Assembly (NCBI GenBank): GCA_903951425.1
Contig: CAJBBX010000128.1
Location: 1 to 64,000 of the forward strand
Source: an uncultured Chthonomonas sp.
GTDB lineage: Bacteria > Armatimonadota > Chthonomonadetes > Chthonomonadales > CAJBBX01
Direction of reading: 5' to 3'
Length of the DNA: 64,000 nucleotides
Below are positions 1-64,000 of the stretch, one piece after another (positions within the stretch are counted from its first letter, which is position 1; each line of letters opens with the position of its first letter). Both the position numbers and the translations under genes were made by a program. The notes under the pieces were generated by a model that did not search any database, had not been told where the DNA came from, and was given only the letters and a program-made list of their open reading frames with translations.

Positions 1-134
1 ACAGGCCGGCGTGTCTACACTACATCGCATTCCAGATGCCGGCCACGCACGGCAGCGGGCTACGGCAAGGGCACTCTGAGATCACTGCAAAATCCGGCGG
101 CGCTCAAACTGCGGAAGCGAGGCTAGACCGGTGT

Positions 135-193
135 ACCCCTTCAGGGGTTGGCCGCCCGGTCCTGCCACTGCCAAGGGGAGGGGCCGGGCGGCC
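135..193 (+). terminator. Double hairpin followed by a T-rich stretch
   Basis: A small hairpin (ACCCCT 135-140, AGGGGT 143-148) is followed by a 10-bp perfect stem, GGCCGCCCGG (150-159) with CCGGGCGGCC (184-193). The sequence after it is T-rich (about 195-206). This would fit a Rho-independent terminator for a gene lying left of the window and read rightward. Confidence 0.4.
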
Positions 194-342
194 CTGGTTG
201 TTTATTCTGCGTCGGTCGCTCCACCAGGAGCAGGATGCCGCCGGAACGCCGCAGCAGTTCGTCCGTCGGGACCGATTCCTCGCGATCCCGGCTCGAATCA
301 CGGATGGTGGCCAACAGGCAGCCGTCGCCACCGTTGACCGTC

Positions 343-366
343 GTGCTGAACGCAGTGAAGCACCCC
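343..366 (+). repeat. REP-like dispersed palindrome, copy 1
   Basis: Arms GTGCT and AGCAC enclose an ACGCAGT-containing core and are followed by CCC. I recognise the pattern (CTGA-CG-AGTGAAG) as the short imperfect palindrome scattered through intergenic DNA of many environmental bacteria, often translated into spurious ORFs. A second copy lies inverted at 460-487. Confidence 0.5.
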
Positions 367-459
367 GACTCGATCGGCCAGGTGGCCTGTCGGCGTAGCA
401 CTGCGGCGGGTGAGGGCTAGCGCTCCGCGCCGGGGCGCATGGGTGCGGCGCTGGAGTCG

Positions 460-487
460 GGGCCCTTCGCGTTGCTCAGGGCAACGG
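460..487 (-). repeat. REP-like dispersed palindrome, copy 2 (inverted)
   Basis: Arms GCCCT and AGGGC (read on the minus strand) surround a GAGCAACGCGA core. It is the same imperfect palindrome type as 343-366 but in opposite orientation, about 100 bp away. No protein-coding function is likely. Confidence 0.45.
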
Positions 488-902
488 CAAAGGCGGAGGC
501 GGTCGGACTTGTCGGGCGGGTCGGACCAGTCAAACAGGCTGGTGTCCGCCGCCTGCGGGCAGGCGTGCAGGGGGGCGGTTGGCTGCATCTCGTCTGTCAA
601 AGACTGCTTCGGGCGGTGTCACTGCTCATCGAATCTGTCCGGGTTAGGTTCTCAGCGATTTTGTCCGCGGCCGCGCAAGGCTACTCTGCTATGCACCGCC
701 CGGGTCGGCCAATGGGCGGGGGGGTCGGATGCCGGTTGCCGGGGTATGCTTGGTCCTGCATGGCGCCGGCATCTCCCAGGTCCGCGCCGCCGCAGGAGGC
801 GCTTTATGATCCAATGCCGCTTGACCCGGCCGTGGCCCGTCCACGATCTCCCGTTGGGGTCGATACCTGGGCCCGCCGCCGCGAAGCAGGAGGGCTGACC
901 CG

Positions 903-1724
903 GTGCGCTACTCCTTCATGAGCTTCTCGACACCCACGCTGGACCTCCACGCCACCCTGGAGACCGCCGCAGCGCTGGGCTACCAGGGCATCGAGCCACG
1001 GGCCCAGGCAGGTCACGCACACGGCATCGAACGAACCCTCAGCGCCGCCGGACGCATCGGGGTGCGCCGCCTCTGCGAGGGCGCCGGCGTGGAGATCGCC
1101 TGCCTGGCCGTCTCGTGCCGCTTCGCGAACCCGGCCGACGCCCCGGCGCACATGGACGACGCCGAGGCCTTCATGCACCTCGCCGCCGACATCGGCTGCA
1201 GCCGCCTGCGCGTCTTCGGCGGCGCTCTGCCCGGCGGCATGGCCCGCGCCGAGGCCGTGGCGCAGGTGGCCGGGTGCCTGTCGCAGCTCGCCCCGGCGGC
1301 GCAGCGGGAGGGCGTGACGATCTGCCTGGAAACGCATGACGACTGGTGCGACCCCGACAACGCCGTGGCCGTCATGCTGGCTGTGGGCCAGCCGTCCATC
1401 GCCGTGAACTGGGACGTCATGCACACCCAGCGCCAGGGCCGCCACAGCATGTCCGAGGCCTACGCCAAGTTGCGCCCCTGGGTCCGCCACCTGCACGTGC
1501 ATGACGGCGCGGACAGCCTCGGCGAGCTGAAGGTGCTGCCCACCGGGACCGGCGACTTCGATCACCGCGAGGTGATGCGCCTGCTGCAGGCCGATGGATA
1601 CGATGGATACCTGAGCGGCGAGTGGATCGAAGGAACCAGCGACCCCGACTTCCAGGCCGGCCACCTGTCGGGCGAGCTGGCCACGCTCAAGTCGTACGAG
1701 GCCGATCTGCGCCGCGAGGCGTAG
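903..1724 (+). CDS. Sugar phosphate isomerase/epimerase-like TIM barrel protein
   Basis: A 273-residue protein of the xylose isomerase-like/AP-endonuclease-2 TIM barrel family. Proteins of this family isomerise, epimerise or cleave (keto)sugars using a divalent metal. Candidate metal ligands sit at the usual spacing: Glu143 (CLETHDD), Asp171 and His174 (NWDVMH), His198/His200 (HLHVHD) and Glu240 (SGEWIEG). No signal peptide is seen, so it should be cytoplasmic. The start is GTG at 903, chosen because AGGAGG lies about 9 nt upstream. It precedes the secreted DUF1080 protein by 54 nt in the same direction, a pairing common in glycan-using bacteria and consistent with keto-glycoside metabolism. 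The family is clear but the substrate cannot be read from the sequence. Confidence 0.85.
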   Translation: MRYSFMSFSTPTLDLHATLETAAALGYQGIEPRAQAGHAHGIERTLSAAGRIGVRRLCEGAGVEIACLAVSCRFANPADAPAHMDDAEAFMHLAADIGCSRLRVFGGALPGGMARAEAVAQVAGCLSQLAPAAQREGVTICLETHDDWCDPDNAVAVMLAVGQPSIAVNWDVMHTQRQGRHSMSEAYAKLRPWVRHLHVHDGADSLGELKVLPTGTGDFDHREVMRLLQADGYDGYLSGEWIEGTSDPDFQAGHLSGELATLKSYEADLRREA

Positions 1725-1778
1725 CAACCCAAGACACTTCCGGCGCCCGCGCAACCGAGCGCCGACCGAGGAGGACGC

Positions 1779-2501
1779 ATGTTCCGAACAAGTTTCGCCC
1801 TGTTGGCCGCGATGGCCGCCGTAGGTGCCGGCGCCCAGACGCCCGTAGCCCAGATCGAGTCCGTGCCGGCGCCGAAGGTCGCGGGCCTGGTGCAGCTCTT
1901 CGACGGCACAGCGCCGACGCTCACGGCCAACTGGGTCAAGCGCGGCACCGACAAGCCCGCCGAGTGGAAGCTCGACGGAGGGGCCATGCTCGCCCTCGGC
2001 GGCGACATCCAGACGAAGGCCGAGTACGCCGACTTCCAGCTCCACATCGAGTTCCGCACCCCCAACATGCCCGACGCCAAGGGGCAGGGCAAGGGCAACA
2101 GCGGCATCGGCCTGCAGGGGCGCTACGAAGTGCAGGTGCTCGATTCGTTCGGCATCGAGACCCCCGGCAAGGGCGACTGCGGCGCGCTGTACAACCTGTC
2201 CGCCCCGATCATCAACGCCTGCCGACCGCCGACGGTCTGGCAGACCTACGACATCGTCTTCCGGGCAGGCCGGTTTGACGCCGCCGGCGCCATGACCACC
2301 AAGCCGCTCCTCACCGTCATCCAGAACGGCACGGTGGTGCAGAACAACGTGGAAGTGCCGGACATGACGGGCATCCAGTACCAGCAGTTCAAGGGCCCGG
2401 CCAAGTCAGGCCCCATCGTGCTGCAGGACCACGGCAACAGGGTCGAGTACCGCAACATCTGGATCATCCCGCTACCCGAGAAGGGCTCCGACAAGTACTG
2501 A
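1779..2501 (+). CDS. Secreted DUF1080 (3-keto-disaccharide hydrolase-like) protein
   Basis: A 240-residue protein with a signal peptide (about 1-20, ending AGAQ) and one DUF1080 domain, a concanavalin-like jelly roll. Family hallmarks are the FDG start near residue 41, GNSGIGLQGRYEVQVLDSF at 106-124, and the CGALYNLSAP to WQTYDIVF block at 134-161. Some members of this family hydrolyse 3-keto-glycosides; others may only bind sugars. The GGAGG just before the ATG supports the start. Neighbours are the TIM-barrel isomerase upstream and a propeller protein downstream. A keto-sugar role fits the neighbourhood but is inferred. Confidence 0.85.
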   Translation: MFRTSFALLAAMAAVGAGAQTPVAQIESVPAPKVAGLVQLFDGTAPTLTANWVKRGTDKPAEWKLDGGAMLALGGDIQTKAEYADFQLHIEFRTPNMPDAKGQGKGNSGIGLQGRYEVQVLDSFGIETPGKGDCGALYNLSAPIINACRPPTVWQTYDIVFRAGRFDAAGAMTTKPLLTVIQNGTVVQNNVEVPDMTGIQYQQFKGPAKSGPIVLQDHGNRVEYRNIWIIPLPEKGSDKY

Positions 2502-2513
2502 GGGACGCGGGCG

Positions 2514-2548
2514 CCTCCCCTTGCCCGTCGGCTCTGCGTAAGGGGAGG
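2514..2548 (+). terminator. Terminator-like hairpin after the DUF1080 gene
   Basis: A 9-bp perfect stem, CCTCCCCTT (2514-2522) with AAGGGGAGG (2540-2548), has a 17-nt loop. It lies 12 nt after the DUF1080 stop. There is no clear U-run, so it may be an mRNA 3'-end stabiliser rather than an intrinsic terminator. Confidence 0.4.
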
Positions 2549-2586
2549 GTCCGAACTCGGCTCCGCCACAGGGACGGGGATCCCAC

Positions 2587-3750
2587 ATGCCTCAATGCAA
2601 GGCGCCTACTGCGACGACTGCCATGGCTGCAGAGCATCCGGGACCGTATGACAGGCTCCCGGCCGTACGTGAGTACACCGCCGGCGAGCTTGAGGTCTGG
2701 CGGGACGGCAGGCGGGGCATCAGATTCGGAGTCCATCCCCAGTCCCAGCCGGTGCTGAACACCCCCGACCGGCGCGTTACGGCCGTGTTCAGCCGTGGCG
2801 AGGTTCGCTCGGTTCGCGCGACATCGGGCTCGCGCTGCTGGGTCCACTCGGAGCGGGCATACGCGGTCGGCTGGGCCGCCGTGGACGAGGATACCGTGGT
2901 CACGCTGACGCATCGGGTGGTCCGACTCGACCGGCGCGGGAACCTGGTGTGGGCCCATGCCCCCTACCCGGAACAGGGCGAGTGGATTTACACCGCGCCC
3001 ACGGTGTCCGGCAGTCGGGTCTTCTACGGCGATCGAAGGGGCTATCTGAACTGCCTCGACGCGGAGACCGGCAAGCCTGCCTGGTCGGTCCTCACGTCGA
3101 GGGCGCGTAACAACGACGTGAACGCCACGGCCGCAGTTTGGGAAGACCGGGTGGTGGTGGCGACGAACAGCCGCACGCTCCTCTGCTACGAGCAGGCCAC
3201 AGGCACGCGCATCTGGGTGCATCGGCTCGACAACAGCTGCATCTGGCCCCTGGTAATCCGCAACGGGCGCGTCTGGGCAAACACGTATACATCGCTCTGT
3301 GAGGCAGCGCCGGGGACCGGTGAGATCATCCAGAGGTTGCACAGACCGGGCCACGGGATCACCTCGTTCGAGGTGTGCGGCGACACCCTCATTCTTGTCC
3401 TACGGCCTTCGACCGGCCAGTTCAGCCCGACCGGCGAGCCCGCGCACCTGATCGGCATACGGCACGGCGAGGAGGTGTACCGGCGTGAGTACGCCCCGCA
3501 TGTGGCTCCCGACCTCACCGTCGTGCCCGGGACGGGCTGGGTGTACGAGTTCGGCCACCTGGGCATCGGCATCATTGATCCCCGGTCCGGTCAGCGCCTT
3601 GCGAGCATCCGCGGGTTCGGCACAAGCCCCCATGGCCACCCCGACAACCTGACCACGGCCCCGGCGGTTGCCGGCGGTACGATCTACGTCGCGACCTGCG
3701 ATGGCGCCATCTGGGCACTCAGGCATCCCGATGTGGGCGCCGCTGCTTAG
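2587..3750 (+). CDS. PQQ-type beta-propeller repeat protein
   Basis: A 387-residue protein built from PQQ-like blades. Repeats such as FYGDRRGYLNCLDAETGKPAW, LLCYEQATGTRIW and IYVATCDGAIWALR follow the pattern of a strand, then (L/A)-D-x-x-T-G-x-x-x-W. No N-terminal signal peptide is visible, so it may be cytoplasmic, unlike most propellers in this window. No catalytic PQQ or metal-binding set can be assigned, so it is more likely a binding or scaffold propeller than a dehydrogenase. The ATG at 2587 follows a weak GGGGA. It lies 85 nt after the DUF1080 gene and may be transcribed separately because of the hairpin between them. Function unknown. Confidence 0.7.
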   Translation: MPQCKAPTATTAMAAEHPGPYDRLPAVREYTAGELEVWRDGRRGIRFGVHPQSQPVLNTPDRRVTAVFSRGEVRSVRATSGSRCWVHSERAYAVGWAAVDEDTVVTLTHRVVRLDRRGNLVWAHAPYPEQGEWIYTAPTVSGSRVFYGDRRGYLNCLDAETGKPAWSVLTSRARNNDVNATAAVWEDRVVVATNSRTLLCYEQATGTRIWVHRLDNSCIWPLVIRNGRVWANTYTSLCEAAPGTGEIIQRLHRPGHGITSFEVCGDTLILVLRPSTGQFSPTGEPAHLIGIRHGEEVYRREYAPHVAPDLTVVPGTGWVYEFGHLGIGIIDPRSGQRLASIRGFGTSPHGHPDNLTTAPAVAGGTIYVATCDGAIWALRHPDVGAAA

Positions 3751-3866
3751 CTGCGGCGCAGGAACTCCAGACCCCGCCGCCGAACTCCCGTCCATCGCAT
3801 CCTCTGCGCGATTGCGCCGACATGGCCCCCCCACAAGCCACGATGCCTGACTGGAGGTCGCCAAGC

Positions 3867-4931
3867 ATGATCCGACTTGCCGAGTTCGCCGTGGGCGCGC
3901 TGTTCCTTGGCCTGGCGGCGGTGGCCACGGCTTCCCCACCCGGCGCACGCCGGACCAACGGCAACCATGCCGGCCCTACCGACGTGGGCATATGGTACTG
4001 CACCTACTTCCGGCAGGACTGGACCAGCGTGGTAGGCTACCAGAAGGCTAAGCACTACCGTCCGCTCTGCTCCAACAGGCCCGGCGACTTCCGACACCAC
4101 GCCTCGGACGACGTGAAGGTGATTGACTTCCACCTGCGCAAGATGGCCGAGGCAGAGATCGACTTCCTGCTCATTGAGCTGACCCCCGGCGGCCTCGGCG
4201 GCTATCGCAACCCCGGCTGGTCCGATGATGTCTATATGGTCGATTGCGCCCGCGTGGTCTGCAAGCGCATCAAAGCCTGGAACGCGGCCCACAAGTGGAA
4301 GCTCCGGTATGCCCTGGGCGTCTGCACTCACCTCCGGGAGGCCGACCCCTGGGGCGTCGCCATTGAGAAGATCTCCCGAGACGTCTACACTACCTTCTAC
4401 AGCAACCCCGAGTACGGTGGCCCGGCCAGCTACTACCAGATCGACGGCAAGCCGCTCATGGTGAACTACGGCATCCGACTGCGGGAGCTGAAGACCGAGT
4501 GGGACGCCTACACGGGCGACAGGACCTACGGTAGCCGCTTCGTGCAGCGCACCCTCACCGGTTACGCGGAGCCCGGCGAGTATGGCTGGCCCCTGCCGCT
4601 ACATCAGGGCACCCTCCTCCATCCCGAAGTTGAGCTGGTGGAGCCCGGCTTCAACGTCCACCGGCCCAACGAGGTGGAGCCGCGCCAGGGCGGCGACTTC
4701 TACCGCCGATGCTGGCAGCGTGTGCTGGACAACCCGCGCCCGCTGATCGTCATGATCCAGGCCTTCAACGACTACCTCGAGGAGTCGGCCGTCTGGACCA
4801 CCGACACCAACGACCTCGACGAGACCCAGGAGAAGTGGACAGGCCCCGACGACAAGCCGACGACCTCGCTCTACTGGGACCTGACCAAGGAGTACATCAC
4901 CAAGCTGCGGCAGCGCCCGACGCCGAGGTAG
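3867..4931 (+). CDS. Secreted GH99/GH71-like TIM barrel protein
   Basis: A 354-residue protein with a signal peptide (about 1-24, ending ATA-S). The body has the look of GH99/GH71-like endo-acting barrels: an early IWYCTYFRQDW strand, DFLLIELTPGG (likely a barrel strand with an acidic residue), and a late block with AFNDYLEESAVW resembling the family's WNEW-E motif. The true start is taken as ATG 3867, because GGAGG lies 9 nt before it and the signal peptide begins there; an in-frame upstream ATG at 3822 has no such site. The next gene starts about 150 nt later after a hairpin, so this is probably a separate transcript. Substrate unknown; the assignment rests on fold-level resemblance. Confidence 0.55.
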   Translation: MIRLAEFAVGALFLGLAAVATASPPGARRTNGNHAGPTDVGIWYCTYFRQDWTSVVGYQKAKHYRPLCSNRPGDFRHHASDDVKVIDFHLRKMAEAEIDFLLIELTPGGLGGYRNPGWSDDVYMVDCARVVCKRIKAWNAAHKWKLRYALGVCTHLREADPWGVAIEKISRDVYTTFYSNPEYGGPASYYQIDGKPLMVNYGIRLRELKTEWDAYTGDRTYGSRFVQRTLTGYAEPGEYGWPLPLHQGTLLHPEVELVEPGFNVHRPNEVEPRQGGDFYRRCWQRVLDNPRPLIVMIQAFNDYLEESAVWTTDTNDLDETQEKWTGPDDKPTTSLYWDLTKEYITKLRQRPTPR

Positions 4932-5009
4932 GCGCCGGCAGGTCGGGGGCGGCGCTGCAGGTAGACTAGCGGTTGCGGCGCCCCGAGCGAGCGATGAGGG
5001 CAGGAGTCG

Positions 5010-5031
5010 CCGCGGGCGGCTTAACCCGCGG
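5010..5031 (+). terminator. Hairpin between the GH99-like gene and the next operon
   Basis: A 7-bp perfect stem, CCGCGGG (5010-5016) with CCCGCGG (5025-5031), has an 8-nt loop containing TTAA. It separates the 3867-4931 gene from the five-gene operon that begins at 5085. Confidence 0.35.
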
Positions 5032-5084
5032 GAGCCGCGAGGAGATCGAGGGTCCGTCTGCCGGGCCCGGTGGGGGAACCAGGG

Positions 5085-5879
5085 ATGCGAGCCCACTACT
5101 ACCAGCAGTTTGATGCCAACCTCTCACTGGAAGTGCCCGGCGAGGGGTACGGTGGCTGGAAGACGGACGAGCTTGCGGTCGACCTCGAGCGCACCGCCCT
5201 CGTGGTCATGCACGCATGGGAGAACGGCACCCCGGAGCAGTACCCCGGGTGGCACCGGGCGGTGGAGTACATTCCGCGCGCCGCAGAGATATCCCGCGCC
5301 GTATTCCCCGACCTGCTTGCCGCCGTGCGTCGGTCTCCGATGCCCCTGTTCCACGTGGTTGGCGGCGGCGACTACTACAAGCGCGCACCGGGCTACCTCC
5401 GAGCAGTGGAGCTTGCCGGGCCGCCTCCCGCAGCCGCGCCGGCAGGCATTCCGGCCTGCCCGGGCCTGGAGCGCCTCCAGCGCTTCCGCGCACAGAACGT
5501 GTTCGTCGGAGCCCACAACGAATCGGATGTCGCGCGCGGCTTCGCGGCCCTGGACTTCGGCCCGAACGCCCGCCCGCTGGACAGCGAGGGCGTTGCCGAG
5601 AACGGCCACCAGCTCCTCGCGCTCTGCCGGGAAGCGGGCGTCTACCATCTCGTCTACGTCGGTTTCGCCCTCAACTGGTGCCTGCTCCTCTCTCCCGGCG
5701 GCATGGCCGAGATGAGCCGCCACGGCCTGGTCTGCTCCACCATCCGGCAGGCCACAACAGCCGTGGAGAACCGCGAGACGGCCCGCAGCGAGCTATGCAA
5801 GCAGACCGCCCTCTGGCGCGTGGCGTTGGCCTATGGCTTCGTCTTCGACCTGGACGACTTCCTCCAAGGGCTCGGTTGA
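5085..5879 (+). CDS. Isochorismatase-fold (cysteine hydrolase-like) protein lacking the usual Asp
   Basis: A 264-residue protein with the isochorismatase-like outline: a first strand TALVVMHAWENG (37-48) and a late VYVGFALNWCL (190-200), where Cys199 takes the place of the family nucleophile in the GxxTNxC motif. The family's Asp in the ALLVxDxQ strand is replaced by His43, so the classical Asp-Lys-Cys triad is not complete. It may hydrolyse a different bond or be non-catalytic. The ATG at 5085 follows GGGGGA; a GTG at 5070 is an alternative. It is the first gene of an operon: the membrane protein gene follows after 9 nt. Cytoplasmic, no signal peptide. Moderately sure of the fold, not of the reaction. 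Confidence 0.6.
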   Translation: MRAHYYQQFDANLSLEVPGEGYGGWKTDELAVDLERTALVVMHAWENGTPEQYPGWHRAVEYIPRAAEISRAVFPDLLAAVRRSPMPLFHVVGGGDYYKRAPGYLRAVELAGPPPAAAPAGIPACPGLERLQRFRAQNVFVGAHNESDVARGFAALDFGPNARPLDSEGVAENGHQLLALCREAGVYHLVYVGFALNWCLLLSPGGMAEMSRHGLVCSTIRQATTAVENRETARSELCKQTALWRVALAYGFVFDLDDFLQGLG

Positions 5880-5888
5880 GGCTCCATC

Positions 5889-7739
5889 GTGCGCCTTCGA
5901 GTGCTGCTGCTCACGCTTGCCGCCCAGGCAGCATTCATCTGGTGGGTGACGGATAGCGAGATCGTCCAGAGCGTCTACCTGATCTGCTACTCGTTGATGA
6001 TGCCTACGACGCTCTACCTGCTCTGCGGCGGCGCCATCCAGCGCCTGCTCCGGCTGGAGAGGCGCGAGTTCCTCCTCAGCTACATCGTCCTCACCTGCAC
6101 GCTGCCGATCATCGGCTTTGGCGGCTTGCGGTTCTTGATCCCCGCCATGGGCTGGCTCAGCTACTACTCGACCACCCAGCCGCAGTGGATGTCGTACCTG
6201 CCGGGCCTCTCGTCGCTGCCGGTCCTGCACGACGCCGAGGCGATCAGGGGCCTCTACAAGGGAGGCGCGGTACCGTGGCAAGCCTGGGCCATCCCGATCG
6301 GCTTCTGGAGCGCGGTACTCCTGCTGCTAAACGGCGCCTGGCTCGGGCTGGCCGCCTTGATCCACCGCATCTGGATCCACTACGAGCGCCTCACGTTCCC
6401 CATCACCACGCTCCCGCTCGAGATGACCGGCGCCGCCCACGGTCCGTTCCGCCAGCCCCTCTTCCTGCTCGGTGCGGCCATACCGATCGTCCTACAGAGC
6501 CTGCTGGTGCTGCACGACTGGTACCCGGCCGTGCCCGCCATGCAGCTCAAGGTCTTCGACATCCGCGATGCACTCTTCACCTCCTCTCCGTGGAACTCCA
6601 TCCCGAACCTGGGCATCAGCTTCTATCCCATGGCCATCGGCCTCGGGTACTTCATGCCGAGCAGCATCAGCCTGAGCTGCCTGGTCTTCTGGGTGCTGAT
6701 CCGGCTGGCGTACCCGATCGGCTCCATGGCCGGCATTGAGGCCGCCGGCGCCGGCGCGACCCGCTTCCCCTATCCATTTGAGCAGGGCGCCGGGGCCTGG
6801 ATCGCCTTCGCGCTGCTGGCCCTGGCCGGCGTCCGGCACCACTGGTCGCACCTCCTCCAGGCGGCCGGCCCGGTCGAGCGGCGCTCGATCCACGGGCTGG
6901 GCGCCATGGCGGTTTCCTGCATGGCGCTCGTGGCGGCGATGGCCTGCGGAACGGGCATCTCGCCCTGGATAGGCATCGGCAGCGTCGTGATCTACGCAGC
7001 CAATGTGCTCAGCGGCGCACGGGTACGCGCCGAGGCCGGAGGCGTCTGGACCTTCTCCCCGGTCACGTGGACGCCGGGCCGGATCACCGCGGAGGTGTTC
7101 GGCGGACCTCATGGCGGGCCGCGGCCCATGGTCGCCGGAGCCATGTTTGACCTCGTCTACGTCGACATCCGCGGGCAGTCGCTCCCCTTCCTCATGGAAG
7201 CGCTGAAGGTCGGCGAGACCGTCGGCATCCGCTGGCGTTCTGTCCTGCTGTGGGTCGGCCTCATGTCGCTGACGGCGCTGGCCTTCGGCTGGTGGTTCAG
7301 CCTCCAGCAGTTCTACTCGGTCGGTGCAGCGACGGCCAAGAGCAACGCGTATGCCCTGGTGAAGGTGCAGATCGGCATGGGCGAGATGCAGACCATGGCG
7401 CTCCGCCGAGCCGGCTTCGATTATGCCGGGGGCGTCGCCATGCTGTTCGGCGCGGCGGCCACCGCGGCCCTTGCCCTTCTGCGCACCCGCTTCATCGGCT
7501 TCCCGCTCCACCCGGTGGGGTATGTGCTGTGCAACACGTTCACCATGAACAGCTTCTTCGTCCCGACGCTCATCGCTTGGGTGGCCAAGACGCTGGTCCT
7601 GCGGTACGGCGGGCAGGGGCTCTACCACCGGAGTCTGGCCTTCTTCGTGGGGCTGACCATCGGCGACATCGGCATACAGACCGCATGGACCATCATAGGA
7701 CGTGCGTACAACGTGCCTATCTACCAGTTCCTATCGTGA
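5889..7739 (+). CDS. DUF6785-type polytopic membrane protein (paralogue 1)
   Basis: A 616-residue integral membrane protein with about 12 or more hydrophobic segments. It shares a signature with two other proteins in this window (53350-55227 and 59136-61097). Common elements are SPWNS followed by FYPMAIGLGYFMP (mid-protein), GARVRAEAGG (about residue 380), and near the C-terminus FPLHPVGY, then K-x-L-V-L-R-Y-GG and a Y-x-x-SL-x-FF-x-G-x-x-x-GD block. I know this as the DUF6785 type, frequent beside glycan genes in Armatimonadota and Planctomycetota. Function is not established; a transporter role is plausible. The start is GTG 5889 with GAGG upstream, 9 nt after the isochorismatase-fold gene. 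Confidence 0.75.
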   Translation: MRLRVLLLTLAAQAAFIWWVTDSEIVQSVYLICYSLMMPTTLYLLCGGAIQRLLRLERREFLLSYIVLTCTLPIIGFGGLRFLIPAMGWLSYYSTTQPQWMSYLPGLSSLPVLHDAEAIRGLYKGGAVPWQAWAIPIGFWSAVLLLLNGAWLGLAALIHRIWIHYERLTFPITTLPLEMTGAAHGPFRQPLFLLGAAIPIVLQSLLVLHDWYPAVPAMQLKVFDIRDALFTSSPWNSIPNLGISFYPMAIGLGYFMPSSISLSCLVFWVLIRLAYPIGSMAGIEAAGAGATRFPYPFEQGAGAWIAFALLALAGVRHHWSHLLQAAGPVERRSIHGLGAMAVSCMALVAAMACGTGISPWIGIGSVVIYAANVLSGARVRAEAGGVWTFSPVTWTPGRITAEVFGGPHGGPRPMVAGAMFDLVYVDIRGQSLPFLMEALKVGETVGIRWRSVLLWVGLMSLTALAFGWWFSLQQFYSVGAATAKSNAYALVKVQIGMGEMQTMALRRAGFDYAGGVAMLFGAAATAALALLRTRFIGFPLHPVGYVLCNTFTMNSFFVPTLIAWVAKTLVLRYGGQGLYHRSLAFFVGLTIGDIGIQTAWTIIGRAYNVPIYQFLS

Positions 7740-7781
7740 AGTGCAGACGGGGCGTCAACACAGTCGGATGGAGGTGACGGA

Positions 7782-9767
7782 GTGAAGGCCAAGCACGTGT
7801 CGTGCAGCCGGTCGTGGGCCGTCCTTGCGGCGCTTGCAGTCCTTGCGCCGAGCATGAAGGGAGCAGCAGGAGTGGTCACACCCACCGCAGGGATCGGGCA
7901 GGCAACGTTGCTCGGCAAGCCGTGCCGGGCCCGGCAGGTCCTGGGCGGAGCCGTTGTGCGCGATAGGAAGTCGGGCCGCGAACTCTTCGCCATCACCAAC
8001 ATGAACGAGGTCAGCGGCGCCGAACTGATCCTGATCGACTTCGACAAGGACAGGTCCGAGATCTACCGGGCTCCTGCCGGGGCCGGTTCATGGAACGTCC
8101 GCGAGGTCTCAGGCGACCGGCTGGTGATCGGCACGTTCTATGACGGCACGTTCCTCATATTCGACTTGAAGTCCAAGAGGTTCATCAACCACGTTCGGTT
8201 CGCCAAGGAGGAATACCTCTGGAACACCGCCATGGGCGGCGACGGCCGCGTCTACACCGGCACCTACCCCGGCGGCCGCCTTGGAGCGCTGGACCTGGCG
8301 ACGTACACCGTTGAGGACTGTGGAGCGCCGGCCGCGCCGAACCTCTATCTGCGCTACGTTTCGCCGACCCACGACGGGCGGGTGCTCTGTAGCTTCTCAT
8401 CGGAGAAGCCCGTCGAGAAGCTGTACGATCCGCGGACCAAGACATGGGCAGACGTGCCGGAAAGCATCAAGGGCGTCAGCATGGGCGGGGTGTGGGATGG
8501 GCGCTTCATCGCCGGTAAGCGCCTGTTCAATGGCCCGGACTTCACACCGCACCCGCCTGCCTTCCCCGTACCGTCTGCCGACAAGGGCGACTGGTACATG
8601 GACGTCACACTCACCTCCGACCGGTGGCTCGTCCTGCGGCAGGGCAACGCCGTCTACGGTTGGCGCAAAGGCGACGCCACGCTGACCAAGCTGGCCGACG
8701 TCGACCTGCGCGGCGGACGGTACATGGCGATCACCGAGGGCGGCCGCCTGCTCGGCATCCGCGGCCAGGACTACTTCGTCTGCAAGCTGGGCGATACCTC
8801 CCTGGACCTCAGGGCCATACCGGGCGACTCGGACCCCAGGAACCTGCTCTTCCTGCGGGTCGACGAGCGCGGCCGCATTTGGAGCGGCGCCCCGTTTGGG
8901 CAGACGCTCTGCTACCTGGACCCGCGGACCAGGAAGGTCGTGAACACCCGAACGGTCTGCGACGGCGGCGGCGAAGTGTACGACGTTGCCTGCCGCGGCG
9001 GCCGGGTATACGCCGCGGCCTACTCCGGCGGCGACATTGTCGAGTACACGCCCGACCAGCCGTGGGACCAGTGGAACAACCGTAACCCACGCGCACTGGC
9101 CACCGTGGCGCCCGCGTATATCCGCCCGGTGGCAGGCATCGGTTTCGGTCCGGATGGCATGCTCTACTCCGGTTGGATGGCCCGCTACGGCACCTATGGC
9201 GGGGCGGTAGCCATCACCGATCCGATCAGCGGCAAGACCGAGTTGATCGAGAACCCCCTGGGCGAGCAGGCGGTGGAGGGGTTGGCCGTTGATCCGAGGC
9301 CCGATACGCGCGCCGCCTACGTCGGCACCAGCCTCAGCGCCAACGGCCTGCCTGGCAAACGCGGCGAGTCGCCCCGCTTCGGTGCACTCGACCTGGCGAC
9401 TCGCAAGGCGGTCTTCACGCGCACGTTCGAGGGGGCGTCCGGGGTCCGGTCTATCGTCTTCGATCCCGCGACATCGCTGGTGGCGCTGACGGTGGACGGA
9501 CGCCTGCACCTGTTCGACCCGGCCGCGCGCGAGGTAGTCGTCCTCTCGGCCGACGTTCCAAAGGTGAGTGGCTCGATCGCCGTCGGCGCCGGAGGCAAGC
9601 TCCTGTACGGTAGCGGCAAGTCCATCATCGAGTTCCGGATCGCCGAGCGCACTTGGCGGCGGCTGGCGGAGGCGCCCGCGCCGATCGGCAACACGGCGCT
9701 GTCCTCCAAGGGCGACCTGTACGTCTCAGCGGGCCCCGCCGTCTATCGCATCAAGGGGGCCAGGTAG
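7782..9767 (+). CDS. Secreted beta-propeller protein (SMP-30/WD-like), function unknown
   Basis: A 661-residue protein with a signal peptide (about 1-28, MKAKHVSCSRSW then a hydrophobic stretch). The rest alternates short strands with turns such as GGRLGALDLAT, GRVYTGTYPGG, GRIWSGAPFGQTLCYLDP and GGEVYDVACRGGRVYAAAYSGGDIVEYTP, i.e. two propeller-like domains of the SMP-30/NHL type. No catalytic set can be seen, so it may bind or present a ligand outside the cell. The GTG at 7782 is preceded by an almost perfect GGAGGTGA. It lies 42 nt after the membrane protein gene and its stop abuts the ATG of the deacetylase-like gene (0 nt apart), so the three are surely co-transcribed. Confidence 0.7.
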   Translation: MKAKHVSCSRSWAVLAALAVLAPSMKGAAGVVTPTAGIGQATLLGKPCRARQVLGGAVVRDRKSGRELFAITNMNEVSGAELILIDFDKDRSEIYRAPAGAGSWNVREVSGDRLVIGTFYDGTFLIFDLKSKRFINHVRFAKEEYLWNTAMGGDGRVYTGTYPGGRLGALDLATYTVEDCGAPAAPNLYLRYVSPTHDGRVLCSFSSEKPVEKLYDPRTKTWADVPESIKGVSMGGVWDGRFIAGKRLFNGPDFTPHPPAFPVPSADKGDWYMDVTLTSDRWLVLRQGNAVYGWRKGDATLTKLADVDLRGGRYMAITEGGRLLGIRGQDYFVCKLGDTSLDLRAIPGDSDPRNLLFLRVDERGRIWSGAPFGQTLCYLDPRTRKVVNTRTVCDGGGEVYDVACRGGRVYAAAYSGGDIVEYTPDQPWDQWNNRNPRALATVAPAYIRPVAGIGFGPDGMLYSGWMARYGTYGGAVAITDPISGKTELIENPLGEQAVEGLAVDPRPDTRAAYVGTSLSANGLPGKRGESPRFGALDLATRKAVFTRTFEGASGVRSIVFDPATSLVALTVDGRLHLFDPAAREVVVLSADVPKVSGSIAVGAGGKLLYGSGKSIIEFRIAERTWRRLAEAPAPIGNTALSSKGDLYVSAGPAVYRIKGAR

Positions 9768-11531
9768 ATGCCAGGACGCTCCGGTATCCCCATCGCCGTC
9801 TGCGTCGCACCCGATCCGCCGCTGAACGTGAGCAGGACGACGCACTACCCCGGCTACATCCGTGAAGTCATCGCGCACGCCGGCATCTGTTGCGACGAGG
9901 TCGCGCCGGCGGAGCTGCTAGAGCTACTGCCGTCTCTCCGCGTCCTGGTGACGGCGGGCGACCTGGTCCTCTCAGGCGCACAGGCGGACGCCCTCCGGGC
10001 GTGGGCTGCTGACGGCGGCTGCTGGCTGGCCATCGGCGGCGCCTGCGGCCTGCCCGACCTGTTCGGCGCTGCGCCGAAGCAACCTGCCTACTCCAGTTGG
10101 GGCGGCGGCCCCTGTAACCTCGGCGAGGGCTATCTGGTTCCGGACGCCGAGCTCTTCGGCGGTCCCGGTGCGCCGCCATGCCCGCTTCCGCTCCACTTCT
10201 TCGGCGGGCTGGCCGTCCGCGCCGCCGGTGGCGAGGTCCACGCGACGGTCCTGACCGCGCACCAGCAGACCACCGACCGTGCCGGCGTCGTGGACAGCCG
10301 CTCAGGCGGCGGCCTGTGCCGGCTCATCGCTGTGGACATCATGGGCGCCATCGTCCGTATCCAGCAGGGCACGGCGATCACCCGCGACGGCGTGCCCGCG
10401 CCTGACGGCACCTCGCCGGTTGGGGACGGCGTGCTGAAGTCCGACGACGGCGCCGCGCTCGACTGGACGTTCGACCGGCGACCTGTGCCGGGTGTGCCGG
10501 GCTTCTCGGCCTTCCTGCATCCGATCGCAGACCTGTGGCGCGAGTTGCTCCTCCACTCCCTGTTCGACCTCGCGCAGGCCGCAGGTTTGGCGCTCCCCCT
10601 CCTCTGGCTCTATCCCCGGGACCTGCCCGCCATCGGCCACATGTCGCACGACACGGACAACAACGGCCCCGGCGAGGCCGGCCTGCTGCTTGCCACACTG
10701 GACCAAGCAGGCATACGCTCAACCTGGTGCGTTATCGAGCCCGGCTACCCGCCCGATGTCATGGAGGCGATCCGAGCGGCCGGGCACGAGCTTGCCATGC
10801 ACTACGACGCCATGAGCGACGGCCGGCCCTGGGGCGAGCAGGAGTTCGAGCGGCAGTGGCGCGCCCTGGTCGCCGTATTCGGCGGCGAGCGCCCGGCGGC
10901 GAACAAGAACCACTACCTGCGCTGGGAAGGCGACACGGAGTTCTACACCTGGTGCGAGCGCCGCGGGGTTCAGTTCGATGAGTCCAAAGGGGCATCCAAG
11001 ACCGGCGAAGCGGGCATGAACTTCGGCACATGCCATCCTTACTTTCCGGTAGCCCCCGATGGATCGCTGCACGACGTGCTGGAACTGGCGACCCAGACCC
11101 AGGACATCCACGTCTTCGCCCCTCCAGAGCTCCTCGACCCGCTGCTGGCGGCGGCCCTGCGCCACCACGGCGTCATCCACCTCCTCTTCCATCCAGCGCA
11201 CATCCGCACGGCGGGGGTGGCGGAAGCCCTGACCGGCATCGTCGCCAGGTCGCGCGCCATGGGACTTGAGTGGTGGACCGCCGCCCGCATCAACCGGTGG
11301 GAGCGAGCCCGACGCAAGGCCGTCTGGCGCGACTACAAAGTGACCGACGCCGGAGCCACCGTGACGCTCGAGACGCCGGAGCCGCTGCCCGACGCCACGT
11401 TGCTGTGGCTCATGCCCCACGCCGCGCCGAAGCGTCCGGACACAGTAGTCCGCTGGGGACGCCGCTTCGTGTCGATACCCCTCAACGGCCAGGCTACTGC
11501 AGCGCCCCATGGCGACGCGGGCCGCGACTGA
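9768..11531 (+). CDS. NodB-like polysaccharide deacetylase with N-terminal glutamine-amidotransferase-like domain
   Basis: A 587-residue protein without signal peptide. Residues about 1-200 resemble a class-I glutamine amidotransferase-like/ThuA-type fold (VLVTAGDLVLSGAQADALRAW, then CWLAIGG). From about 285 a carbohydrate esterase 4-like barrel follows: GHMSHDTDN (Asp-containing motif 1), a motif-2-like ELAMHYDAM, and a late IHLLFHPAHI resembling the His motif 4. A C-terminal beta-rich tail (about 520-587) completes it. The domain order fits an enzyme that removes N- or O-acetyl groups from a glycan. The ATG follows the upstream stop directly, and the GH95-like gene starts 23 nt downstream. 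The deacetylase domain is fairly sure, the amidotransferase-like domain less so. Confidence 0.65.
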   Translation: MPGRSGIPIAVCVAPDPPLNVSRTTHYPGYIREVIAHAGICCDEVAPAELLELLPSLRVLVTAGDLVLSGAQADALRAWAADGGCWLAIGGACGLPDLFGAAPKQPAYSSWGGGPCNLGEGYLVPDAELFGGPGAPPCPLPLHFFGGLAVRAAGGEVHATVLTAHQQTTDRAGVVDSRSGGGLCRLIAVDIMGAIVRIQQGTAITRDGVPAPDGTSPVGDGVLKSDDGAALDWTFDRRPVPGVPGFSAFLHPIADLWRELLLHSLFDLAQAAGLALPLLWLYPRDLPAIGHMSHDTDNNGPGEAGLLLATLDQAGIRSTWCVIEPGYPPDVMEAIRAAGHELAMHYDAMSDGRPWGEQEFERQWRALVAVFGGERPAANKNHYLRWEGDTEFYTWCERRGVQFDESKGASKTGEAGMNFGTCHPYFPVAPDGSLHDVLELATQTQDIHVFAPPELLDPLLAAALRHHGVIHLLFHPAHIRTAGVAEALTGIVARSRAMGLEWWTAARINRWERARRKAVWRDYKVTDAGATVTLETPEPLPDATLLWLMPHAAPKRPDTVVRWGRRFVSIPLNGQATAAPHGDAGRD

Positions 11532-11554
11532 GGCCACGATCGAAAGGAACCAGC

Positions 11555-14029
11555 ATGGAACACGCACTCACACTGCTCGCCGCCCTCCTGCTGGTGCCTG
11601 TCGTGGCGGCACGACCCCAGCCCGCTCCCGGTAAGCTCCACGTCCTGGAGACCAACCAGCGGCTGCTGACCCTCGATGAGGGCCTGCTGCTCGGTAACGG
11701 CGACCTGTCGGCGAGCATCTACCAGACCGCCGACCGCCTGATCTGGCGCCTCGGCAAGGGCGACGTTTGGGACCGCCGCTGGGACAACAGCGACGACCCG
11801 AAGCCGCTGGACATCGAGGAGCTACGCCGGGGCATCGACCAGGAGAAGTGGAAGGCGGACTACGGCGCGACCATCACCGCCCAGAACGCCAGGACCACCC
11901 CCAAGCGCCTCAAAGAGGTCAGCGTCGACTCGCCGAGCTACTCGCGCCGCTCGACCCCGTGCCCCAAGCCTGCCGGCGAGCTGATCCTGCAGCTACCGGA
12001 GGATGCCGACCTCGTCAACGTCGCCATCAAGCAGCGGCTGGTGATCGAGGAGGCGCGGCACGAGATCACCTACACATGGCCCGGGGGCCGTGAGCTCAAG
12101 GTGGAGTCGTTCATCCACCCGGATCGCAACGCCCTGGTCGTCCACTGGCGCATGAAGGAGTGCCCGGTCTGGCTCTCGCTGGTTCGCTGGGCCGACCCGA
12201 AGCTGGAGGAGTACGCCGCCAGGCTGGTGGCCGACACGCGCAACGGCATCTACCGGGACCTCTACGCCTCGCCAAAGAACACGCCCCTGCCCCCGCCGGC
12301 CGTGCGCCGCGGAGCACCGGCACCGTCGGCGGCCCAGCTCTTCATCGAGCAGGCCCTTCCCGCAGAGCCCACGTTCAAGGACGGGTTCCAGTACTGGCTG
12401 GTCCCGACCATCGACAAGGGCAAGGCCGAAGCCGTCGATATGACGCCCATCCGCGAAGCCCGGATCGCGATCACACCCGAACCCAAGGCCACCGAGGGCT
12501 GGCTGTCGATCGCCGTGCCCACCACCAGCGATCCCGGCGGCCCGGCGGCCGAGTGCCGGCGACTGATCGAGGCCCTCGGCGCAGACCCCGCGGCCGCCAT
12601 GCAGCGCTGGCGCGAGGAGACGCTGGCGGCCGGGCGGCAGTTCTGGGCCCGGTCCAGCGTATCGATCGACGACCCGGTGCTGGAGAACCAATGGTATGCG
12701 AACCTCCACATCCGGCGTTGCTGCTACCGCGCCGGCAAGACGCCGCCCGGCCTCTACCTGACGCCGCTTATCGGCGACTACTCGGTGTGGCATGGCGATT
12801 ACCACTGGAACTACAACTTCCAGGCGCCATTCTGGGGTAGCTACGAGGCCAACCAGATCGAGACCGGCGACGCCTGCTTCGTGGCGCTGGACCATGCGAT
12901 GCAGATGGGCCGGATCATCGCCGACAAGTACTACCACTGCCGCGGCGCGTTCATCCAGCTCACCAGCTACCCGATCCACGCCACCGACGACGTCTACGGA
13001 GCCGGCCCGCTCTGTCGTATGGCCTACATGACGGGATGGGCGGCTCAGCCCTTCTGGTTGCGCTACCGCTTCACCATGGACAAGGCCTGGCTCCGGACAC
13101 GAGGGTACCCGGCCATCAAGGAGCTCGCGCTGTTCTGCGGCGACTTCCTGCGCAAGGGGCCGGACGGCCTCTACCACGCCTACCCCTCCATCGAGGAAGA
13201 GAAGGCCTGGACGGGCAAACCGGAGGACTACCATGACCAGCCGCAAGTCCTCCAGCACCTCCGCTACTGCCTGCGCACAGCCATCCGGGCCGCGCAGGAG
13301 CTGGGAGTGGACGCCCAGCTTCGCGCCGAGTGGCAGGAGCGACTGAACAAGATTGCGCCGGACAGCCGCGAGTACTTCGCCGTGAAGTACAATCCGGCGC
13401 TGACCGGCCTGGCCAAGTGGTGCCAGGACGTCAGCCCGCCGCAGTTCGGCGTCGGCAAGCCTTACGCGCGCCGCGACGCCCAAGCGGTCGCCGGGCCCTC
13501 GCCGGTGGTGGGCCGCTTCGGCTCCTGGTGGCTGGCGCACCCCGGCAGCGCCCTGACCGCCCTGCGTGACGGTAGCTGGGTCCCGGAGCGCGACTACCCC
13601 GAGTACCGCAAGGTGCTGCAGACGGCCCACCTCAACGGGATGATCTTCGCGCGCAGCAGCATGGCCTACCAGACCTGGGTCTTCGGCGAGGAGCTGGCGA
13701 CCATGGCTCCCCTCCAGGAGATGATGCTCCAGAGCTGGGACGGCATCCTGCGCGTCTTCCCCGGCTGGCCGCGCGACGTCAAGGCGAGCTTCCGCGACCT
13801 CAGAGCTGAGGGAGCATTCCTGGTGAGCGCTTCATGGGAGGGCGGCAGAGTGGCCGCGTGGCAGGTGAAGAGCGAGTCCGGCGGCACGTGCCGGCTCTAC
13901 CCGGCGTGGGACGGCGGTGTCACAGTGACCGACAAGGAAGGGTATGCCGTTCCGGTCAAGGCCGAGGCCGAAGGAACGCTCAGCTTCGAGACGCAGGCCG
14001 GCCACGCCTACACCCTCGAGCGGGGATAG
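11555..14029 (+). CDS. Secreted GH95-like glycoside hydrolase (paralogue A)
   Basis: An 824-residue secreted enzyme; signal peptide about 1-20. Three blocks match the GH95 plan (alpha-L-fucosidase/galactosidase, (alpha/alpha)6 barrel): an N-terminal GNGDLSASIYQTADRLIW (the family has GNGRLGAMVFG), GDYHWNYNFQAPFWGSYEAN where the Asn-rich catalytic segment sits, and LQEMMLQSWDGILRVFPGWP, the counterpart of the family's LLQSHxGxIxLLPALP. The ATG at 11555 is chosen for its GAAAGGAA site and the signal peptide; the frame is open further upstream over the deacetylase gene. Last gene of the operon, followed by a hairpin. A close paralogue lies at 33351-35813. Sugar specificity cannot be read. Confidence 0.75.
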   Translation: MEHALTLLAALLLVPVVAARPQPAPGKLHVLETNQRLLTLDEGLLLGNGDLSASIYQTADRLIWRLGKGDVWDRRWDNSDDPKPLDIEELRRGIDQEKWKADYGATITAQNARTTPKRLKEVSVDSPSYSRRSTPCPKPAGELILQLPEDADLVNVAIKQRLVIEEARHEITYTWPGGRELKVESFIHPDRNALVVHWRMKECPVWLSLVRWADPKLEEYAARLVADTRNGIYRDLYASPKNTPLPPPAVRRGAPAPSAAQLFIEQALPAEPTFKDGFQYWLVPTIDKGKAEAVDMTPIREARIAITPEPKATEGWLSIAVPTTSDPGGPAAECRRLIEALGADPAAAMQRWREETLAAGRQFWARSSVSIDDPVLENQWYANLHIRRCCYRAGKTPPGLYLTPLIGDYSVWHGDYHWNYNFQAPFWGSYEANQIETGDACFVALDHAMQMGRIIADKYYHCRGAFIQLTSYPIHATDDVYGAGPLCRMAYMTGWAAQPFWLRYRFTMDKAWLRTRGYPAIKELALFCGDFLRKGPDGLYHAYPSIEEEKAWTGKPEDYHDQPQVLQHLRYCLRTAIRAAQELGVDAQLRAEWQERLNKIAPDSREYFAVKYNPALTGLAKWCQDVSPPQFGVGKPYARRDAQAVAGPSPVVGRFGSWWLAHPGSALTALRDGSWVPERDYPEYRKVLQTAHLNGMIFARSSMAYQTWVFGEELATMAPLQEMMLQSWDGILRVFPGWPRDVKASFRDLRAEGAFLVSASWEGGRVAAWQVKSESGGTCRLYPAWDGGVTVTDKEGYAVPVKAEAEGTLSFETQAGHAYTLERG

Positions 14030-14072
14030 CGATGACTGGGGGGCGATCCGATGATGACCAAGTCCATCGCTG

Positions 14073-14094
14073 ACGCCGCCGTCGGCGGCGGCGT
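14073..14094 (+). terminator. Strong hairpin ending the five-gene operon
   Basis: A 9-bp perfect stem, ACGCCGCCG (14073-14081) with CGGCGGCGT (14086-14094), has a 4-nt TCGG loop. It is 44 nt after the GH95-like stop. No T-run follows. Confidence 0.5.
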
Positions 14095-14164
14095 GGCCGT
14101 CGCCTCAACACGGACGAGGCTATCTCCTCGCCGTGGCGCAGCACCAATGGTCCATGGCGTATCT

Positions 14165-14179
14165 AGGTCATAATGACCT
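14165..14179. promoter_or_regulatory. Palindromic operator of the toxin-antitoxin module
   Basis: AGGTCAT-A-ATGACCT is a 15-bp palindrome with 7-bp arms centred on one A, 27 bp before the antitoxin ATG. A further half site, AGTGACC, follows at 14181-14187. In Phd/YefM-type modules the antitoxin, alone or with the toxin, binds such a site to repress its own transcription. Confidence 0.65.
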
Positions 14180-14206
14180 TAGTGACCATGGTTGGAGGCG
14201 GCTACT

Positions 14207-14488
14207 ATGACGGAGTCCATCGACGTTGCGGCTGCAAAGAGCCACTTCTCGGACCTGCTCAACCGAACTGCGTACAACCGCGAGCGCTTCATTATCAGCA
14301 GGCGCGGTAAGCCGGTCGCCGCCCTCGTAAGCGCCGACGACCTCGCTCGGCTCGAGTCCGTCGTTGAGCCCGCAGGTCTATTGGCCGTCGCAGGGCTGTT
14401 CGGTGACGCGCCGGACTGGACGGCGGAACTGGACCGGGCGGTAGAGGTCCGCCGGCGCGCGGTTGACCGACCTGTTACTCTGGGATGA
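14207..14488 (+). CDS. Phd/YefM-family antitoxin
   Basis: A 93-residue antitoxin. It has the typical N-terminal dimerisation and DNA-binding half: VAAAKSHFSDLLNRTAYNRERFIISRRGKPVAALVSADDLARLE (7-50), where the turn R-R-G-K-P-V-A-A-L is the family hallmark. The C-terminal part (about 55-93) should be the disordered toxin-neutralising tail. The ATG at 14207 has GGAGG upstream; a TTG at 14192 is also in frame but worse placed. The stop overlaps the toxin start by four bases (ATGA), so the two are translationally coupled. The operator palindrome just upstream points to autoregulation. Confidence 0.9.
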   Translation: MTESIDVAAAKSHFSDLLNRTAYNRERFIISRRGKPVAALVSADDLARLESVVEPAGLLAVAGLFGDAPDWTAELDRAVEVRRRAVDRPVTLG

Positions 14489-14895
14489 GCTACCTGTTCG
14501 ACACTGACGTCCTGAGCAACCTGCTCAAGCAGACGCCATCTCCAAACCTGGTCCGCAGACTGGCGGATGTGCACCCATCCGACCAGTTCACCAGTTCCAT
14601 CACCGTCGGCGAGATGGTGTACGGTGCACTCCGAACCGATCGGCAGGTCGAGCTACTCTCGCGGCTCGAGCGTGACGTCTGGCCCAACGTCCGCGTCCTC
14701 CCGTTCGGTCACGCCGCCGCGTACCACTACGGCCGGGTGCGAGCCGGCTTGGAGCGATCGGGCACGCCCCTTGCTGAGCCCGACCTTCGCATCGCGGCCA
14801 TCGCCATTGCCAGCAACCTGACGCTGGTCACCGGCAACACCCGGCACTTCTCACGGGTGCCGGGCCTTGCGGTCGAGAACTGGCTGGCGCGGTAG
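14485..14895 (+). CDS. vapC: VapC-type PIN-domain ribonuclease toxin
   Basis: A 136-residue PIN-domain protein that should cleave RNA, probably tRNA or rRNA, when not neutralised by its partner. The acidic metal-binding residues are present at the usual places: Asp6 and Asp8 (LFDTDVLSNLL), Glu43 (VGEMVYG), Asp100 (PDLRIAA), with Asn118 in TGNTRHF, the place of the fourth family residue. Length is normal for VapC. It overlaps the antitoxin gene by 4 bp. The pairing of a VapC toxin with a Phd-type antitoxin rather than VapB is common. No damage is seen, so the module is probably active. Confidence 0.9.
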   Translation: MSYLFDTDVLSNLLKQTPSPNLVRRLADVHPSDQFTSSITVGEMVYGALRTDRQVELLSRLERDVWPNVRVLPFGHAAAYHYGRVRAGLERSGTPLAEPDLRIAAIAIASNLTLVTGNTRHFSRVPGLAVENWLAR

Positions 14896-14932
14896 GGGCG
14901 CCGATCGAAGGCACTGGTTGCAGGCAACCCCG

Positions 14933-17242
14933 CTACGGGTGGTTCCACCGCGCGTCGGCTGCGCCCAGGCGCCGCAGGTCGGCTACGACGGCGGCTAGGG
15001 GGAGCAGGTTTGTGGGCGGCAGGCGGTCTTCGGCGGTGTACTGGACCTTGTCCATGCCCATGGCCTCGTTGGCGATGATGTAGAGGCGGGCGTCGGGGCC
15101 CATCTCGACCTGCGGCTTGTTGTCGTACCATACGCAGCCTATCAGGTAGAGGTCCACCGGGCCGGCGCCCTGCTGCCGGATGCGCTTGGCCTTGGGTTCG
15201 ATGTAGAACTGGTCCGGGCCGAGGAAGACGTTGCCCCGGTAGCCGCGCACGTCGAACGTGGCGCACTGGTTGGGGTCGCCGTCCGGCACCGTGAACTGCA
15301 CCTTGGCGCCCTGCATCGTGGCACGGCCGGGCGGGTCGCCGGGGGAGCCCTCCAGCCGGTAGCCGTTGTCGGACTGCTCCACATAGAAGTCGCTCATGAC
15401 GATGCTTTGGCTGTCGCGCAGGTAGAGGCCGTAGTCCACCACCGTGGCGAGCCGGGTCTGGAAACCCAGCAGGCCGTCGCGGATGTGCCCCTTGCCCTCC
15501 ACCACCACCGAGCCCTCGTAGCTGCAGTTCGCCAGCACCGTAGCTCGGGCGCACTCCACGAAGCGCAGGTTGCCCTGCACGTGTGGCATGACCACCACGT
15601 CGCCCGACCCCAGCCCGGTGAACCAGAGCCCCTTGCGGAAGGGCTGCTTCTGGTACATGCCGTAGACCGAGACGTTGTCGTAGGTCATGTGCGAGGGCCG
15701 ACCCGTGCCCACCTGCCGGATGTCGATCCGGTTGCTCATAGTCCCGGCGTCGTGGCTCCCCACCATCAGGTTCTCCAGCGTCACGCGGCGTGGGTCGCGG
15801 ACCTCCAGCATGACGCCGCCCTCGGCGCCCTTCCAGATGAGCCGCGTCGCCCATCCGCTACCCCCCACGAAGAAGTCGCGGCCCGTGATGCGAAGCGTCC
15901 GCGTCACCACGTAGTCGCCGGCGGGCAGGTAGGCGATGGCCCGGTCCGATGCGGCCGCGGCGGCGTCGATGGCCCGCTGGATCGCGGCGGTGTCGTCGGC
16001 CTTGCCGTCGCCGGCGGCGCCGAACGTGCGTTTGGCGTCCAGAACGCGGCCGGCGATGCGCGCCGTGTCGCGGAAGAAGCTCTGTGCTGCCGATCGCGTT
16101 ACGCCGCCGGGCCTGCCTGCGGGGATGGCGTAGACCCTGGGCTTCGCCGAGGACTGGAAGAGGCCCGCCGCGCCGGGCGCCGCGTTGCCTGCGGTGAGGA
16201 TGCGTTGTCCGTCGCTGTGAGCACGCACGGGCGACAGCCCCTGGCCTCGGGCATCGCGGGGCGGGTTGGTGAAGATGCAGTCGAAGAGCATCACCGGAGG
16301 CCGCGAGAGCAGCAGGGCTCCTGAAGGGTTGGTCCAGGCGTCGACGCGGCAGTCCTGCACCGTCAGCGGAGCCACCGACGACGTGCGGCTGATGAAGACC
16401 CGTGAGCCGCTGGAGGTACACCGCCGCACGGAGCTGCCATGCTCGGAGTGGTCCTGGATGTCGGCCGTGCGGCTCTGCTCGAAGTGGCAGTTGCGCACAT
16501 AGAAGTTGCCGTGGACGCACTCGACGCCGATGTCGCACTGAACGAACTCGCAGCCATCGAAGGTGTAGTCGTAGTCGTTGAACTGCGGGAAGGCCACGCC
16601 GCGCCGGCACTGCACGAAGAGGCAGTTCTCGAAGGTGGTCTCGGCCAGCGCCTGGGCCCGCGTCGGGTCGTTGAGCAAACCCGCATCGGTGAAGTTGCGG
16701 AACGCCATGTGCCGGTGCGTCACTTCGGTCTGGAAGCGCTTGTCGGACTTGTACCAGAAGCCCACGGCGGCCCACCCGCGCCCATCCAGCTCCAGCCCCT
16801 CGAAGGTGCAGTAGCAGACGCCGTTGAGGTGCAGCATCTTGCCGCCCGGCTCGCCGTCCCAGACCAGCCGCGTGTCCCGCCCGGATCCGATGATCGCCGC
16901 ACCGACGACGGGTCCGGTCAGCGAGAGCGTGCGTGTGATGCGGTAGGTCCCAGCCGGAAGGAAGAGGGTGGAGACGCCGCCCGAGGCCCCGCCCTCGCGC
17001 CGGGCGGCGGACAGGCGGTCCAGGGCATCCTGCAGCGCGGCGGTGTCGTCGGCCACGCCGTCGCCCACGGCCACGGGCGACGAGGCACTGCGCACGTTCA
17101 GCCAGTCGGAGCGCTCCTGCCACGCCAGAGCAGGTAACCGCCGCACGACAGGCCGAACCGGCGCCGGCCCCGCCGCCAGGCACGCAACCGCAGCGGACAA
17201 CCCCACAGCACCAAGAAGCCCCCGAATGACGCCCATGCCCAT
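14933..17242 (-). CDS. Secreted double-domain pectate-lyase-like beta-helix protein
   Basis: A 769-residue secreted protein with two tandem right-handed beta-helix modules of the Pectate_lyase_3/GH28-like type. Each module opens with the same motif: AVGDGVADDTAALQDAL (about 57-73) and FGAAGDGKADDTAAIQRAI (about 400-420), and each continues with LPAGTYRITRTL or LPAGDYVVTRTL. A signal peptide (about 1-24, ending CLAAG) begins at the ATG whose last base on the + strand is 17242; it is preceded by GGGAGAG, and the frame stays open further upstream without signals. Likely polyuronate cleavage, or only binding; no catalytic residues can be assigned. It lies head-to-tail behind the RCC1 gene but is separated from it by a hairpin. 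Confidence 0.75.
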   Translation of the reverse strand: MGMGVIRGLLGAVGLSAAVACLAAGPAPVRPVVRRLPALAWQERSDWLNVRSASSPVAVGDGVADDTAALQDALDRLSAARREGGASGGVSTLFLPAGTYRITRTLSLTGPVVGAAIIGSGRDTRLVWDGEPGGKMLHLNGVCYCTFEGLELDGRGWAAVGFWYKSDKRFQTEVTHRHMAFRNFTDAGLLNDPTRAQALAETTFENCLFVQCRRGVAFPQFNDYDYTFDGCEFVQCDIGVECVHGNFYVRNCHFEQSRTADIQDHSEHGSSVRRCTSSGSRVFISRTSSVAPLTVQDCRVDAWTNPSGALLLSRPPVMLFDCIFTNPPRDARGQGLSPVRAHSDGQRILTAGNAAPGAAGLFQSSAKPRVYAIPAGRPGGVTRSAAQSFFRDTARIAGRVLDAKRTFGAAGDGKADDTAAIQRAIDAAAAASDRAIAYLPAGDYVVTRTLRITGRDFFVGGSGWATRLIWKGAEGGVMLEVRDPRRVTLENLMVGSHDAGTMSNRIDIRQVGTGRPSHMTYDNVSVYGMYQKQPFRKGLWFTGLGSGDVVVMPHVQGNLRFVECARATVLANCSYEGSVVVEGKGHIRDGLLGFQTRLATVVDYGLYLRDSQSIVMSDFYVEQSDNGYRLEGSPGDPPGRATMQGAKVQFTVPDGDPNQCATFDVRGYRGNVFLGPDQFYIEPKAKRIRQQGAGPVDLYLIGCVWYDNKPQVEMGPDARLYIIANEAMGMDKVQYTAEDRLPPTNLLPLAAVVADLRRLGAADARWNHP

Positions 17243-17292
17243 GGTAGCGCTCTCCCAAGGGCAAGTGTACCGCCGGGGCCACACGGACGAGC

Positions 17293-17329
17293 ACGGACAC
17301 CCAACCACCCGCCGGATGCCCGTGTCCGT
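17293..17329 (-). terminator. Hairpin downstream of the RCC1-like gene
   Basis: An 8-bp perfect stem, ACGGACAC (17293-17300) with GTGTCCGT (17322-17329), lies between the RCC1-like stop and the beta-helix gene start. Short direct repeats of CACGGACGA/GCACGGACA accompany it. Could terminate the RCC1-like transcript. Confidence 0.35.
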
Positions 17330-17340
17330 CCGTGCCGGTG

Positions 17341-19491
17341 CTACGGCACCACTGTCAGCGCTCCGGTGTCGCTGTCCGGCTCGTAGGCGCCGTCTCCGCC
17401 GAACGCCGCTACCAGCGGGTGCGCGCCCGTTGCCATGCCGGCCGGAGCGTTGTAGAGCACCGAGGAGCAGCCGGCGGTATTGGTGGCGGCCCGGCCCACC
17501 TCGGTCCCGTCCAGCGTGAAGGCCACCTCCTTGCCGGGCAGCCAGACGTAGTCCGGCAGGCGGCGCAGGTAGGCGCGGAGGTAGCAGGCCGATCCGGCGG
17601 CGATGGAGCGGGACGCCAGCCACAGGTACGCCGGCGCCTTGGAGACCGTGAGCTTGGCCGTGCCGGAGGAGGCGGTGTAGCCGGCGTTGCCGACCCACGC
17701 GGCCTTTAGCGGGCGCTGGCCCGCGCCGGCTCCCTCGGGGATGGTCCACCAGACCACCGCCTGCCCGTTGGCGTCGGTCGCCGCCGAGCCTACCACGGAG
17801 CCGTCCACCGACAGCTCCAGAGTCTTGCCCCGGATGGGCTTGTTGTCGGTGAAGAAGAGATAGCCCTTGAGCGCGGCCGCGGTGGCGATCTTGCCCGCCC
17901 TGTCGGGCATGTAGGTCTTCGTCGCGTAGCTCTTGCAGGCCATCACGGCGGTGGTTCGGCACGCGTTGGTGTCGATGTTGCCGTCGTAGGCCACGGTGAG
18001 GGTCCGCGTGGAGGCCCCGGCCGTGACGGTCCAGTTGAGCACGGCCTGCCCGCCGGCGTCGGTGTCGGCAGTTCCCACCACGGCGCCGTCGATGCGGAAG
18101 ACCAGCGGCTTCCCAGCGATCGGCACGCTGTCCTGCTTCCGGTAAAGGTATCCCTTGAGCGCCACCGATTCGGTGATGGTCTGGCTGCGGTCCGGGCAGT
18201 AGAGCTTGGTCTCGAGGCCCGGCGTCACGCAGACGTAGGTGTGCTCATAGTCACCGTAGAACGCCTGGATGCCGCCCAGCGCCACCTGTTCGGGCACGTT
18301 GCGGAACCTTCCCTGGCCCAGCCCAAGCCTTGGGCTCTCGGTCGCGCCGCCTCCCCAGGCGAAGAGGCGATGGTCGGCGGTCATGGCGAAGCCGGTCTCC
18401 CACGAGGCCGAGACCCAGGCCATGGACGGGATGCCGCCCAGGAGCGTCGGCGTTGGCCGGGCCGTCGTATCACCCAGCCCAAGCTGGCCTCCCCCATTCG
18501 AACCCCAAACGTAGACCGATCCGTCTACGCGGCGAGCAACGGCCCAGCCCCCTCCGTTCGCAAGCTGCGTCACGCCCGAAATCGGCAAAGCGACCGGGCT
18601 CACGCGCCACGTCTGGTCGGTCCCCAGACCCAGAGCGTACCCGTAGTTGGAGCCCATGCCGTAGACGGAACCGTCCGCGGTCACGACCAGGGCCGTGCTT
18701 TCGGCCGGGGCGACCTGGATGACACCGGCCAGCGGCACCCGGGTCGGCGTCAGCCGGTTCTCCCTGTCGCCCACCCCGAGTTGGCCGAGGTTGTTCTCGC
18801 CGCAGGCGTAGAGGTCGCCCGTGTCGGTAACCATGTAGCTCTCGCGGAGGAACCCCGTGATGGCCACCACGCCTGCAAGCGGCACCTCCGTGGGCGCGTG
18901 CACGTACCCGTCGATGCCGACGCCGAGGGCGCCCGTGACGCAGTAGCCCCAGGCGAAGAGCCGCCCATCGGCGAGTTTGGCGAACGCGCCGCTGTTCTTG
19001 GCCCAGAATGCCGCCACCGGGCCGGGGAGCGGCACCAGTGTAGGTGTCGGGCGGCTCTTGAGGTCGCCCTGGCCCAGCTGTCCGCAGCCGTTGAAGCCCC
19101 AGGCATAGACGAGACCGTCCGGCGTGACGCCGAACGACGCGCCGTTGTTGGCGAGGACGCGGCTGAACTGGCTCAGCGGCAGCTCGGTGGGGAACTGAAC
19201 CGGGTCCGAGGGTGGCAGGGCCAGTTGGCCGTAGTTGTTGGCGCCCCAGCCGTAGTACCTGCCGTCGGTGGTGCGCACGATCGTCGGGCTCGACAGCCCT
19301 GACGTGAAAGACTCGACGTTGTTGACGGGTATTCGGGCCGGGACCCACTGGTTCGGGGCGCCCGGGCCAAGCCCGAGGCCACCGCCGTAGCCCCAACCCC
19401 AGAACTGCGTCTGCGCGCCGGAGCGCGCCGACAGGCCGCCCAGGCAGAGCGCTGCAAGCAGCGCCGCGCCGGTACATCTTGGGAAACGCAT
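17341..19491 (-). CDS. Secreted RCC1-repeat propeller with three Ig-like domains
   Basis: A 716-residue protein. A signal peptide (1-26, ending ARSGAQ) is followed by about eight RCC1-type blades, e.g. YYGWGANNYGQLALP, VYAWGFNGCGQLGQG, LYACGENNLGQLGVG and VYVWGSNGGGQLGLG, reaching about residue 420. Three repeats of about 95 residues then follow, each with G-K-x-L/V-x-F/L-x-x-D-G-x-x-V/E-G and a late TDAxGQA strand: bacterial Ig-like domains. RCC1 repeats are known best from regulators of small GTPases, but secreted forms like this one are probably adhesive or sugar-binding. No catalytic residues can be proposed. The start has an AGGAGGTAATCG-like site upstream. Not obviously co-transcribed with any enzyme. 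Confidence 0.8.
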   Translation of the reverse strand: MRFPRCTGAALLAALCLGGLSARSGAQTQFWGWGYGGGLGLGPGAPNQWVPARIPVNNVESFTSGLSSPTIVRTTDGRYYGWGANNYGQLALPPSDPVQFPTELPLSQFSRVLANNGASFGVTPDGLVYAWGFNGCGQLGQGDLKSRPTPTLVPLPGPVAAFWAKNSGAFAKLADGRLFAWGYCVTGALGVGIDGYVHAPTEVPLAGVVAITGFLRESYMVTDTGDLYACGENNLGQLGVGDRENRLTPTRVPLAGVIQVAPAESTALVVTADGSVYGMGSNYGYALGLGTDQTWRVSPVALPISGVTQLANGGGWAVARRVDGSVYVWGSNGGGQLGLGDTTARPTPTLLGGIPSMAWVSASWETGFAMTADHRLFAWGGGATESPRLGLGQGRFRNVPEQVALGGIQAFYGDYEHTYVCVTPGLETKLYCPDRSQTITESVALKGYLYRKQDSVPIAGKPLVFRIDGAVVGTADTDAGGQAVLNWTVTAGASTRTLTVAYDGNIDTNACRTTAVMACKSYATKTYMPDRAGKIATAAALKGYLFFTDNKPIRGKTLELSVDGSVVGSAATDANGQAVVWWTIPEGAGAGQRPLKAAWVGNAGYTASSGTAKLTVSKAPAYLWLASRSIAAGSACYLRAYLRRLPDYVWLPGKEVAFTLDGTEVGRAATNTAGCSSVLYNAPAGMATGAHPLVAAFGGDGAYEPDSDTGALTVVP

Positions 19492-19560
19492 CGATTACCT
19501 CCTAGTGCAAGGAGGGGGGGGATCGTGTGATTACCCCGGTACTCCCGTCTCCATGTTCCT

Positions 19561-19566
19561 ATTGTA
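19561..19566 (-). promoter_or_regulatory. Possible -10 element for the RCC1-like gene
   Basis: On the minus strand TACAAT (19566 to 19561) stands in otherwise G+C-rich DNA about 70 bp before the RCC1-like start. No convincing -35 box lies 16-18 bp further upstream. Confidence 0.25.
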
Positions 19567-19618
19567 CGACCAATCCGACATGGAGGGTTCAGACGGGCGC
19601 GAATCCAAGAAGCGGGCG

Positions 19619-19644
19619 GGGCCCGGTGCCTCAGCCCCGGGCCC
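19619..19644 (-). terminator. Hairpin downstream of the glutamate-synthase-like gene
   Basis: An 8-bp stem, GGGCCCGG (19619-19626) with CCGGGCCC (19637-19644), and a 10-nt loop, located 26 bp past the stop of the 19670-21268 gene. Likely transcription end. Confidence 0.4.
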
Positions 19645-19669
19645 TGGCACGCACGACCAGCAGTCCAAC

Positions 19670-21268
19670 CTACCTCCCGTAGCCGTCCAGGATCGCCTCA
19701 GCCTCGGAGCGGTAGGCCTCCATCACGTACGGGATGCCCGAGATGCGCGACGCCTCCTCGGTCAGGCACATCAGGTCGGAGCGGGAGATCATGCTCAGCC
19801 TGAACTTGCGGGCGCCGGCCATCAGTTGCTGCAGGCCCGTGCGCACCTTCTGGCTAAAGGTGTACATCCCCACGGCGCCCAGCGGGATCTCGTGGATGGC
19901 GCTGCCGTACCGTGCGCGCAGGTCCTCGTAGGTTACGAAGATCTCCTCGATGGTGCTGCCGAACTTGGAGACGGTCTTCGGCAGCTCCTCGTCGGCAATC
20001 CACTTCTCGATGTTCTTGCCCACCATTCCGGGGATCATCAGCGCCCTACCCATGCAGACGGCCTTGATGTGCGGCGCGCCCATGGCCAGCGCCTTGAAGA
20101 TGCCGTCCTCGGAGGAGAAGCCGCCGGCGATCGCCAGGTCCGGCACGCGAACGCCGCGGGCGGTGAGCCGCCCCGCGAAGTCGTAAGCCAGCGCCTGCAG
20201 GTAGAAGGTAGGGATGCCCCACTCGTTCATCATCGACCAGGGGCTCATGCCGGTGCCGCCGCCCGCGCCGTCGATGGTGAGCAGGTCGATCTCGGCCTCG
20301 GAGCAGTAGGTGAGCGCCATGGCCAGCTCGGTCATCGAGTAGGCGCCGGTCTTCAGCGTGATGCGGCGGAAACCCAGCGCCCGGAGCCTGGCGATCTCGG
20401 CCATGAACGCCTCTTTGGTCACGAAGCCCAGCCGCGAGTGGCGCTCAAACTCCTTGATGGCGCCGTCATGGTAGGCCGCCTGGACCTCAGGCAGCTCCGG
20501 GTCGGGCGAGACGAGGTAGCCGCGCCGCTTGAGCTCGACGGCCCGCTCCAGCGACTTCACCTTGATCTCGCCGCCGATGCACTTGGCGCCCTGCCCCCAC
20601 TTCAGCTCGATGGTGTCCAGGTTGTGCTTGTCCAGCACATACTCGGCAACGCCCAGGCGCGTATCCTCGACGTTCATCTGGACCAGGACCTCGCCGTACC
20701 CTTCGTGGAACCGGCGGTAGGTCTCGATGCGGCGGTCCATCTCCGGCGAGGAGGCGACCTTGCCGTCGGTGTTCAGCTCCAGTTCAGGATCGATGCCGCA
20801 GACGTTCTCGCCGCAGACAAGCGTGATGCCCGAGATCGCGGCTCCGATGGCGAAATGCTCCCAGTTCCTTCGCGCGATCTCTGTAGAGCCCAGCGCGCCG
20901 GTGAAGATGGGCACGCGAAGCGGCACCTTCTGGGTCCAACCGTAGGAGGTCTCCACATCGACACTGGGGAAGACGGCGGTGTCGGGATCGGCGACCACGC
21001 CGTCCGGCAGTCCCACGGCGCCTACGGCATATCCCTGGATGTTCAGGTGCGAGTAGTCGACCGGGTACTCCTTGTCAGAACCGGCGGTGACATGGCCGAA
21101 GGGGCCGGGGTAGAGCACCTCGCGCCCTCGGAACGAGGAGACGAAGACGTCGCAGTTGCCCTTGCAGCCGTCAAGGCAGGTGGTGCAGAGGCCGGATGCC
21201 TGGACCACGTTGCGTGAGCGGTTGGTGGTGCCGGTGGCGTCGTTGGCGTTTGGCTTGCGCAGGTTCAT
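19670..21268 (-). CDS. FMN-dependent glutamate-synthase-like protein with N-terminal Cys cluster
   Basis: A 532-residue protein of the FMN-binding glutamate synthase family, i.e. the alpha-subunit GltB-like TIM barrel without the amidotransferase domain. N-terminally CTTCLDGCKGNC (about 28-39) could hold an iron-sulphur cluster. Barrel landmarks include LKWGQGAKCIGGEIK (the family's K-x-GQGAKxGxGG segment), TIDGAGGGTGMSPWSM (flavin/substrate loop) and the late IAGGFSSEDGIFKALAMGA (phosphate-binding loop). The last part carries extra Met/Lys-rich helices. In this reaction a reduced donor passes electrons to FMN and 2-oxoglutarate is aminated; without the amidotransferase, ammonia must come from elsewhere. 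Cytoplasmic. It is transcribed away from the related gene at 22285-23706. Confidence 0.8.
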   Translation of the reverse strand: MNLRKPNANDATGTTNRSRNVVQASGLCTTCLDGCKGNCDVFVSSFRGREVLYPGPFGHVTAGSDKEYPVDYSHLNIQGYAVGAVGLPDGVVADPDTAVFPSVDVETSYGWTQKVPLRVPIFTGALGSTEIARRNWEHFAIGAAISGITLVCGENVCGIDPELELNTDGKVASSPEMDRRIETYRRFHEGYGEVLVQMNVEDTRLGVAEYVLDKHNLDTIELKWGQGAKCIGGEIKVKSLERAVELKRRGYLVSPDPELPEVQAAYHDGAIKEFERHSRLGFVTKEAFMAEIARLRALGFRRITLKTGAYSMTELAMALTYCSEAEIDLLTIDGAGGGTGMSPWSMMNEWGIPTFYLQALAYDFAGRLTARGVRVPDLAIAGGFSSEDGIFKALAMGAPHIKAVCMGRALMIPGMVGKNIEKWIADEELPKTVSKFGSTIEEIFVTYEDLRARYGSAIHEIPLGAVGMYTFSQKVRTGLQQLMAGARKFRLSMISRSDLMCLTEEASRISGIPYVMEAYRSEAEAILDGYGR

Positions 21269-21341
21269 TCATGGCTCTCCATTGGGCTGAAAACTGAGGC
21301 GTCGTCACCTCAAAGGTTGCAGACGCCGGGAAGCCGGCGGC

Positions 21342-22088
21342 CTACCACTCCCGCTCGTGCATACCTAGGTTGATGGCGTAGGCCATGCCGACGAGCGGCA
21401 GATGCTGGAGCGTGGCGCTCACCTCTGCGCCCATCTCTTCCGGGCTCAGCTCCTCCTGATGCTCCAGGATGGCCATCTGGAAGGCCTCGTAGTAGGGCTC
21501 CATCGCATCCATGCACTCCATGACCTCGCCGATGAGCTCATCGGGGAGCGCCAGGTGGATGGACCCGCTGAGCAGGTCTTCCATGCTGAACCCGACCTCG
21601 ATCTCGCCGTCGTCCGACCGGGCCCAGAGGAGCGCTGCCTCGATCGACTTGCCCCAAAGGTACTCGCAGGCCAGGCGCACCAGCCGGTCCAGATCGCCGG
21701 AGTGGTGGGTCGCGACAGTGCGGCGGATATCGGCCTGGGCCGCCTCGAAGGGCTCGACCGCGCCCTGCAGGCAGGGCAGGTCGTCATCGGTCTGCGAGAG
21801 GCCGTTGCGATGCGCCTCGCGCAGCATGGCCGCCACGGAGTGGCCTAGCCGGGCCGCGGCGGCGCTCTGGAGCGGCGGCGCCTGCTCCATGCGCAGGTCG
21901 GTAAGGCCTTCGATGCCCAGGTCGGCCACCTGCCGCATGATGGCACGGGCTTCCTCGGCGTCCACGCAGACGGCGGCGGCCGCATTGGGCGACATGTCGA
22001 TGCCTTCCGACAGGCCCGCGAAGTAGAGCTTCACCTGCCGGTCCGATCCCGGCTCCGCCAGCATCCATGTCACGACGTAGGGCCCCAC
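21342..22088 (-). CDS. Hypothetical protein, divergent from the rubredoxin fusion gene
   Basis: A 248-residue acidic, mostly helical protein with no domain I recognise. It begins [21 protein letters not shown] and ends [16 protein letters not shown] take the GTG at 22088 as start because AGGAGG lies 5 nt before it; an open frame continues upstream to 22286 but without such a site. Helices rich in Glu and Asp (e.g. [23 protein letters not shown]) suggest a soluble protein. It sits between the two glutamate-synthase-like genes, 73 bp from the 19670-21268 gene and on the same strand, so it may be co-transcribed with it. I do not recognise a function. Confidence 0.55.
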
Positions 22089-22284
22089 GGCATCCTCCTG
22101 CCGGACCGGCTCCGCGGCCCGCGCGCAAATCCGCCATCGGCCGGCGGCGCGCAGAGCGACGCTGGGCGGGCGAGAGCACTCAGGATACCCGGCGACGACG
22201 GCGCGCCCCGGATCCATAGAGGAGGACATGCCGTCGGCGTCGAACCTGTACTCAGGCCCGCCGGCCAACACGGGGAGGCGCACC

Positions 22285-23706
22285 ATGTCTCACAGGCCCT
22301 TGCTTCGGATGGAGTGTGATGTCTGCGGGTACGTGTACGACGAGCACAAGGAGGCCGCAGGCTGGGATGACCTGCCCGACGACTGGACCTGTCCCGTCTG
22401 CGGCGCCGCCAAGTCCGAATTCGTGATCCTGGCCTCGCCTTCGCGGCCCGCGCCTGAGGCCGCTCCAGACGCCGCGCGCGGCGCCGACCAGCCCTGGGCA
22501 TCGCGCACCTCGGACGACGTGGAGCGAGCCATGGCCGACATCCACGCGATGGCTGAGACGGGCCAGTCAATCATCGAGCCCATGCGCGCCCGCGAAGCCC
22601 TGGTGGACTGGCACGACATCCTCATCCTCGGCGCGCAACTGGCACGGATGCCCCTCAACCGCGACGAGCCGGTCAGCGCACGCACCGTCATCGGCAAGGG
22701 CGCCGCAAAGCCCATGCTCCTCGACACGCCCATCTACGTGACGCACATGTCCTTCGGCGCACTCTCGCGGGAGGCCCAGGCCGCCATGGCCCAGGGCGCG
22801 GCCGAGGTCGGAACGGCCATCGGCTCCGGTGAGGGCGGCGTCTCCCCGGACACGCTGGCGGCGGCGCACCGGTTCATCTACGAGTACGTGCCCAACCTCT
22901 ACAGCCTGTCGGACGAGATGCTGCAGCGGGCCGACGCCGTGGAGATCAAGATCGGCCAGTCTGCCAAGCCCGGTATGGGCGGCCTCCTCCCCGGCGCCAA
23001 GGCGACCCCGGAGATCGCCGCCGTCCGTGGCTTCCCGCCGGGGACCGACATCCACAGCCCCGCCCGTTTTCCCGGCATTCGGACCGCCGAGCACCTGCGT
23101 GAGAAGGTGCAGGAGTTGCGCGCGCGATCCGGCGGGCGACCTATCGGGATCAAGATCGCGGCCGGCCGCATCGAGGCCGACATCGAGTTCGCGCTGAAAG
23201 CCGGGCCGGACTTCATCACCGTGGACGGTCGTGCCGGCGGCACCGGGGCGGCGCCGAAGTTCATCAAGGCGGCCTGCTCCGTGCCCACCATCTACGCACT
23301 GCATCGCGCCCGGGCCTGCCTCGACCGCCTCGGCGCGTCGCACGTCTCGCTGGTCATCACCGGCGGGCTCAGGGTCTCGTCGGACTTCGCCAAGGCCCTG
23401 GCCATGGGCGCCGACACCGTCGCCATCGGCACGGCCGCCATGATCGCCTGCGGTTGCCGGCAGTACCGCGTCTGCAGCCAGGGACGCTGCCCCGTGGGGA
23501 TCGCCACGCAGGACCCGGAACTCCGCGCACGCCTCGATGTGGCGGCCTCAGCCCGGCGCGTGGCCAACTTCCTTCGCGTCTGCACCGAGGAGTTGTGCGA
23601 CTTTGGGCGCCTCACGGGCCATGATGATGTGCACGGCCTCAGCGTGGATGACCTCTGCACGCTGAACTCAGAGATATCCGACTACACGAGCGTCCGGCAT
23701 GCGTAG
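22285..23706 (+). CDS. Rubredoxin-fused FMN glutamate-synthase-like protein
   Basis: A 473-residue fusion. Residues about 9-60 form a rubredoxin: [38 protein letters not shown] with two C-x-x-C pairs for one iron. Then comes the GltB-like FMN barrel: [64 protein letters not shown], and the C-terminal [26 protein letters not shown], which matches the glutamate synthase 3Fe-4S-binding segment. The rubredoxin would feed electrons directly to the flavoenzyme. The start ATG 22285 is chosen for its GGAGG 7 nt upstream; an in-frame ATG at 22228 has a purine run too close to it. The gene is divergent from 21342-22088, with about 200 bp between. Confidence 0.85.
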
Positions 23707-23739
23707 GCGACTCGGCCGCAGGCCGGAGGAGGACTGACC

Positions 23740-24804
23740 ATGGTCTTTCAGCTCTGCGCCGCCCTGGCAGGCATGGTCGCGCAGGCGTCGCCATCGGCGG
23801 CACAGGCAGACTGGACGCAACAGCAGTTCACCATCCCGGTGGCCGTGGTGAGCTACTTCCCCACGGCGGGCGACCGTATCGACATATCGGTGACCGGCGA
23901 CTGGGGCGCGCCCTACGCGGAGACCCGAGACAAGTGCCGCCGCATGACCCAGGAGACGATCCAGGCGCTACAGGAGGGCTCCCGCTTCCGAGGCTACAAG
24001 AGCCCGTCGGCCAAGCCTGCCCTGCTCTACAAGGTCGCGGCCGAGTTCGAGTTCCGCGAGCCGCTGCCCACCTGCCCGCTTAAGCCCGGCGAAGGCGCCC
24101 CCATGACGGACTACAACGCCATCGTGAAGCGCATCGGCATTCGCGACCTGCTGGCCAGGGGTGTCAAGGAGGTCTGGGTCTGGGGCTACCACGGCGGCAA
24201 GGTGGGCCTCTGGGAGAGCAACATGGCCTCCCCAACCGGCGACATCAGCAACTCCAGTCGCGACGGCGCCGACCTGCCTCTCCTCGACCGCACCTACACC
24301 GTCTACCACTACAACTACCAGCGCGGAACCGGCGAGGCGGTGGAGGACCACACCCACCAGCTCGAGGCGCTCCTTAACTACGTCGACGGCCGCGACAAAG
24401 CACCGCGCGACACGTGGCCTGAGCTCCTCTTCTGGGGCAAGTTCGTGGGCAGCGACATCAGCCACAAGATCGTGACCCAACCTGCCCGCTGCGGCTGGAC
24501 CCACTACGCACCCAACTCCCAGGGCGACTATGACTGGGCCAACAAGCGCCTGGTGGAGACCGACATCGAGGACTGGAGGCCCGACGCCCCCGGCAAGACC
24601 CAGCTCATGAACAGCGACCGCTGGGGCGGCGACGGCCTGAAGTGGAAGGTCTACTGGATGCAGGCCATCCCAGGCCTCGTCTCCGGCCTCACGACCCGCG
24701 GAGCGCCCCTCACCAACTGGTGGGCCTTCGTGGCCGACTGGGATCGCTGCATGCGCACCAAGACCAAATTGGCCGCCGCGCCCCCTGTGGCCGGCAGGAA
24801 GTGA
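23740..24804 (+). CDS. Secreted protein of unknown function
   Basis: A 354-residue protein with a probable signal peptide (about 1-23, ending SAAQA). It is rich in Trp, Tyr and His: GVKEVWVWGYHGGKVGLWESNMASP and TYTVYHYNYQRGTGEAVEDHTHQLEALLNYVDGRD are striking blocks, and CGWTHYAPNSQGDYDW and NSDRWGGDGLKWKVYWMQAIPG follow. I do not recognise the family; a carbohydrate-active enzyme would not surprise. The ATG has GGAGGAC 7 nt upstream. It starts 33 nt after the rubredoxin fusion gene and is followed after 10 nt by a secreted VOC protein, so the two latter are one transcript. Confidence 0.6.
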   Translation: MVFQLCAALAGMVAQASPSAAQADWTQQQFTIPVAVVSYFPTAGDRIDISVTGDWGAPYAETRDKCRRMTQETIQALQEGSRFRGYKSPSAKPALLYKVAAEFEFREPLPTCPLKPGEGAPMTDYNAIVKRIGIRDLLARGVKEVWVWGYHGGKVGLWESNMASPTGDISNSSRDGADLPLLDRTYTVYHYNYQRGTGEAVEDHTHQLEALLNYVDGRDKAPRDTWPELLFWGKFVGSDISHKIVTQPARCGWTHYAPNSQGDYDWANKRLVETDIEDWRPDAPGKTQLMNSDRWGGDGLKWKVYWMQAIPGLVSGLTTRGAPLTNWWAFVADWDRCMRTKTKLAAAPPVAGRK

Positions 24805-24814
24805 GATAGAGACC

Positions 24815-25351
24815 ATGACACGCCGATCCGCCGCTACGCTGGCCGCCACCGTCGCTGCCGGGATCATCGCAGCCGTCGCCATCGCTGCTCCGGCCAAACC
24901 GGGCCGCCAGGCGCCGGCGCCGCCGCAGAACGTCAAGCCCGTGGCCAAGCGTCTCCATGGCCCGGGCCTCCACCACATCGCCCTCAAGGTTGCCGACTTC
25001 GACAAGTCCCTTCGCTTCTACCAGGAGGGCGTGGGCATGAAGAAGGTCTTTGGCTGGGGGACCGGCGACGGCCGCGGCGCCATGCTGGATATGGGCGACG
25101 GCAACTACTTCGAGGTCTTCGCCGGCGGCAAGCCACGCGCCGCGGCGGTCGACTCGCCCATCCTGCACATCGCTCTGCGCTCCGGCGACCCGGACGGCGC
25201 CTACAAGAAGGCCATGGACGCCGGCGCCACGTCGCAGATGAAGCCCACCGACGTGACCATCCCCGGCGACCACCCGCTGAAAATCCGCATCTCCTTCGTG
25301 GTAGGGCCCGACGGCGAGGTGGTGGAGTTCTTCAAGAACGACGAGTTCTAG
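24815..25351 (+). CDS. Secreted VOC (glyoxalase-fold) protein
   Basis: A 178-residue protein with a vicinal-oxygen-chelate domain (about 51-175). Candidate metal ligands lie at the usual four positions: His53/His54 (GLHHIALKV), Glu100 (NYFEVF), His118 (ILHIALR) and Glu171 (GEVVEFF). Glyoxalase, dioxygenase and epimerase activities are all known in this fold; the substrate cannot be read. Unusually, it has an N-terminal signal peptide (about 1-25, hydrophobic after MTRRSA, ending IAAPA), so it should act in the periplasm or outside. It follows the unknown secreted gene by 10 nt, which suggests a common task. Confidence 0.75.
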   Translation: MTRRSAATLAATVAAGIIAAVAIAAPAKPGRQAPAPPQNVKPVAKRLHGPGLHHIALKVADFDKSLRFYQEGVGMKKVFGWGTGDGRGAMLDMGDGNYFEVFAGGKPRAAAVDSPILHIALRSGDPDGAYKKAMDAGATSQMKPTDVTIPGDHPLKIRISFVVGPDGEVVEFFKNDEF

Positions 25352-25369
25352 CCGGGCTTCGTCAGCGCG

Positions 25370-25849
25370 CTACCCGGCGAAGATCTCCCGGATACGCGCT
25401 ACGCGGTAGTCGAAGATGCCCTCCACCTGCCGGCGGATCATCAGCCGGTGCAGGATGACGCCGATGGGGCCGAAGGGCACACGGTAGCGCACCTCGTCGC
25501 GGAGGCGCACACCGGCGCCCTCGGCCTCGAAGGTGTGCGTGTGGCGCCAGAGGATATACGGGCCGTTGACCTGCAGGTCCACGAAGCTGCGACCCGGCTG
25601 CCACGCCTCGATCAATGTGCGCCAGCGGTACGGGATGCCCATCCAGGCCATTCGGTAGGTGATGAGCGTCCCCTGGCGGATCTCATCCGGCTCCATGTGC
25701 ATCAGATGGAACCCGAGCCAGCCGGGCGTGATGCGCTGCAGGTTGCGCGGCTCCGCGAAGAAGGCGGCCACCGCCTCAACCTCCCCCGGAACCCACTGGC
25801 TCCGCGTCAACGCAGTCTCCGGTGCGCCCCACGCCAACGCCCTGTGCAC
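25370..25849 (-). CDS. SRPBCC-family (START/Bet v 1-like) ligand-binding protein
   Basis: A 159-residue protein of the SRPBCC fold: an N-terminal strand with VPGEVEAVAAFFAEPRNLQRITPGW (the classic F-xx-P-x-NL-xx-ITP pattern), a mid part with GTLITYRMAWMGIPYRWRT, and the closing helix RRQVEGIFDYRVARIREIFAG. These proteins bind hydrophobic ligands, and the COG4276-like group to which this may belong has no settled function. The start is GTG 25849 preceded by GAGGGGCG. Convergent with the VOC gene. Its coding start is followed, upstream, by 9-bp-period repeats. Confidence 0.75.
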   Translation of the reverse strand: MHRALAWGAPETALTRSQWVPGEVEAVAAFFAEPRNLQRITPGWLGFHLMHMEPDEIRQGTLITYRMAWMGIPYRWRTLIEAWQPGRSFVDLQVNGPYILWRHTHTFEAEGAGVRLRDEVRYRVPFGPIGVILHRLMIRRQVEGIFDYRVARIREIFAG

Positions 25850-25888
25850 CGCCCCTCCCCCGTAGCCGGCAGGCGACCCCGCGCCGAC

Positions 25889-25942
25889 CCCATAGGTCCC
25901 ATACGTCCGGTACGTCCCATACCTCTCATATCATAGGTCCCC
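25889..25942. repeat. Imperfect 9-bp tandem repeat, consensus CCCATACGT
   Basis: Consecutive units are CCCATAGGT, CCCATACGT, CCGGTACGT, CCCATACCT and CTCATATCA, then TAGGTCCCC. The array lies between two divergent genes, the SRPBCC gene (start 25849) and htpX (start 26053). The reverse complement of the unit (GGGACGTAT by rotation) recurs at 46481-46516. Confidence 0.7.
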
Positions 25943-26052
25943 TTGCGCTCGCCCAACGAAACCCGGGCATAGCGCTGCCGCGTAGTAACATTGGCGCGCG
26001 TCGGGCCGGATGTCGGCCGCGGACTTGGGTGCGCCGCTGGAGGATACCGAAG

Positions 26053-26901
26053 ATGAACGCCATGAGAACCACGGTGCTGATGGCGCTGCTGGTGGGTCTC
26101 TTCATGTTTGTCGGCGGAGCCCTCGCCGGCTCCCGCGGCATGATGATGGGCCTGACCTTCGCCGCCGTCACCAATATGGCGGCCTACTGGTTCAGCGACA
26201 AGCTGGCCCTCATGATGAGCGGCGCCCAGGAAGTCTCGCCTACCGAAGCTCCGGACCTGCACAGGATGGTCGCCGCTGTGGCCCGGCAGGCCGGCGTCCC
26301 CATGCCCCGCGTCTACATCATCCCACAGGAGCAGCCCAACGCCTTCGCCACCGGCCGCGACCCGCAGCACGCCGCTGTCGCGGTCACCGAGGGGCTCCTG
26401 CAGGTCATGTCCCGCGAGGAGTTGGAGGCCGTGCTGGCCCACGAGATGGCCCACGTCAAGCACCGCGACATCCTCATCAGCAGCATCGCGGCCACCGTGG
26501 CCGGAGCCATCTCCATGCTGCCCAGGATGTTCTACTTCTTCGGCCCAGGCGACCGCCGGGACGACGACGGGGGCGGCATCCTCGGCATGCTGGCGGCCAT
26601 GATCATCGCTCCCATCGCCGCCATGCTGATCCAGTTGGCGATCTCCCGGGCGCGCGAGTTCGAGGCCGATGCCGGCGCCGCGCGGATTACCGGCAACCCG
26701 CTGGCCCTGGCCTCTGCCCTGCAGCGGCTGGAGGGCGTGGCTCGCCGTTCGCCCATGCATGTGAACGCTGCGGCCAGCCACATGTACATCGTCAATCCGC
26801 TGGGCGGCGACATCCTGCGGGGCATCGGCGGCCTCTTCCGAACGCACCCGCATACCGAAGAGCGCGTGGCGAGGCTGCATCAGATCGCCGGTATCCGGTA
26901 A
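26053..26901 (+). CDS. htpX: HtpX-like M48 membrane metalloprotease
   Basis: A 282-residue zinc metalloprotease of the inner membrane. Two N-terminal hydrophobic segments (about 6-25 and 28-44) and a second pair near 155-200 frame the active site. HEMAH (in AVLAHEMAHVKHRD, about 135) supplies two zinc His and the catalytic Glu; the third ligand is the Glu of AREFEADAGAA (about 204). It should degrade misfolded membrane proteins. The ATG at 26053 has GGAGG upstream and matches the usual length of HtpX; a longer open frame upstream runs through the 9-bp repeats and is not coding. The next gene begins 60 nt downstream. Confidence 0.9.
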   Translation: MNAMRTTVLMALLVGLFMFVGGALAGSRGMMMGLTFAAVTNMAAYWFSDKLALMMSGAQEVSPTEAPDLHRMVAAVARQAGVPMPRVYIIPQEQPNAFATGRDPQHAAVAVTEGLLQVMSREELEAVLAHEMAHVKHRDILISSIAATVAGAISMLPRMFYFFGPGDRRDDDGGGILGMLAAMIIAPIAAMLIQLAISRAREFEADAGAARITGNPLALASALQRLEGVARRSPMHVNAAASHMYIVNPLGGDILRGIGGLFRTHPHTEERVARLHQIAGIR

Positions 26902-26961
26902 CATCGTGGGGCCAGACCCCGGTCGAACGCAGACCGGGGCCACTCCAGACAGGAGCGCCCC

Positions 26962-28164
26962 ATGAACCGCACCACCATTGCCTTGCTGCCCCTCTTGCTC
27001 GCCGCCGCCGTGGGTGCGTCGGGCCAGCCCGCACAGCCGACCGGTCCCGTGTGGGATCTCCGAGTGCTGGGCAGCGCCCCCCGCGTTTTCGAGGCGCCCG
27101 GCTTCTCCGAGCCCGGCGTCCGAGCGCTCTTCTTCGAGGGCCCGGCCTTCAACGGCAAGCCCACGCGCGTCTTCGCGTGGATGGGCATCCCGAATCTGGA
27201 GCCGGGCAAGAAGGCGCCGGGTATCGTGCTGGTTCACGGCGGCGGCGGCACCGCCATCGCCTCCTGGGTGCGCCTCTGGACCGAGCGCGGCTACGCCGCC
27301 ATCTCCATGGATACCTGTGGCGGTCTGCCCAGGGTCGTTAAGGGCGCATGGGAGCGCAACCCCGACGGCGGACCCAACGGCTGGGGCGGCTTCGACCAGA
27401 TCGACCAGCCGCGAACCGACCAGTGGACCTACCACGCCGTGGCGTCGGCCCTCCTGGCCCACTCGCTGCTCCGCGCACAGCCCGAGGTCGACGCCCGCCG
27501 CATCGGCCTCACCGGCATCTCCTGGGGCGGCTACCTCACCTGCATCATCGCCGGCGTCGACCCGCGCTTTCGCTTCGCCGTCCCCGTCTACGGTTGCGGC
27601 TTCACCAACGAGCACACCTTCGCCCCTGCGGTCACGGGCATGGGCCCCGAGCGCGGCGACCGCTGGATGCGCTGGTGGGACCCCTCCGCCTACCTCGGCG
27701 CGGTCAAGATGCCCATGCTGTGGGTGACGGGGAGCAACGACTTCGCCTACACCTTCAACGCGTTGCAGAAGAGCTACCGCCTGCCGAAGACGCCCCGTAC
27801 GCTGGCCATCCGCCTCCGCATGCCTCACGGCCACGGGCCCGCCGGCGAGGCGCCCAAGGAGATCTGGGACTACGCCGACAGCGTGCTGAAGCATGGCGTC
27901 CCGCTGGCCCGCATCACCGGGCAGGGCCGCAACGGCGACACCGTCTGGGCCACCTACCAGACCAAACGGACCATCGTGCGAGCGGAACTCAACATCACCC
28001 GCGACCTCGGCCTCTGGCCAGACCGCAAGTGGGACGCCCTGCCCGCCACCCTCACCAAGGGCAAGGTTACGGCCACCCTCCCGCCCGGCGTAACGGTCTA
28101 CTACCTGAACCTCTTCGACGACCGCGACTGTGCCGTAAGCACGGAACACGTGGAGGTGCGGTAG
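26962..28164 (+). CDS. Secreted alpha/beta hydrolase (acetylxylan esterase/S9-like)
   Basis: A 400-residue protein; signal peptide about 1-21 (ASGQPA). The alpha/beta hydrolase core has GIVLVHGGGGTA (oxyanion loop, near residue 90), the nucleophile elbow GISWGGYLTC, a candidate acid in VTGSNDF and a His in RMPHGHGPAG. A DTCGGLP loop follows the first helix. It resembles acetyl-xylan esterase-like and dienelactone hydrolase-like enzymes and fits removal of acyl groups from plant glycans. The C-terminal part (about 330-400) is an extra beta-rich domain. AGGAG lies 7 nt before the ATG. Substrate unproven. Confidence 0.75.
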   Translation: MNRTTIALLPLLLAAAVGASGQPAQPTGPVWDLRVLGSAPRVFEAPGFSEPGVRALFFEGPAFNGKPTRVFAWMGIPNLEPGKKAPGIVLVHGGGGTAIASWVRLWTERGYAAISMDTCGGLPRVVKGAWERNPDGGPNGWGGFDQIDQPRTDQWTYHAVASALLAHSLLRAQPEVDARRIGLTGISWGGYLTCIIAGVDPRFRFAVPVYGCGFTNEHTFAPAVTGMGPERGDRWMRWWDPSAYLGAVKMPMLWVTGSNDFAYTFNALQKSYRLPKTPRTLAIRLRMPHGHGPAGEAPKEIWDYADSVLKHGVPLARITGQGRNGDTVWATYQTKRTIVRAELNITRDLGLWPDRKWDALPATLTKGKVTATLPPGVTVYYLNLFDDRDCAVSTEHVEVR

Positions 28165-28214
28165 GCCAGCCGAGAAAAAGCGCCCATGGGTCTCCGCATC
28201 TCGCCGTCCCTCGC

Positions 28215-28240
28215 GGCTCGGCCCTCCGTGTCCGAGTCGG
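28215..28240 (-). repeat. Dispersed palindrome, family GACTCGGxCACGGAG, copy A
   Basis: Reads on the minus strand as CCGACTCGGACACGGAGG then GCCGAGCC; the ends can pair as a hairpin. Related copies lie at 28343-28378 (other orientation) and 30698-30723 (same orientation), around the GH5-like gene. Confidence 0.6.
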
Positions 28241-28245
28241 CCGTC

Positions 28246-28266
28246 AACGCGGTCAACACGGTCCTG
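28246..28266. repeat. 9-bp-period direct repeat, GTCAACGCG type
   Basis: GTCAACGCG and GTCAACACG are adjacent and are followed by GTC. Similar GTCAG/GTCAA units recur at 35891-35942 and 61139-61152. It lies between palindromes A and B. Confidence 0.5.
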
Positions 28267-28342
28267 CCGTCCAAGCGCTTGCCGTCGCCCTTAACGTCAT
28301 CCTGACGCGAAGCGGAAGGACCCCCCGGAGCCATCTGCCGCA

Positions 28343-28378
28343 CCTGCGGACTCGGGCACGGAGGCCCGAGTCCGCAGG
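28343..28378 (+). repeat. Dispersed palindrome, copy B (15-bp perfect stem)
   Basis: CCTGCGGACTCGGGC (28343-28357) pairs perfectly with GCCCGAGTCCGCAGG (28364-28378); the loop is ACGGAG. It is the best-preserved member of the family and lies 43 bp before the GH5-like start, where it could also end the esterase transcript. Confidence 0.7.
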
Positions 28379-28420
28379 CCACCATCCCCAGCCCGTCCTC
28401 CGTGTGCCACACTGACCGGC

Positions 28421-30685
28421 ATGAGCAAACCGACCCTCTTGGTCGCCATCCTGCTGGGCGTTGTCGCCTCGATCGCGGCCAGCCCGGCGACGGCGCACCC
28501 CGGCGATCAGCCTGCCGTCCGGACCGTCCGCCTCGACCCAAGCGCGGCCGACGGCCGACCCGTCCTGCACCTTCAGGTCGAGGCGCAGTACGACAACCCC
28601 TTCGACGCTAACGATGTGGCCGTCGACGCCCAGGTCTGCGGACGCGACGGTCGGCTCACTTCGACCCCAGGGTTCTTGTACCAGTCCTTCCGGCGGCGCC
28701 TGGTCGACGGAGCCGAAGTGGTCGAGGCCGACGGTCCACAGGAGTGGCAGGTACGCCTAGCGCTGCCCCGGGCGGGGGAGTACCAGGCCGTCGTCCGCGT
28801 TCGCGACCGCAACGGCACGGCGCGCTCGAAGCCCGTGCGGTTGCAGGTCCGGCGCGGCGGCATGGAGGGGTTCGTGCAGGTGGACCAGCGCGACCGGCGC
28901 TGGTTCCGCACCCGGTCCGGCGCGCCCGTCTACCCCATCGGCGCCAACATCTGCTGGGCCGGCAAGGCGGGCACCTTCGACTACGACACCTGGCTTGCCG
29001 ACTATGCCGCCAACGGCTGCAACTGGTTCCGCCTCTTCCTCAGCCCGCACTGGACCACCCTTACGGTCAACACGCGCGCGGCGGGCTACGACCGCGTCGA
29101 CCTGGCCGCCGCCTGGCGCCTCGACCACGTGCTGGCCGCCGCCGAGCGCCTCGGCATGCGCGCCCAGCTCTGCTTTGAGGCGACGACCGACCTGCACGAC
29201 ACCGCCGACTACGCCAGCTTCGCCACGTCGGTCTACAACGCGGTCAACGGCGGCCCGCTCCGGGGCCCCGGCGAGTTCTACTCCAACGCCGCGGCCCGCA
29301 AGGCCTTCCGGAACAAGCTCCGCTACCATGTGGCCCGCTGGGGCGCCGGCCCGTCGGTCTTCGCCTGGGAGTTGATGAACGAGGCCGACCTGACGCGCGA
29401 CTATGAGACGCTCCGCCCCGCCGTCTACGCCTGGCACACCGACATGGCCCGCGCCCTCCGCGCCATGGACCAGGGCCGCCACATGATCACGACCAGCCTC
29501 ATGCAGCACCACGTGGAGGACCGGCTCAACAGCCACCCCGACCTCGACTTCGCGCAGACGCACCACTACCAGATGGAGGACGAAGTCGCCGCCTTCGAGG
29601 CCGACGTGGTCCGAATGCCCTCCGCCGGCAAACGCCCCTACTTCCACGGTGAGTTCGGAGTGACCCAGGGGACCGAGGCCCAGCGCGATCCCCGGGGCGT
29701 CAGCGTCCACAACGCCCTCTGGTCGGCGCCGGGCCTGCTCCAGGCGGGGACACCCATGAGCTGGTGGTGGGACGGCTACATCGCGCCCTGCCGCCTCTAC
29801 GGCGAGTATGGGCGGTTCGCCGCCTGGGTGCGCGGGTTCGACTTCGGGGCCCAGGCGCCGCGCCGGGCGGACGTGGACGTCTCGCTCGCCGGGCCGGCCG
29901 TCTCCCCGCCGGCGGACCTCCTCTTGGAGCCCTCGCTGGAGTCGTGGTCGCCCGGCCCCGCCTCCGGTCCGGTGACACTCCGGCTCGCGCCCACCGGCGC
30001 CCTGAGCCCGCCCGGCCGTCTGCCCGGCATCCTGCACGGCGTCCGCAACCACCCGGAGCTGCACAACCCGGTCACATTCGAGCTGAACTCACCCCGAGCC
30101 GGCACGCTGACCGTCCGCGTCTCGGGCGTCTCCTGGGCCGGCGGAGCCTGCCTGGCGCTCTCGGTCGATGGTCGGAAGGTCCGCGAGGCGGATATGCCCG
30201 TGCCGTCTGGCCACACCGCCGGCCGGATCATCGAGGCCTATAACGGCGAGTACACCGTTGCCCTCCCTCGCGGCGCACACTGCGTGCGCATCGAGAACAC
30301 GGGCATCGACTGGATCCGTTGCACCTATCGCGTCAGCGGCTACCTCACCCGCGCCGCGGCGCCGGTGCGGACTCTCGGCGTGGCGGGGCGGACCGAGGGA
30401 CTGCTCTGGGTGCAGAACCGCGCCTACACCTGGTTCGGCGCCAACAAGGCCGGCCCGCCGCCCGCGCCGGCGCCAGCGGTCCGGCTCGTGGTCCGAGGCC
30501 TGGCGCCGGGCGCATGGCGCGTCGAGCGGTTCCCCACCACCGACGGAGGCACGCGCGGCGTCTGGCTGCTGCGCGTGGGCAAGGACGGATCGCTGCGCCT
30601 ACCCGTCACTGACGTGGCGTGGGACGCCGCCTACCGCTGGCGGCGAGTGATGGAGAAGGGCAACCGGCCTGAAGCGAAGCCGTAA
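28421..30685 (+). CDS. Secreted GH5-like glycoside hydrolase with DUF5060 N-domain
   Basis: A 754-residue secreted enzyme: signal peptide (1-25), a beta-rich DUF5060-like domain (about 50-150), a GH5-like TIM barrel (about 165-470) and C-terminal beta-sandwich modules. The acid/base Glu is expected at 321 (FAWELMNEAD) and the nucleophile at Glu411 (YFHGEFGV). HHYQ at 381-384 and WWWDGY (about 445) fit the substrate cleft of the clan. Cellulase- or mannanase-like activity is possible; the family level is sure, specificity is not. The ATG at 28421 lacks a strong SD. Intergenic palindromes lie on both sides of the gene. Confidence 0.8.
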   Translation: MSKPTLLVAILLGVVASIAASPATAHPGDQPAVRTVRLDPSAADGRPVLHLQVEAQYDNPFDANDVAVDAQVCGRDGRLTSTPGFLYQSFRRRLVDGAEVVEADGPQEWQVRLALPRAGEYQAVVRVRDRNGTARSKPVRLQVRRGGMEGFVQVDQRDRRWFRTRSGAPVYPIGANICWAGKAGTFDYDTWLADYAANGCNWFRLFLSPHWTTLTVNTRAAGYDRVDLAAAWRLDHVLAAAERLGMRAQLCFEATTDLHDTADYASFATSVYNAVNGGPLRGPGEFYSNAAARKAFRNKLRYHVARWGAGPSVFAWELMNEADLTRDYETLRPAVYAWHTDMARALRAMDQGRHMITTSLMQHHVEDRLNSHPDLDFAQTHHYQMEDEVAAFEADVVRMPSAGKRPYFHGEFGVTQGTEAQRDPRGVSVHNALWSAPGLLQAGTPMSWWWDGYIAPCRLYGEYGRFAAWVRGFDFGAQAPRRADVDVSLAGPAVSPPADLLLEPSLESWSPGPASGPVTLRLAPTGALSPPGRLPGILHGVRNHPELHNPVTFELNSPRAGTLTVRVSGVSWAGGACLALSVDGRKVREADMPVPSGHTAGRIIEAYNGEYTVALPRGAHCVRIENTGIDWIRCTYRVSGYLTRAAAPVRTLGVAGRTEGLLWVQNRAYTWFGANKAGPPPAPAPAVRLVVRGLAPGAWRVERFPTTDGGTRGVWLLRVGKDGSLRLPVTDVAWDAAYRWRRVMEKGNRPEAKP

Positions 30686-30697
30686 GCCCGCCCCGGT

Positions 30698-30723
30698 GGC
30701 TCGGGTCTCCGTGCCCGAGTCGG
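30698..30723 (-). repeat. Dispersed palindrome, copy C
   Basis: Reads on the minus strand as CCGACTCGGGCACGGAGA then CCCGAGCC. It lies 13 bp after the stop of the GH5-like gene and is inverted relative to copy B. Confidence 0.6.
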
Positions 30724-30771
30724 ACAGGTGCGCCGGGTATGCTGCCGCAAACGGCCCGGAGGAGCGACGGC

Positions 30772-31911
30772 ATGGAGAACGGCGCACGCTTGCGAGTGGC
30801 GGTGGTGGGGTTGGGCTTCGGGGGCAGCTTCCCGGAGATTTACCGAGCGCACCCGGACGTGGCCGAGGTGGCCCTCTGCGATACCAACGCCGATCGTCTG
30901 GCCGCCTTCGCCGGCGAGCATGGCTTCGCCGCTCGCTACGCCCGGCTTGACGACCTGCTGGCCGACGGACGCTGGGACGCCGTCCACCTGGTGACGCCCA
31001 TCCCACTCCACGCCCGTCAGGCCGTCGCCGTGCTGCAGGCGGGCAAGCACTGCGCATGCACCGTGCCCGCCGCCACCAGCCTCGACGACCTGCGCGCCCT
31101 CGTGGCCGCCCAGCGCGAGAGCGGCCGCAACTACATGATGATGGAGACCGCGGTCTACACCTACCACTACCTGATGGCCGCCGCCATGCGCGATGCCGGC
31201 GAGCTGGGCGCCCTTCAGTTCCTGCGCGGAGCCCACTACCAGGACATGGAGGGATGGCCGCCCTACTGGGCCGGCCTGCCGCCCATGCACTACGCCACCC
31301 ACGCCGTCGCGCCGTTGCTCGCCCTGGCCGACGCCCGCGCGGTTCGGGTCCACTGCTTCGGCTCCGGCTCCATGCGCGAGGAGCTGCGCGCGCCCTACGG
31401 CAACCCCTTCCCGGTGGAGACCGCCATCTTCCAGCTGAGCCGTCCCGGCCTCGCCGCCGAGGTAACACGCTCGCTCTTCGAGACGGCACGCGACTATGTG
31501 GAGAGCTTCACGGCGCTGGGCGGGAAGGCCTCGCTGGAGTGGCACCTGGAGAACGAGCTGCCCGTGGTCTTCCGCCTCAGCGACCGAACGCCCGGCGGCT
31601 GGGGACGCCCCTGCGCGGTGGAGCGCGTGGCGCCGCCCTCGCGCAACGACCTGCTACCGCCCGAGCTCCACCGCTTCACCCACCACAGCGTGCTGATGGA
31701 CCAGCAGAGCCTCCACGGCTCCGTGCTGCACGGGGGAGCGCACCACGGCTCCCACCCGCATCTGGTCCACGAGTTCGTCCGCAGCATCGTGGAGCGGCGC
31801 CCCCCGGCCATCGACGCGGTCCGAGCCGCCGACTGGACCGCCGCAGGCATCTGCGCCCACGCCTCAGCCATGCGTGGCGGCGAGGCCGTGGAGGTGCCGA
31901 GCTTCGGCTGA
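30772..31911 (+). CDS. Gfo/Idh/MocA-family oxidoreductase with altered EKP motif
   Basis: A 379-residue protein with an N-terminal Rossmann fold (GLGFGG, 13-18) and the C-terminal alpha/beta domain of the Gfo/Idh/MocA family, which oxidises sugars and cyclitols with NAD(P). The region after LVTPIPLHARQAVAVLQAGKH carries CTVP at 96-99, where most members have EKP with the catalytic Lys; here Val98 replaces it. The later TAVYTYHYLMAAAMRD and HGGAHHGSHPHLVHEFVRSI blocks agree with the family. The ATG at 30772 has GGAGGAG upstream; an ORF start at 30739 lacks one. No signal peptide. Altered chemistry, or loss of it, is possible. Confidence 0.8.
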   Translation: MENGARLRVAVVGLGFGGSFPEIYRAHPDVAEVALCDTNADRLAAFAGEHGFAARYARLDDLLADGRWDAVHLVTPIPLHARQAVAVLQAGKHCACTVPAATSLDDLRALVAAQRESGRNYMMMETAVYTYHYLMAAAMRDAGELGALQFLRGAHYQDMEGWPPYWAGLPPMHYATHAVAPLLALADARAVRVHCFGSGSMREELRAPYGNPFPVETAIFQLSRPGLAAEVTRSLFETARDYVESFTALGGKASLEWHLENELPVVFRLSDRTPGGWGRPCAVERVAPPSRNDLLPPELHRFTHHSVLMDQQSLHGSVLHGGAHHGSHPHLVHEFVRSIVERRPPAIDAVRAADWTAAGICAHASAMRGGEAVEVPSFG

Positions 31912-31979
31912 GGCGGGCGCCGGTTCGTGTAGGTCGTCAGGGCGCCGAGGCGCTCCCGGACGTCCATCGCCGCTCCTGC

Positions 31980-33287
31980 CTAGCCCGCTCTGAGCAGCCA
32001 CTCCTCAGCAGTAGCGATGCGGATGCCCGGTACGCGGATGGGCGCCGGCGGCGGCTCGGCCACGATCACGAGCCGGTCGGCGTCGGGGTACTCGGCCCGT
32101 GCGGCCGCCAGCGCGCCGGTTTCGCGCTCCGCCGTGGCGCGCGAAGCCATGTCGGCGCAGACCTGGATCAGCTCCACCCGACCGTCGGGGTACCGCGCCA
32201 CGAAGTCGATCTCCGAGCCGTCTCCAAGTTTGGCGTAGGTCACCTCGGCGCGGCGCCGTTCCAACTCAACCAGCACGCAGGTCTCCAGCGCATGGCCGAC
32301 GTTGGCCTTGCCCGACCGATCGAACACGGGAATGAAGCCTGGGTCCACGGGGTAGGCCTTCCTGGGGTTGGTCATCCTCCGACGCTCGGAGTCGGTATCG
32401 ACGCTCACCAGGCGAAGGAGGAAGCTGTCCTCCAGATGGCCCAGGTACGCATGCAGGCTGTCCTTGCCCACCTTGAGCCCCTGTGACGTCAGGTCGCCGT
32501 GGAGTCTGTGGATGCTGAACGAGGACGCGGTATTGGAGAGCAGATGCCGGACCATCCACCGCAACGCGACCGGGTTGCTGACGGTGTGCCGCTCAATGAT
32601 GTCGCGCAGCAGCACGGTGTCCACATGCCCGCGCAGGAGCTCGAACCGGTCGACGGCATCCAGTCCCTGCGCCTCCGGGAAGCCGCCAACCACAAGGTAG
32701 TCGCGCAGCGACGCGCCGAGTTGCGAATGCACCGCGCTGGTCCAGCGCTCCGGCGGCTCGGCGGGCTCGACGCCGGCGTGCCGCAGAGCCTCGCGGAAGC
32801 TGAACGGGAAGACCACAGCCTCCATTGACCGGCCTCGGAGCGACGTCGCCACCTCGCGGCTCAGGAGCTTGGCCGACGAACCCGACACGATGATCGCCAT
32901 GCGCTCGGTGTCGAGAAGCCGCCGGATGAAGAGCTCCCAGCCGGACACCACCTGTATCTCGTCCAGGAACAGCGTGACCGTCCGGGTCCCGCGCGCCGAC
33001 GGCCGCGCCTTGTAGTACTCGTCGACGATCAGGTCCAGGTCACGGGCGGCCATGCCAACGAGCCGTTCATCCTCGAAGCCGAAGAAGAGCAGGTCGGCCC
33101 GGTCCGCGCCAGCCGCCATTCGGTCCGCCAGGAGCTGCCAGAGGTAGGTCGTCTTGCCGCTCCGGCGCATGCCGATGACTGAGACCGCCTTGCCCGGCAG
33201 GCTCGGCGCCCGGAGGTCGCGGCGCGTGAACGCGGGGACGTCCCGAGCCAGCGAGTCTGCGATCTTCTGCCGTACCACTTCGCGCAT
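31980..33287 (-). CDS. AAA ATPase with DUF4143 C-terminal domain
   Basis: A 435-residue P-loop ATPase. Walker A is GMRRSGKTT (39-47), Walker B is TLFLDEIQVVSGWE (about 101-115), and an SGSSAKLLS sensor-like strand follows; the C-terminal half is the DUF4143 region with the closing EIDFVARYPDG nuclease-like strand (a D-x-n-E-V-D type pattern). Members of this family are widespread, often multi-copy, and have no settled role. The start ATG at 33287 is chosen because the GGAGG 8 nt before it lies in the loop of a stem. Sixteen further upstream codons are open but lie in two inverted repeats. Convergent with the oxidoreductase gene. Confidence 0.85.
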   Translation of the reverse strand: MREVVRQKIADSLARDVPAFTRRDLRAPSLPGKAVSVIGMRRSGKTTYLWQLLADRMAAGADRADLLFFGFEDERLVGMAARDLDLIVDEYYKARPSARGTRTVTLFLDEIQVVSGWELFIRRLLDTERMAIIVSGSSAKLLSREVATSLRGRSMEAVVFPFSFREALRHAGVEPAEPPERWTSAVHSQLGASLRDYLVVGGFPEAQGLDAVDRFELLRGHVDTVLLRDIIERHTVSNPVALRWMVRHLLSNTASSFSIHRLHGDLTSQGLKVGKDSLHAYLGHLEDSFLLRLVSVDTDSERRRMTNPRKAYPVDPGFIPVFDRSGKANVGHALETCVLVELERRRAEVTYAKLGDGSEIDFVARYPDGRVELIQVCADMASRATAERETGALAAARAEYPDADRLVIVAEPPPAPIRVPGIRIATAEEWLLRAG

Positions 33288-33308
33288 CTGTCCTTCCTCC
33301 AAGGACAG
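33288..33308 (-). promoter_or_regulatory. Ribosome-binding site in the loop of an 8-bp hairpin
   Basis: In the minus-strand RNA, arms CTGTCCTT and AAGGACAG (8 perfect pairs) enclose GGAGG as the whole loop, and the ATG follows the second arm without a gap. The SD-to-ATG distance is 8 nt. This can be an operator palindrome, a translational control hairpin, or both. Confidence 0.7.
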
Positions 33309-33320
33309 ATTACTCCGAAT

Positions 33321-33341
33321 CCGTCCTTCCGTCAAGGACAG
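33321..33341 (-). promoter_or_regulatory. Second copy of the inverted repeat, 33 bp upstream
   Basis: Arms CTGTCCTT and AAGGACGG with a GACGG loop (minus strand). It repeats the element next to the ATG with one change that keeps pairing as G-U. The two centres are 33 bp apart, about three helical turns, as in tandem operator sites. Confidence 0.6.
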
Positions 33342-33350
33342 ATGGCGCGG

Positions 33351-35813
33351 CTAGCCTGGCCCCATGGCGTAGCGGCCGCCGGGCGTGGTGGCGAAGGTGA
33401 CGACGCCATCGGCCTGCGTGGCCCGGATGGGCTTGCCCGCGCCGTCCGTTACCCGGACCTTGGGCCATGGTGCGTAGGCGCGGCAGGGGCCGCCCTTCTC
33501 GCTGATCACCTCTGCCGTCGTCACGGCGCCCTTGGCCCAGCTCGCGCTGACCAGGAAGGCGCCGTTGGCCCGCAGGGTGCGGAACGAGGCATCGAGCGTG
33601 CGGGGCCAGGCGGGGAAGATGCGCAGGGCGCCGTCCCAGCTCTGGAGCATCATCTCCTGCAGCGGAGCCAGAACGCCCAGCGACTCGGTCCACGCGCCGG
33701 AGTGGCCGTAGCTGCCCACGGACATGGCCCAGAGCAGGCCGTTTGGGTGGCGCCACCGTTCCGCCAGGGCGCGGAAGACCGGGAAGTCGCGGTCGGCGAT
33801 GAACTCCCCGCCACGGAGCCGCCCCATGACGCCCCACGGGTACTGCCCGTAGTACCAGCTATGCGAGCCGTCGCCCACGTTGGGCCATGGCTTGCCGTCG
33901 TGCGTGGCCGGCTGGGGCTTGTAGGGCCTGCCGAAGCCGAACTCGGGCGCGTTGGCCTCGTAGCAGCGCTTCTCCTCGCCGGTGAGCACTCGGGGCGGGT
34001 TGCCGTCGTCGCCGGCGCAGTGGTCCAGCCGATCCTGCCACGCGGCGCGGAGCTCCGGGTCGGCCTTCAGCGCCTCGGATGCACGGATGGCGGTGCGGAG
34101 GCAGTGGCGCGCGAACTCCATGACCTGCGGCCGGTCGGTGAAGTCCTTGGGGTTGCCCGAGAACCCGTCCTCGCCCTGGTTGCTGGGGAAGGTGTGGTAG
34201 AGGCCGTCGGCGCCCTTCTTCATGAAGTCGGTGTAGAAGAGCGCGCAGTCGCGGATGGCCGGGTACCCCGTGGTGCGGAGCCACGCCTCGTCCAGCGTCA
34301 CCTGGTAGCGCCACCAGTACTGGCTGATCACCCAGCCGGTCATGTAGGCCATGCGGCCCATGGGCACGCAACCCAGCGGATCGTCCTCCATGACGGCGGG
34401 GTAGCCGGTGAGCTGCACGAACGAGCCACGCGCGCCGTAGTAGTCCCTGGCGATCTTGCGGCCGACGTCGAGGATGGGCTTCATGGCCGCGAAGTAGGCG
34501 TCGCCGACCTCCAGGTGGTTGGCCGTGTAGTCGCCCCAGAAGGGCTCTTGCAGGTCGTAGTTGGTGTGGTAGTCGCCGTGCCAGTGGGAGTAGTCCTGCA
34601 CCGTGCTGGGCAGGAAGAGGCCAGGCGGGTAGCAGTCAGGCCGGTTGGTGCAGCGCCGGGCGTGGAGCGTCTCGTACCAGAGGCCCTCGATGAGCGGATC
34701 AGCCACCGTGATGCCGGATTTCGCCCAGAAGGCGGCCGATGCGGTGCGGTTCTCGGCCTCCCAGGCGGCAGCTGCCTTCTCCGTCTCGGCGCCCGTAGCG
34801 CGGATCGCCTTGAGCGATGCCAGCGCCGCCTTCTCCTCCCCGGTGGCCACGGCGACGGCCAGCGTGCCGGCGGCGGCCTCGACGCCGGGCATGATGTGCA
34901 GGCGCGCTTCACCGGATGCGGCGGTATCGGCCGGCTCCACGGCGACGCCCGCTGCCATCGGCGCCATCATGCAGTGGAAGCCGCTGGGATAGGTGGGATC
35001 TGCGGGGAAGGGCTGGTCGACGATGCGAAGCCCCTCCTCCAGGCGCAGCGCGGGCTTCGGCAGGGGTGAGCACTTGGCGGCCGGGAAGCCGCTGAAGGCG
35101 CCGTGCCGCGCCTCGCCGATGAAGCGCGCTCCGAACTCCTGGATGGTGGGATCGGCCCACCGGTAGAGCGAGAACCAGATCGGAGGTAGCGAGTTGCCGG
35201 TGCGCACCTCGGGCTTCCAGCCGGTCACCTTCCAGCGCACGAGCAGCACGTTGGCCGATGGCGGGATGCAGCAGTCGAGGCGCAGGGCCACGCCGCTGCG
35301 CCAGGTGCAGTCGATCTCGACGCGGCCCTCCTCGATGACGAGCCGCTGCCGGATGCGGAGCCCCGGCTGGTCGGCGGGGAGTTGCAGGGCCAGTTCGCCC
35401 ACGGGCTTGGGGCAAGGGTAGGGGCGCTCGCGGTAGCTGGGCGGCACGGCCTGGCAGATGTCCTTCATGCGGGCGGGGTTCTTCGTGCCGCGCGTAGCCT
35501 CCACGGGTCCGCCGTAGGGCGGGCACTTCCAGCCCTCGTCAGTGATTCCCCTGGCGACCTCGTCGATGTGGGCGGGCTTCGGGTCGTCGGAGCGGTCGAT
35601 GCGCCGATCCCAGACGTCGCCCTTGCCGAACCTCCAGACGATCCGGTCGGCGGTCTGGTAGACGCTGACAGAGAGGTCGCCATTGCCCAGCAGCAGCCCA
35701 TCCTCGGGCGTCAGGAGCCGCTCGTTCAGCTCAATGGCGTGCGGCGCGGCTGAGGCGGCAGGCGCCAGTGCGAGCGTGAGGGCCGCCAGGGCCAGGAGCG
35801 AGCAGGTGAGCAT
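33351..35813 (-). CDS. Secreted GH95-like glycoside hydrolase (paralogue B)
   Basis: An 820-residue secreted protein; signal peptide about 1-23 (ASAAP). It is a clear paralogue of the protein at 11555-14029: GNGDLSVSVYQTADRIVW, KGDVWDRRIDRSDDPKP, GDYHTNYDLQEPFWGDYTAN, and LQEMMLQSWDGALRIFPAWP match it nearly word for word. These are GH95-type landmarks (alpha-L-fucosidase or galactosidase). The start at 35813 has GGGGAGG upstream and begins the signal peptide; an open frame reaches 35918 but without site or function. It is the last gene of the symporter-GH106-GH95 series on this strand, with a 211-bp gap before it that contains a hairpin. Confidence 0.75.
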   Translation of the reverse strand: MLTCSLLALAALTLALAPAASAAPHAIELNERLLTPEDGLLLGNGDLSVSVYQTADRIVWRFGKGDVWDRRIDRSDDPKPAHIDEVARGITDEGWKCPPYGGPVEATRGTKNPARMKDICQAVPPSYRERPYPCPKPVGELALQLPADQPGLRIRQRLVIEEGRVEIDCTWRSGVALRLDCCIPPSANVLLVRWKVTGWKPEVRTGNSLPPIWFSLYRWADPTIQEFGARFIGEARHGAFSGFPAAKCSPLPKPALRLEEGLRIVDQPFPADPTYPSGFHCMMAPMAAGVAVEPADTAASGEARLHIMPGVEAAAGTLAVAVATGEEKAALASLKAIRATGAETEKAAAAWEAENRTASAAFWAKSGITVADPLIEGLWYETLHARRCTNRPDCYPPGLFLPSTVQDYSHWHGDYHTNYDLQEPFWGDYTANHLEVGDAYFAAMKPILDVGRKIARDYYGARGSFVQLTGYPAVMEDDPLGCVPMGRMAYMTGWVISQYWWRYQVTLDEAWLRTTGYPAIRDCALFYTDFMKKGADGLYHTFPSNQGEDGFSGNPKDFTDRPQVMEFARHCLRTAIRASEALKADPELRAAWQDRLDHCAGDDGNPPRVLTGEEKRCYEANAPEFGFGRPYKPQPATHDGKPWPNVGDGSHSWYYGQYPWGVMGRLRGGEFIADRDFPVFRALAERWRHPNGLLWAMSVGSYGHSGAWTESLGVLAPLQEMMLQSWDGALRIFPAWPRTLDASFRTLRANGAFLVSASWAKGAVTTAEVISEKGGPCRAYAPWPKVRVTDGAGKPIRATQADGVVTFATTPGGRYAMGPG

Positions 35814-35890
35814 GGTGGGACCTCCCCGTGGGCCGCTGTGGCAGCGCACCATGCAAGGGTACCTTGCGGCGGACACGGCGGGAGTGCGGC

Positions 35891-35942
35891 GCCGTGACAG
35901 CACGGTCAGTAGGGTCAAGGGCGGACCGTGCTGACCGTGCTG
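35891..35942. repeat. Hairpin of 9-bp-period repeats, GTCAGCACG type
   Basis: CAGCACGGTCAG (35898-35909) pairs with CTGACCGTGCTG (35931-35942). Each arm is itself made of 9-bp units (GTCAGCACG and the reverse). It lies between the GH106 stop and the GH95-like gene. A GACAGCTGTC palindrome follows at 35950-35959. CTGACCGTGCTGAC is also found at 61139-61152. Confidence 0.6.
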
Positions 35943-36024
35943 ACAAGTAGACAGCTGTCGACTGCCCCGCTCCCTTTTTCGGTGGGCATCTGGTGTGGAT
36001 TGCTCCCGGGCGCCGGCTAGCCTG

Positions 36025-39000
36025 CTACCTAGCCAGAAGCCTCACCGGGCCGAGCAGGCCCGAGGGCATGAGCGGGTCGCCGGGGCCTCTGGGGTAGTTG
36101 CCTCGGGTCAAGCGCTGGGCGGCGGGCAGGGCGGCATCGGTGATCAGGCGGTTGTTCCATAGGTTGGCCACCTCTACCACGAGCGTGTTGCCGGTGGGCC
36201 TGAGCAACCCTTCGGGGAGTTCCACGCGCCAAGGCGGGCACCAGATGACGCCCAGGTCGCGGCCGTTGAGGCGGACGCGGGCGGCCTCTTTCACCGTGCC
36301 CAGATCGATGGCGGCCACGCCGGGCGGCGCATCGATGGTGGTCGAGTAGACGCCGATGCCGGAGTAGCCGCGGATGCCCGGCTCGGGGCGATTGGTCCAA
36401 TCTTCCAGCGTCGCGAATGACGCCTGATCGGGGCCACCCCACTTCGGGTCGAAACGGACCTGCCATGGACCCGCCACGCGGCCCGTCTCGCGGAGCTTCG
36501 TGAAGTTCAGCGGCTGCGCCACGCGGGTCCGGGGACGGCGGCTGAATAGGACGAAGTAGGCCTCGTGGGGCTCGAAGCGGAGCGGCACGGTGGTAACGCC
36601 AGCGGCGGCCTTCCACTGCGGCAGCGGGCGCCGAACGCCGGTGACCGGGTGGAGCAGCGAAGGAGCCAGGCCCGACACGCGGAAGCGGACGTCGGCCTCA
36701 ACCGGCTGGTCGCCCTTGTTGACGACAAAGTAGGCGTGGGAGCCGTCGGCCGCCTGACGATGGATGTAGTCCAGACCCATGGCTTGCCCGGCGATGGCGC
36801 CCCAGGGCCCGCAGCCGTAGGGACCGATCACCTGCGCCTGCGACCAGGCTACTCCGTCCGCGCTGGAGCGCCACGCGGGTCCCGTTGGCAGGGCCATCTC
36901 GACGCCGTTGTCCAGCATGGCTCGAACCATGCAGATGAGCCCGGCGGGGCCGCCGGCGGGGCCGTTGGTCACGGTTGCTTCCAGCTTCAGACCGTTGCGG
37001 AGCTGGGCGGCGGGGAGCTGGGCGACCGAGCAGAGCCGCCAGGCGTTGCCGGAGAGCAGCTTGCGGCCGTTGGCGCTCAGCGTGTAGTAGTCGTCAGCCG
37101 TGGCCACGAGACTGGCGCGCACGATGCGGCGGCCCTTGGGGGCGGGCAGTTCGGCGCGGAAGCGGCGCATCTCGCCGGGTGCGGCCACACCGCCCGCCGT
37201 GTGCCAAATCCACGAGGCGCCGGCCACGCTTGCTGTGCCGGAGGGCGCGCCGGACTCGCAGTCGGGCGCCAGCCGGTCGGCGGCGAAGAGCTGCGCGAGG
37301 CTCATGCCGCTGACGACGCGGCCACGGCCCACGCGGCGGATACCGGGCCTTCCCTTGCCCCAGAGCTGATCGGCCAGCGCACGCACGCGAGCGGAGCGCG
37401 CACCGGAGTTCGCCAGTCCCGGCGCGCCGGAGGGACGACTGCCCACCAGCGTGGCGCCGGCCTCCACCAGGTCGCGCAGCCGCGCCAGCAACTCGGGGCT
37501 AACGGTCCAGCCCTTGCGGTTTGGTAGCGCCATGTAGCCGTACGAGAGGCCGTCGGGCAGCGTCAGGCGCTTGCTGCGGACCCTCAGGCGCGTGAGGACC
37601 ACCTCGGCGTTGATGCCGTCGAAGTCGTACCCTGAGGGCAGGGCGGGCTTGATGCACTCCTTGCTGGGCACGAAGCGGGCCGTGCCCTCCTCCATCAGGT
37701 AGCAGGCGTCGGCCACGAAGCGCCCCAGCTGAAGCATGGCCTGCACGCGGGCCAGGTAACCCAGGAAGCCCTCGGCCATGGGCCACCAGGTCATGTTGGC
37801 GTTGACCGCGTCATAGGTGTGGAGGCCGGGGCGGGCGGCTACGTCGTACTGGTGCGACCAGAGGTGGATCATGCAGTGGTTCAGCCCATTGGCGAACTGC
37901 ACGTCCATGTGGCTCTTCCAAGCGGAGGGCGCCTGAACCGCACCCGACGCCAGCGTGAGCGACTCGGCGGAGGCTCGGGGCTTGCCGTATATGTGAGAGG
38001 CGGAGGCGGCGGTCCTCACGGCATCGGCATACTCGAAGAACTGCGCCATGATCGCGTCGTTGTACCAGAACTCGCCCATGGGCACGTCGGTGCGGCCGAA
38101 CGCGGCCAGGCCGTCAGTATGCGGGAACGGGTAGGTGCCGTAGCCGTTCTCGGCGCGCAGCTTTATGCCTACGGCGTGGGCTCGGTCGGCCAGGCGCTGG
38201 TAGAAGGCGTTGTAGAGGTCGCTGAGCGTCTGGCGGAAGTCGTAGAGGAAGCGGTTGGTGACGTCGCGCCCCTCCAGCACGCGGCCGGCCATTGCGGGCA
38301 GGTAGGGGATGGGGTCGTACCCGCGCATCCGCCAAAACTCGGCGCGGAGGCCGTCGGTCCAGGTGCCCTGGAAGCCGTTCACCGAGGCCCCGATCTCGTA
38401 GCTATCCGTCAGGATACCGGTGAGGGCTTTGCGGGCCTGCGGCGGTGCGTCGGCCTTGAGGATGGCGGCGGTGTTGTCGAAGAGCGCGTCGGCGGCGGCC
38501 TGGCTGTAGGGGTCGGCCTCGTAGCCGCCGGCCAGCGCGCGGCTCATGGCCCGCGGCGGCTCGCCCAGGACCACGGCGGCGAAGCGAGCCACGGTCCAGC
38601 GGCCGGCGGGCGCCTCCCAGACCAGTTCGCCGTCCGGTGAGACGCGGGAGGTCAGGTCCACCACGTCGCCCAGCCGCACGTCGCAGACGTCGGGGCCGCG
38701 GTACTCCTCGTTCAGGGCGTCGCTCAGGCCCGGCGGATAGCCCCAGAAGGAGCGCTCACCCGACTTGAACATCCACCACTGGATGCCGGGACGCAAGGGC
38801 GGGTTGTCGCCTTCGCGCAGGGCCCAGAATTCGGCCAGCCGCACATCGGACGCGTGGGCGGAGGCAATCTCCAGCCGGATGCCGTCGGTGGTGACGGGCT
38901 CGATGGAGACGCGCCTCGCCTCACCGGCCGCCGGCTCGATCTCGGCCACAGGTTGCCAGGCGTCGGCTACACGGGCCAACACCCGGCACAGGCGCGGCCC

Positions 39001-39735
39001 GGCTCCCGCCTCGGACGCGATGTAGACCGAGGTCACCGCCATGGGTGCGTGGTAGTGCATCTCGATGCTCGCGGTTGAGGCGGGCGTCGGCGCCGACGCG
39101 GTGCGCCAGGCTGTGTTGGGATCGCCGTCCGCCACGAAGTCGGGAGGCCAGTTCTGCTCGCCGCAGTAGCCCGCGTTGGTGGCCGCTGCGGCGATGGATG
39201 CGGGCTGCACGGGCCGGTCGGCGCGCTCGGGCCAGGCCAGAACGGCCACGTCGCGGCTGAAGGAGCCCACACCTCGGACGGCGGGGAGGCGCAGCGTGAC
39301 GGGGCCCGGACCCTGGACCTGCAGTTCGGCGCGGGCCAGGCGCTTGGTAGCGTGCTCCTCACCGATCCAGGGGCCGCCGATGCCCCAGCCAGCCGCCGCA
39401 ACCACGTTCACATCGACGCCCACGCGGGCGGCCTCGGTGAGCGTGTGGGCGAAGAGGTCGCGCCACGAGCGGCTCATCATGCCGTGGGGACCCACGCTGG
39501 GAGCCCATCCCGTGTCGAAGATGTCCACGGTGCGGATGCCCTTGCGGGCCATCTCGGTCAGGTCGCGCGTGAGGCCTTCGCGGGTGATGTTTCCGTCGAT
39601 CCAGCGCCACCAGACGCCGGCCTGCGCCTGCCTCGGCGGCGAGGCGAAGGCGCGCTCGAAGGCGCCCGGGCCGGCGACGGCCGGCGAAGCACAGGCGACG
39701 GCCGCGGCCAGAGCCCAGATCCGAGCGGGCCTCAC
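36025..39735 (-). CDS. GH106 alpha-L-rhamnosidase
   Basis: A 1236-residue secreted glycosidase of family GH106. The opening has the family hallmark: AFASPPRQAQAGVWWRWIDGNITREGLTRDLTEMARKGIRTVDIFD, and GWGIGGPWIGEEHATKRL follows (about 100-115). Further on come the barrel blocks WWMFKSGERSFWGYPPGLSD, LTGILTDSYEIG and HLWSHQYDVAARPG, and late jelly-roll parts ending PLMPSGLLGPVRLLAR. A signal peptide (about 1-22, ending AVAGP) begins at a GTG at 39735; AGGA lies 7 nt upstream. Its start overlaps the stop of the symporter gene by 4 nt (GTGA). Rhamnose release from pectin or ulvan-type glycans is the family's known reaction. Confidence 0.85.
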   Translation of the reverse strand: MRPARIWALAAAVACASPAVAGPGAFERAFASPPRQAQAGVWWRWIDGNITREGLTRDLTEMARKGIRTVDIFDTGWAPSVGPHGMMSRSWRDLFAHTLTEAARVGVDVNVVAAAGWGIGGPWIGEEHATKRLARAELQVQGPGPVTLRLPAVRGVGSFSRDVAVLAWPERADRPVQPASIAAAATNAGYCGEQNWPPDFVADGDPNTAWRTASAPTPASTASIEMHYHAPMAVTSVYIASEAGAGPRLCRVLARVADAWQPVAEIEPAAGEARRVSIEPVTTDGIRLEIASAHASDVRLAEFWALREGDNPPLRPGIQWWMFKSGERSFWGYPPGLSDALNEEYRGPDVCDVRLGDVVDLTSRVSPDGELVWEAPAGRWTVARFAAVVLGEPPRAMSRALAGGYEADPYSQAAADALFDNTAAILKADAPPQARKALTGILTDSYEIGASVNGFQGTWTDGLRAEFWRMRGYDPIPYLPAMAGRVLEGRDVTNRFLYDFRQTLSDLYNAFYQRLADRAHAVGIKLRAENGYGTYPFPHTDGLAAFGRTDVPMGEFWYNDAIMAQFFEYADAVRTAASASHIYGKPRASAESLTLASGAVQAPSAWKSHMDVQFANGLNHCMIHLWSHQYDVAARPGLHTYDAVNANMTWWPMAEGFLGYLARVQAMLQLGRFVADACYLMEEGTARFVPSKECIKPALPSGYDFDGINAEVVLTRLRVRSKRLTLPDGLSYGYMALPNRKGWTVSPELLARLRDLVEAGATLVGSRPSGAPGLANSGARSARVRALADQLWGKGRPGIRRVGRGRVVSGMSLAQLFAADRLAPDCESGAPSGTASVAGASWIWHTAGGVAAPGEMRRFRAELPAPKGRRIVRASLVATADDYYTLSANGRKLLSGNAWRLCSVAQLPAAQLRNGLKLEATVTNGPAGGPAGLICMVRAMLDNGVEMALPTGPAWRSSADGVAWSQAQVIGPYGCGPWGAIAGQAMGLDYIHRQAADGSHAYFVVNKGDQPVEADVRFRVSGLAPSLLHPVTGVRRPLPQWKAAAGVTTVPLRFEPHEAYFVLFSRRPRTRVAQPLNFTKLRETGRVAGPWQVRFDPKWGGPDQASFATLEDWTNRPEPGIRGYSGIGVYSTTIDAPPGVAAIDLGTVKEAARVRLNGRDLGVIWCPPWRVELPEGLLRPTGNTLVVEVANLWNNRLITDAALPAAQRLTRGNYPRGPGDPLMPSGLLGPVRLLAR

Positions 39736-41246
39736 GCCTCCGTCCTGGCCGCGGGCCGCCGGTCGATGAAGCCCAGCGCCCAGCCCACAACGAAGACGGT
39801 CACCGTGCCGGCGATGGGGATGAAGAGGTCGTGGAACGGGCTCACCGTGCCGGACCAGGCCTTGGGCCAGATGGGCATCTTGGAGAGCGTCATCCAAAGG
39901 ATTAGAAGGACCCCCGCGATGACGCCTCCGGCCGCCGCCTTGCTGCCGGCCTTCGTCACCAGCCCCAGTAAGAAGAGGCCCAACAGCCCTCCTCCCAGCA
40001 GTCCGGCCACCTTCCAGGAGAAGTCCACCGTGGCTCCCACCTTCAGCGTCATGATGAGCCCGAAGCCGATGCAGGCGAGGCCCCAGAGGCCGGTGGAGAC
40101 GTGGAGCACCTTCAACTGCTCCTTGTCGCCGGCGTCGGGACGCACGCGGCGGTAGAAGTCGGTCAGCGTGAGCGTGGCCATGCTGTTGAGGTTGGTGTCC
40201 ATGGATGCGGCGAAGATGGCCGCGATGACGAGGCCGCTGAGGCCCACGGGAAGCTGATGTGTGATGAAGTAGGGGAAAACGGCGTCGGGGTCCTTCGCCA
40301 CGTCCAGCGCGGCGGGCAGCAGGTTCGGCTGGAGATGGTAATACGAGAAGAGCGCGGAGCCCATGAAGTAGAAGAAGATGCCGACAGGCATGTACATGAG
40401 GCCGGCGATCCAGATGCTCTTGCGGGCGTCGGCGTCGCTACGGGCGCTGATGTAGCGCTGGATGTAGCTCTGGTCGACGCCCCAGTTGCGCATATGCTCA
40501 ACTATGGCGCTGCCGACGACCAGCCAGATCGTCTGGTGGTAGGGCGAGAAGTCGTAGGGCCCCAAGCTGATCTTGTTATGCTCCAGGGCCACACGCATGA
40601 GCGCGGGCATTCCGCCGGGGATGGTGGCTACCAGCACGGTGATACAGATGATAGGTCCGGCCACCAGCACCGCGCTCTGCACCACTCCGGTCCAGACGAC
40701 CGCCTGGATCCCGCCGAAGAGCGTGTAGGCCGTCATCACCAGCCCTGTGGTCACGATGATGGTGATGGGGAGCCATGCCGGGGCGTCCACTCCCGCGATG
40801 AGCGGCACCACCGCCTTGGAGAGGAGGAACATGATGGTGCCCATGCGGCCCATCTGGAGCAGCAGGTAGCAGCCCACGCCGTAGATGCGCGCCCAGGGGC
40901 CGAAGCGATGCTCCAGGTGGTCATAGGCCGAGACGATGCGCCCTTTACGGAAGAAAGGGAGGAACCACGCCGTGGCGATGAGCAGCCCCAGCGGCGTGAT
41001 CAGCGCGAAACCCGCGGCGCACCAGTTGTCGGCGAACGCCTTGCCGGGACTGGCGAGGAAGCTGATGCTGCTGATGTAGGAGCCGAACATCGACATGCCG
41101 ATGGCCCAGCCCGGCAGCGTCCGCTCGGCGGTGATAAACTGGTCGGCGCTCGTGTTGCGCCGGGCAAACCACATGCCCACCCCGATGATGCCGATCAGGT
41201 AGGTCGCCAGGACGGCGATATCCAGTACGGGAACGCTCTCTCTCAT
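39732..41246 (-). CDS. Sodium:solute symporter (SSS family)
   Basis: A 504-residue inner-membrane transporter with about 13 hydrophobic helices of the SSS (sodium-galactose/proline) family. RNTSADQFITAERTLPGWAIGMSMFGSYISSISFLASPGKAF (about 23-64) is the typical first inverted-repeat segment, with the Ser/Thr of the sodium site. GGIQAVVWTGVVQ and the NWGVDQSYIQRYISARSD block are also conserved. The start ATG at 41246 has GGAGAG 9 nt upstream. The overlap with the GH106 gene indicates a sugar substrate, probably rhamnose or a rhamnosyl oligosaccharide; this is inference. It is divergent from the large glycosidase gene at 41418. Confidence 0.85.
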   Translation of the reverse strand: MRESVPVLDIAVLATYLIGIIGVGMWFARRNTSADQFITAERTLPGWAIGMSMFGSYISSISFLASPGKAFADNWCAAGFALITPLGLLIATAWFLPFFRKGRIVSAYDHLEHRFGPWARIYGVGCYLLLQMGRMGTIMFLLSKAVVPLIAGVDAPAWLPITIIVTTGLVMTAYTLFGGIQAVVWTGVVQSAVLVAGPIICITVLVATIPGGMPALMRVALEHNKISLGPYDFSPYHQTIWLVVGSAIVEHMRNWGVDQSYIQRYISARSDADARKSIWIAGLMYMPVGIFFYFMGSALFSYYHLQPNLLPAALDVAKDPDAVFPYFITHQLPVGLSGLVIAAIFAASMDTNLNSMATLTLTDFYRRVRPDAGDKEQLKVLHVSTGLWGLACIGFGLIMTLKVGATVDFSWKVAGLLGGGLLGLFLLGLVTKAGSKAAAGGVIAGVLLILWMTLSKMPIWPKAWSGTVSPFHDLFIPIAGTVTVFVVGWALGFIDRRPAARTEA

Positions 41247-41417
41247 GGTGGCCGCTCTCCTGCCGTAGAGTTTACCGAGCAGGCGGCGACATCGGCGCTT
41301 ATCCGGCGATTGTAGCCCTGTGCGGTCGCCTCGCACGCTCTGTGCAGGACACCGCGCCCTCGGCGGCGAATGGTGCAATCATCGGGCGCGAAGCCCGGCC
41401 ACCGGAGGTGAGCCGCC

Positions 41418-44400
41418 ATGGGTCTGGCGCCGCATTGGTCACTGCTGCTGGTTGCGCTGGCGCTTGCCGCGGCCGTTGCGCCGCGCGCGTCGTCGCAGGG
41501 GCGGCCCGCGCCGGGGATGCCCGCCGACCTGGCGGCCAGCGCGTACCGGTACGATGCGGGCGCGGGGGACATGAACCCGCCCGAGGGCTGGATCCTGCTG
41601 ATGCAGCATCTGGGGCTCCCCTACTACCAGCCCATCGGGCCCGCCACTCCCGGCGTCTCGGAGGTCCTCACCGGCCTGCTGTGGGAAGAGGTCCGACCGG
41701 TGCGTTCGCTGACGCTCACCTGGCCGGCCTCGGCGAAGCGCGTGCCCGCCGCCACCGACCTGCGCGTGAGCATCTTCGACACCGCCGACGATACGGCCCA
41801 CACCTGGTGGAACCCCCGCGCACTGCGTGAGTTGGCCCTGCAGACATCCGCACGCGGCAGCCGGACCCTCACCTACGCCATCCCGGTGGATACCTGGGGC
41901 GTCGTGGTCAGCGTGCCCGGCCGCGCTGCCGCCGAGTTCGACCGCCCGACGGTGCGGGCGACGACCCCGGAAGCGTGGAAGCGCGCCGAGATCGAGATCG
42001 AGTGGGGCTTCGCGGCCGGCGCCGGCAAAATCGCGTTCGACGGCGAGGTGACCGGCTACGATGCCGTCATCAGCCATGTGGCTCCGTTGCCCGGGGACGC
42101 GGCGACCCGCGTGCGCGGCTCGGCATGGACATCGGCCCCGGCCACCGGACGGCGCGGCATCCGCCTGGAAGCGCTCTACGTCGGCTCGGCCCGCTGGCGC
42201 AAGGTCTGGCCCTATCTGGCCCAGCCGGAGGATGTCTCGCGGAGCCTCATCACCGTGCGGACCCGGTCCGGCGGATTCACCTTCAACGTGGCGGACCTGG
42301 AGCACGGGCCCATCCTGGCGCCGGAGTACGGCTTCTTCGTGCGCGCCATCTCCATCCCTAAGCCCGTGCGGGCCGCCACTGCTGAGCCCGCGCCGCGCCT
42401 GATGGCCCAGAAGGTCGAGAGCATGCCCGGCGTGCCGAAGGTGCGCGGATGGAACGCCGGCGAGACGCCCTGGGTGGGCGCCAACCCCGACGCCGAAGCC
42501 GGAGTGGCGGGTTCGCTGAACATCCCCGGCCGTTGTGTGGCCATGCATCCCGGCTCCGACCGGAGCGCCGCTGCAGGCTGGGTGAGCCCTATCGCGGGAC
42601 GGGTGCGGATCAGCGGCAGCGTGGCCATGGCGGACAGCGCCGGCGGCACGGGCGTGCAGTGGCGCGTTGTCCAGACCACGGCCAAGGGACCGGCCGCAGT
42701 GGCAACAGGCGAGGTCGGCATGGGCGGAAGCGTCGGCATCGCGCCGGCGGAGGCCCTCACCGTGGCCAAGGGCGACGAGGTCGCGCTGGTCATCTCCGCG
42801 AAGAACGGCGCGCACCAGTGCTGCACCACCGTGGTTAACCTGACGGTCGAGGAGGCCGACGGCGGCCAAACCTGGGACCTGACCCGCGATACGGTCGGCG
42901 ACATAGTGGTAGCCAACCCACACGCCGACGCCTCCGGCAGGCCAGGCATCTGGCGCTTCACCTCATCGGAGGTGGTCAGCGGTTCCGGCGCGGTCCACGA
43001 GCCGCCCTTCGCCATGGCCTCCAAGGCCGCCACCGCCCGGGGCTACCTGCGCGAACTGCGGGCGCGCGGCCTCCAGACCATCCGGCAGCGGACGAGGCAG
43101 CACGCCGAGCAGACCTGGGACGGCGCCGTGCGGGCCATGATCGGTGACGGCGCACTGCCGCCCACCCCCGCGCCGCCCATCGAGCCCGCCATGAAGGTGG
43201 CCACGCCCGACGAACGGCTGAACGCGCAGTGGAAGCTGGGCGCGTGGCACATCTTGCGGCAGTCCAATCAGGGAGTCGACGGCACGTGGCGGTTCAATGA
43301 CTTCCCCTTCGGCATCCTCGCATCCGAGACCTACATGATCCTGCGCGCCCTGGACCTGCAGGGCATGCACAAGGAGGCCGCCGACGGGCTGGACCAGTGG
43401 CTGAGGCTCCCGCTGACCCACAACGTCACCGCGGGCGCCAACGGCCACCACACGCTGGCGTTGCCAGACAAGCCACTGGGCCACTTCTCCGACGGGCAGG
43501 GCTCGCTGACCCACGCCGAGGGCATCGAGGGCTGGGGCGGCCACATGGATGCGGTCCACGCCATGGGCCCCGGCGCCATCGCGTTCGCCCTCTCGGAGCA
43601 CTTCCGGCTCACCGGCGACCGAGCGTGGCTCCGGGCCAACCTGCCCCGCATGCAGGCCAACGTCGATTGGATTCTGAGGCAGCGGCGCGTCCTGAGCGGC
43701 TGCCTGCCCGGCGGTGAGCGCCTCTGGAGCAAGGGCCTGCAGCCCGCCCACGTGGTGACGCCGGACAGCATGAGCATGCATATGCAGTACTTCGAGTCGG
43801 AGGCCTACTACTGGCTGGCCGTGCGGCGGACCGCCGAGATGGTGATCCTGGAGGATCCGGCGGAGGGACGGAGGCTGGCCGCCGAAGCGGAGGCCTACCG
43901 CAAGGACCTGAATGCGGCCATCGACCGGGCCATCCTGCTGACGCCCGTGACGCCGGTGCGCGACGGCACCTACCGCTCCTTCATTGCCTTCGCGCCCTAC
44001 GTGCGGGGCTTCGCGGCCGGGGCCTGGGGCTGGAAGCGCTGCCAGGGCCACGTGGGCGCCATCTACTGGGACACCGTGCAGAGCGCCGACCCGCTGGTGA
44101 GCCCCAGCGGCCTCCTATCGCCCACGGACCCGCGCGTGCAGGGGCATCTGGACGTGCTGGAGGACCGCCTGTTGCTGGAGAACACCAAGGTTGTCACCCG
44201 GACGCCGATGTTCGACGCCGAGCGCGACTGGTTCTCCAAGGCCGGCTGGCAGTACCAGTGCGGCCTGGAGCGGCACGCCAACATCCACCTGGCTGGCGAC
44301 GACCCCGCCTGCTTCATCCGGGCCATGCTGAACCAGTACGCCGTGGACCTGATGCCCGGTGAGTACACGTTCCGTGAGCACACCACGGGCGGGCCGCCGG

Positions 44401-44789
44401 ACAAGATCTATGAGGAGTCCTGCTTCCTGGAGCGCTTCCGGCAGATGCTGGTCTACGAAACGGGCGGCGCCCTCTGGATCAACCGGGCCACCCCGCGCGA
44501 GTGGCTGGCCGACGGCAAGCAGATCGCCGTGGCAGACGCGCCCACGCACTTTGGTCCGCTCTCGTACCGCGTGACATCGCTCATGGCTCAGGGCCGCGTC
44601 GAGGCGACGGTCAACCTGCCGTCGCGCTCGGCCCCGATCAGGGTCATCCTGCGCCTGCGGAGCCCCGGCAACGCGCCGATCCGAAGCGTCACGGTCAACG
44701 GGCAGCCCTGGACGAGCTTCAGCGCCAAGGCGGAGACCATCGCCCTGACTGGATGCAAGGGCAAGGTGGAGGTGGTGGCTAGGTACTGA
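41418..44789 (+). CDS. Large secreted (alpha/alpha)6-barrel glycosidase-like protein
   Basis: A 1123-residue secreted protein; signal peptide about 1-26 (SSQ). N-terminal beta-sandwich regions (to about 580) are followed by a helical (alpha/alpha)6-type barrel: GVDGTWRFNDFPFGILASETYMILRALDLQGMHKEAADGL, then HAEGIEGWGGHMDAVHAMGPGAIAFALSEHFRLTGDRAWLR, and FDAERDWFSKAGWQYQCGLERHANIHL. This is the look of GH78/GH63/GH95-clan rhamnosidases and glucosidases, but no family motif is decisive. A C-terminal small beta domain closes it. It is divergent from the symporter gene (171 bp between) and probably belongs to the same glycan locus. Confidence 0.65.
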   Translation: MGLAPHWSLLLVALALAAAVAPRASSQGRPAPGMPADLAASAYRYDAGAGDMNPPEGWILLMQHLGLPYYQPIGPATPGVSEVLTGLLWEEVRPVRSLTLTWPASAKRVPAATDLRVSIFDTADDTAHTWWNPRALRELALQTSARGSRTLTYAIPVDTWGVVVSVPGRAAAEFDRPTVRATTPEAWKRAEIEIEWGFAAGAGKIAFDGEVTGYDAVISHVAPLPGDAATRVRGSAWTSAPATGRRGIRLEALYVGSARWRKVWPYLAQPEDVSRSLITVRTRSGGFTFNVADLEHGPILAPEYGFFVRAISIPKPVRAATAEPAPRLMAQKVESMPGVPKVRGWNAGETPWVGANPDAEAGVAGSLNIPGRCVAMHPGSDRSAAAGWVSPIAGRVRISGSVAMADSAGGTGVQWRVVQTTAKGPAAVATGEVGMGGSVGIAPAEALTVAKGDEVALVISAKNGAHQCCTTVVNLTVEEADGGQTWDLTRDTVGDIVVANPHADASGRPGIWRFTSSEVVSGSGAVHEPPFAMASKAATARGYLRELRARGLQTIRQRTRQHAEQTWDGAVRAMIGDGALPPTPAPPIEPAMKVATPDERLNAQWKLGAWHILRQSNQGVDGTWRFNDFPFGILASETYMILRALDLQGMHKEAADGLDQWLRLPLTHNVTAGANGHHTLALPDKPLGHFSDGQGSLTHAEGIEGWGGHMDAVHAMGPGAIAFALSEHFRLTGDRAWLRANLPRMQANVDWILRQRRVLSGCLPGGERLWSKGLQPAHVVTPDSMSMHMQYFESEAYYWLAVRRTAEMVILEDPAEGRRLAAEAEAYRKDLNAAIDRAILLTPVTPVRDGTYRSFIAFAPYVRGFAAGAWGWKRCQGHVGAIYWDTVQSADPLVSPSGLLSPTDPRVQGHLDVLEDRLLLENTKVVTRTPMFDAERDWFSKAGWQYQCGLERHANIHLAGDDPACFIRAMLNQYAVDLMPGEYTFREHTTGGPPDKIYEESCFLERFRQMLVYETGGALWINRATPREWLADGKQIAVADAPTHFGPLSYRVTSLMAQGRVEATVNLPSRSAPIRVILRLRSPGNAPIRSVTVNGQPWTSFSAKAETIALTGCKGKVEVVARY

Positions 44790-44875
44790 GTGGACGACGG
44801 GAGGGGTCCGGGTGAGACCGCCGATGGGACCGGTGCGAGGTGGACCTCAGCCTCCCGGCGGACCGTCATAGGCGC

Positions 44876-45376
44876 CTACCGCCAGCCGATGCTGGCGCTC
44901 AGTTCCGGCCAGGCCAGAACGCCGTAGCCCTGGATCAGGTAGACGCCCACACCGGCCTTGTAGCACCACGGTGAATTGGTCTTGCGCGCTGCCCATCCGA
45001 GCGTGGCGCCGTTGAGCAGACCCACCCGCCAGCCGCCATAGGCCCCCTGTGGCCTGGGCGACATGTAAGTATTCTGGCCGTATGTGAGAAACCCGAACGT
45101 TATAGATCGGTTGCCGAGTAGCTTCTCGTACCAGGATCCAAAATCCGTGCTCATGACACCAAGCCAATGCGGCATATAGTCACCGACCTCATCGGACTTA
45201 TCACGAGCGACGGCGGCGTCGGCCATTCCTGCGGCGGGTCCGGGTGTCGTAGCCGTGAGACTGGCCAAAGTGATGACCGCGGCCCGCTTGCCACCTTCAT
45301 GGACTGCTGACGCGCGCGACGAGGCCACGAGCATTACCGTCCCGCACAGCAGTAGCGACAACAGCATACGTCCCAT
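44876..45376 (-). CDS. Small secreted protein of unknown function
   Basis: A 166-residue protein with a signal peptide (about 1-24, ending SASA). The mature part has several alternating aromatic and Gly strands: SITFGFLTYGQNTYMSP, GGWRVGLLNGATLGWAARKTN, YKAGVGVYLIQGYGVLAW and, at the end, ELSASIGWR. This could be a small beta-barrel or an outer-membrane strand set, but no family is recognised. The ATG at 45376 has AAGGAGACA upstream. Convergent with 41418-44789 and 174 nt from the EamA gene. Confidence 0.55.
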   Translation of the reverse strand: MGRMLLSLLLCGTVMLVASSRASAVHEGGKRAAVITLASLTATTPGPAAGMADAAVARDKSDEVGDYMPHWLGVMSTDFGSWYEKLLGNRSITFGFLTYGQNTYMSPRPQGAYGGWRVGLLNGATLGWAARKTNSPWCYKAGVGVYLIQGYGVLAWPELSASIGWR

Positions 45377-45549
45377 GTCTGTGTCTCCTTCCCTGAGCGT
45401 TGGCGTACACTCCTCTTGCTCTATCACGTGGCGGTGCCTGAAACGAGATGGGTTCAGTGGCAGACTGTAACCGTGAACCGTGGAAGGGGCAAGTGGCAGA
45501 ATCGGGCACAATCTGTTGGCGTGTGTCGCCGGACGCGGAGGCTTCAGCC

Positions 45550-46404
45550 TTAAGATGGCTTCGGCGGCGCCATGAGGCACCGGACGGTTACGGCGGTCAG
45601 GACGATGGCGCCGCCTACCAGCGACCAGGGGCCAGGCGCTTCGTGCAGGACGATCAGCACCCAGAGCGGGTTGAGCAGGGGCTCGACGATGGGCACGAGT
45701 ACCGACTCGACGGCGCTGATATGCTTGACGGCCTCGGCGAAGAGCACGTAGGAGATGCCGAGCTGGAAGACGCCGAGGATGATCAGGCCGACCCAGGTGT
45801 GGCCGCCCGGGCTGCCCTGGAACATGAAGGGCAGACCGATTAGGAACGTCAACACGTTGCCCAGCAGCACGGACTCGATGTTGGAGCCGGACCGCTGCTT
45901 CCGCAAGAGCGTGACCAACAGGGCGAAGCAGACGCCGCTGGTGAGGGCGAGCAGGTTGCCCAGCATGCCGCCGGGGCTCAGCTTGCCCATGAAGAACAGC
46001 GTCATGGCGGCCATCACCACGGCAAGGGTCACCCAGTCGCGCCGCCGCGCTCGCTCTCCGAGTAGCCACCAGCCGAAGAAGGCGGCGAAGACAGGCGCGG
46101 TGTACTGCAGCACGATGGCGTTGGCGGCGGTGGTCAGCTTGTTGGCCGCCACGAAGAGGGTGACGACGGCGGCGTAGGTCACGGCAGCTGTGAGCTGCAC
46201 GGGCGACCAGGTGAAGCGCGGCTTGCGGAGGTAGGCCCAGATAACGAGCGCGGCGATGAAGCTCCGGGCTCCGGCGATGGCGAAGGCGTTCCACTCCACC
46301 CATTTGATTAGGAGCCCGCCCAGGCTCCAGAGCACACCCGCCATGAGCGCCAGCGCGATGCCCCGCGCCCGATGCGCCGCTTGCCCGGTATCGCCAAACG
46401 CCAA
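45550..46404 (-). CDS. EamA/DMT-superfamily permease, TTG start
   Basis: A 284-residue inner-membrane protein with ten hydrophobic helices in two EamA halves (first half VLWSLGGLLIKWVEWNAFAIAGARSFIAALVIW, second LALTSGVCFALLVTLLRK and onward), ending in VEPLLNPLWVLIVLHEAPGPWSLVGGAIVL, the C-terminal signature. Such transporters move amino acids, nucleotide sugars or metabolites outward; the substrate is unknown. The start is taken as TTG at 46404, because GGAGGTGATC, complementary to the full 3' end of 16S rRNA, lies 2 nt before it by position (46407-46416). A GTG at 46437 in the same frame has no such site. Confidence 0.8.
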   Translation of the reverse strand: MAFGDTGQAAHRARGIALALMAGVLWSLGGLLIKWVEWNAFAIAGARSFIAALVIWAYLRKPRFTWSPVQLTAAVTYAAVVTLFVAANKLTTAANAIVLQYTAPVFAAFFGWWLLGERARRRDWVTLAVVMAAMTLFFMGKLSPGGMLGNLLALTSGVCFALLVTLLRKQRSGSNIESVLLGNVLTFLIGLPFMFQGSPGGHTWVGLIILGVFQLGISYVLFAEAVKHISAVESVLVPIVEPLLNPLWVLIVLHEAPGPWSLVGGAIVLTAVTVRCLMAPPKPS

Positions 46405-46406
46405 AC

Positions 46407-46416
46407 GATCACCTCC
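46407..46416 (-). promoter_or_regulatory. Extended Shine-Dalgarno that decides a TTG start
   Basis: GGAGGTGATC is complementary to ten bases of the conserved 16S rRNA 3' end. It lies inside the longer reading frame, so the GTG at 46437 is unlikely to be used and the TTG at 46404 is. Confidence 0.6.
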
Positions 46417-46460
46417 CAGCGCCGCCGGCGCAGGCACACAGCATACCTGTGAGGGGGACG

Positions 46461-46516
46461 GGCGAGTGGCGAGTGGCGACGGGACCTATGGGACGAATGG
46501 GGCTCGTGGGAGACGG
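46461..46516. repeat. GGCGAGT 7-mers followed by GGGACGTAT-type 9-mers
   Basis: GGCGAGT, GGCGAGT, GGCGAC (46461-46480) and then GGGACCTAT, GGGACGAAT, GGGGCTCGT, GGGAGACGG (46481-46516). The 9-mers are the reverse complement of the 25889-25942 units. The array is just upstream of the GH32 ribosome-binding site. Confidence 0.6.
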
Positions 46517-46528
46517 GTAGGAGGAGGC

Positions 46529-48031
46529 ATGGTGCAGATGGGTCGACGCGAGTTGCTGGCCGGGGCGGCGGGAATGGCGCTGGCGGGGGTCGGTGGCGAT
46601 GAGGCGCTCTGGCCGGCTGATCCTGAGCATGCGGCGCTGGTCGCGCGGGCGCAGGCGCTGGTCGACGCGGCCGCAACGCAGGTGACTGCGGACCCGCTAC
46701 GGCCAGCGTTCCACTTCGCGCCGCCTTCGCGGTTCATGAACGACCCCAACGGACCTGTGCTGGTCGAAGGCGTCTACCACATCTTCTACCAGCACCTGCC
46801 GACCTGGGGGACCGAGCCCTTCAGCGGTGCGCCGGGGTGGGGGCATGCCTCCAGCCGCGACCTGGTCCGGTGGCGCCACTGGCCCATCGCCCTCATGCCC
46901 AAGCCAGGCGACTATGATGCCGCCGCGGTAGCCTCGGGCGCCTGCGTGGTCGCCGACGGGCATCCCACCATCGTCTATACAAGTGTGCCGCCTCAGGCGC
47001 AGTCGCTGGCTCGCAGCTTTGACGGCATGCGCACGTGGCGGCGGTATGCGCTGAACCCGGTGGTGGCGGGGCCGCCGCCGATCCCCGGGCTAGAGGACGG
47101 CTTCCGCGACCCCTTCGTCTGGCGCGAGGGTCGGCAATGGCGGATGCTCGCGGGATCGGGCATACGGGGCGTGGGCGGCGCGGTGCTGCTCTACGGCTCG
47201 CCGGACCTGCTGCAGTGGGAGTACCTGGGCGTGCTCTGCCGGGGCATGGGGCCGGACTGCTTCCAGTGGGAATGCCCCAACTTCTTCCCGCTTGGCGACA
47301 AGTGGGCGCTCGTGGTCTCTCCGCTGCTCCACTCCGAGCCGGCCCTGCGCGGCCCGGTGCAGGTGGCCGTGGGCGACTACGACGGACGGCGCTTCACGCC
47401 TGGGGAGTGGCGGCCGATGGACCTGGGCGGGCCCAGCATCTACTATGCCCCCAACAGCTTACAGGACGCGCGCGGTCGGCGAGTGGTCTTCGGTTGGATC
47501 ATGGGAGGCGGTTCGCCGGGAGTGCCGTGGGACGGCCTACTCACCGTGCCTCGAGCCGTCACGCTTGGCCCGGACGGACGCCTGCGGGTGCGGCCCGTGC
47601 GAGAGCTAGAGACGCTGCGCGGCCCCAAGACAACCGACTGGCGCGACCGCACGCTTGAGCCTGGCAGGCCGATCGAGGCGGCGCGAGGCGTGCAGCTCGA
47701 CGTGGCGCTTGAGGTCGCGGCCGATGGCGGCACGCTGGAGATGCGGCTCTTCGCCTCGGTCGACGGAGCACGATGCCATTCGCTACGCGTCGAGCCGTCC
47801 ACCGGCGCCCTGCGGTTCGGCGACAAGCGCGCCAGTGTCGGGCCGGGCGGCCCGCGCAGGTCGCTGCGCCTGCTGCTGGACCGATCCGTCATCGAGTTGT
47901 ACGTCGACAGCCGCGAGGCCATGACGCTGCGGGCGCACCCGGTCGCGGGCGACGACCGACTGATCCTCGCCGCCGACGGGGCGCCTGTACGCCTGCGCTG
48001 CCTTCAGGCCTGGCCCATGGCCTCGGCCTGA
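46529..48031 (+). CDS. Tat-exported GH32 fructan/sucrose hydrolase
   Basis: A 500-residue enzyme of glycoside hydrolase family 32 (invertase/inulinase/levanase). The three catalytic carboxylates are visible: NDPNG at 71-75 (Asp72 nucleophile), RDP at 193-195 (Asp194) and WEC at 247-249 (Glu248, acid/base). A five-bladed propeller (about 60-345) is followed by the C-terminal beta-sandwich (about 345-500). The N-terminus GRRELLAGAAGMALAGVGG (5-23) looks like a twin-arginine signal. The ATG at 46529 is preceded by GGAGGAGG; 46538 is an alternative. Fructan or sucrose use is likely. Placement after 9-mer repeats is noted separately. Confidence 0.85.
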   Translation: MVQMGRRELLAGAAGMALAGVGGDEALWPADPEHAALVARAQALVDAAATQVTADPLRPAFHFAPPSRFMNDPNGPVLVEGVYHIFYQHLPTWGTEPFSGAPGWGHASSRDLVRWRHWPIALMPKPGDYDAAAVASGACVVADGHPTIVYTSVPPQAQSLARSFDGMRTWRRYALNPVVAGPPPIPGLEDGFRDPFVWREGRQWRMLAGSGIRGVGGAVLLYGSPDLLQWEYLGVLCRGMGPDCFQWECPNFFPLGDKWALVVSPLLHSEPALRGPVQVAVGDYDGRRFTPGEWRPMDLGGPSIYYAPNSLQDARGRRVVFGWIMGGGSPGVPWDGLLTVPRAVTLGPDGRLRVRPVRELETLRGPKTTDWRDRTLEPGRPIEAARGVQLDVALEVAADGGTLEMRLFASVDGARCHSLRVEPSTGALRFGDKRASVGPGGPRRSLRLLLDRSVIELYVDSREAMTLRAHPVAGDDRLILAADGAPVRLRCLQAWPMASA

Positions 48032-48034
48032 CGG

Positions 48035-48074
48035 CCTCCGGCGCCGGAGGGGTCGTGCGTCCTCCGGCGCCGGG
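48035..48074. terminator. Bidirectional terminator-like palindrome pair
   Basis: A perfect 16-bp palindrome CCTCCGGCGCCGGAGG (48035-48050) is followed by a second CCTCCGGCGCCGG (48061-48073). They lie between the convergent GH32 and DUF5666 genes and could end both transcripts. Confidence 0.45.
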
Positions 48075-48083
48075 AAGCAGGCC

Positions 48084-49000
48084 CTAGCGGAGGCGGATCT
48101 CCAGGGCGGTGAGGACCTGGGTAACCGCATCATAGGCGCCGACGACAGCAAGGCGAGCCCCGACCTTGATGTCGGAGAAGCTACCCCTGTCGCCGCGCGG
48201 CCTCAGGATGACCGTCCTCTCGTTCGTGGCCACCAACACGCTCGTGCCGTCCGGAACGAATCCGGGGCCGGCCGAGGTGAGGACGAACGTGGCCGTGCTG
48301 GCCGTCACCGATGCGACGGCGCCCTGGGTGCGGACCACGTCATCGACGCGGATACCGAGGGCGGTGATGGTCGGCGAACCGGCCACCTGGGTGCCGATCA
48401 CCACCACGCGCTGGCCATCGGCCAGGGCGATGGGTGATCCGTCGCTGACGCCGATGATCCGCGTCTCGGCCGTAACGACGACGGGGATTGACGGTGGCGG
48501 ACCGTTGGGGCCGCCCTGCGCTTCCGGAGGCGGAAGCAGGGTGAAGGAGCCGCCGTCGACTGCCAGAGCCGAGACCACTCCCGGCTTCTCACACCTTCGC
48601 GGCAGATCATCCACAACGATGACCTTGGCTGTGAGCGTCTTGGTTGTCCTGTTGAGGAGGCCTTCGACGCGCACGAACTGCCCATTGGCCAGGGTCGTGG
48701 CCGAGCGGTCGCTACGCAAGAGGATGCGCGTAGAGATCGGGACGGCCACAGACAGGGTCTGCGTACTGGGCGTGATCAGTGTGAAGGTCGAGCCGTTCGC
48801 ACCTGCCTGCAGGTTCGATACGATCCCATCAGCCACACCGATGCTTGGAGGTCCACCACCCGGCCGGCCGGTCCGCCCAGCCCACCCGGGCTGACCGTTC
48901 CGACCTGCGCTTGTGCCGTGACCGAGCAGCCAAGCGCAACACACGTGGCCGCAAAGGCGACCAGCAGGGCGCTCGAGCGCCTTGCGCCGGCAAAGTCCAT
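48084..49000 (-). pseudogene. DUF5666-domain secreted protein with a frameshift
   Basis: The signal peptide MDFAGARRSSALLVAFAATC (from 49000) and a short linker run in one frame until about 48860; from there the DUF5666 body is in another frame (TAKVIVVDDL, LADGQRVVVIGTQV, DIKVGARLAVVGAYD, to 48084). DUF5666 domains, usually repeated small beta-barrels, are of unknown role in secreted proteins. Restoring one G in the GC-rich stretch near 48855-48865 would join the two into about 300 residues. Either the gene is broken or there is a one-base assembly error. The body alone has no good start. GAGG lies before the 49000 ATG. Confidence 0.65.
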
Positions 49001-49114
49001 CTGACCCTCCTTGTACCTTGGGATAGGCCGGTCTCGCCGGCCTTCAGAGTGTTTTACGCATCACCGATGGGCACGGAAGAGGAATCTGCACGACTGCGCC
49101 CGGTTCTATGCCGC

Positions 49115-52100
49115 CTATGGCGCCAGAACCACCTCCGCGTTGCGCGCGTTGTGGGGTACGCAAAGGTAGGTGCGGCCTGTGGCGGGGTCGTGCCAGAAGC
49201 CGGGCTCGGTGCGCGGAGGCCTGGAGAGTGACGGGAGCGGCATGCCGTCGGCCGTTACGACTGCGGGCCTGAAGCCTGTGATGAAGCCGTGGCTCACCTG
49301 GCCGATGTAGAAGCGGAGCTTGGCTCGGAGCAGGCGGCCGTCGGCCCGCAGGTCGACGACGTCGGCGCCGGAGCTGAGCAGGATTGTCCGGCCGGCGTCA
49401 CGCAGCGTGGCCGTCTTCACGTCGAGGGTGTGGCCGGCCTGTCGCAGCGTATTGGCAAGGATGTCCTCGCAGTTAAGGAATGGGGGATTGGGCGTGGACA
49501 GGTCGCCGATGCTATCAGGGTAGGTGCCAGCCCGAGGGCCATCGGCGAACTCCTGCCATTGGCCGCTGACCGTGATGAGTTGCGCGAGTTGCCTCCACTC
49601 GGCCGGGCCGAAGCCGGTGACCGGCTGGAGCGGAGTGAGGGACGCACCGGGCGCCGACGGGGCCTGCTCCTGGGCGTCGGCCAGGGCGCGGAGGTTGTAG
49701 GCATAGACGAGCCCAACCCACTGCACGGGCATTCCGATCCACGAATGGAGGTAGAAGGTGCTGCCGATGTTGGACGTGGTGGCGCCCAGCGACGCCGGCT
49801 TGCCCGGTGCAGCCCAGAGGTAGATGAAGGGGAGGCCGCTCTCGGCCCAGTAGAGGGCGTCGGCGAGCCAGCGGGGGTTGCCGGTGGCCCGGTAACCCTC
49901 GGTGCACGCGCCCACCGCGTACGCCGCGGCGAGCAAGTCTGGCTCGTACATGGGGCACTCCCAGGTGCCCGCTCCACGCGGCACGCGGAAGCGCTCCATG
50001 GCCGCCAGCGACCGTTCGCCCGCCGCCGTTGCACCGGCGTTGCCGGTGATGCGGGCGTAGCGCAGGATGTTGTAGGCGTGGACGGCGCTGGTGCCCAGCA
50101 CGGAGTCGCCCTTGCGGCCGAGGGTGGCGGTGGGCCCCGTGCCTCCGTCGAAGCGCCATAGGCCGTCGGCCGGCACAGCATCGGCGGCGGCCTTCACCTG
50201 GAGGTCCAGCGTGGCCATGGCCTCGGGCAGGTACCCGGTGAGGAAGGGGAACTCCCACCGGGCAATGTGGCAGTTCGCGCCGGAGAGGAGGCCCGCGGCG
50301 CCCTCATCGCGGAGGATGGCCGTGCGGACGTCTGACACGCGGCGGTCGGCTTCCGCCGTCCGGGCGCGATCGGTGGAGGCCCGGGCGTTGAGCCAGAGCA
50401 GCGAGGCGAGGCCGGGTGCGTGGCGGGGTTCCCAATCGATGCAGGCGCGCCACTTGCCGGTGGAGGCGTCCCAGGCGGTGCGGAGGAGCCCTTCGCGGTT
50501 GAGGCGCCACTCCTGCTCCAGCGTGCGCGGCGGCTTGGACGCAGTGGGGAGGCCGCCCCGGCTACGCGTCCAGAGGGCCATGGCGGCCAGGGCGGGGCCG
50601 GGCATGGCGCAGATCGTGGCTCGGACGGTAAGCGGCTGCCGGGCGCGCAGGGCGATGGGCCGGAAGGCGGTGTCGGCGTTCTCCTTGGCGTAGCCGGCGC
50701 CCGTGGGGATCATGAGGCCCAGGCGGTGGTTGGCCATGCCCTCGTCGGTATTCGGTCCGGCGAAGCGGGCGCCGAGGGGCCGCTCCTCGCCGTCCCACAC
50801 CTGCAGCGGCTCCCACCAGAGCGCGGTGGTCATCTGGTTGGGCCCGTTCGGGCGCGGAGGCAGGCCAGTAGCGGTGTCGCGGAGGGAGTCGGGCGTCCAC
50901 ATCGTCTCGGCGCCCGTGGGCGCGGTGCGGCCCTCAGGACCGGTAGAGACGGCCATGAAGGGCGAACTGACCTTCAGAGGCGACGGCGCGTTGCGAAGGT
51001 TGAGCGGCGAAGCCAGGTCGCGCGGATTGGAGCTCGGTTCTCCGCCGACGAGATACTCGACGCCGGGCAGGATGCCCCATGTCTTGGCCTCACCGGAGCC
51101 GCCGTCGCCGACGTAGAGGTTGGGACAGAGAAGCTGCCTCACACTGGAGGGCCGGTCGGCGGCAGCGGACGCGGTGACCCGGGCCAGAGGTCGCGAGGCA
51201 TCGAGGCGTACGTCGAGCCGCACGTCCCAGTGCGCGCCGGAGGCATCACGCAGGCGGCCCGTGAGCAGGGCGCCCGTGCCCCCGCCCTTCGACGCGATAG
51301 CGGAGGGGCGGACGTCGATCGGCGCACCATCACCGGCGGCCAGCCGAAGCAGCGGGCGCCAGACGGCCGTGCGGACCCAGGCGCCCTGCAGGCGCCCGCT
51401 GACGATGGCGTAGGCGATGCCCTGACCGGCACGGACGAACTGCAGGCGGAGCTTGCCGTTGTCGATGACGGTGGCCGAGGCGGGCCCGGCGACGGCGTAG
51501 ACCTCGGCGGACGAAGTACGAACGGCGGTCGGGGCTCCGGCGACGCACAGTTCGGCTCGGAGGCCGGCCACGCCCGCCGCCCTGGGGCGCCAGGGCCACT
51601 GCGCCACCCACGATTCGCCCGGCGAGAGGGCGGGGACGGGGAGCGTCGGGAGTTTGGCGCCTCCTGCGGAACCTGTGAGAGTGGCCGTGCCTGTGGGCAG
51701 CGCGCCCAGACCCCGGTTGCGAACGACGGCCCGCATAGAGCCGGCGGCTCCGACGACCGGGACCGCCGAGGCCGGGCAGACGCGCTCGATGGCCAGGTCG
51801 GGCGCATAGCCGCCGATCCAGACCATGCCCGACGAGGCGGCCTGACTGGGCGTGATCTCCAGCCGTGCGCCCGTGGCGCGTGGGAAGGAGTACTCCGCGG
51901 CCAGCCAGGGCGAGCCGGCAGCCGAGGTGGCAGGCGCCTCGTTGAGCAGGATGGGCGCCGCGGAGCCGCCGATGGGCGAGAGCCTGGCACGGACGCCTGA
52001 CCCGGCGACGTAGGCCACTGCCACCACCCCCGCGGCAGCGCCCGTGCGCACGGCGGCGAGCGTGGGCGTCAGGTGCATGGGCCGGGGCGGGCCCTCCACC

Positions 52101-52639
52101 GCGATGATCCGCGGCTGGCCGAAGAGGGCCCAGTCGAAAGAGAGGTTCGCCTTGGAATCGACCGTGAGGGCCACACGAACCGTCTTGCCGGCCCAGCCCG
52201 TCAGGTCCACGCAGGCGGGCTGCCACTTCGAGGTCGCGCAGTCGCGGCGGAAGATGGCGTCGCCCTCCACCTCGATGCCGAACTGCACGCCGTCGGGCTT
52301 CAGGTCCGGGTCGGCCATCTTCACTCCGTCGGAGAGCGTTGTGTCGAAAAGGAGCAGCAGGCGGCCCTCGTTGGCCACCGGCGGCAGCGGCAGCGTGTAC
52401 TCGGCGCGAGCGGGCTGCCCGATGGTGGCGGGATGGAGGAAGAGACCATCACGCAGGACGCCGTCAGCGGGAGACGGCCTGCGCACGGTCGGGAAGGAGG
52501 CCCGGCTGGTGCGCGCCCGGGGGTAGAGGGCCAGCAGATCATGGAGCCGCCGGGCCGCAGGCTCAGCAGACGCAGGATGCGGCGCAAGCGCCCCTGCCGC
52601 CGCGGCGAGGGCAAGCCATCCAAGTCGTGGCTGCGGCAT
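49115..52639 (-). CDS. Large secreted protein, glycan-active (six-hairpin-like), family unknown
   Basis: A 1174-residue secreted protein; signal peptide about 1-24 (ASAEP). The N-terminal half has beta-sandwich strands, among them a carbohydrate-binding-like domain (FDTTLSDGVKMADPDLKPDGVQFGIEVEGD). The C-terminal half has a helical part: LTGYLPEAMATLDLQVKAAADAVPADGLWRFDGGTG, AVHAYNILRYARITGNAGATAAGERSLAAMERF and EGYRATGNPRWLADALYWAESGLPF, as in (alpha/alpha)6 glycosidases and lyases. No catalytic motif can be assigned. The ATG at 52639 has GAGGAGG upstream. It follows the GyrI-like gene by 26 bp on the same strand. Confidence 0.6.
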   Translation of the reverse strand: MPQPRLGWLALAAAAGALAPHPASAEPAARRLHDLLALYPRARTSRASFPTVRRPSPADGVLRDGLFLHPATIGQPARAEYTLPLPPVANEGRLLLLFDTTLSDGVKMADPDLKPDGVQFGIEVEGDAIFRRDCATSKWQPACVDLTGWAGKTVRVALTVDSKANLSFDWALFGQPRIIAVEGPPRPMHLTPTLAAVRTGAAAGVVAVAYVAGSGVRARLSPIGGSAAPILLNEAPATSAAGSPWLAAEYSFPRATGARLEITPSQAASSGMVWIGGYAPDLAIERVCPASAVPVVGAAGSMRAVVRNRGLGALPTGTATLTGSAGGAKLPTLPVPALSPGESWVAQWPWRPRAAGVAGLRAELCVAGAPTAVRTSSAEVYAVAGPASATVIDNGKLRLQFVRAGQGIAYAIVSGRLQGAWVRTAVWRPLLRLAAGDGAPIDVRPSAIASKGGGTGALLTGRLRDASGAHWDVRLDVRLDASRPLARVTASAAADRPSSVRQLLCPNLYVGDGGSGEAKTWGILPGVEYLVGGEPSSNPRDLASPLNLRNAPSPLKVSSPFMAVSTGPEGRTAPTGAETMWTPDSLRDTATGLPPRPNGPNQMTTALWWEPLQVWDGEERPLGARFAGPNTDEGMANHRLGLMIPTGAGYAKENADTAFRPIALRARQPLTVRATICAMPGPALAAMALWTRSRGGLPTASKPPRTLEQEWRLNREGLLRTAWDASTGKWRACIDWEPRHAPGLASLLWLNARASTDRARTAEADRRVSDVRTAILRDEGAAGLLSGANCHIARWEFPFLTGYLPEAMATLDLQVKAAADAVPADGLWRFDGGTGPTATLGRKGDSVLGTSAVHAYNILRYARITGNAGATAAGERSLAAMERFRVPRGAGTWECPMYEPDLLAAAYAVGACTEGYRATGNPRWLADALYWAESGLPFIYLWAAPGKPASLGATTSNIGSTFYLHSWIGMPVQWVGLVYAYNLRALADAQEQAPSAPGASLTPLQPVTGFGPAEWRQLAQLITVSGQWQEFADGPRAGTYPDSIGDLSTPNPPFLNCEDILANTLRQAGHTLDVKTATLRDAGRTILLSSGADVVDLRADGRLLRAKLRFYIGQVSHGFITGFRPAVVTADGMPLPSLSRPPRTEPGFWHDPATGRTYLCVPHNARNAEVVLAP

Positions 52640-52665
52640 GGCGGGTGCCTCCTCGGTGCGGCGGG

Positions 52666-53118
52666 CTAAGGGACGGGCTCGTGCACCAGTACTCGGATGT
52701 CCGGACCGATCGGTTGCGTGGTGTCGTAGACCTCGAAGGTTGGCCGCCAGACGTCGGGGGTCTCGGTCTCCGGCATCACGCACCGGAGGTCCTGGTAGGC
52801 CTCGGCGATGCGGCCCATATCGCCGGTGTGGGCAAGGCGTGCGTAGCGGCCGGCAGGGATCGTGGCGAGGTGCATGCCCTCGGGGGCGATGGAGCCCTCG
52901 TTGACCTCCAGGCCGACCACGTAGCGAGCGGTCCGGGTGGCGGGGTCCTTCTGCCAGACGCCGTAGAGGTGCTTCTGGTCCAGGCAGCCTGCGATGTCGC
53001 AGCGGCGCGCGGCCAGCGAGACCCAGGCATAGAGGATCAGCCCCGACTGCTCCCAAGCATTCTCCAGCGCGATGCCTAGAATGGTCTTCGCCCGTACCCG
53101 AATGGTGGCCGGATTCAT
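52666..53118 (-). CDS. GyrI-like/AraC effector-binding-domain protein
   Basis: A 150-residue protein with the GyrI-like ligand-binding fold, the effector domain of BmrR and Rob. The pattern IPAGRYARLAHTGDMGRIAEAYQDL (about 85-109) and FEVYDTTQPIGPDIRVLVHEPV at the end match its closing strands. There is no DNA-binding domain, so it is a stand-alone ligand binder. The ATG at 53118 has GGGAGG upstream. Near 53205 the region is A+T-richer (CCATATTACATT), probably the promoter of this gene or of the divergent membrane protein gene. What it binds is unknown. Confidence 0.65.
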   Translation of the reverse strand: MNPATIRVRAKTILGIALENAWEQSGLILYAWVSLAARRCDIAGCLDQKHLYGVWQKDPATRTARYVVGLEVNEGSIAPEGMHLATIPAGRYARLAHTGDMGRIAEAYQDLRCVMPETETPDVWRPTFEVYDTTQPIGPDIRVLVHEPVP

Positions 53119-53349
53119 GCTGGTTCCTCCCGGTGCCGGTTGCGGCCGTGGAATGGGACCGGAGGGTTCACCATGCTGGGCGTCCGCACGAGCCGCCGAT
53201 ACCATATTACATTCTACGCCATGCGCCTGCAGGACGAGCAGTAGAGGTCCGTTCCCGGGGCAAGTCGCGCTGAAGCAGGAACCCCGGACGGCGGCGGCGA
53301 ATCCTTTTGGTGCGTCGTCTGCTCACCCTCGCGGCGCGCCGGGAGACCC

Positions 53350-55227
53350 ATGACACGGCGTGCGCTCTGGATAGGCCTTCTGCTCGTCCCACTGAACGTC
53401 TACTGGGTCATTGTGGCCGAGCTCCGCTGGTACATCGTCCTTACGCTGAACCCGCTGTTCGTCACGCCGATCTTCTACCTTTTCGTGCTTGCGGGCCTGA
53501 ACTCCGCCCTGCTCCGGTTCCGACCGCGCTGGGCCTTCACCAAGCCTGAGCTGGTCTCCATCTACATCATGCTGGTGCTGTCGTGCACCGTGGCCACGCA
53601 CGACTTCATCATCAACCTCATGTCCAGCATGACGTGGCCGCGATGGCAGGCATCACCATCGAACAACTGGGAGGCGACGCTCTTCCCGCACCTGCCGAAG
53701 TGGCTCTACGTCTGGGACAAGGAGCTGCTGGGCGGCGCGCTGAAGGGGAGTTCGAGCCTCTACACATGGCCGATCCTGCGGATGTGGGCGGCGCCGCTGG
53801 CCTTCTGGTCGATCTTCGTCTTCTCGATCGGCTGGACGATGCTCTGCTTCGCCGTCATCCTGCGGAAGGCGTGGGTCGACCAGACGCGCCTGGCCTTCCC
53901 CATCGTACGCCTGCCCATCGTGCTGACCGACGGCGCCACGGACGATTCGCCGCTCCGGCACTGGCCGCTCTGGGCCGGATTCGCGGTGGCAGCGGCTCTG
54001 GACATCCTGAACGGCCTGCATGAGTGGTACCCCAGCATGCCGCTGCTGCAGACGCGGGCAAACCCGCTCATCTTCCCCACGCCGCCCTGGCACACTACGG
54101 CGCCGCTCTTCACGACGTGGTACCCCTTCGCCATCGGCCTGGCCTACCTGGTGCCGTTGGATGTCTCCTTTTCGTGCTGGTTCTTCTACCTCTTCATGAA
54201 GGCGCAGGCGGTCCTCGGCTACCAGTACGGCTATGCCGACGTGCCGGATTTCCCCTATGTCAGCGAGCAGGGCATGGGAGCCTGGTACGCGTTCGGCTTC
54301 TTCATCCTCTACTCGTCGAGGGGCTACCTGGCCGGTGTGCTGAAGGCTGCATGGCGGAACGACCGGACGCAGGACGCAGGCGAGGCCATGAGCTACCGTG
54401 GCGCCGTGGTTGGAATGGCGGCGGGCATGGCGGTCTTCGGCGGCTTCTGGTACGCGGCAGGAATGAGCCCGATCTGGGTGGTGATCGTGCTGGCCACCTA
54501 CCTGCTGCTCTCCATGGCGATCACGCGGGCGCGCGCCGAGGCCGGAGGCCAGCACACGGTGTGGGACCTGGAGCCCATGCGGATGTTCCGCCTCTTCGAC
54601 TCGCGCTCCATCGGCGCCGGGACGCTGGCCACTGGCTTCATGAGCCACTGGTACTGGCGGCTGAACCGTAGCCACCCCATGCCGAGCCAACTGGAGGCCA
54701 TGAAACTGGCCCAGGACCAGGGGCTGAGCCTGCGCGGGCTGGCAGGACCCATGATGGCGGCCTTCGCGCTGGCCTCGGTCTCCGGGATGTGGGCCTGCCT
54801 GCATGTCTTCTACCAGCACGGCGCGCTGGCCAAGTGCCAGGGCTTCGCGAACTGGACCAACATCGAGATGTGGGACGGGCTCGGCAACGCGCTGGGGGCC
54901 GGGTTCAAGTCGGAGCCGGGACGGTGGGGCGCCATCGGGGCTTCTTCAGGCCTGGTGGTGGCTCTCTCGTGGCTGCGGACCCGCTACGCCGGCTTCCCGT
55001 TCCACCCGCTGGGCTATTGCATCGGGCCGGGGCTCATCTGGCTCTGGTGCCCGTTCCTCGTGGCGTGGCTCGTAAAGCTGCTGGTGCTGCGCTATGGCGG
55101 GCTGAAGAGCTACCGCCGCTCGCTGCCCTTCTTCCTGGGGCTGGTGCTGGGCGACTACGTCACCGGCGCGGTCTGGGCGCTCATCGGCGTCTTCGGCAAC
55201 GTGCCGGCCTACGGCATCTTCCACTGA
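53350..55227 (+). CDS. DUF6785-type polytopic membrane protein (paralogue 2)
   Basis: A 625-residue integral membrane protein with about a dozen helices. It carries the signature seen in the two paralogues: PPWHTTAPLFTTWYPFAIGLAYLVPLD (about 235-260), RARAEAGG (about 395), FPFHPLGY (near 545) and LLVLRYGGLKSYRRSLPFFLGLVLGD close to the end. NYWVI-type start (LLVPLNVYWVIVAELRWY) also matches the family's first helix. The ATG at 53350 follows a GGGAGA site. No adjacent gene on the same strand, unlike the 5889 copy, so it may act alone or with unlinked genes. Function unknown; transport is plausible. Confidence 0.75.
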   Translation: MTRRALWIGLLLVPLNVYWVIVAELRWYIVLTLNPLFVTPIFYLFVLAGLNSALLRFRPRWAFTKPELVSIYIMLVLSCTVATHDFIINLMSSMTWPRWQASPSNNWEATLFPHLPKWLYVWDKELLGGALKGSSSLYTWPILRMWAAPLAFWSIFVFSIGWTMLCFAVILRKAWVDQTRLAFPIVRLPIVLTDGATDDSPLRHWPLWAGFAVAAALDILNGLHEWYPSMPLLQTRANPLIFPTPPWHTTAPLFTTWYPFAIGLAYLVPLDVSFSCWFFYLFMKAQAVLGYQYGYADVPDFPYVSEQGMGAWYAFGFFILYSSRGYLAGVLKAAWRNDRTQDAGEAMSYRGAVVGMAAGMAVFGGFWYAAGMSPIWVVIVLATYLLLSMAITRARAEAGGQHTVWDLEPMRMFRLFDSRSIGAGTLATGFMSHWYWRLNRSHPMPSQLEAMKLAQDQGLSLRGLAGPMMAAFALASVSGMWACLHVFYQHGALAKCQGFANWTNIEMWDGLGNALGAGFKSEPGRWGAIGASSGLVVALSWLRTRYAGFPFHPLGYCIGPGLIWLWCPFLVAWLVKLLVLRYGGLKSYRRSLPFFLGLVLGDYVTGAVWALIGVFGNVPAYGIFH

Positions 55228-55241
55228 CGCCCGGACAGGAG

Positions 55242-55272
55242 CGGGCCGCGGAGCGTGAAGCGCCGCGGCCCG
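55242..55272. terminator. Bidirectional hairpin between paralogue 2 and glnK
   Basis: CGGGCCGCGG (55242-55251) pairs with CCGCGGCCCG (55263-55272), loop 11 nt. It is placed between two convergent genes. Confidence 0.5.
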
Positions 55273-55305
55273 GGCACTGCCTTTACGGATGCCGGGTGAG
55301 CCCGG

Positions 55306-57352
<2,047 letters not shown>

Positions 57353-57427
57353 GTTGAGCGTCTCCTTCAGGTTGGAATCGAAGTGACCGGATCGATCCTC
57401 CATCGGACGCGACCACGCATGGATGAG

Positions 57428-57463
57428 CCGGACGGAGTGTCCGGAGCGCGACGACATCGTCGC
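57428..57463 (-). promoter_or_regulatory. Two hairpins in the antiporter-amt gap
   Basis: CCGGAC/GTCCGG (57428-57433, 57439-57444, loop GGAGT) and GCGACGA/TCGTCGC (57448-57454, 57457-57463, loop CA). They lie after the stop of the antiporter gene and before amt on the same strand. Terminator for the first or leader of the second. Confidence 0.4.
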
Positions 57464-57505
57464 CTATCGGAACACGTCGGTGAGCGAGCCCACCGGCGCG
57501 GAAGG

Positions 57506-58726
57506 TCAGACCCGAGCTTCGGACGCCTTGCCGGCGGCTGGCTGCGCCAGAGGGCCCACAGGCAGCCGTGCAGCGCGGTTGGCAATGGCCAGCAAGGGCG
57601 GGGTCACCAGCGTCGTGGCGATCACGACAAAGACGATTGCGGCGTAGAGCGAATCCCCTATCACCGCGGTCTGGAGGCCGATGCCGGCGAATATGAGCCC
57701 GACCTCGCCCCTGGGCAGCATCCCGATGGCGATGGTCGCCCGCCGAAGGCCGCGGCCGGGACAGGTCAGGCCCGCGACGACCTTACCCACCACTGCCGCC
57801 AGGAGCAGGGCGCCGCCGACGCCCAGAGAGGCGCGCCCGGCGTCGGTCATGGGGTTCAGGGACTGCAGGTTCATCTGCGCACCCATCATGACGAAGAAGA
57901 GGGGCACCAGCAGGTCGGCGATCGCCTTGACCTGGGGCTCGAAGTGCATTCGGTGCTCGGTGGGCGCCAGGACGAGCCCGGCGGTGAACGCGCCGACGAT
58001 GGGCGCCAGGCCCGCTCCGGCGGCTCCGGCGGCCAGCACGAGGCAGAAGGCGATGGACGCCGTGGGGAGGGCGCCTCGCGTCCGCATCCTCCGCGCAAGG
58101 CTCAGCAAGCGCGGCGTGGCAAGACGCCCAGCAACAATGGCCGCCCCGAGGAACCCGCACGCGACCAGGGCGAGCCTGGCCACGGAGCCGGCGCTGATGG
58201 TATGCGCTGCTGCGAGGCCCGAGACGGCCGCCAGGATCACCAGTCCGATGACGTCATCGGCGACGGCAGCGCCGAGGACGATCCTTGCCTCCTTGGTGTG
58301 CAGACACTTGAGGTCCGCGAACACCCGTGCTGTGATCCCGACTGACGTCGCCGTGAGCGCCGCTCCGACGAAGATGGCCTGCACACCTCCCATGCCGAGC
58401 AGGTGCGCGGCTGAGGCGCCCAGTGCGAACGGCAGGACGACACCGGCTACAGCCACGTAGAAGGCCGAGCCGCCCACCCGCAAGAGTGACTGCATGTCGC
58501 ACTCCAGCCCCACCTCGAACAGCAGGAAGACAGCGCCCAGCTCGGCCATCTGGTGCAGGATGGGGTCCGAAGCAGGCACGAGGCCCAGCATGGACCGTCC
58601 GATCAGGACGCCGCCCAACAGCTCGCCCAGCACGGCGGGCTGCTTGAGCCATCGCTCGCAGACCTCTCCGACGAGCTTGGCGACCGCGACCATCAGCGCG
58701 ATCTGGATGAGGGTTTGTGCGGTCAT
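57506..58726 (-). CDS. CPA2-type cation:proton antiporter
   Basis: A 406-residue inner-membrane antiporter of the KefB/CPA2 type with about 12 to 13 helices. LGELLGGVLIGRSMLGL (first inverted repeat), VFLLFEVGLECDMQSL, and ALTATSVGITARVFADL are the conserved segments; AVADDVIGLVIL holds the paired Asp residues of the ion site. PIVGAFTAGLVLAPTEHR and FFVMMGAQMNL agree with the C-terminal core. No TrkA-N/RCK regulatory domain is attached. Na+ or K+ exchange with protons is likely; which ion cannot be read. The ATG at 58726 has only a weak ribosome-binding site. Confidence 0.85.
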   Translation of the reverse strand: MTAQTLIQIALMVAVAKLVGEVCERWLKQPAVLGELLGGVLIGRSMLGLVPASDPILHQMAELGAVFLLFEVGLECDMQSLLRVGGSAFYVAVAGVVLPFALGASAAHLLGMGGVQAIFVGAALTATSVGITARVFADLKCLHTKEARIVLGAAVADDVIGLVILAAVSGLAAAHTISAGSVARLALVACGFLGAAIVAGRLATPRLLSLARRMRTRGALPTASIAFCLVLAAGAAGAGLAPIVGAFTAGLVLAPTEHRMHFEPQVKAIADLLVPLFFVMMGAQMNLQSLNPMTDAGRASLGVGGALLLAAVVGKVVAGLTCPGRGLRRATIAIGMLPRGEVGLIFAGIGLQTAVIGDSLYAAIVFVVIATTLVTPPLLAIANRAARLPVGPLAQPAAGKASEARV

Positions 58727-59135
58727 CGTGGGTCAGGCCCGTGTGCGGGCCTGGCTTGCGAGGCGGATTCGGGCATTGGGTTGTCCCATGCGATCGACGT
58801 GCGAACGCTGATGAACGATGCAGCCCGCGGCATTGGGGAGCTAACGACTGGGGTGGTTGCTGGTCGCCGAGGCACGATGGGCCTTGGCGAATCCGCCTTC
58901 GTTGGGGGAATCGGTAGTGTTCGGAAGCGGTCCCGAGGCGAACGACCTACGCCGTCCGCATGCCCGGCGGACGTTGCCGGACCGTTGCGACATTTTGGAT
59001 TATTGCATACGGCCGCATCTGGCGTCAACCCAACTGCCGTAGCCGGCTCGCGACCGCCGGTGCGTGCTGGCGCCGGGCCGCGGAGTACACTCAAGGCTGA
59101 GGGGCGCGCGCTGCGCCCCTGCCTGGAGAGGCTCC
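58727..59135. other. Intergenic region between two divergent membrane protein genes
   Basis: 409 bp with no convincing gene. The A+T-richer patch at 58984-59012 (TTGCGA, 17 bases, TACGGC) may be a weak + strand promoter for the DUF6785-type gene. No hairpin with a long perfect stem was seen. Open frames here are not protein-like. Confidence 0.45.
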
Positions 59136-61097
59136 ATGACCCACCTTACGCCGGAAACCACGACCCCGCCGCGACGCCGCTCGTCCGGCCTCACGCTCCG
59201 GGCGGTGCTGCTGGGAGCGTTGCTGGGCCCCGTGATGGGGTGGTGGAACATCTCGGTGGAGACGATCCGCTACGCCGGCCAGCCCTCCACCGTGTCGCTC
59301 TACCCGCACGTCCTCTTCGTGCTGCTCTGCCTGGTGGGCCTCAACGCGCTGGTGGCCCGGCGCTTCCCAGGCAAGCAGATGAGCCCCTCCGAGTTGCTGC
59401 TGGTCTACTTCATGGCGCTCATGGCCGCGGTGGTCTCCTCGCACGACATCGTGGAGGTGATGGTGCCCATCTGGTCCTACCCGGCACGGTTCGCCAACGC
59501 GGCCAACCGGTGGGATACTGAGATCGTGGCCAAGCTCCCGGGCTGGCTCTTCGTCACCGATGCCGACGCCGTCAGCAGCTACTACGTGGGCAATGCGAGC
59601 CTCTGGAACCAGCGGGCGCTCAGCGTCTGGGTCCGTCCTGTGGCCATCTGGACCTGCTTCCTGACCGTACTCTCCTACGGCATGTTCTGCCTGAATGTGC
59701 TATTCCGCAAGACCTGGATGGAGCACGAACGGCTGGCCTTCCCGCTAGCGCAGCTGCCCATGGACCTGGTGCAGCCCCGCGTCCCGCTTTTCACCAGCCG
59801 CATCTTCTGGCTCGGCTTCGGCATCACCGCGGCGCTGGACATGTGGTACGGCGCGCACAGCCTATGGCCCGCCATCCCGGAGCCTTTCCCGCGCTTCCAG
59901 ACGCTGGACCCGTACCTGACGCAGCCGCCCTGGAACTCCATCGGCTGGCTACCGCTGGCCTTCTATCCGTGGATCGTGGGGCTGGGGGTGATGCTCCCGC
60001 TGGATCTGCTCCTCTCTTGCACGGTCTTCTTCTGGGTCTGGAAGCTGCAGCCGGTGGTGGCGGCCGCCTACGGCTACACCGACATCCCCCGCTTCCCGTT
60101 CGTGCTCGAGCAGACGGCGGGCGGCTTCGCGGCCATCGCCCTGACGACGCTCTACACAGGCCGGCGGGCCTTGGCCGAGAGCCTGCGGGCCGTGGTGGCC
60201 GGCACGCCGCCCGACTGGCGCGAAGCGCTCTCGCCGCGCATGGCCTGGGGCGGGTTCCTGCTCTCCGGCGCGGCGGTCTTCGCCTTCTTCAACGCCATCG
60301 GCATGGCATGGTGGGTTAACCTCTTTGTGCTGGCGGGCTACCTGCTGATTGCCGTGGCGGCCGCGCGCATCCGCGCCGAGCTGGGCGCGCCTGCGCACGA
60401 CCCCGGCGGCGACGCGCCCATGCGGGTGCTGACCCTCTTCTTTGGCACCGACGCCCTGCGCCAGACCGACATGGCCGCCTTCGTGCCGCTGCATAGCTTT
60501 AACCGAGGCTACCGGGCCCATCCCATGCCGACGCAGATGGAGGGCCTTTACGCCGGCGAGCGGTCGGGCGTCGGGATGCGCGGCATGTTCTGGGCGCTGG
60601 TGGCCGCAGTCTCCATCGGCGCGCTGAGCGGGTTCCTCACCAACATCAGCCTCCACTACGCCTGGGGCGCCGCGTCCAAGGCCGACCCGCCCTTCGTCAG
60701 CACCATCTTCGGCCGCGAGCCCTATGAGATCGTCTCGAACATGATGACCGCAGGCGTCACGCCCTCCGAGCGCTCCACGGGCACGGCGGCGGTGGGCGTG
60801 GGCTTCCTGGTGACGGCAGTGCTGGGCGCCTTGCGGCTCTCGATGTCGCGTTTCCCGCTCCACCCGGTGGGCTACGCGATCTCCAGCGGCTGGAGCATGT
60901 CGCTCATGTGGTTCTCGCTGCTCATCGCGCTCATCTGCAAGGCGAGCCTGCTCAAGGCCGGCGGCCTGCGGGCATACCGGAGCGCCCTGCCGGTCTTCAT
61001 GGGCATCGTGCTGGGCGACTGCGCCGTGGGGAGCCTCTGGATGCTGGTGAGCATCTTCACAGGGGCCAAGAGCTTCATCTTCTGGCCCTACGGGTAG
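59136..61097 (+). CDS. DUF6785-type polytopic membrane protein (paralogue 3)
   Basis: A 653-residue integral membrane protein, the longest of three paralogues here. It begins with a charged, Thr/Pro-rich tail (MTHLTPETTTPPRRR, cytoplasmic by the positive-inside rule) and has about 12 helices. Shared signature: QPPWNSIGWLPLAFYPWIVGLGVMLPLD (about 270-295), RIRAELG (about 410), FPLHPVGY (about 578) and KAGGLRAYRSALPVFMGIVLGD (about 605-625). The ATG at 59136 is chosen for GGAGAGG upstream; the frame opens earlier at 59064 without a site. Convergent with a six-hairpin glycosidase-like gene. The role is unknown. Confidence 0.75.
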   Translation: MTHLTPETTTPPRRRSSGLTLRAVLLGALLGPVMGWWNISVETIRYAGQPSTVSLYPHVLFVLLCLVGLNALVARRFPGKQMSPSELLLVYFMALMAAVVSSHDIVEVMVPIWSYPARFANAANRWDTEIVAKLPGWLFVTDADAVSSYYVGNASLWNQRALSVWVRPVAIWTCFLTVLSYGMFCLNVLFRKTWMEHERLAFPLAQLPMDLVQPRVPLFTSRIFWLGFGITAALDMWYGAHSLWPAIPEPFPRFQTLDPYLTQPPWNSIGWLPLAFYPWIVGLGVMLPLDLLLSCTVFFWVWKLQPVVAAAYGYTDIPRFPFVLEQTAGGFAAIALTTLYTGRRALAESLRAVVAGTPPDWREALSPRMAWGGFLLSGAAVFAFFNAIGMAWWVNLFVLAGYLLIAVAAARIRAELGAPAHDPGGDAPMRVLTLFFGTDALRQTDMAAFVPLHSFNRGYRAHPMPTQMEGLYAGERSGVGMRGMFWALVAAVSIGALSGFLTNISLHYAWGAASKADPPFVSTIFGREPYEIVSNMMTAGVTPSERSTGTAAVGVGFLVTAVLGALRLSMSRFPLHPVGYAISSGWSMSLMWFSLLIALICKASLLKAGGLRAYRSALPVFMGIVLGDCAVGSLWMLVSIFTGAKSFIFWPYG

Positions 61098-61115
61098 GGG
61101 AAGAGCTCACGGCCG

Positions 61116-61152
61116 GTGGGGCCAAGGCCTTGGCCCCACTGACCGTGCTGAC
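61116..61152. terminator. 24-bp perfect palindrome and a GTCAGCACG-type repeat
   Basis: GTGGGGCCAAGG (61116-61127) is followed at once by its reverse complement CCTTGGCCCCAC (61128-61139). CTGACCGTGCTGAC (61139-61152) then repeats units found at 35931-35944. It lies between two convergent genes and may terminate both; a loop-free palindrome is also a candidate protein-binding site. Confidence 0.5.
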
Positions 61153-61171
61153 GCAAGTATCGATGACGGGG

Positions 61172-63415
61172 TTACGGGCGGCCCACCGTCGCCTCGAAGC
61201 GGAGGTTGGCCTTTGGGCTCTCCCAGACGATGGCCTCGCTGGTGGCTGTCGGCTTGCCGCCGGCCAGTGAGCCGCCCGTCACCTTGAGACCGTCCGGCAG
61301 GCGGATGTGGACCGTGAGGCGGCCGGGCTTGCGCTTCGGCGAGAGCTTGACCTCGCCGGTGACCTTGCCGGAGGCGGCGTCGTAGCGCAAGGTCCAGTTG
61401 ACCGGGCCGTACTCGCTCGCCCCGCCCGAGATGCCCACCGGACTGCCGCTTCCCAGCCACTCGCGATCGGCCCCCAGGCCCAGGTGGAGGCCGTCGGGTT
61501 GCTCCATCACCAGCATGTCGCGCAGGGCGCGCGCCACGGCGATGGGGGTCCAGAGGTGCTGGCGGTCGCCGGTGCACTGGGCCGTGCCGGGCTCCTGGCC
61601 GCGCTCCTCGCACCAGGTGATCAGGGGAGTGCCGTGGTTCAGCGTGGCGCGGAAGTAGCGGGCCGCCGCGTCGCCGTTGCCCCTCCGCAGGTGGGCCTCG
61701 GCCAGGTTGTCCAGCGTGATGGCAACCCACATGCCGTCGGCCAGCCAGCCGGTATGGATCGGAATGCCGCCGGGGCTGAGCCGAGCCTCCATGTGCGCAA
61801 GTGTTCCGTCGATGAGCGGATGATCAGCTGGAAGCAGCTCGCAGGGCGTCAGGGCGTTGAGGCTGCCCCAGAGGCTGCCGCTGGTCTTGCCCGCCACGCC
61901 GGGTATCCAGCGCCGGTCGCCTTCCGTGATGGCCCCGCGCTCCATGGCGTCCAGCAGGTCGGCCTTGCCGGTCTGGTAGATGCGCTCCAGCTCAGAGGCC
62001 TCGGCGGCGTGGCCGAGGATGCGCGCCGCGGCGGCGGACATGCCGTCGGCGTAGACGGCCCAAATGTTGTGCGGCGTGAAGACGCCGTACATGTCATCGT
62101 CGCTGTAGAGGCCGCAATCGCCGAAGCCTCGGGGCATCAGGCCGTAGGTGAGGGGTTTAACGCCCGCCTCCAGCACACGGCTGCGGGCACGCTGCGTTTC
62201 GCGCCAGCGGCTCGCGGCCAGCATGCGCGGGTAGACGCCGGCCAGGTGCTTGCGGTCGCGAGTCAGGCGGTAGTGGGTCATGATGAACCACGTTTTGAAG
62301 CCCGAGCAGCTCCACATGGAGTGGCCCCAGCCCCGGTTGTCGTCCCAGTTGCCGTCGGGCTCCTGCAAGGCGAGGGGTAGCCGATAGCCGCGCTCGGCCT
62401 CCGTGTGCAGGCCCAGCTGGTCCAGGGTGATGGCCGAGATGGCCGCCTCGTGGGTGTTGGCCGCGCGGTAGACCTCGGTGCCCGGCACGGCAGCGATGTG
62501 CCCTCCGGCCGCCGGCTCCCGCATGATGAAGAGGTCGGCCAGGCAGGCCTTGTAGGCGCTCACGACGCCGGGGTCGGGAACGCTCACCTGCGCGGCGCGG
62601 CCGATCAGCTCTCGCCATTCGTGCTTGCCCGCCTCCATGTCGGCAGCCCAGGCGGCGGCGCGCAGGGCCGGCATCTCGGCGCTGAAGCTCAGGTAGGGGC
62701 GGATGATCCATCCCTCGGCCTTGCCGTGCGCAGGCACCGTCCAGATCATCAGGAGGGTCTTGGCTCCGGGCGAGCGTCCGTCGGGGCGGTCGGAGTTGGA
62801 CTGTGCGCCTAGGCCCAGGAGGAGCAGCCGGTCGGCGCGCTCGTTCCAGCCGGCGATGATATGGTCGGCGCCGCTGACGGCGGGCTCCATCCAGCCGGGG
62901 TTCTCGCCCCAGGAGCCGCTCTCGCAGCGGATCACGAAGCGCTGCGGCTTGTCGGTGGGGTTCTCCAGCGACAGGCGGCCCTCCACGGCTCTGAGTCCGC
63001 CCACTATCTCCAGCGTGACCTTGCCATCGGCGTCGTCGAACGTGGTAAGGACCGACGGTAGCCACCCCTCGCAGCGGGTCCATGCATGGCGTGCGAAGCC
63101 GTGTCCCGCGACCTGCGGCGTAATGGTGAACGACCACTGCGTGGGCGGCGTTCTAAAGGCTGCGGGAGGGTAGTTGCGCAGGTCGTCGTGGCTCCATGCC
63201 AGGCGCACCGAGCCGGGCTGCAGGTCCACCAGCGTGCGTTCGCTTGCGTCGGGCCGCCCTAGCGTCACGCGGTGCGGGGTGGCGAAGGAGTAGGCGAAGT
63301 CGATGCGGCTGCCGGCGGGCGTATCGGGCATGGCGGCGTGTCCTCGTGCGGGGAGTGCGAAGGTCGCGGCGAGCAGCGCTGCGCTCACCGTCAGTCGGGC
63401 CGAAGTGCGGAGCAT
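61172..63415 (-). CDS. Secreted six-hairpin glycosidase-like protein
   Basis: A 747-residue secreted protein; signal peptide about 1-27 (PARGHA). N-terminal beta-sandwich (about 30-270) is followed by an (alpha/alpha)6-like barrel: AANTHEAAISAITLDQLGLHTEAERGYRLPLALQEPDGNWDDNRGWGHSMW, then LTRDRKHLAGVYPRMLAASRWRETQRARS and GDCGLYSDDDMYGVFTPHNIWAVYADG. The pattern LDQLGLHTEAERGY resembles that of the 41418 protein (LDLQGMHKEAADGL). Acidic residues in SDDDMY and DGNWDDN may be catalytic. No family is sure. GAGGTGA precedes the ATG at 63415. Confidence 0.65.
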   Translation of the reverse strand: MLRTSARLTVSAALLAATFALPARGHAAMPDTPAGSRIDFAYSFATPHRVTLGRPDASERTLVDLQPGSVRLAWSHDDLRNYPPAAFRTPPTQWSFTITPQVAGHGFARHAWTRCEGWLPSVLTTFDDADGKVTLEIVGGLRAVEGRLSLENPTDKPQRFVIRCESGSWGENPGWMEPAVSGADHIIAGWNERADRLLLLGLGAQSNSDRPDGRSPGAKTLLMIWTVPAHGKAEGWIIRPYLSFSAEMPALRAAAWAADMEAGKHEWRELIGRAAQVSVPDPGVVSAYKACLADLFIMREPAAGGHIAAVPGTEVYRAANTHEAAISAITLDQLGLHTEAERGYRLPLALQEPDGNWDDNRGWGHSMWSCSGFKTWFIMTHYRLTRDRKHLAGVYPRMLAASRWRETQRARSRVLEAGVKPLTYGLMPRGFGDCGLYSDDDMYGVFTPHNIWAVYADGMSAAAARILGHAAEASELERIYQTGKADLLDAMERGAITEGDRRWIPGVAGKTSGSLWGSLNALTPCELLPADHPLIDGTLAHMEARLSPGGIPIHTGWLADGMWVAITLDNLAEAHLRRGNGDAAARYFRATLNHGTPLITWCEERGQEPGTAQCTGDRQHLWTPIAVARALRDMLVMEQPDGLHLGLGADREWLGSGSPVGISGGASEYGPVNWTLRYDAASGKVTGEVKLSPKRKPGRLTVHIRLPDGLKVTGGSLAGGKPTATSEAIVWESPKANLRFEATVGRP

Positions 63416-63518
63416 TTGGGCGCTTCACCTCACGCGGCGCGCCGAACCGGGGACGCAAGGACCGCCGCCTTCCGGTAACCTAGGAGGGCGGAGGACGATG
63501 CCTCCAGGAGGTCTGAGC

Positions 63519-64000
63519 ATGCCGCGTCTGGGTCTACTGGGTCTAACCACGCTATTTGCCGTCGCCAGCGGCGGTTCCTGCCTGGCGCAGGACATTATGG
63601 GTTCACTGGCCGCGCCGCACCAGGGGCGGAGCATGCGCGCCACCTCTTCGTTCCGCGGAGGCAAGGAGGGGAAGTACGACCCCGCCGCGCCGCCCACCAG
63701 CGACCGGACCGAGAAGAGCAACTGGGACAACTTCCGGGTGGCCCCGGGCCAGACGCACACCGTGATGGATGTGAAAGGCCCCGGCGTCATCACGCACATG
63801 TGGTTCACCTTCCTCGGTCCCGAGCCGCAAGGATGGGCTCCGCAGGGCTCGGCGAACCACCAGGAGATGCTCCTGCGCATCTACTGGGACGGTAGCGACA
63901 GGCCCGGCGTCGAGGCGCCCCTGGGCGACTTCTTCGCCAACTGCTTCGGCCTGCGCCGCGAGGTGAGGAGCTTGCCCGTGGTGGTTGAGGACGCCGACTC
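63519..64000 (+). CDS. GH172/DUF2961 protein, 5' part (runs off the window)
   Basis: The first 160 codons of a DUF2961 (glycoside hydrolase family 172) gene; members cleave difructose anhydrides or D-arabinofuranosides. A signal peptide (about 1-23, SGGSCLAQ) is followed by the family start: SSFRGGKEGKYDP, then GPGVITHMWFTF, LRIYWDGSDRPGVEAPLGDFF, all hallmarks of the family. The ATG at 63519 has AGGAGG 8 nt upstream; a second ATG at 63498 in the same frame is less likely. The gene is cut by the window end at 64000. It fits the fructan theme of the GH32 gene, but that link is inferred. Confidence 0.85.
   Translation, partial: MPRLGLLGLTTLFAVASGGSCLAQDIMGSLAAPHQGRSMRATSSFRGGKEGKYDPAAPPTSDRTEKSNWDNFRVAPGQTHTVMDVKGPGVITHMWFTFLGPEPQGWAPQGSANHQEMLLRIYWDGSDRPGVEAPLGDFFANCFGLRREVRSLPVVVEDAD

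Follow-up and report, generated by a model that had tools for sequence, protein, structure and literature searches.

Do five closely packed genes of an Armatimonadota bacterium, g1 to g5 (Table 1), form one system for importing and processing a glycan? The first-pass annotation of the window (the whole 64,000-nucleotide stretch of DNA that we analysed, from the 6.1 Mb genome of an uncultured Chthonomonas sp.) had proposed this. It had read the genes as an isochorismatase-fold protein without its Asp, a DUF6785-type membrane protein, a secreted propeller, a NodB-like deacetylase with an extra amidotransferase-like domain, and a GH95-like enzyme. These gene assignments are borne out by the evidence given below, and the tight spacing was reproduced: all five ORFs lie on the + strand, with gaps of 9, 42, 0, and 23 nt. 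The genes are real: their orthologues occur throughout the phylum Armatimonadota at 50-75% identity. The run of + strand genes begins before g1 (genes at 903-4931 precede it), and no consensus promoter was detected in the gap 5′ of g1. NCBIfam profiles did not match g1-g4, no SusC/SusD pair was present among the nine genes of the window that were scanned with Pfam, and a literature search found no papers on DUF6785, on DUF6784, or on isochorismatase together with Armatimonadota and polysaccharide.

Table 1. Positions in the window of the five genes, the upstream gene, and the two gaps that bound g1-g4
Feature	Position	Strand	Description
u5 (upstream GH71-like gene)	3822..4931	+	GH71 match weak, below the curated cut-off
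u5-g1 gap	4932..5084	+	153 nt; left end of the block absent in G001
g1	5085..5879	+	Isochorismatase-fold protein, 264 aa; His43 replaces the catalytic Asp, Cys199 kept
g2	5889..7739	+	DUF6785 + DUF6784 membrane protein, 616 aa; predicted OPT-transporter fold
g3	7782..9767	+	Beta-propeller protein, 661 aa; signal-peptide-like N-terminus
g4	9768..11531	+	Divergent NodB-fold protein, 587 aa; amidotransferase-like domain N-terminal
g4-g5 gap	11532..11554	+	23 nt, TGAGGCCACG...AGGA..CCAGCATGG; right end of the block
g5	11555..14029	+	GH95-family enzyme, 824 aa; neighbour, not a member of the g1-g4 unit

The last gene, g5, matches both the catalytic domain (1.6e-27) and the C-terminal domain (9e-12) of GH95 in Pfam above the curated cut-offs, and like g3 it has a signal-like start. 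Conservation of the five genes as neighbours in related genomes, which the first-pass annotation had named as one test of its idea, was seen only within the genus, and the five-gene version fails on this count: elsewhere, the order g1-g5 was found only in the genome G002. In G001, a sister species of the same genus, u5 (91% identity) is followed after 34 nt by the GH95 gene (93%), g1-g4 are missing, and the sequence of the g4-g5 gap lies directly 3′ of the upstream gene. Searches of all of G001 (98% complete) recovered none of g1, g3, and g4, nor any close g2. In shared stretches, the DNA of G001 is 92-94% identical to the window and that of G002 about 89% identical. As G001 is closer to the window than G002 is, these sequences would be explained most simply by the loss of g1-g4 as a single block in G001 (the direction is taken from identity and not from a tree). 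Across 121 Armatimonadota genomes, the co-occurrence of GH95 with g1-g4 was not significant (P = 0.10-0.29), and a close GH95 is absent from most of the genomes that have g1-g4. The natural unit is g1-g4, and GH95 is only its neighbour.

Retention and loss of these four genes go together, both as a block in G001 and statistically across the phylum, with a weaker tie to g4 outside two families (f1, which is the window's own, and f6). We tested co-occurrence in the 121 genomes without taking the phylogenetic tree into account, using sets that were compiled manually from search tables with identity and E-value thresholds. Every pair was associated: g1 with g2 (odds ratio 58, P = 2e-11), g1 with g3 (P = 4e-13), g2 with g3 (P = 3e-17), g3 with g4 (P = 1e-9), g2 with g4 (P = 9e-8), and g1 with g4 (P = 1e-6). 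So were g4 with a DegT aminotransferase (P = 9e-14) and g1 with a heparinase-like protein (P = 9e-9). The co-occurrence of g1, g2, and g3 is strong even in genomes where they are unlinked. Within the family to which the window belongs, the same seven of the 12 genomes carry g1, g3, and g4 (7/7 versus 0/5), and six of the seven have g2. With families f1 and f6 removed, the pairs g1-g2, g1-g3, g2-g3, g4-DegT, and g1-heparinase were still below 1e-3; g1 with g4 was not significant (P = 0.14), and g4 was tied to DegT there. These results therefore indicate two tighter blocks, one of g1, g2, g3, and heparinase and the other of g4 and DegT, that come together in several families. Many genomes have g1 without g2-g4. 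Of the claim for one system, then, a functional link among g1-g4 stands, less firmly between g1 and g4 outside f1 and f6, and the inclusion of GH95 does not.

In most genomes, the g1-g4 genes are unlinked and g1 is found in many different surroundings. Where linkage occurs, it takes several forms. g1 and g2 are adjacent in G004 and G042 (in G004, a heparinase-like gene precedes g1), g3, g4, and DegT follow one another in clade f6, and g4 is paired with DegT in G006, G011, G104, and other genomes. In G007, g4 and DegT are joined in one ORF of 1016 aa. In other phyla, too, g3, g4, or both are encoded close to g1: in Chloroflexi and another bacterium (loci L297, L306, L312, L321, and L329) and in Phycisphaerales of the Planctomycetota (L342). 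Outside the genus, g4 was near g1 in five cases, versus about 0.3 expected by chance in 80 loci (our own estimate, with one or two g4 copies per ~5 Mb genome; outside the window's genome, genes were called simply by choosing ORFs). Among the immediate co-directional neighbours of g1 across phyla, DegT (seven) and heparinase II/III (five) were the commonest, followed by PhyH (four), sodium symporter (four), Gfo/Idh (three), and xylose-isomerase-like (three) genes, with DUF6785 in one of 82. Carriers recur beside g1, and their kinds differ. An M55 D-aminopeptidase and an amidohydrolase are encoded near g1 homologues in L312 and L297, with a peptide-type ABC transporter as well in L312. The window's genome encodes orthologues of DegT (66%) and of the heparinase-like protein (48%); G002, which has g1-g4, lacks the latter.

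A second operon in the window's genome, on contig C110, repeats the combination of isochorismatase-fold, DUF6785, and NodB proteins with distant relatives. It encodes DegT, a g1 paralogue, an APH kinase, DUF6785, a NodB deacetylase, and Gfo/Idh, with gaps of 5, −4, −4, 2, and −4 nt. The g1 paralogue is 31% identical to g1 (hhalign) and again has His in place of Asp. The NodB protein gave no significant alignment with g4, so it is not a close relative. By coordinates, the g1 and DUF6785 paralogues are near each other in G000, G002, and G007, whereas G006, G009, and G011 have them on separate contigs.

The membrane protein g2 belongs to two Pfam families, DUF6785 (E = 8e-86) and DUF6784 (6e-28). 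We modelled it with AF2 from 17 sequences (pLDDT 83, pTM 0.87), and the only PDB entries that matched the model at E < 0.001 were those of barley YS1 (E = 2.7e-9, TM 0.65/0.66), a member of the OPT superfamily (PF03169). The matched structure (PDB 7wst) carries an Fe(III)-DMA complex. Over its whole chain, g2 is thus predicted to have an OPT-transporter fold, although it is only 14% identical to YS1 and has Pfam entries of its own. A direct sequence search of the PDB with g2 gave no match, and the OPT profile did not match g2 or its paralogues from the same genome at E 0.01. The profile did score above the Pfam cut-off on three DUF6785 relatives (L358, L359, and L369) that are 28-42% identical to DUF6785 proteins of the window's genome. 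YS1 has been described as a symporter that is coupled to protons and works by an elevator-like mechanism (PMC9691689). Known OPT carriers include those of peptides and those of metal chelates, and to our knowledge all of the functionally known OPT-type carriers are importers. We infer that g2 is an importer. These two uncharacterised Pfam families thereby gain a predicted fold and a testable transport role.

DUF6785/DUF6784 proteins are common across Armatimonadota, with about 24 copies in the window's genome. We considered whether DUF6785 might be a general glycan carrier, but by Pfam counts the neighbours of 20 copies included only slightly more carbohydrate-enzyme families than did 19 control regions, and nothing clear emerged. 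Given this and the predicted OPT fold of g2, glycan import as first proposed was not upheld. The neighbours of these other copies are mixed, which is a counterpoint to the explanation that we favour below, as are the many genomes with g1 alone and the lack of the heparinase-like gene in G002.

g1 itself has no Pfam match, but the Isochorismatase profile matches 15 of the 32 members of its alignment (best 2.9e-5), and hhalign paired it with E. coli RutB at a probability of 93%. The best fold matches for its AF2 model (pLDDT 96), as found by Foldseek, were RutB (E 1e-9, probability 1.00), then the biuret hydrolase BiuH and the triuret hydrolase TrtA. The catalytic triad of the isochorismatase family is Asp-Lys-Cys (PMC7948467). 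With RutB, BiuH, and TrtA, g1 has in common the fold and the position of the nucleophile (its Cys199 is invariant and aligns with that of RutB). Unlike them, it has an invariant His (His43, in 32/32 aligned sequences) at the position of the catalytic Asp and no invariant Lys in the alignment of 32 sequences. It also has a longer N-terminal part and a large insert and falls on its own branch. These features point to a branch of the isochorismatase fold with altered catalytic residues. It is kept at about 60% identity over many phyla, which suggests that it carries out a specific reaction. g1 has no signal peptide.

In profile searches of the PDB, g3 matched propeller chains. Most of its Armatimonadota orthologues begin with a signal-like sequence, which seems to be lacking in family f15 and in the Chloroflexi copies.

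g4 is probably a divergent, cytoplasmic NodB protein. It has no Pfam match of its own and no signal peptide, and a sequence search of the PDB gave chance-level matches only; Polysacc_deac_1 (PF01522) matches six of the 16 members of its alignment at E ≤ 0.1 (best 8.9e-5). The metal site of NodB and other carbohydrate esterase 4 proteins is Asp-His-His, and their second motif is HTxxH. g4 keeps the barrel's pattern of Asp and His residues: D295, D297, H345, D347, R385, D404, H475, and H478 are invariant in the 16-member alignment, and D295, D297, H345, and H475 are candidates for the metal site. Unlike those proteins, g4 has an HYDAM-like motif 2, in which the second His is lost, an amidotransferase-like extra domain, no signal peptide, and linkage to or fusion with a DegT aminotransferase. 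Weak matches to DUF4350, ThuA, and GH42M in a few g4 relatives are in line with the amidotransferase-like domain.

We put it a little short of an even call that g1-g4 are a cassette for the uptake and breakdown of a nitrogen-containing compound, set between the GH71-like and GH95 genes, and this is the explanation that we prefer. The amide-cleaving and N-deacylating folds in the cassette, together with the DegT, heparinase-like lyase, M55, amidohydrolase, and ABC transporter genes near its homologues, point to a nitrogen-containing acylated compound. g2 would act as a proton-coupled OPT-type symporter that imports this small compound, and, in this lineage, the propeller g3 would bind or process it extracellularly. 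Two cytoplasmic steps might follow: amide-bond cleavage by g1, whose Cys would act probably together with His43 in the role of Asp, and removal of an N-acyl group by g4. The exposed amino group could then be removed or moved by the DegT aminotransferase, which is encoded elsewhere in the genome. The least certain step is the substrate, which would most likely be an N-acylated amino sugar or a sugar-amide fragment, perhaps freed by heparinase-II/III-like lyases (whose genes, elsewhere, often adjoin g1). The upstream genes and GH95 would be a separate glycan operon that hosts the inserted cassette. Like the SusC/SusD polysaccharide utilisation loci of Bacteroidota, g1-g4 bring together, within a single operon, a carrier and enzymes of which some are exported and others cytoplasmic; unlike those loci, they have no SusC/SusD pair, a predicted OPT-fold carrier, and a GH95 that lies outside the unit. 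As a small module, g1-g4 have parts that are amenable to knock-out and assay. A bolder version, which we think unlikely in full, is that this is an undescribed catabolic module of Armatimonadota and several other phyla, in which OPT-fold DUF6785/DUF6784 proteins import N-acylated sugars and a Cys-His isochorismatase branch, a cytoplasmic NodB protein, and DegT strip the nitrogen.

A second possibility is that g2 resembles YS1 or the peptide OPTs in substrate as well, so that g1 and g4 would dismantle an amide- or N-acyl-containing siderophore or peptide and not a sugar. The sole confident fold match of g2 is to YS1 with Fe(III)-DMA, amides can be substrates of enzymes with the isochorismatase or NodB fold, and the M55 D-aminopeptidase genes in L297 and L312 fit as well. 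We nevertheless consider this quite improbable: the genes near g1 for heparinase-like lyases, xylose-isomerase-like proteins, and Gfo/Idh suggest a sugar, and no metal-handling gene was seen adjoining the cassette.

Third, the genes could be biosynthetic. Biosynthetic roles, too, are known for NodB proteins and DegT enzymes, and DegT and Gfo/Idh, whose genes do neighbour homologues of the cassette genes, might make an amino sugar that NodB and g1 modify and that the membrane protein exports or flips for a cell-surface glycan. The linked DegT is closest in NCBIfam to aminotransferases of amino-sugar biosynthesis, albeit far below their cut-offs. This seems improbable to a slightly greater degree, as the cassette is without a glycosyltransferase or nucleotide-sugar gene, heparinase-like lyases adjoin g1, OPT-type carriers of known function import, and L312 combines a peptide-type importer with the M55 peptidase near g1.

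We give just as little credence to a fourth explanation, that there is no functional unit, that the genes have a lifestyle in common and spread by horizontal transfer, and that their proximity here is accidental. The lack of linkage in most genomes and the widely varying surroundings of g1 would fit. However, adjacent pairs recur in distant phyla, g4 and DegT can be fused, the C110 operon repeats the combination with paralogues, and g1-g3 are jointly kept or lost even when scattered.

Finally, the five-gene glycan system, in which GH95 would cut outside the cell, g2 import, and g1, g3, and g4 process the product, is the least probable reading: it has in its favour the tight spacing on one strand, the identical order in G002, and the signal-like starts on GH95 and g3, but we rejected it on the missing g1-g4 block in G001, where GH95 is joined to the upstream gene, and on the lack of significant GH95 co-occurrence. 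Tight spacing alone can mislead on operon membership.

The genome that carries the g1–g4 cassette (isochorismatase-fold, DUF6785/DUF6784 membrane, beta-propeller and NodB-fold genes) also contains a divergent second version of this type of module, on contig C110. There, tightly spaced genes for a DegT aminotransferase, an isochorismatase-fold protein, an APH kinase, a DUF6785 protein, a NodB deacetylase and a Gfo/Idh protein form an operon, with a LacI-type regulator gene upstream. Also, in another Armatimonadota genome (G007), g4 and DegT are fused. The whole genome with the cassette has about 24 DUF6785 genes (three in the window, including g2), a striking expansion without a described role.

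Across the records L278–L357, whose names indicate Armatimonadota, Latescibacterota, Planctomycetota, Verrucomicrobiota, Chloroflexi, Gemmatimonadetes and Lentisphaerae, g1 retains 56–72% identity. Conservation at this level across these records suggests that g1 has moved between phyla and that its function is strict. Near the g1 homologues of two loci (L312 and L297), M55 D-aminopeptidase (DppA-like) genes are accompanied by amidohydrolase and DegT genes, and L312 has peptide-type ABC transporter genes as well. In an Armatimonadota clade (f6; loci L047, L049, L056, L058 and L060), the gene after g1 encodes a sensor histidine kinase that has a PAS domain and a receiver domain.

In the same-genus genome that lacks g1–g4 (G001), the two alignments to the window overlap by 24 nt, at short similar stretches that lie one at each end of the missing block. 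Given this overlap, these stretches may be the ends at which the block was lost.

No g1–g4 homologues lie beside the window's second GH95-type gene. Immediately after the first (g5) is a small gene pair that, by eye, reads like a type II toxin-antitoxin system: the putative PIN-domain toxin gene overlaps the Phd-like antitoxin gene by 4 nt.

Table. Locations of the features discussed
Feature	Location	Details
Block-end stretches	window 4899-4922 and 11488-11511	
Second module operon	L388:11871-18800	G000:C110, about 61370-68300
g4-DegT fusion	L210:8848-11895 (G007)	single reading frame, 1016 aa
M55 genes	L312:7744-8538 and L297:7769-8563	
Gene pair after g5	window 14207-14895	
Second GH95-type gene	window 33351-35918	- strand; 45-47% identity to g5
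Further DUF6785 genes	window 53350-55227 and 59064-61097
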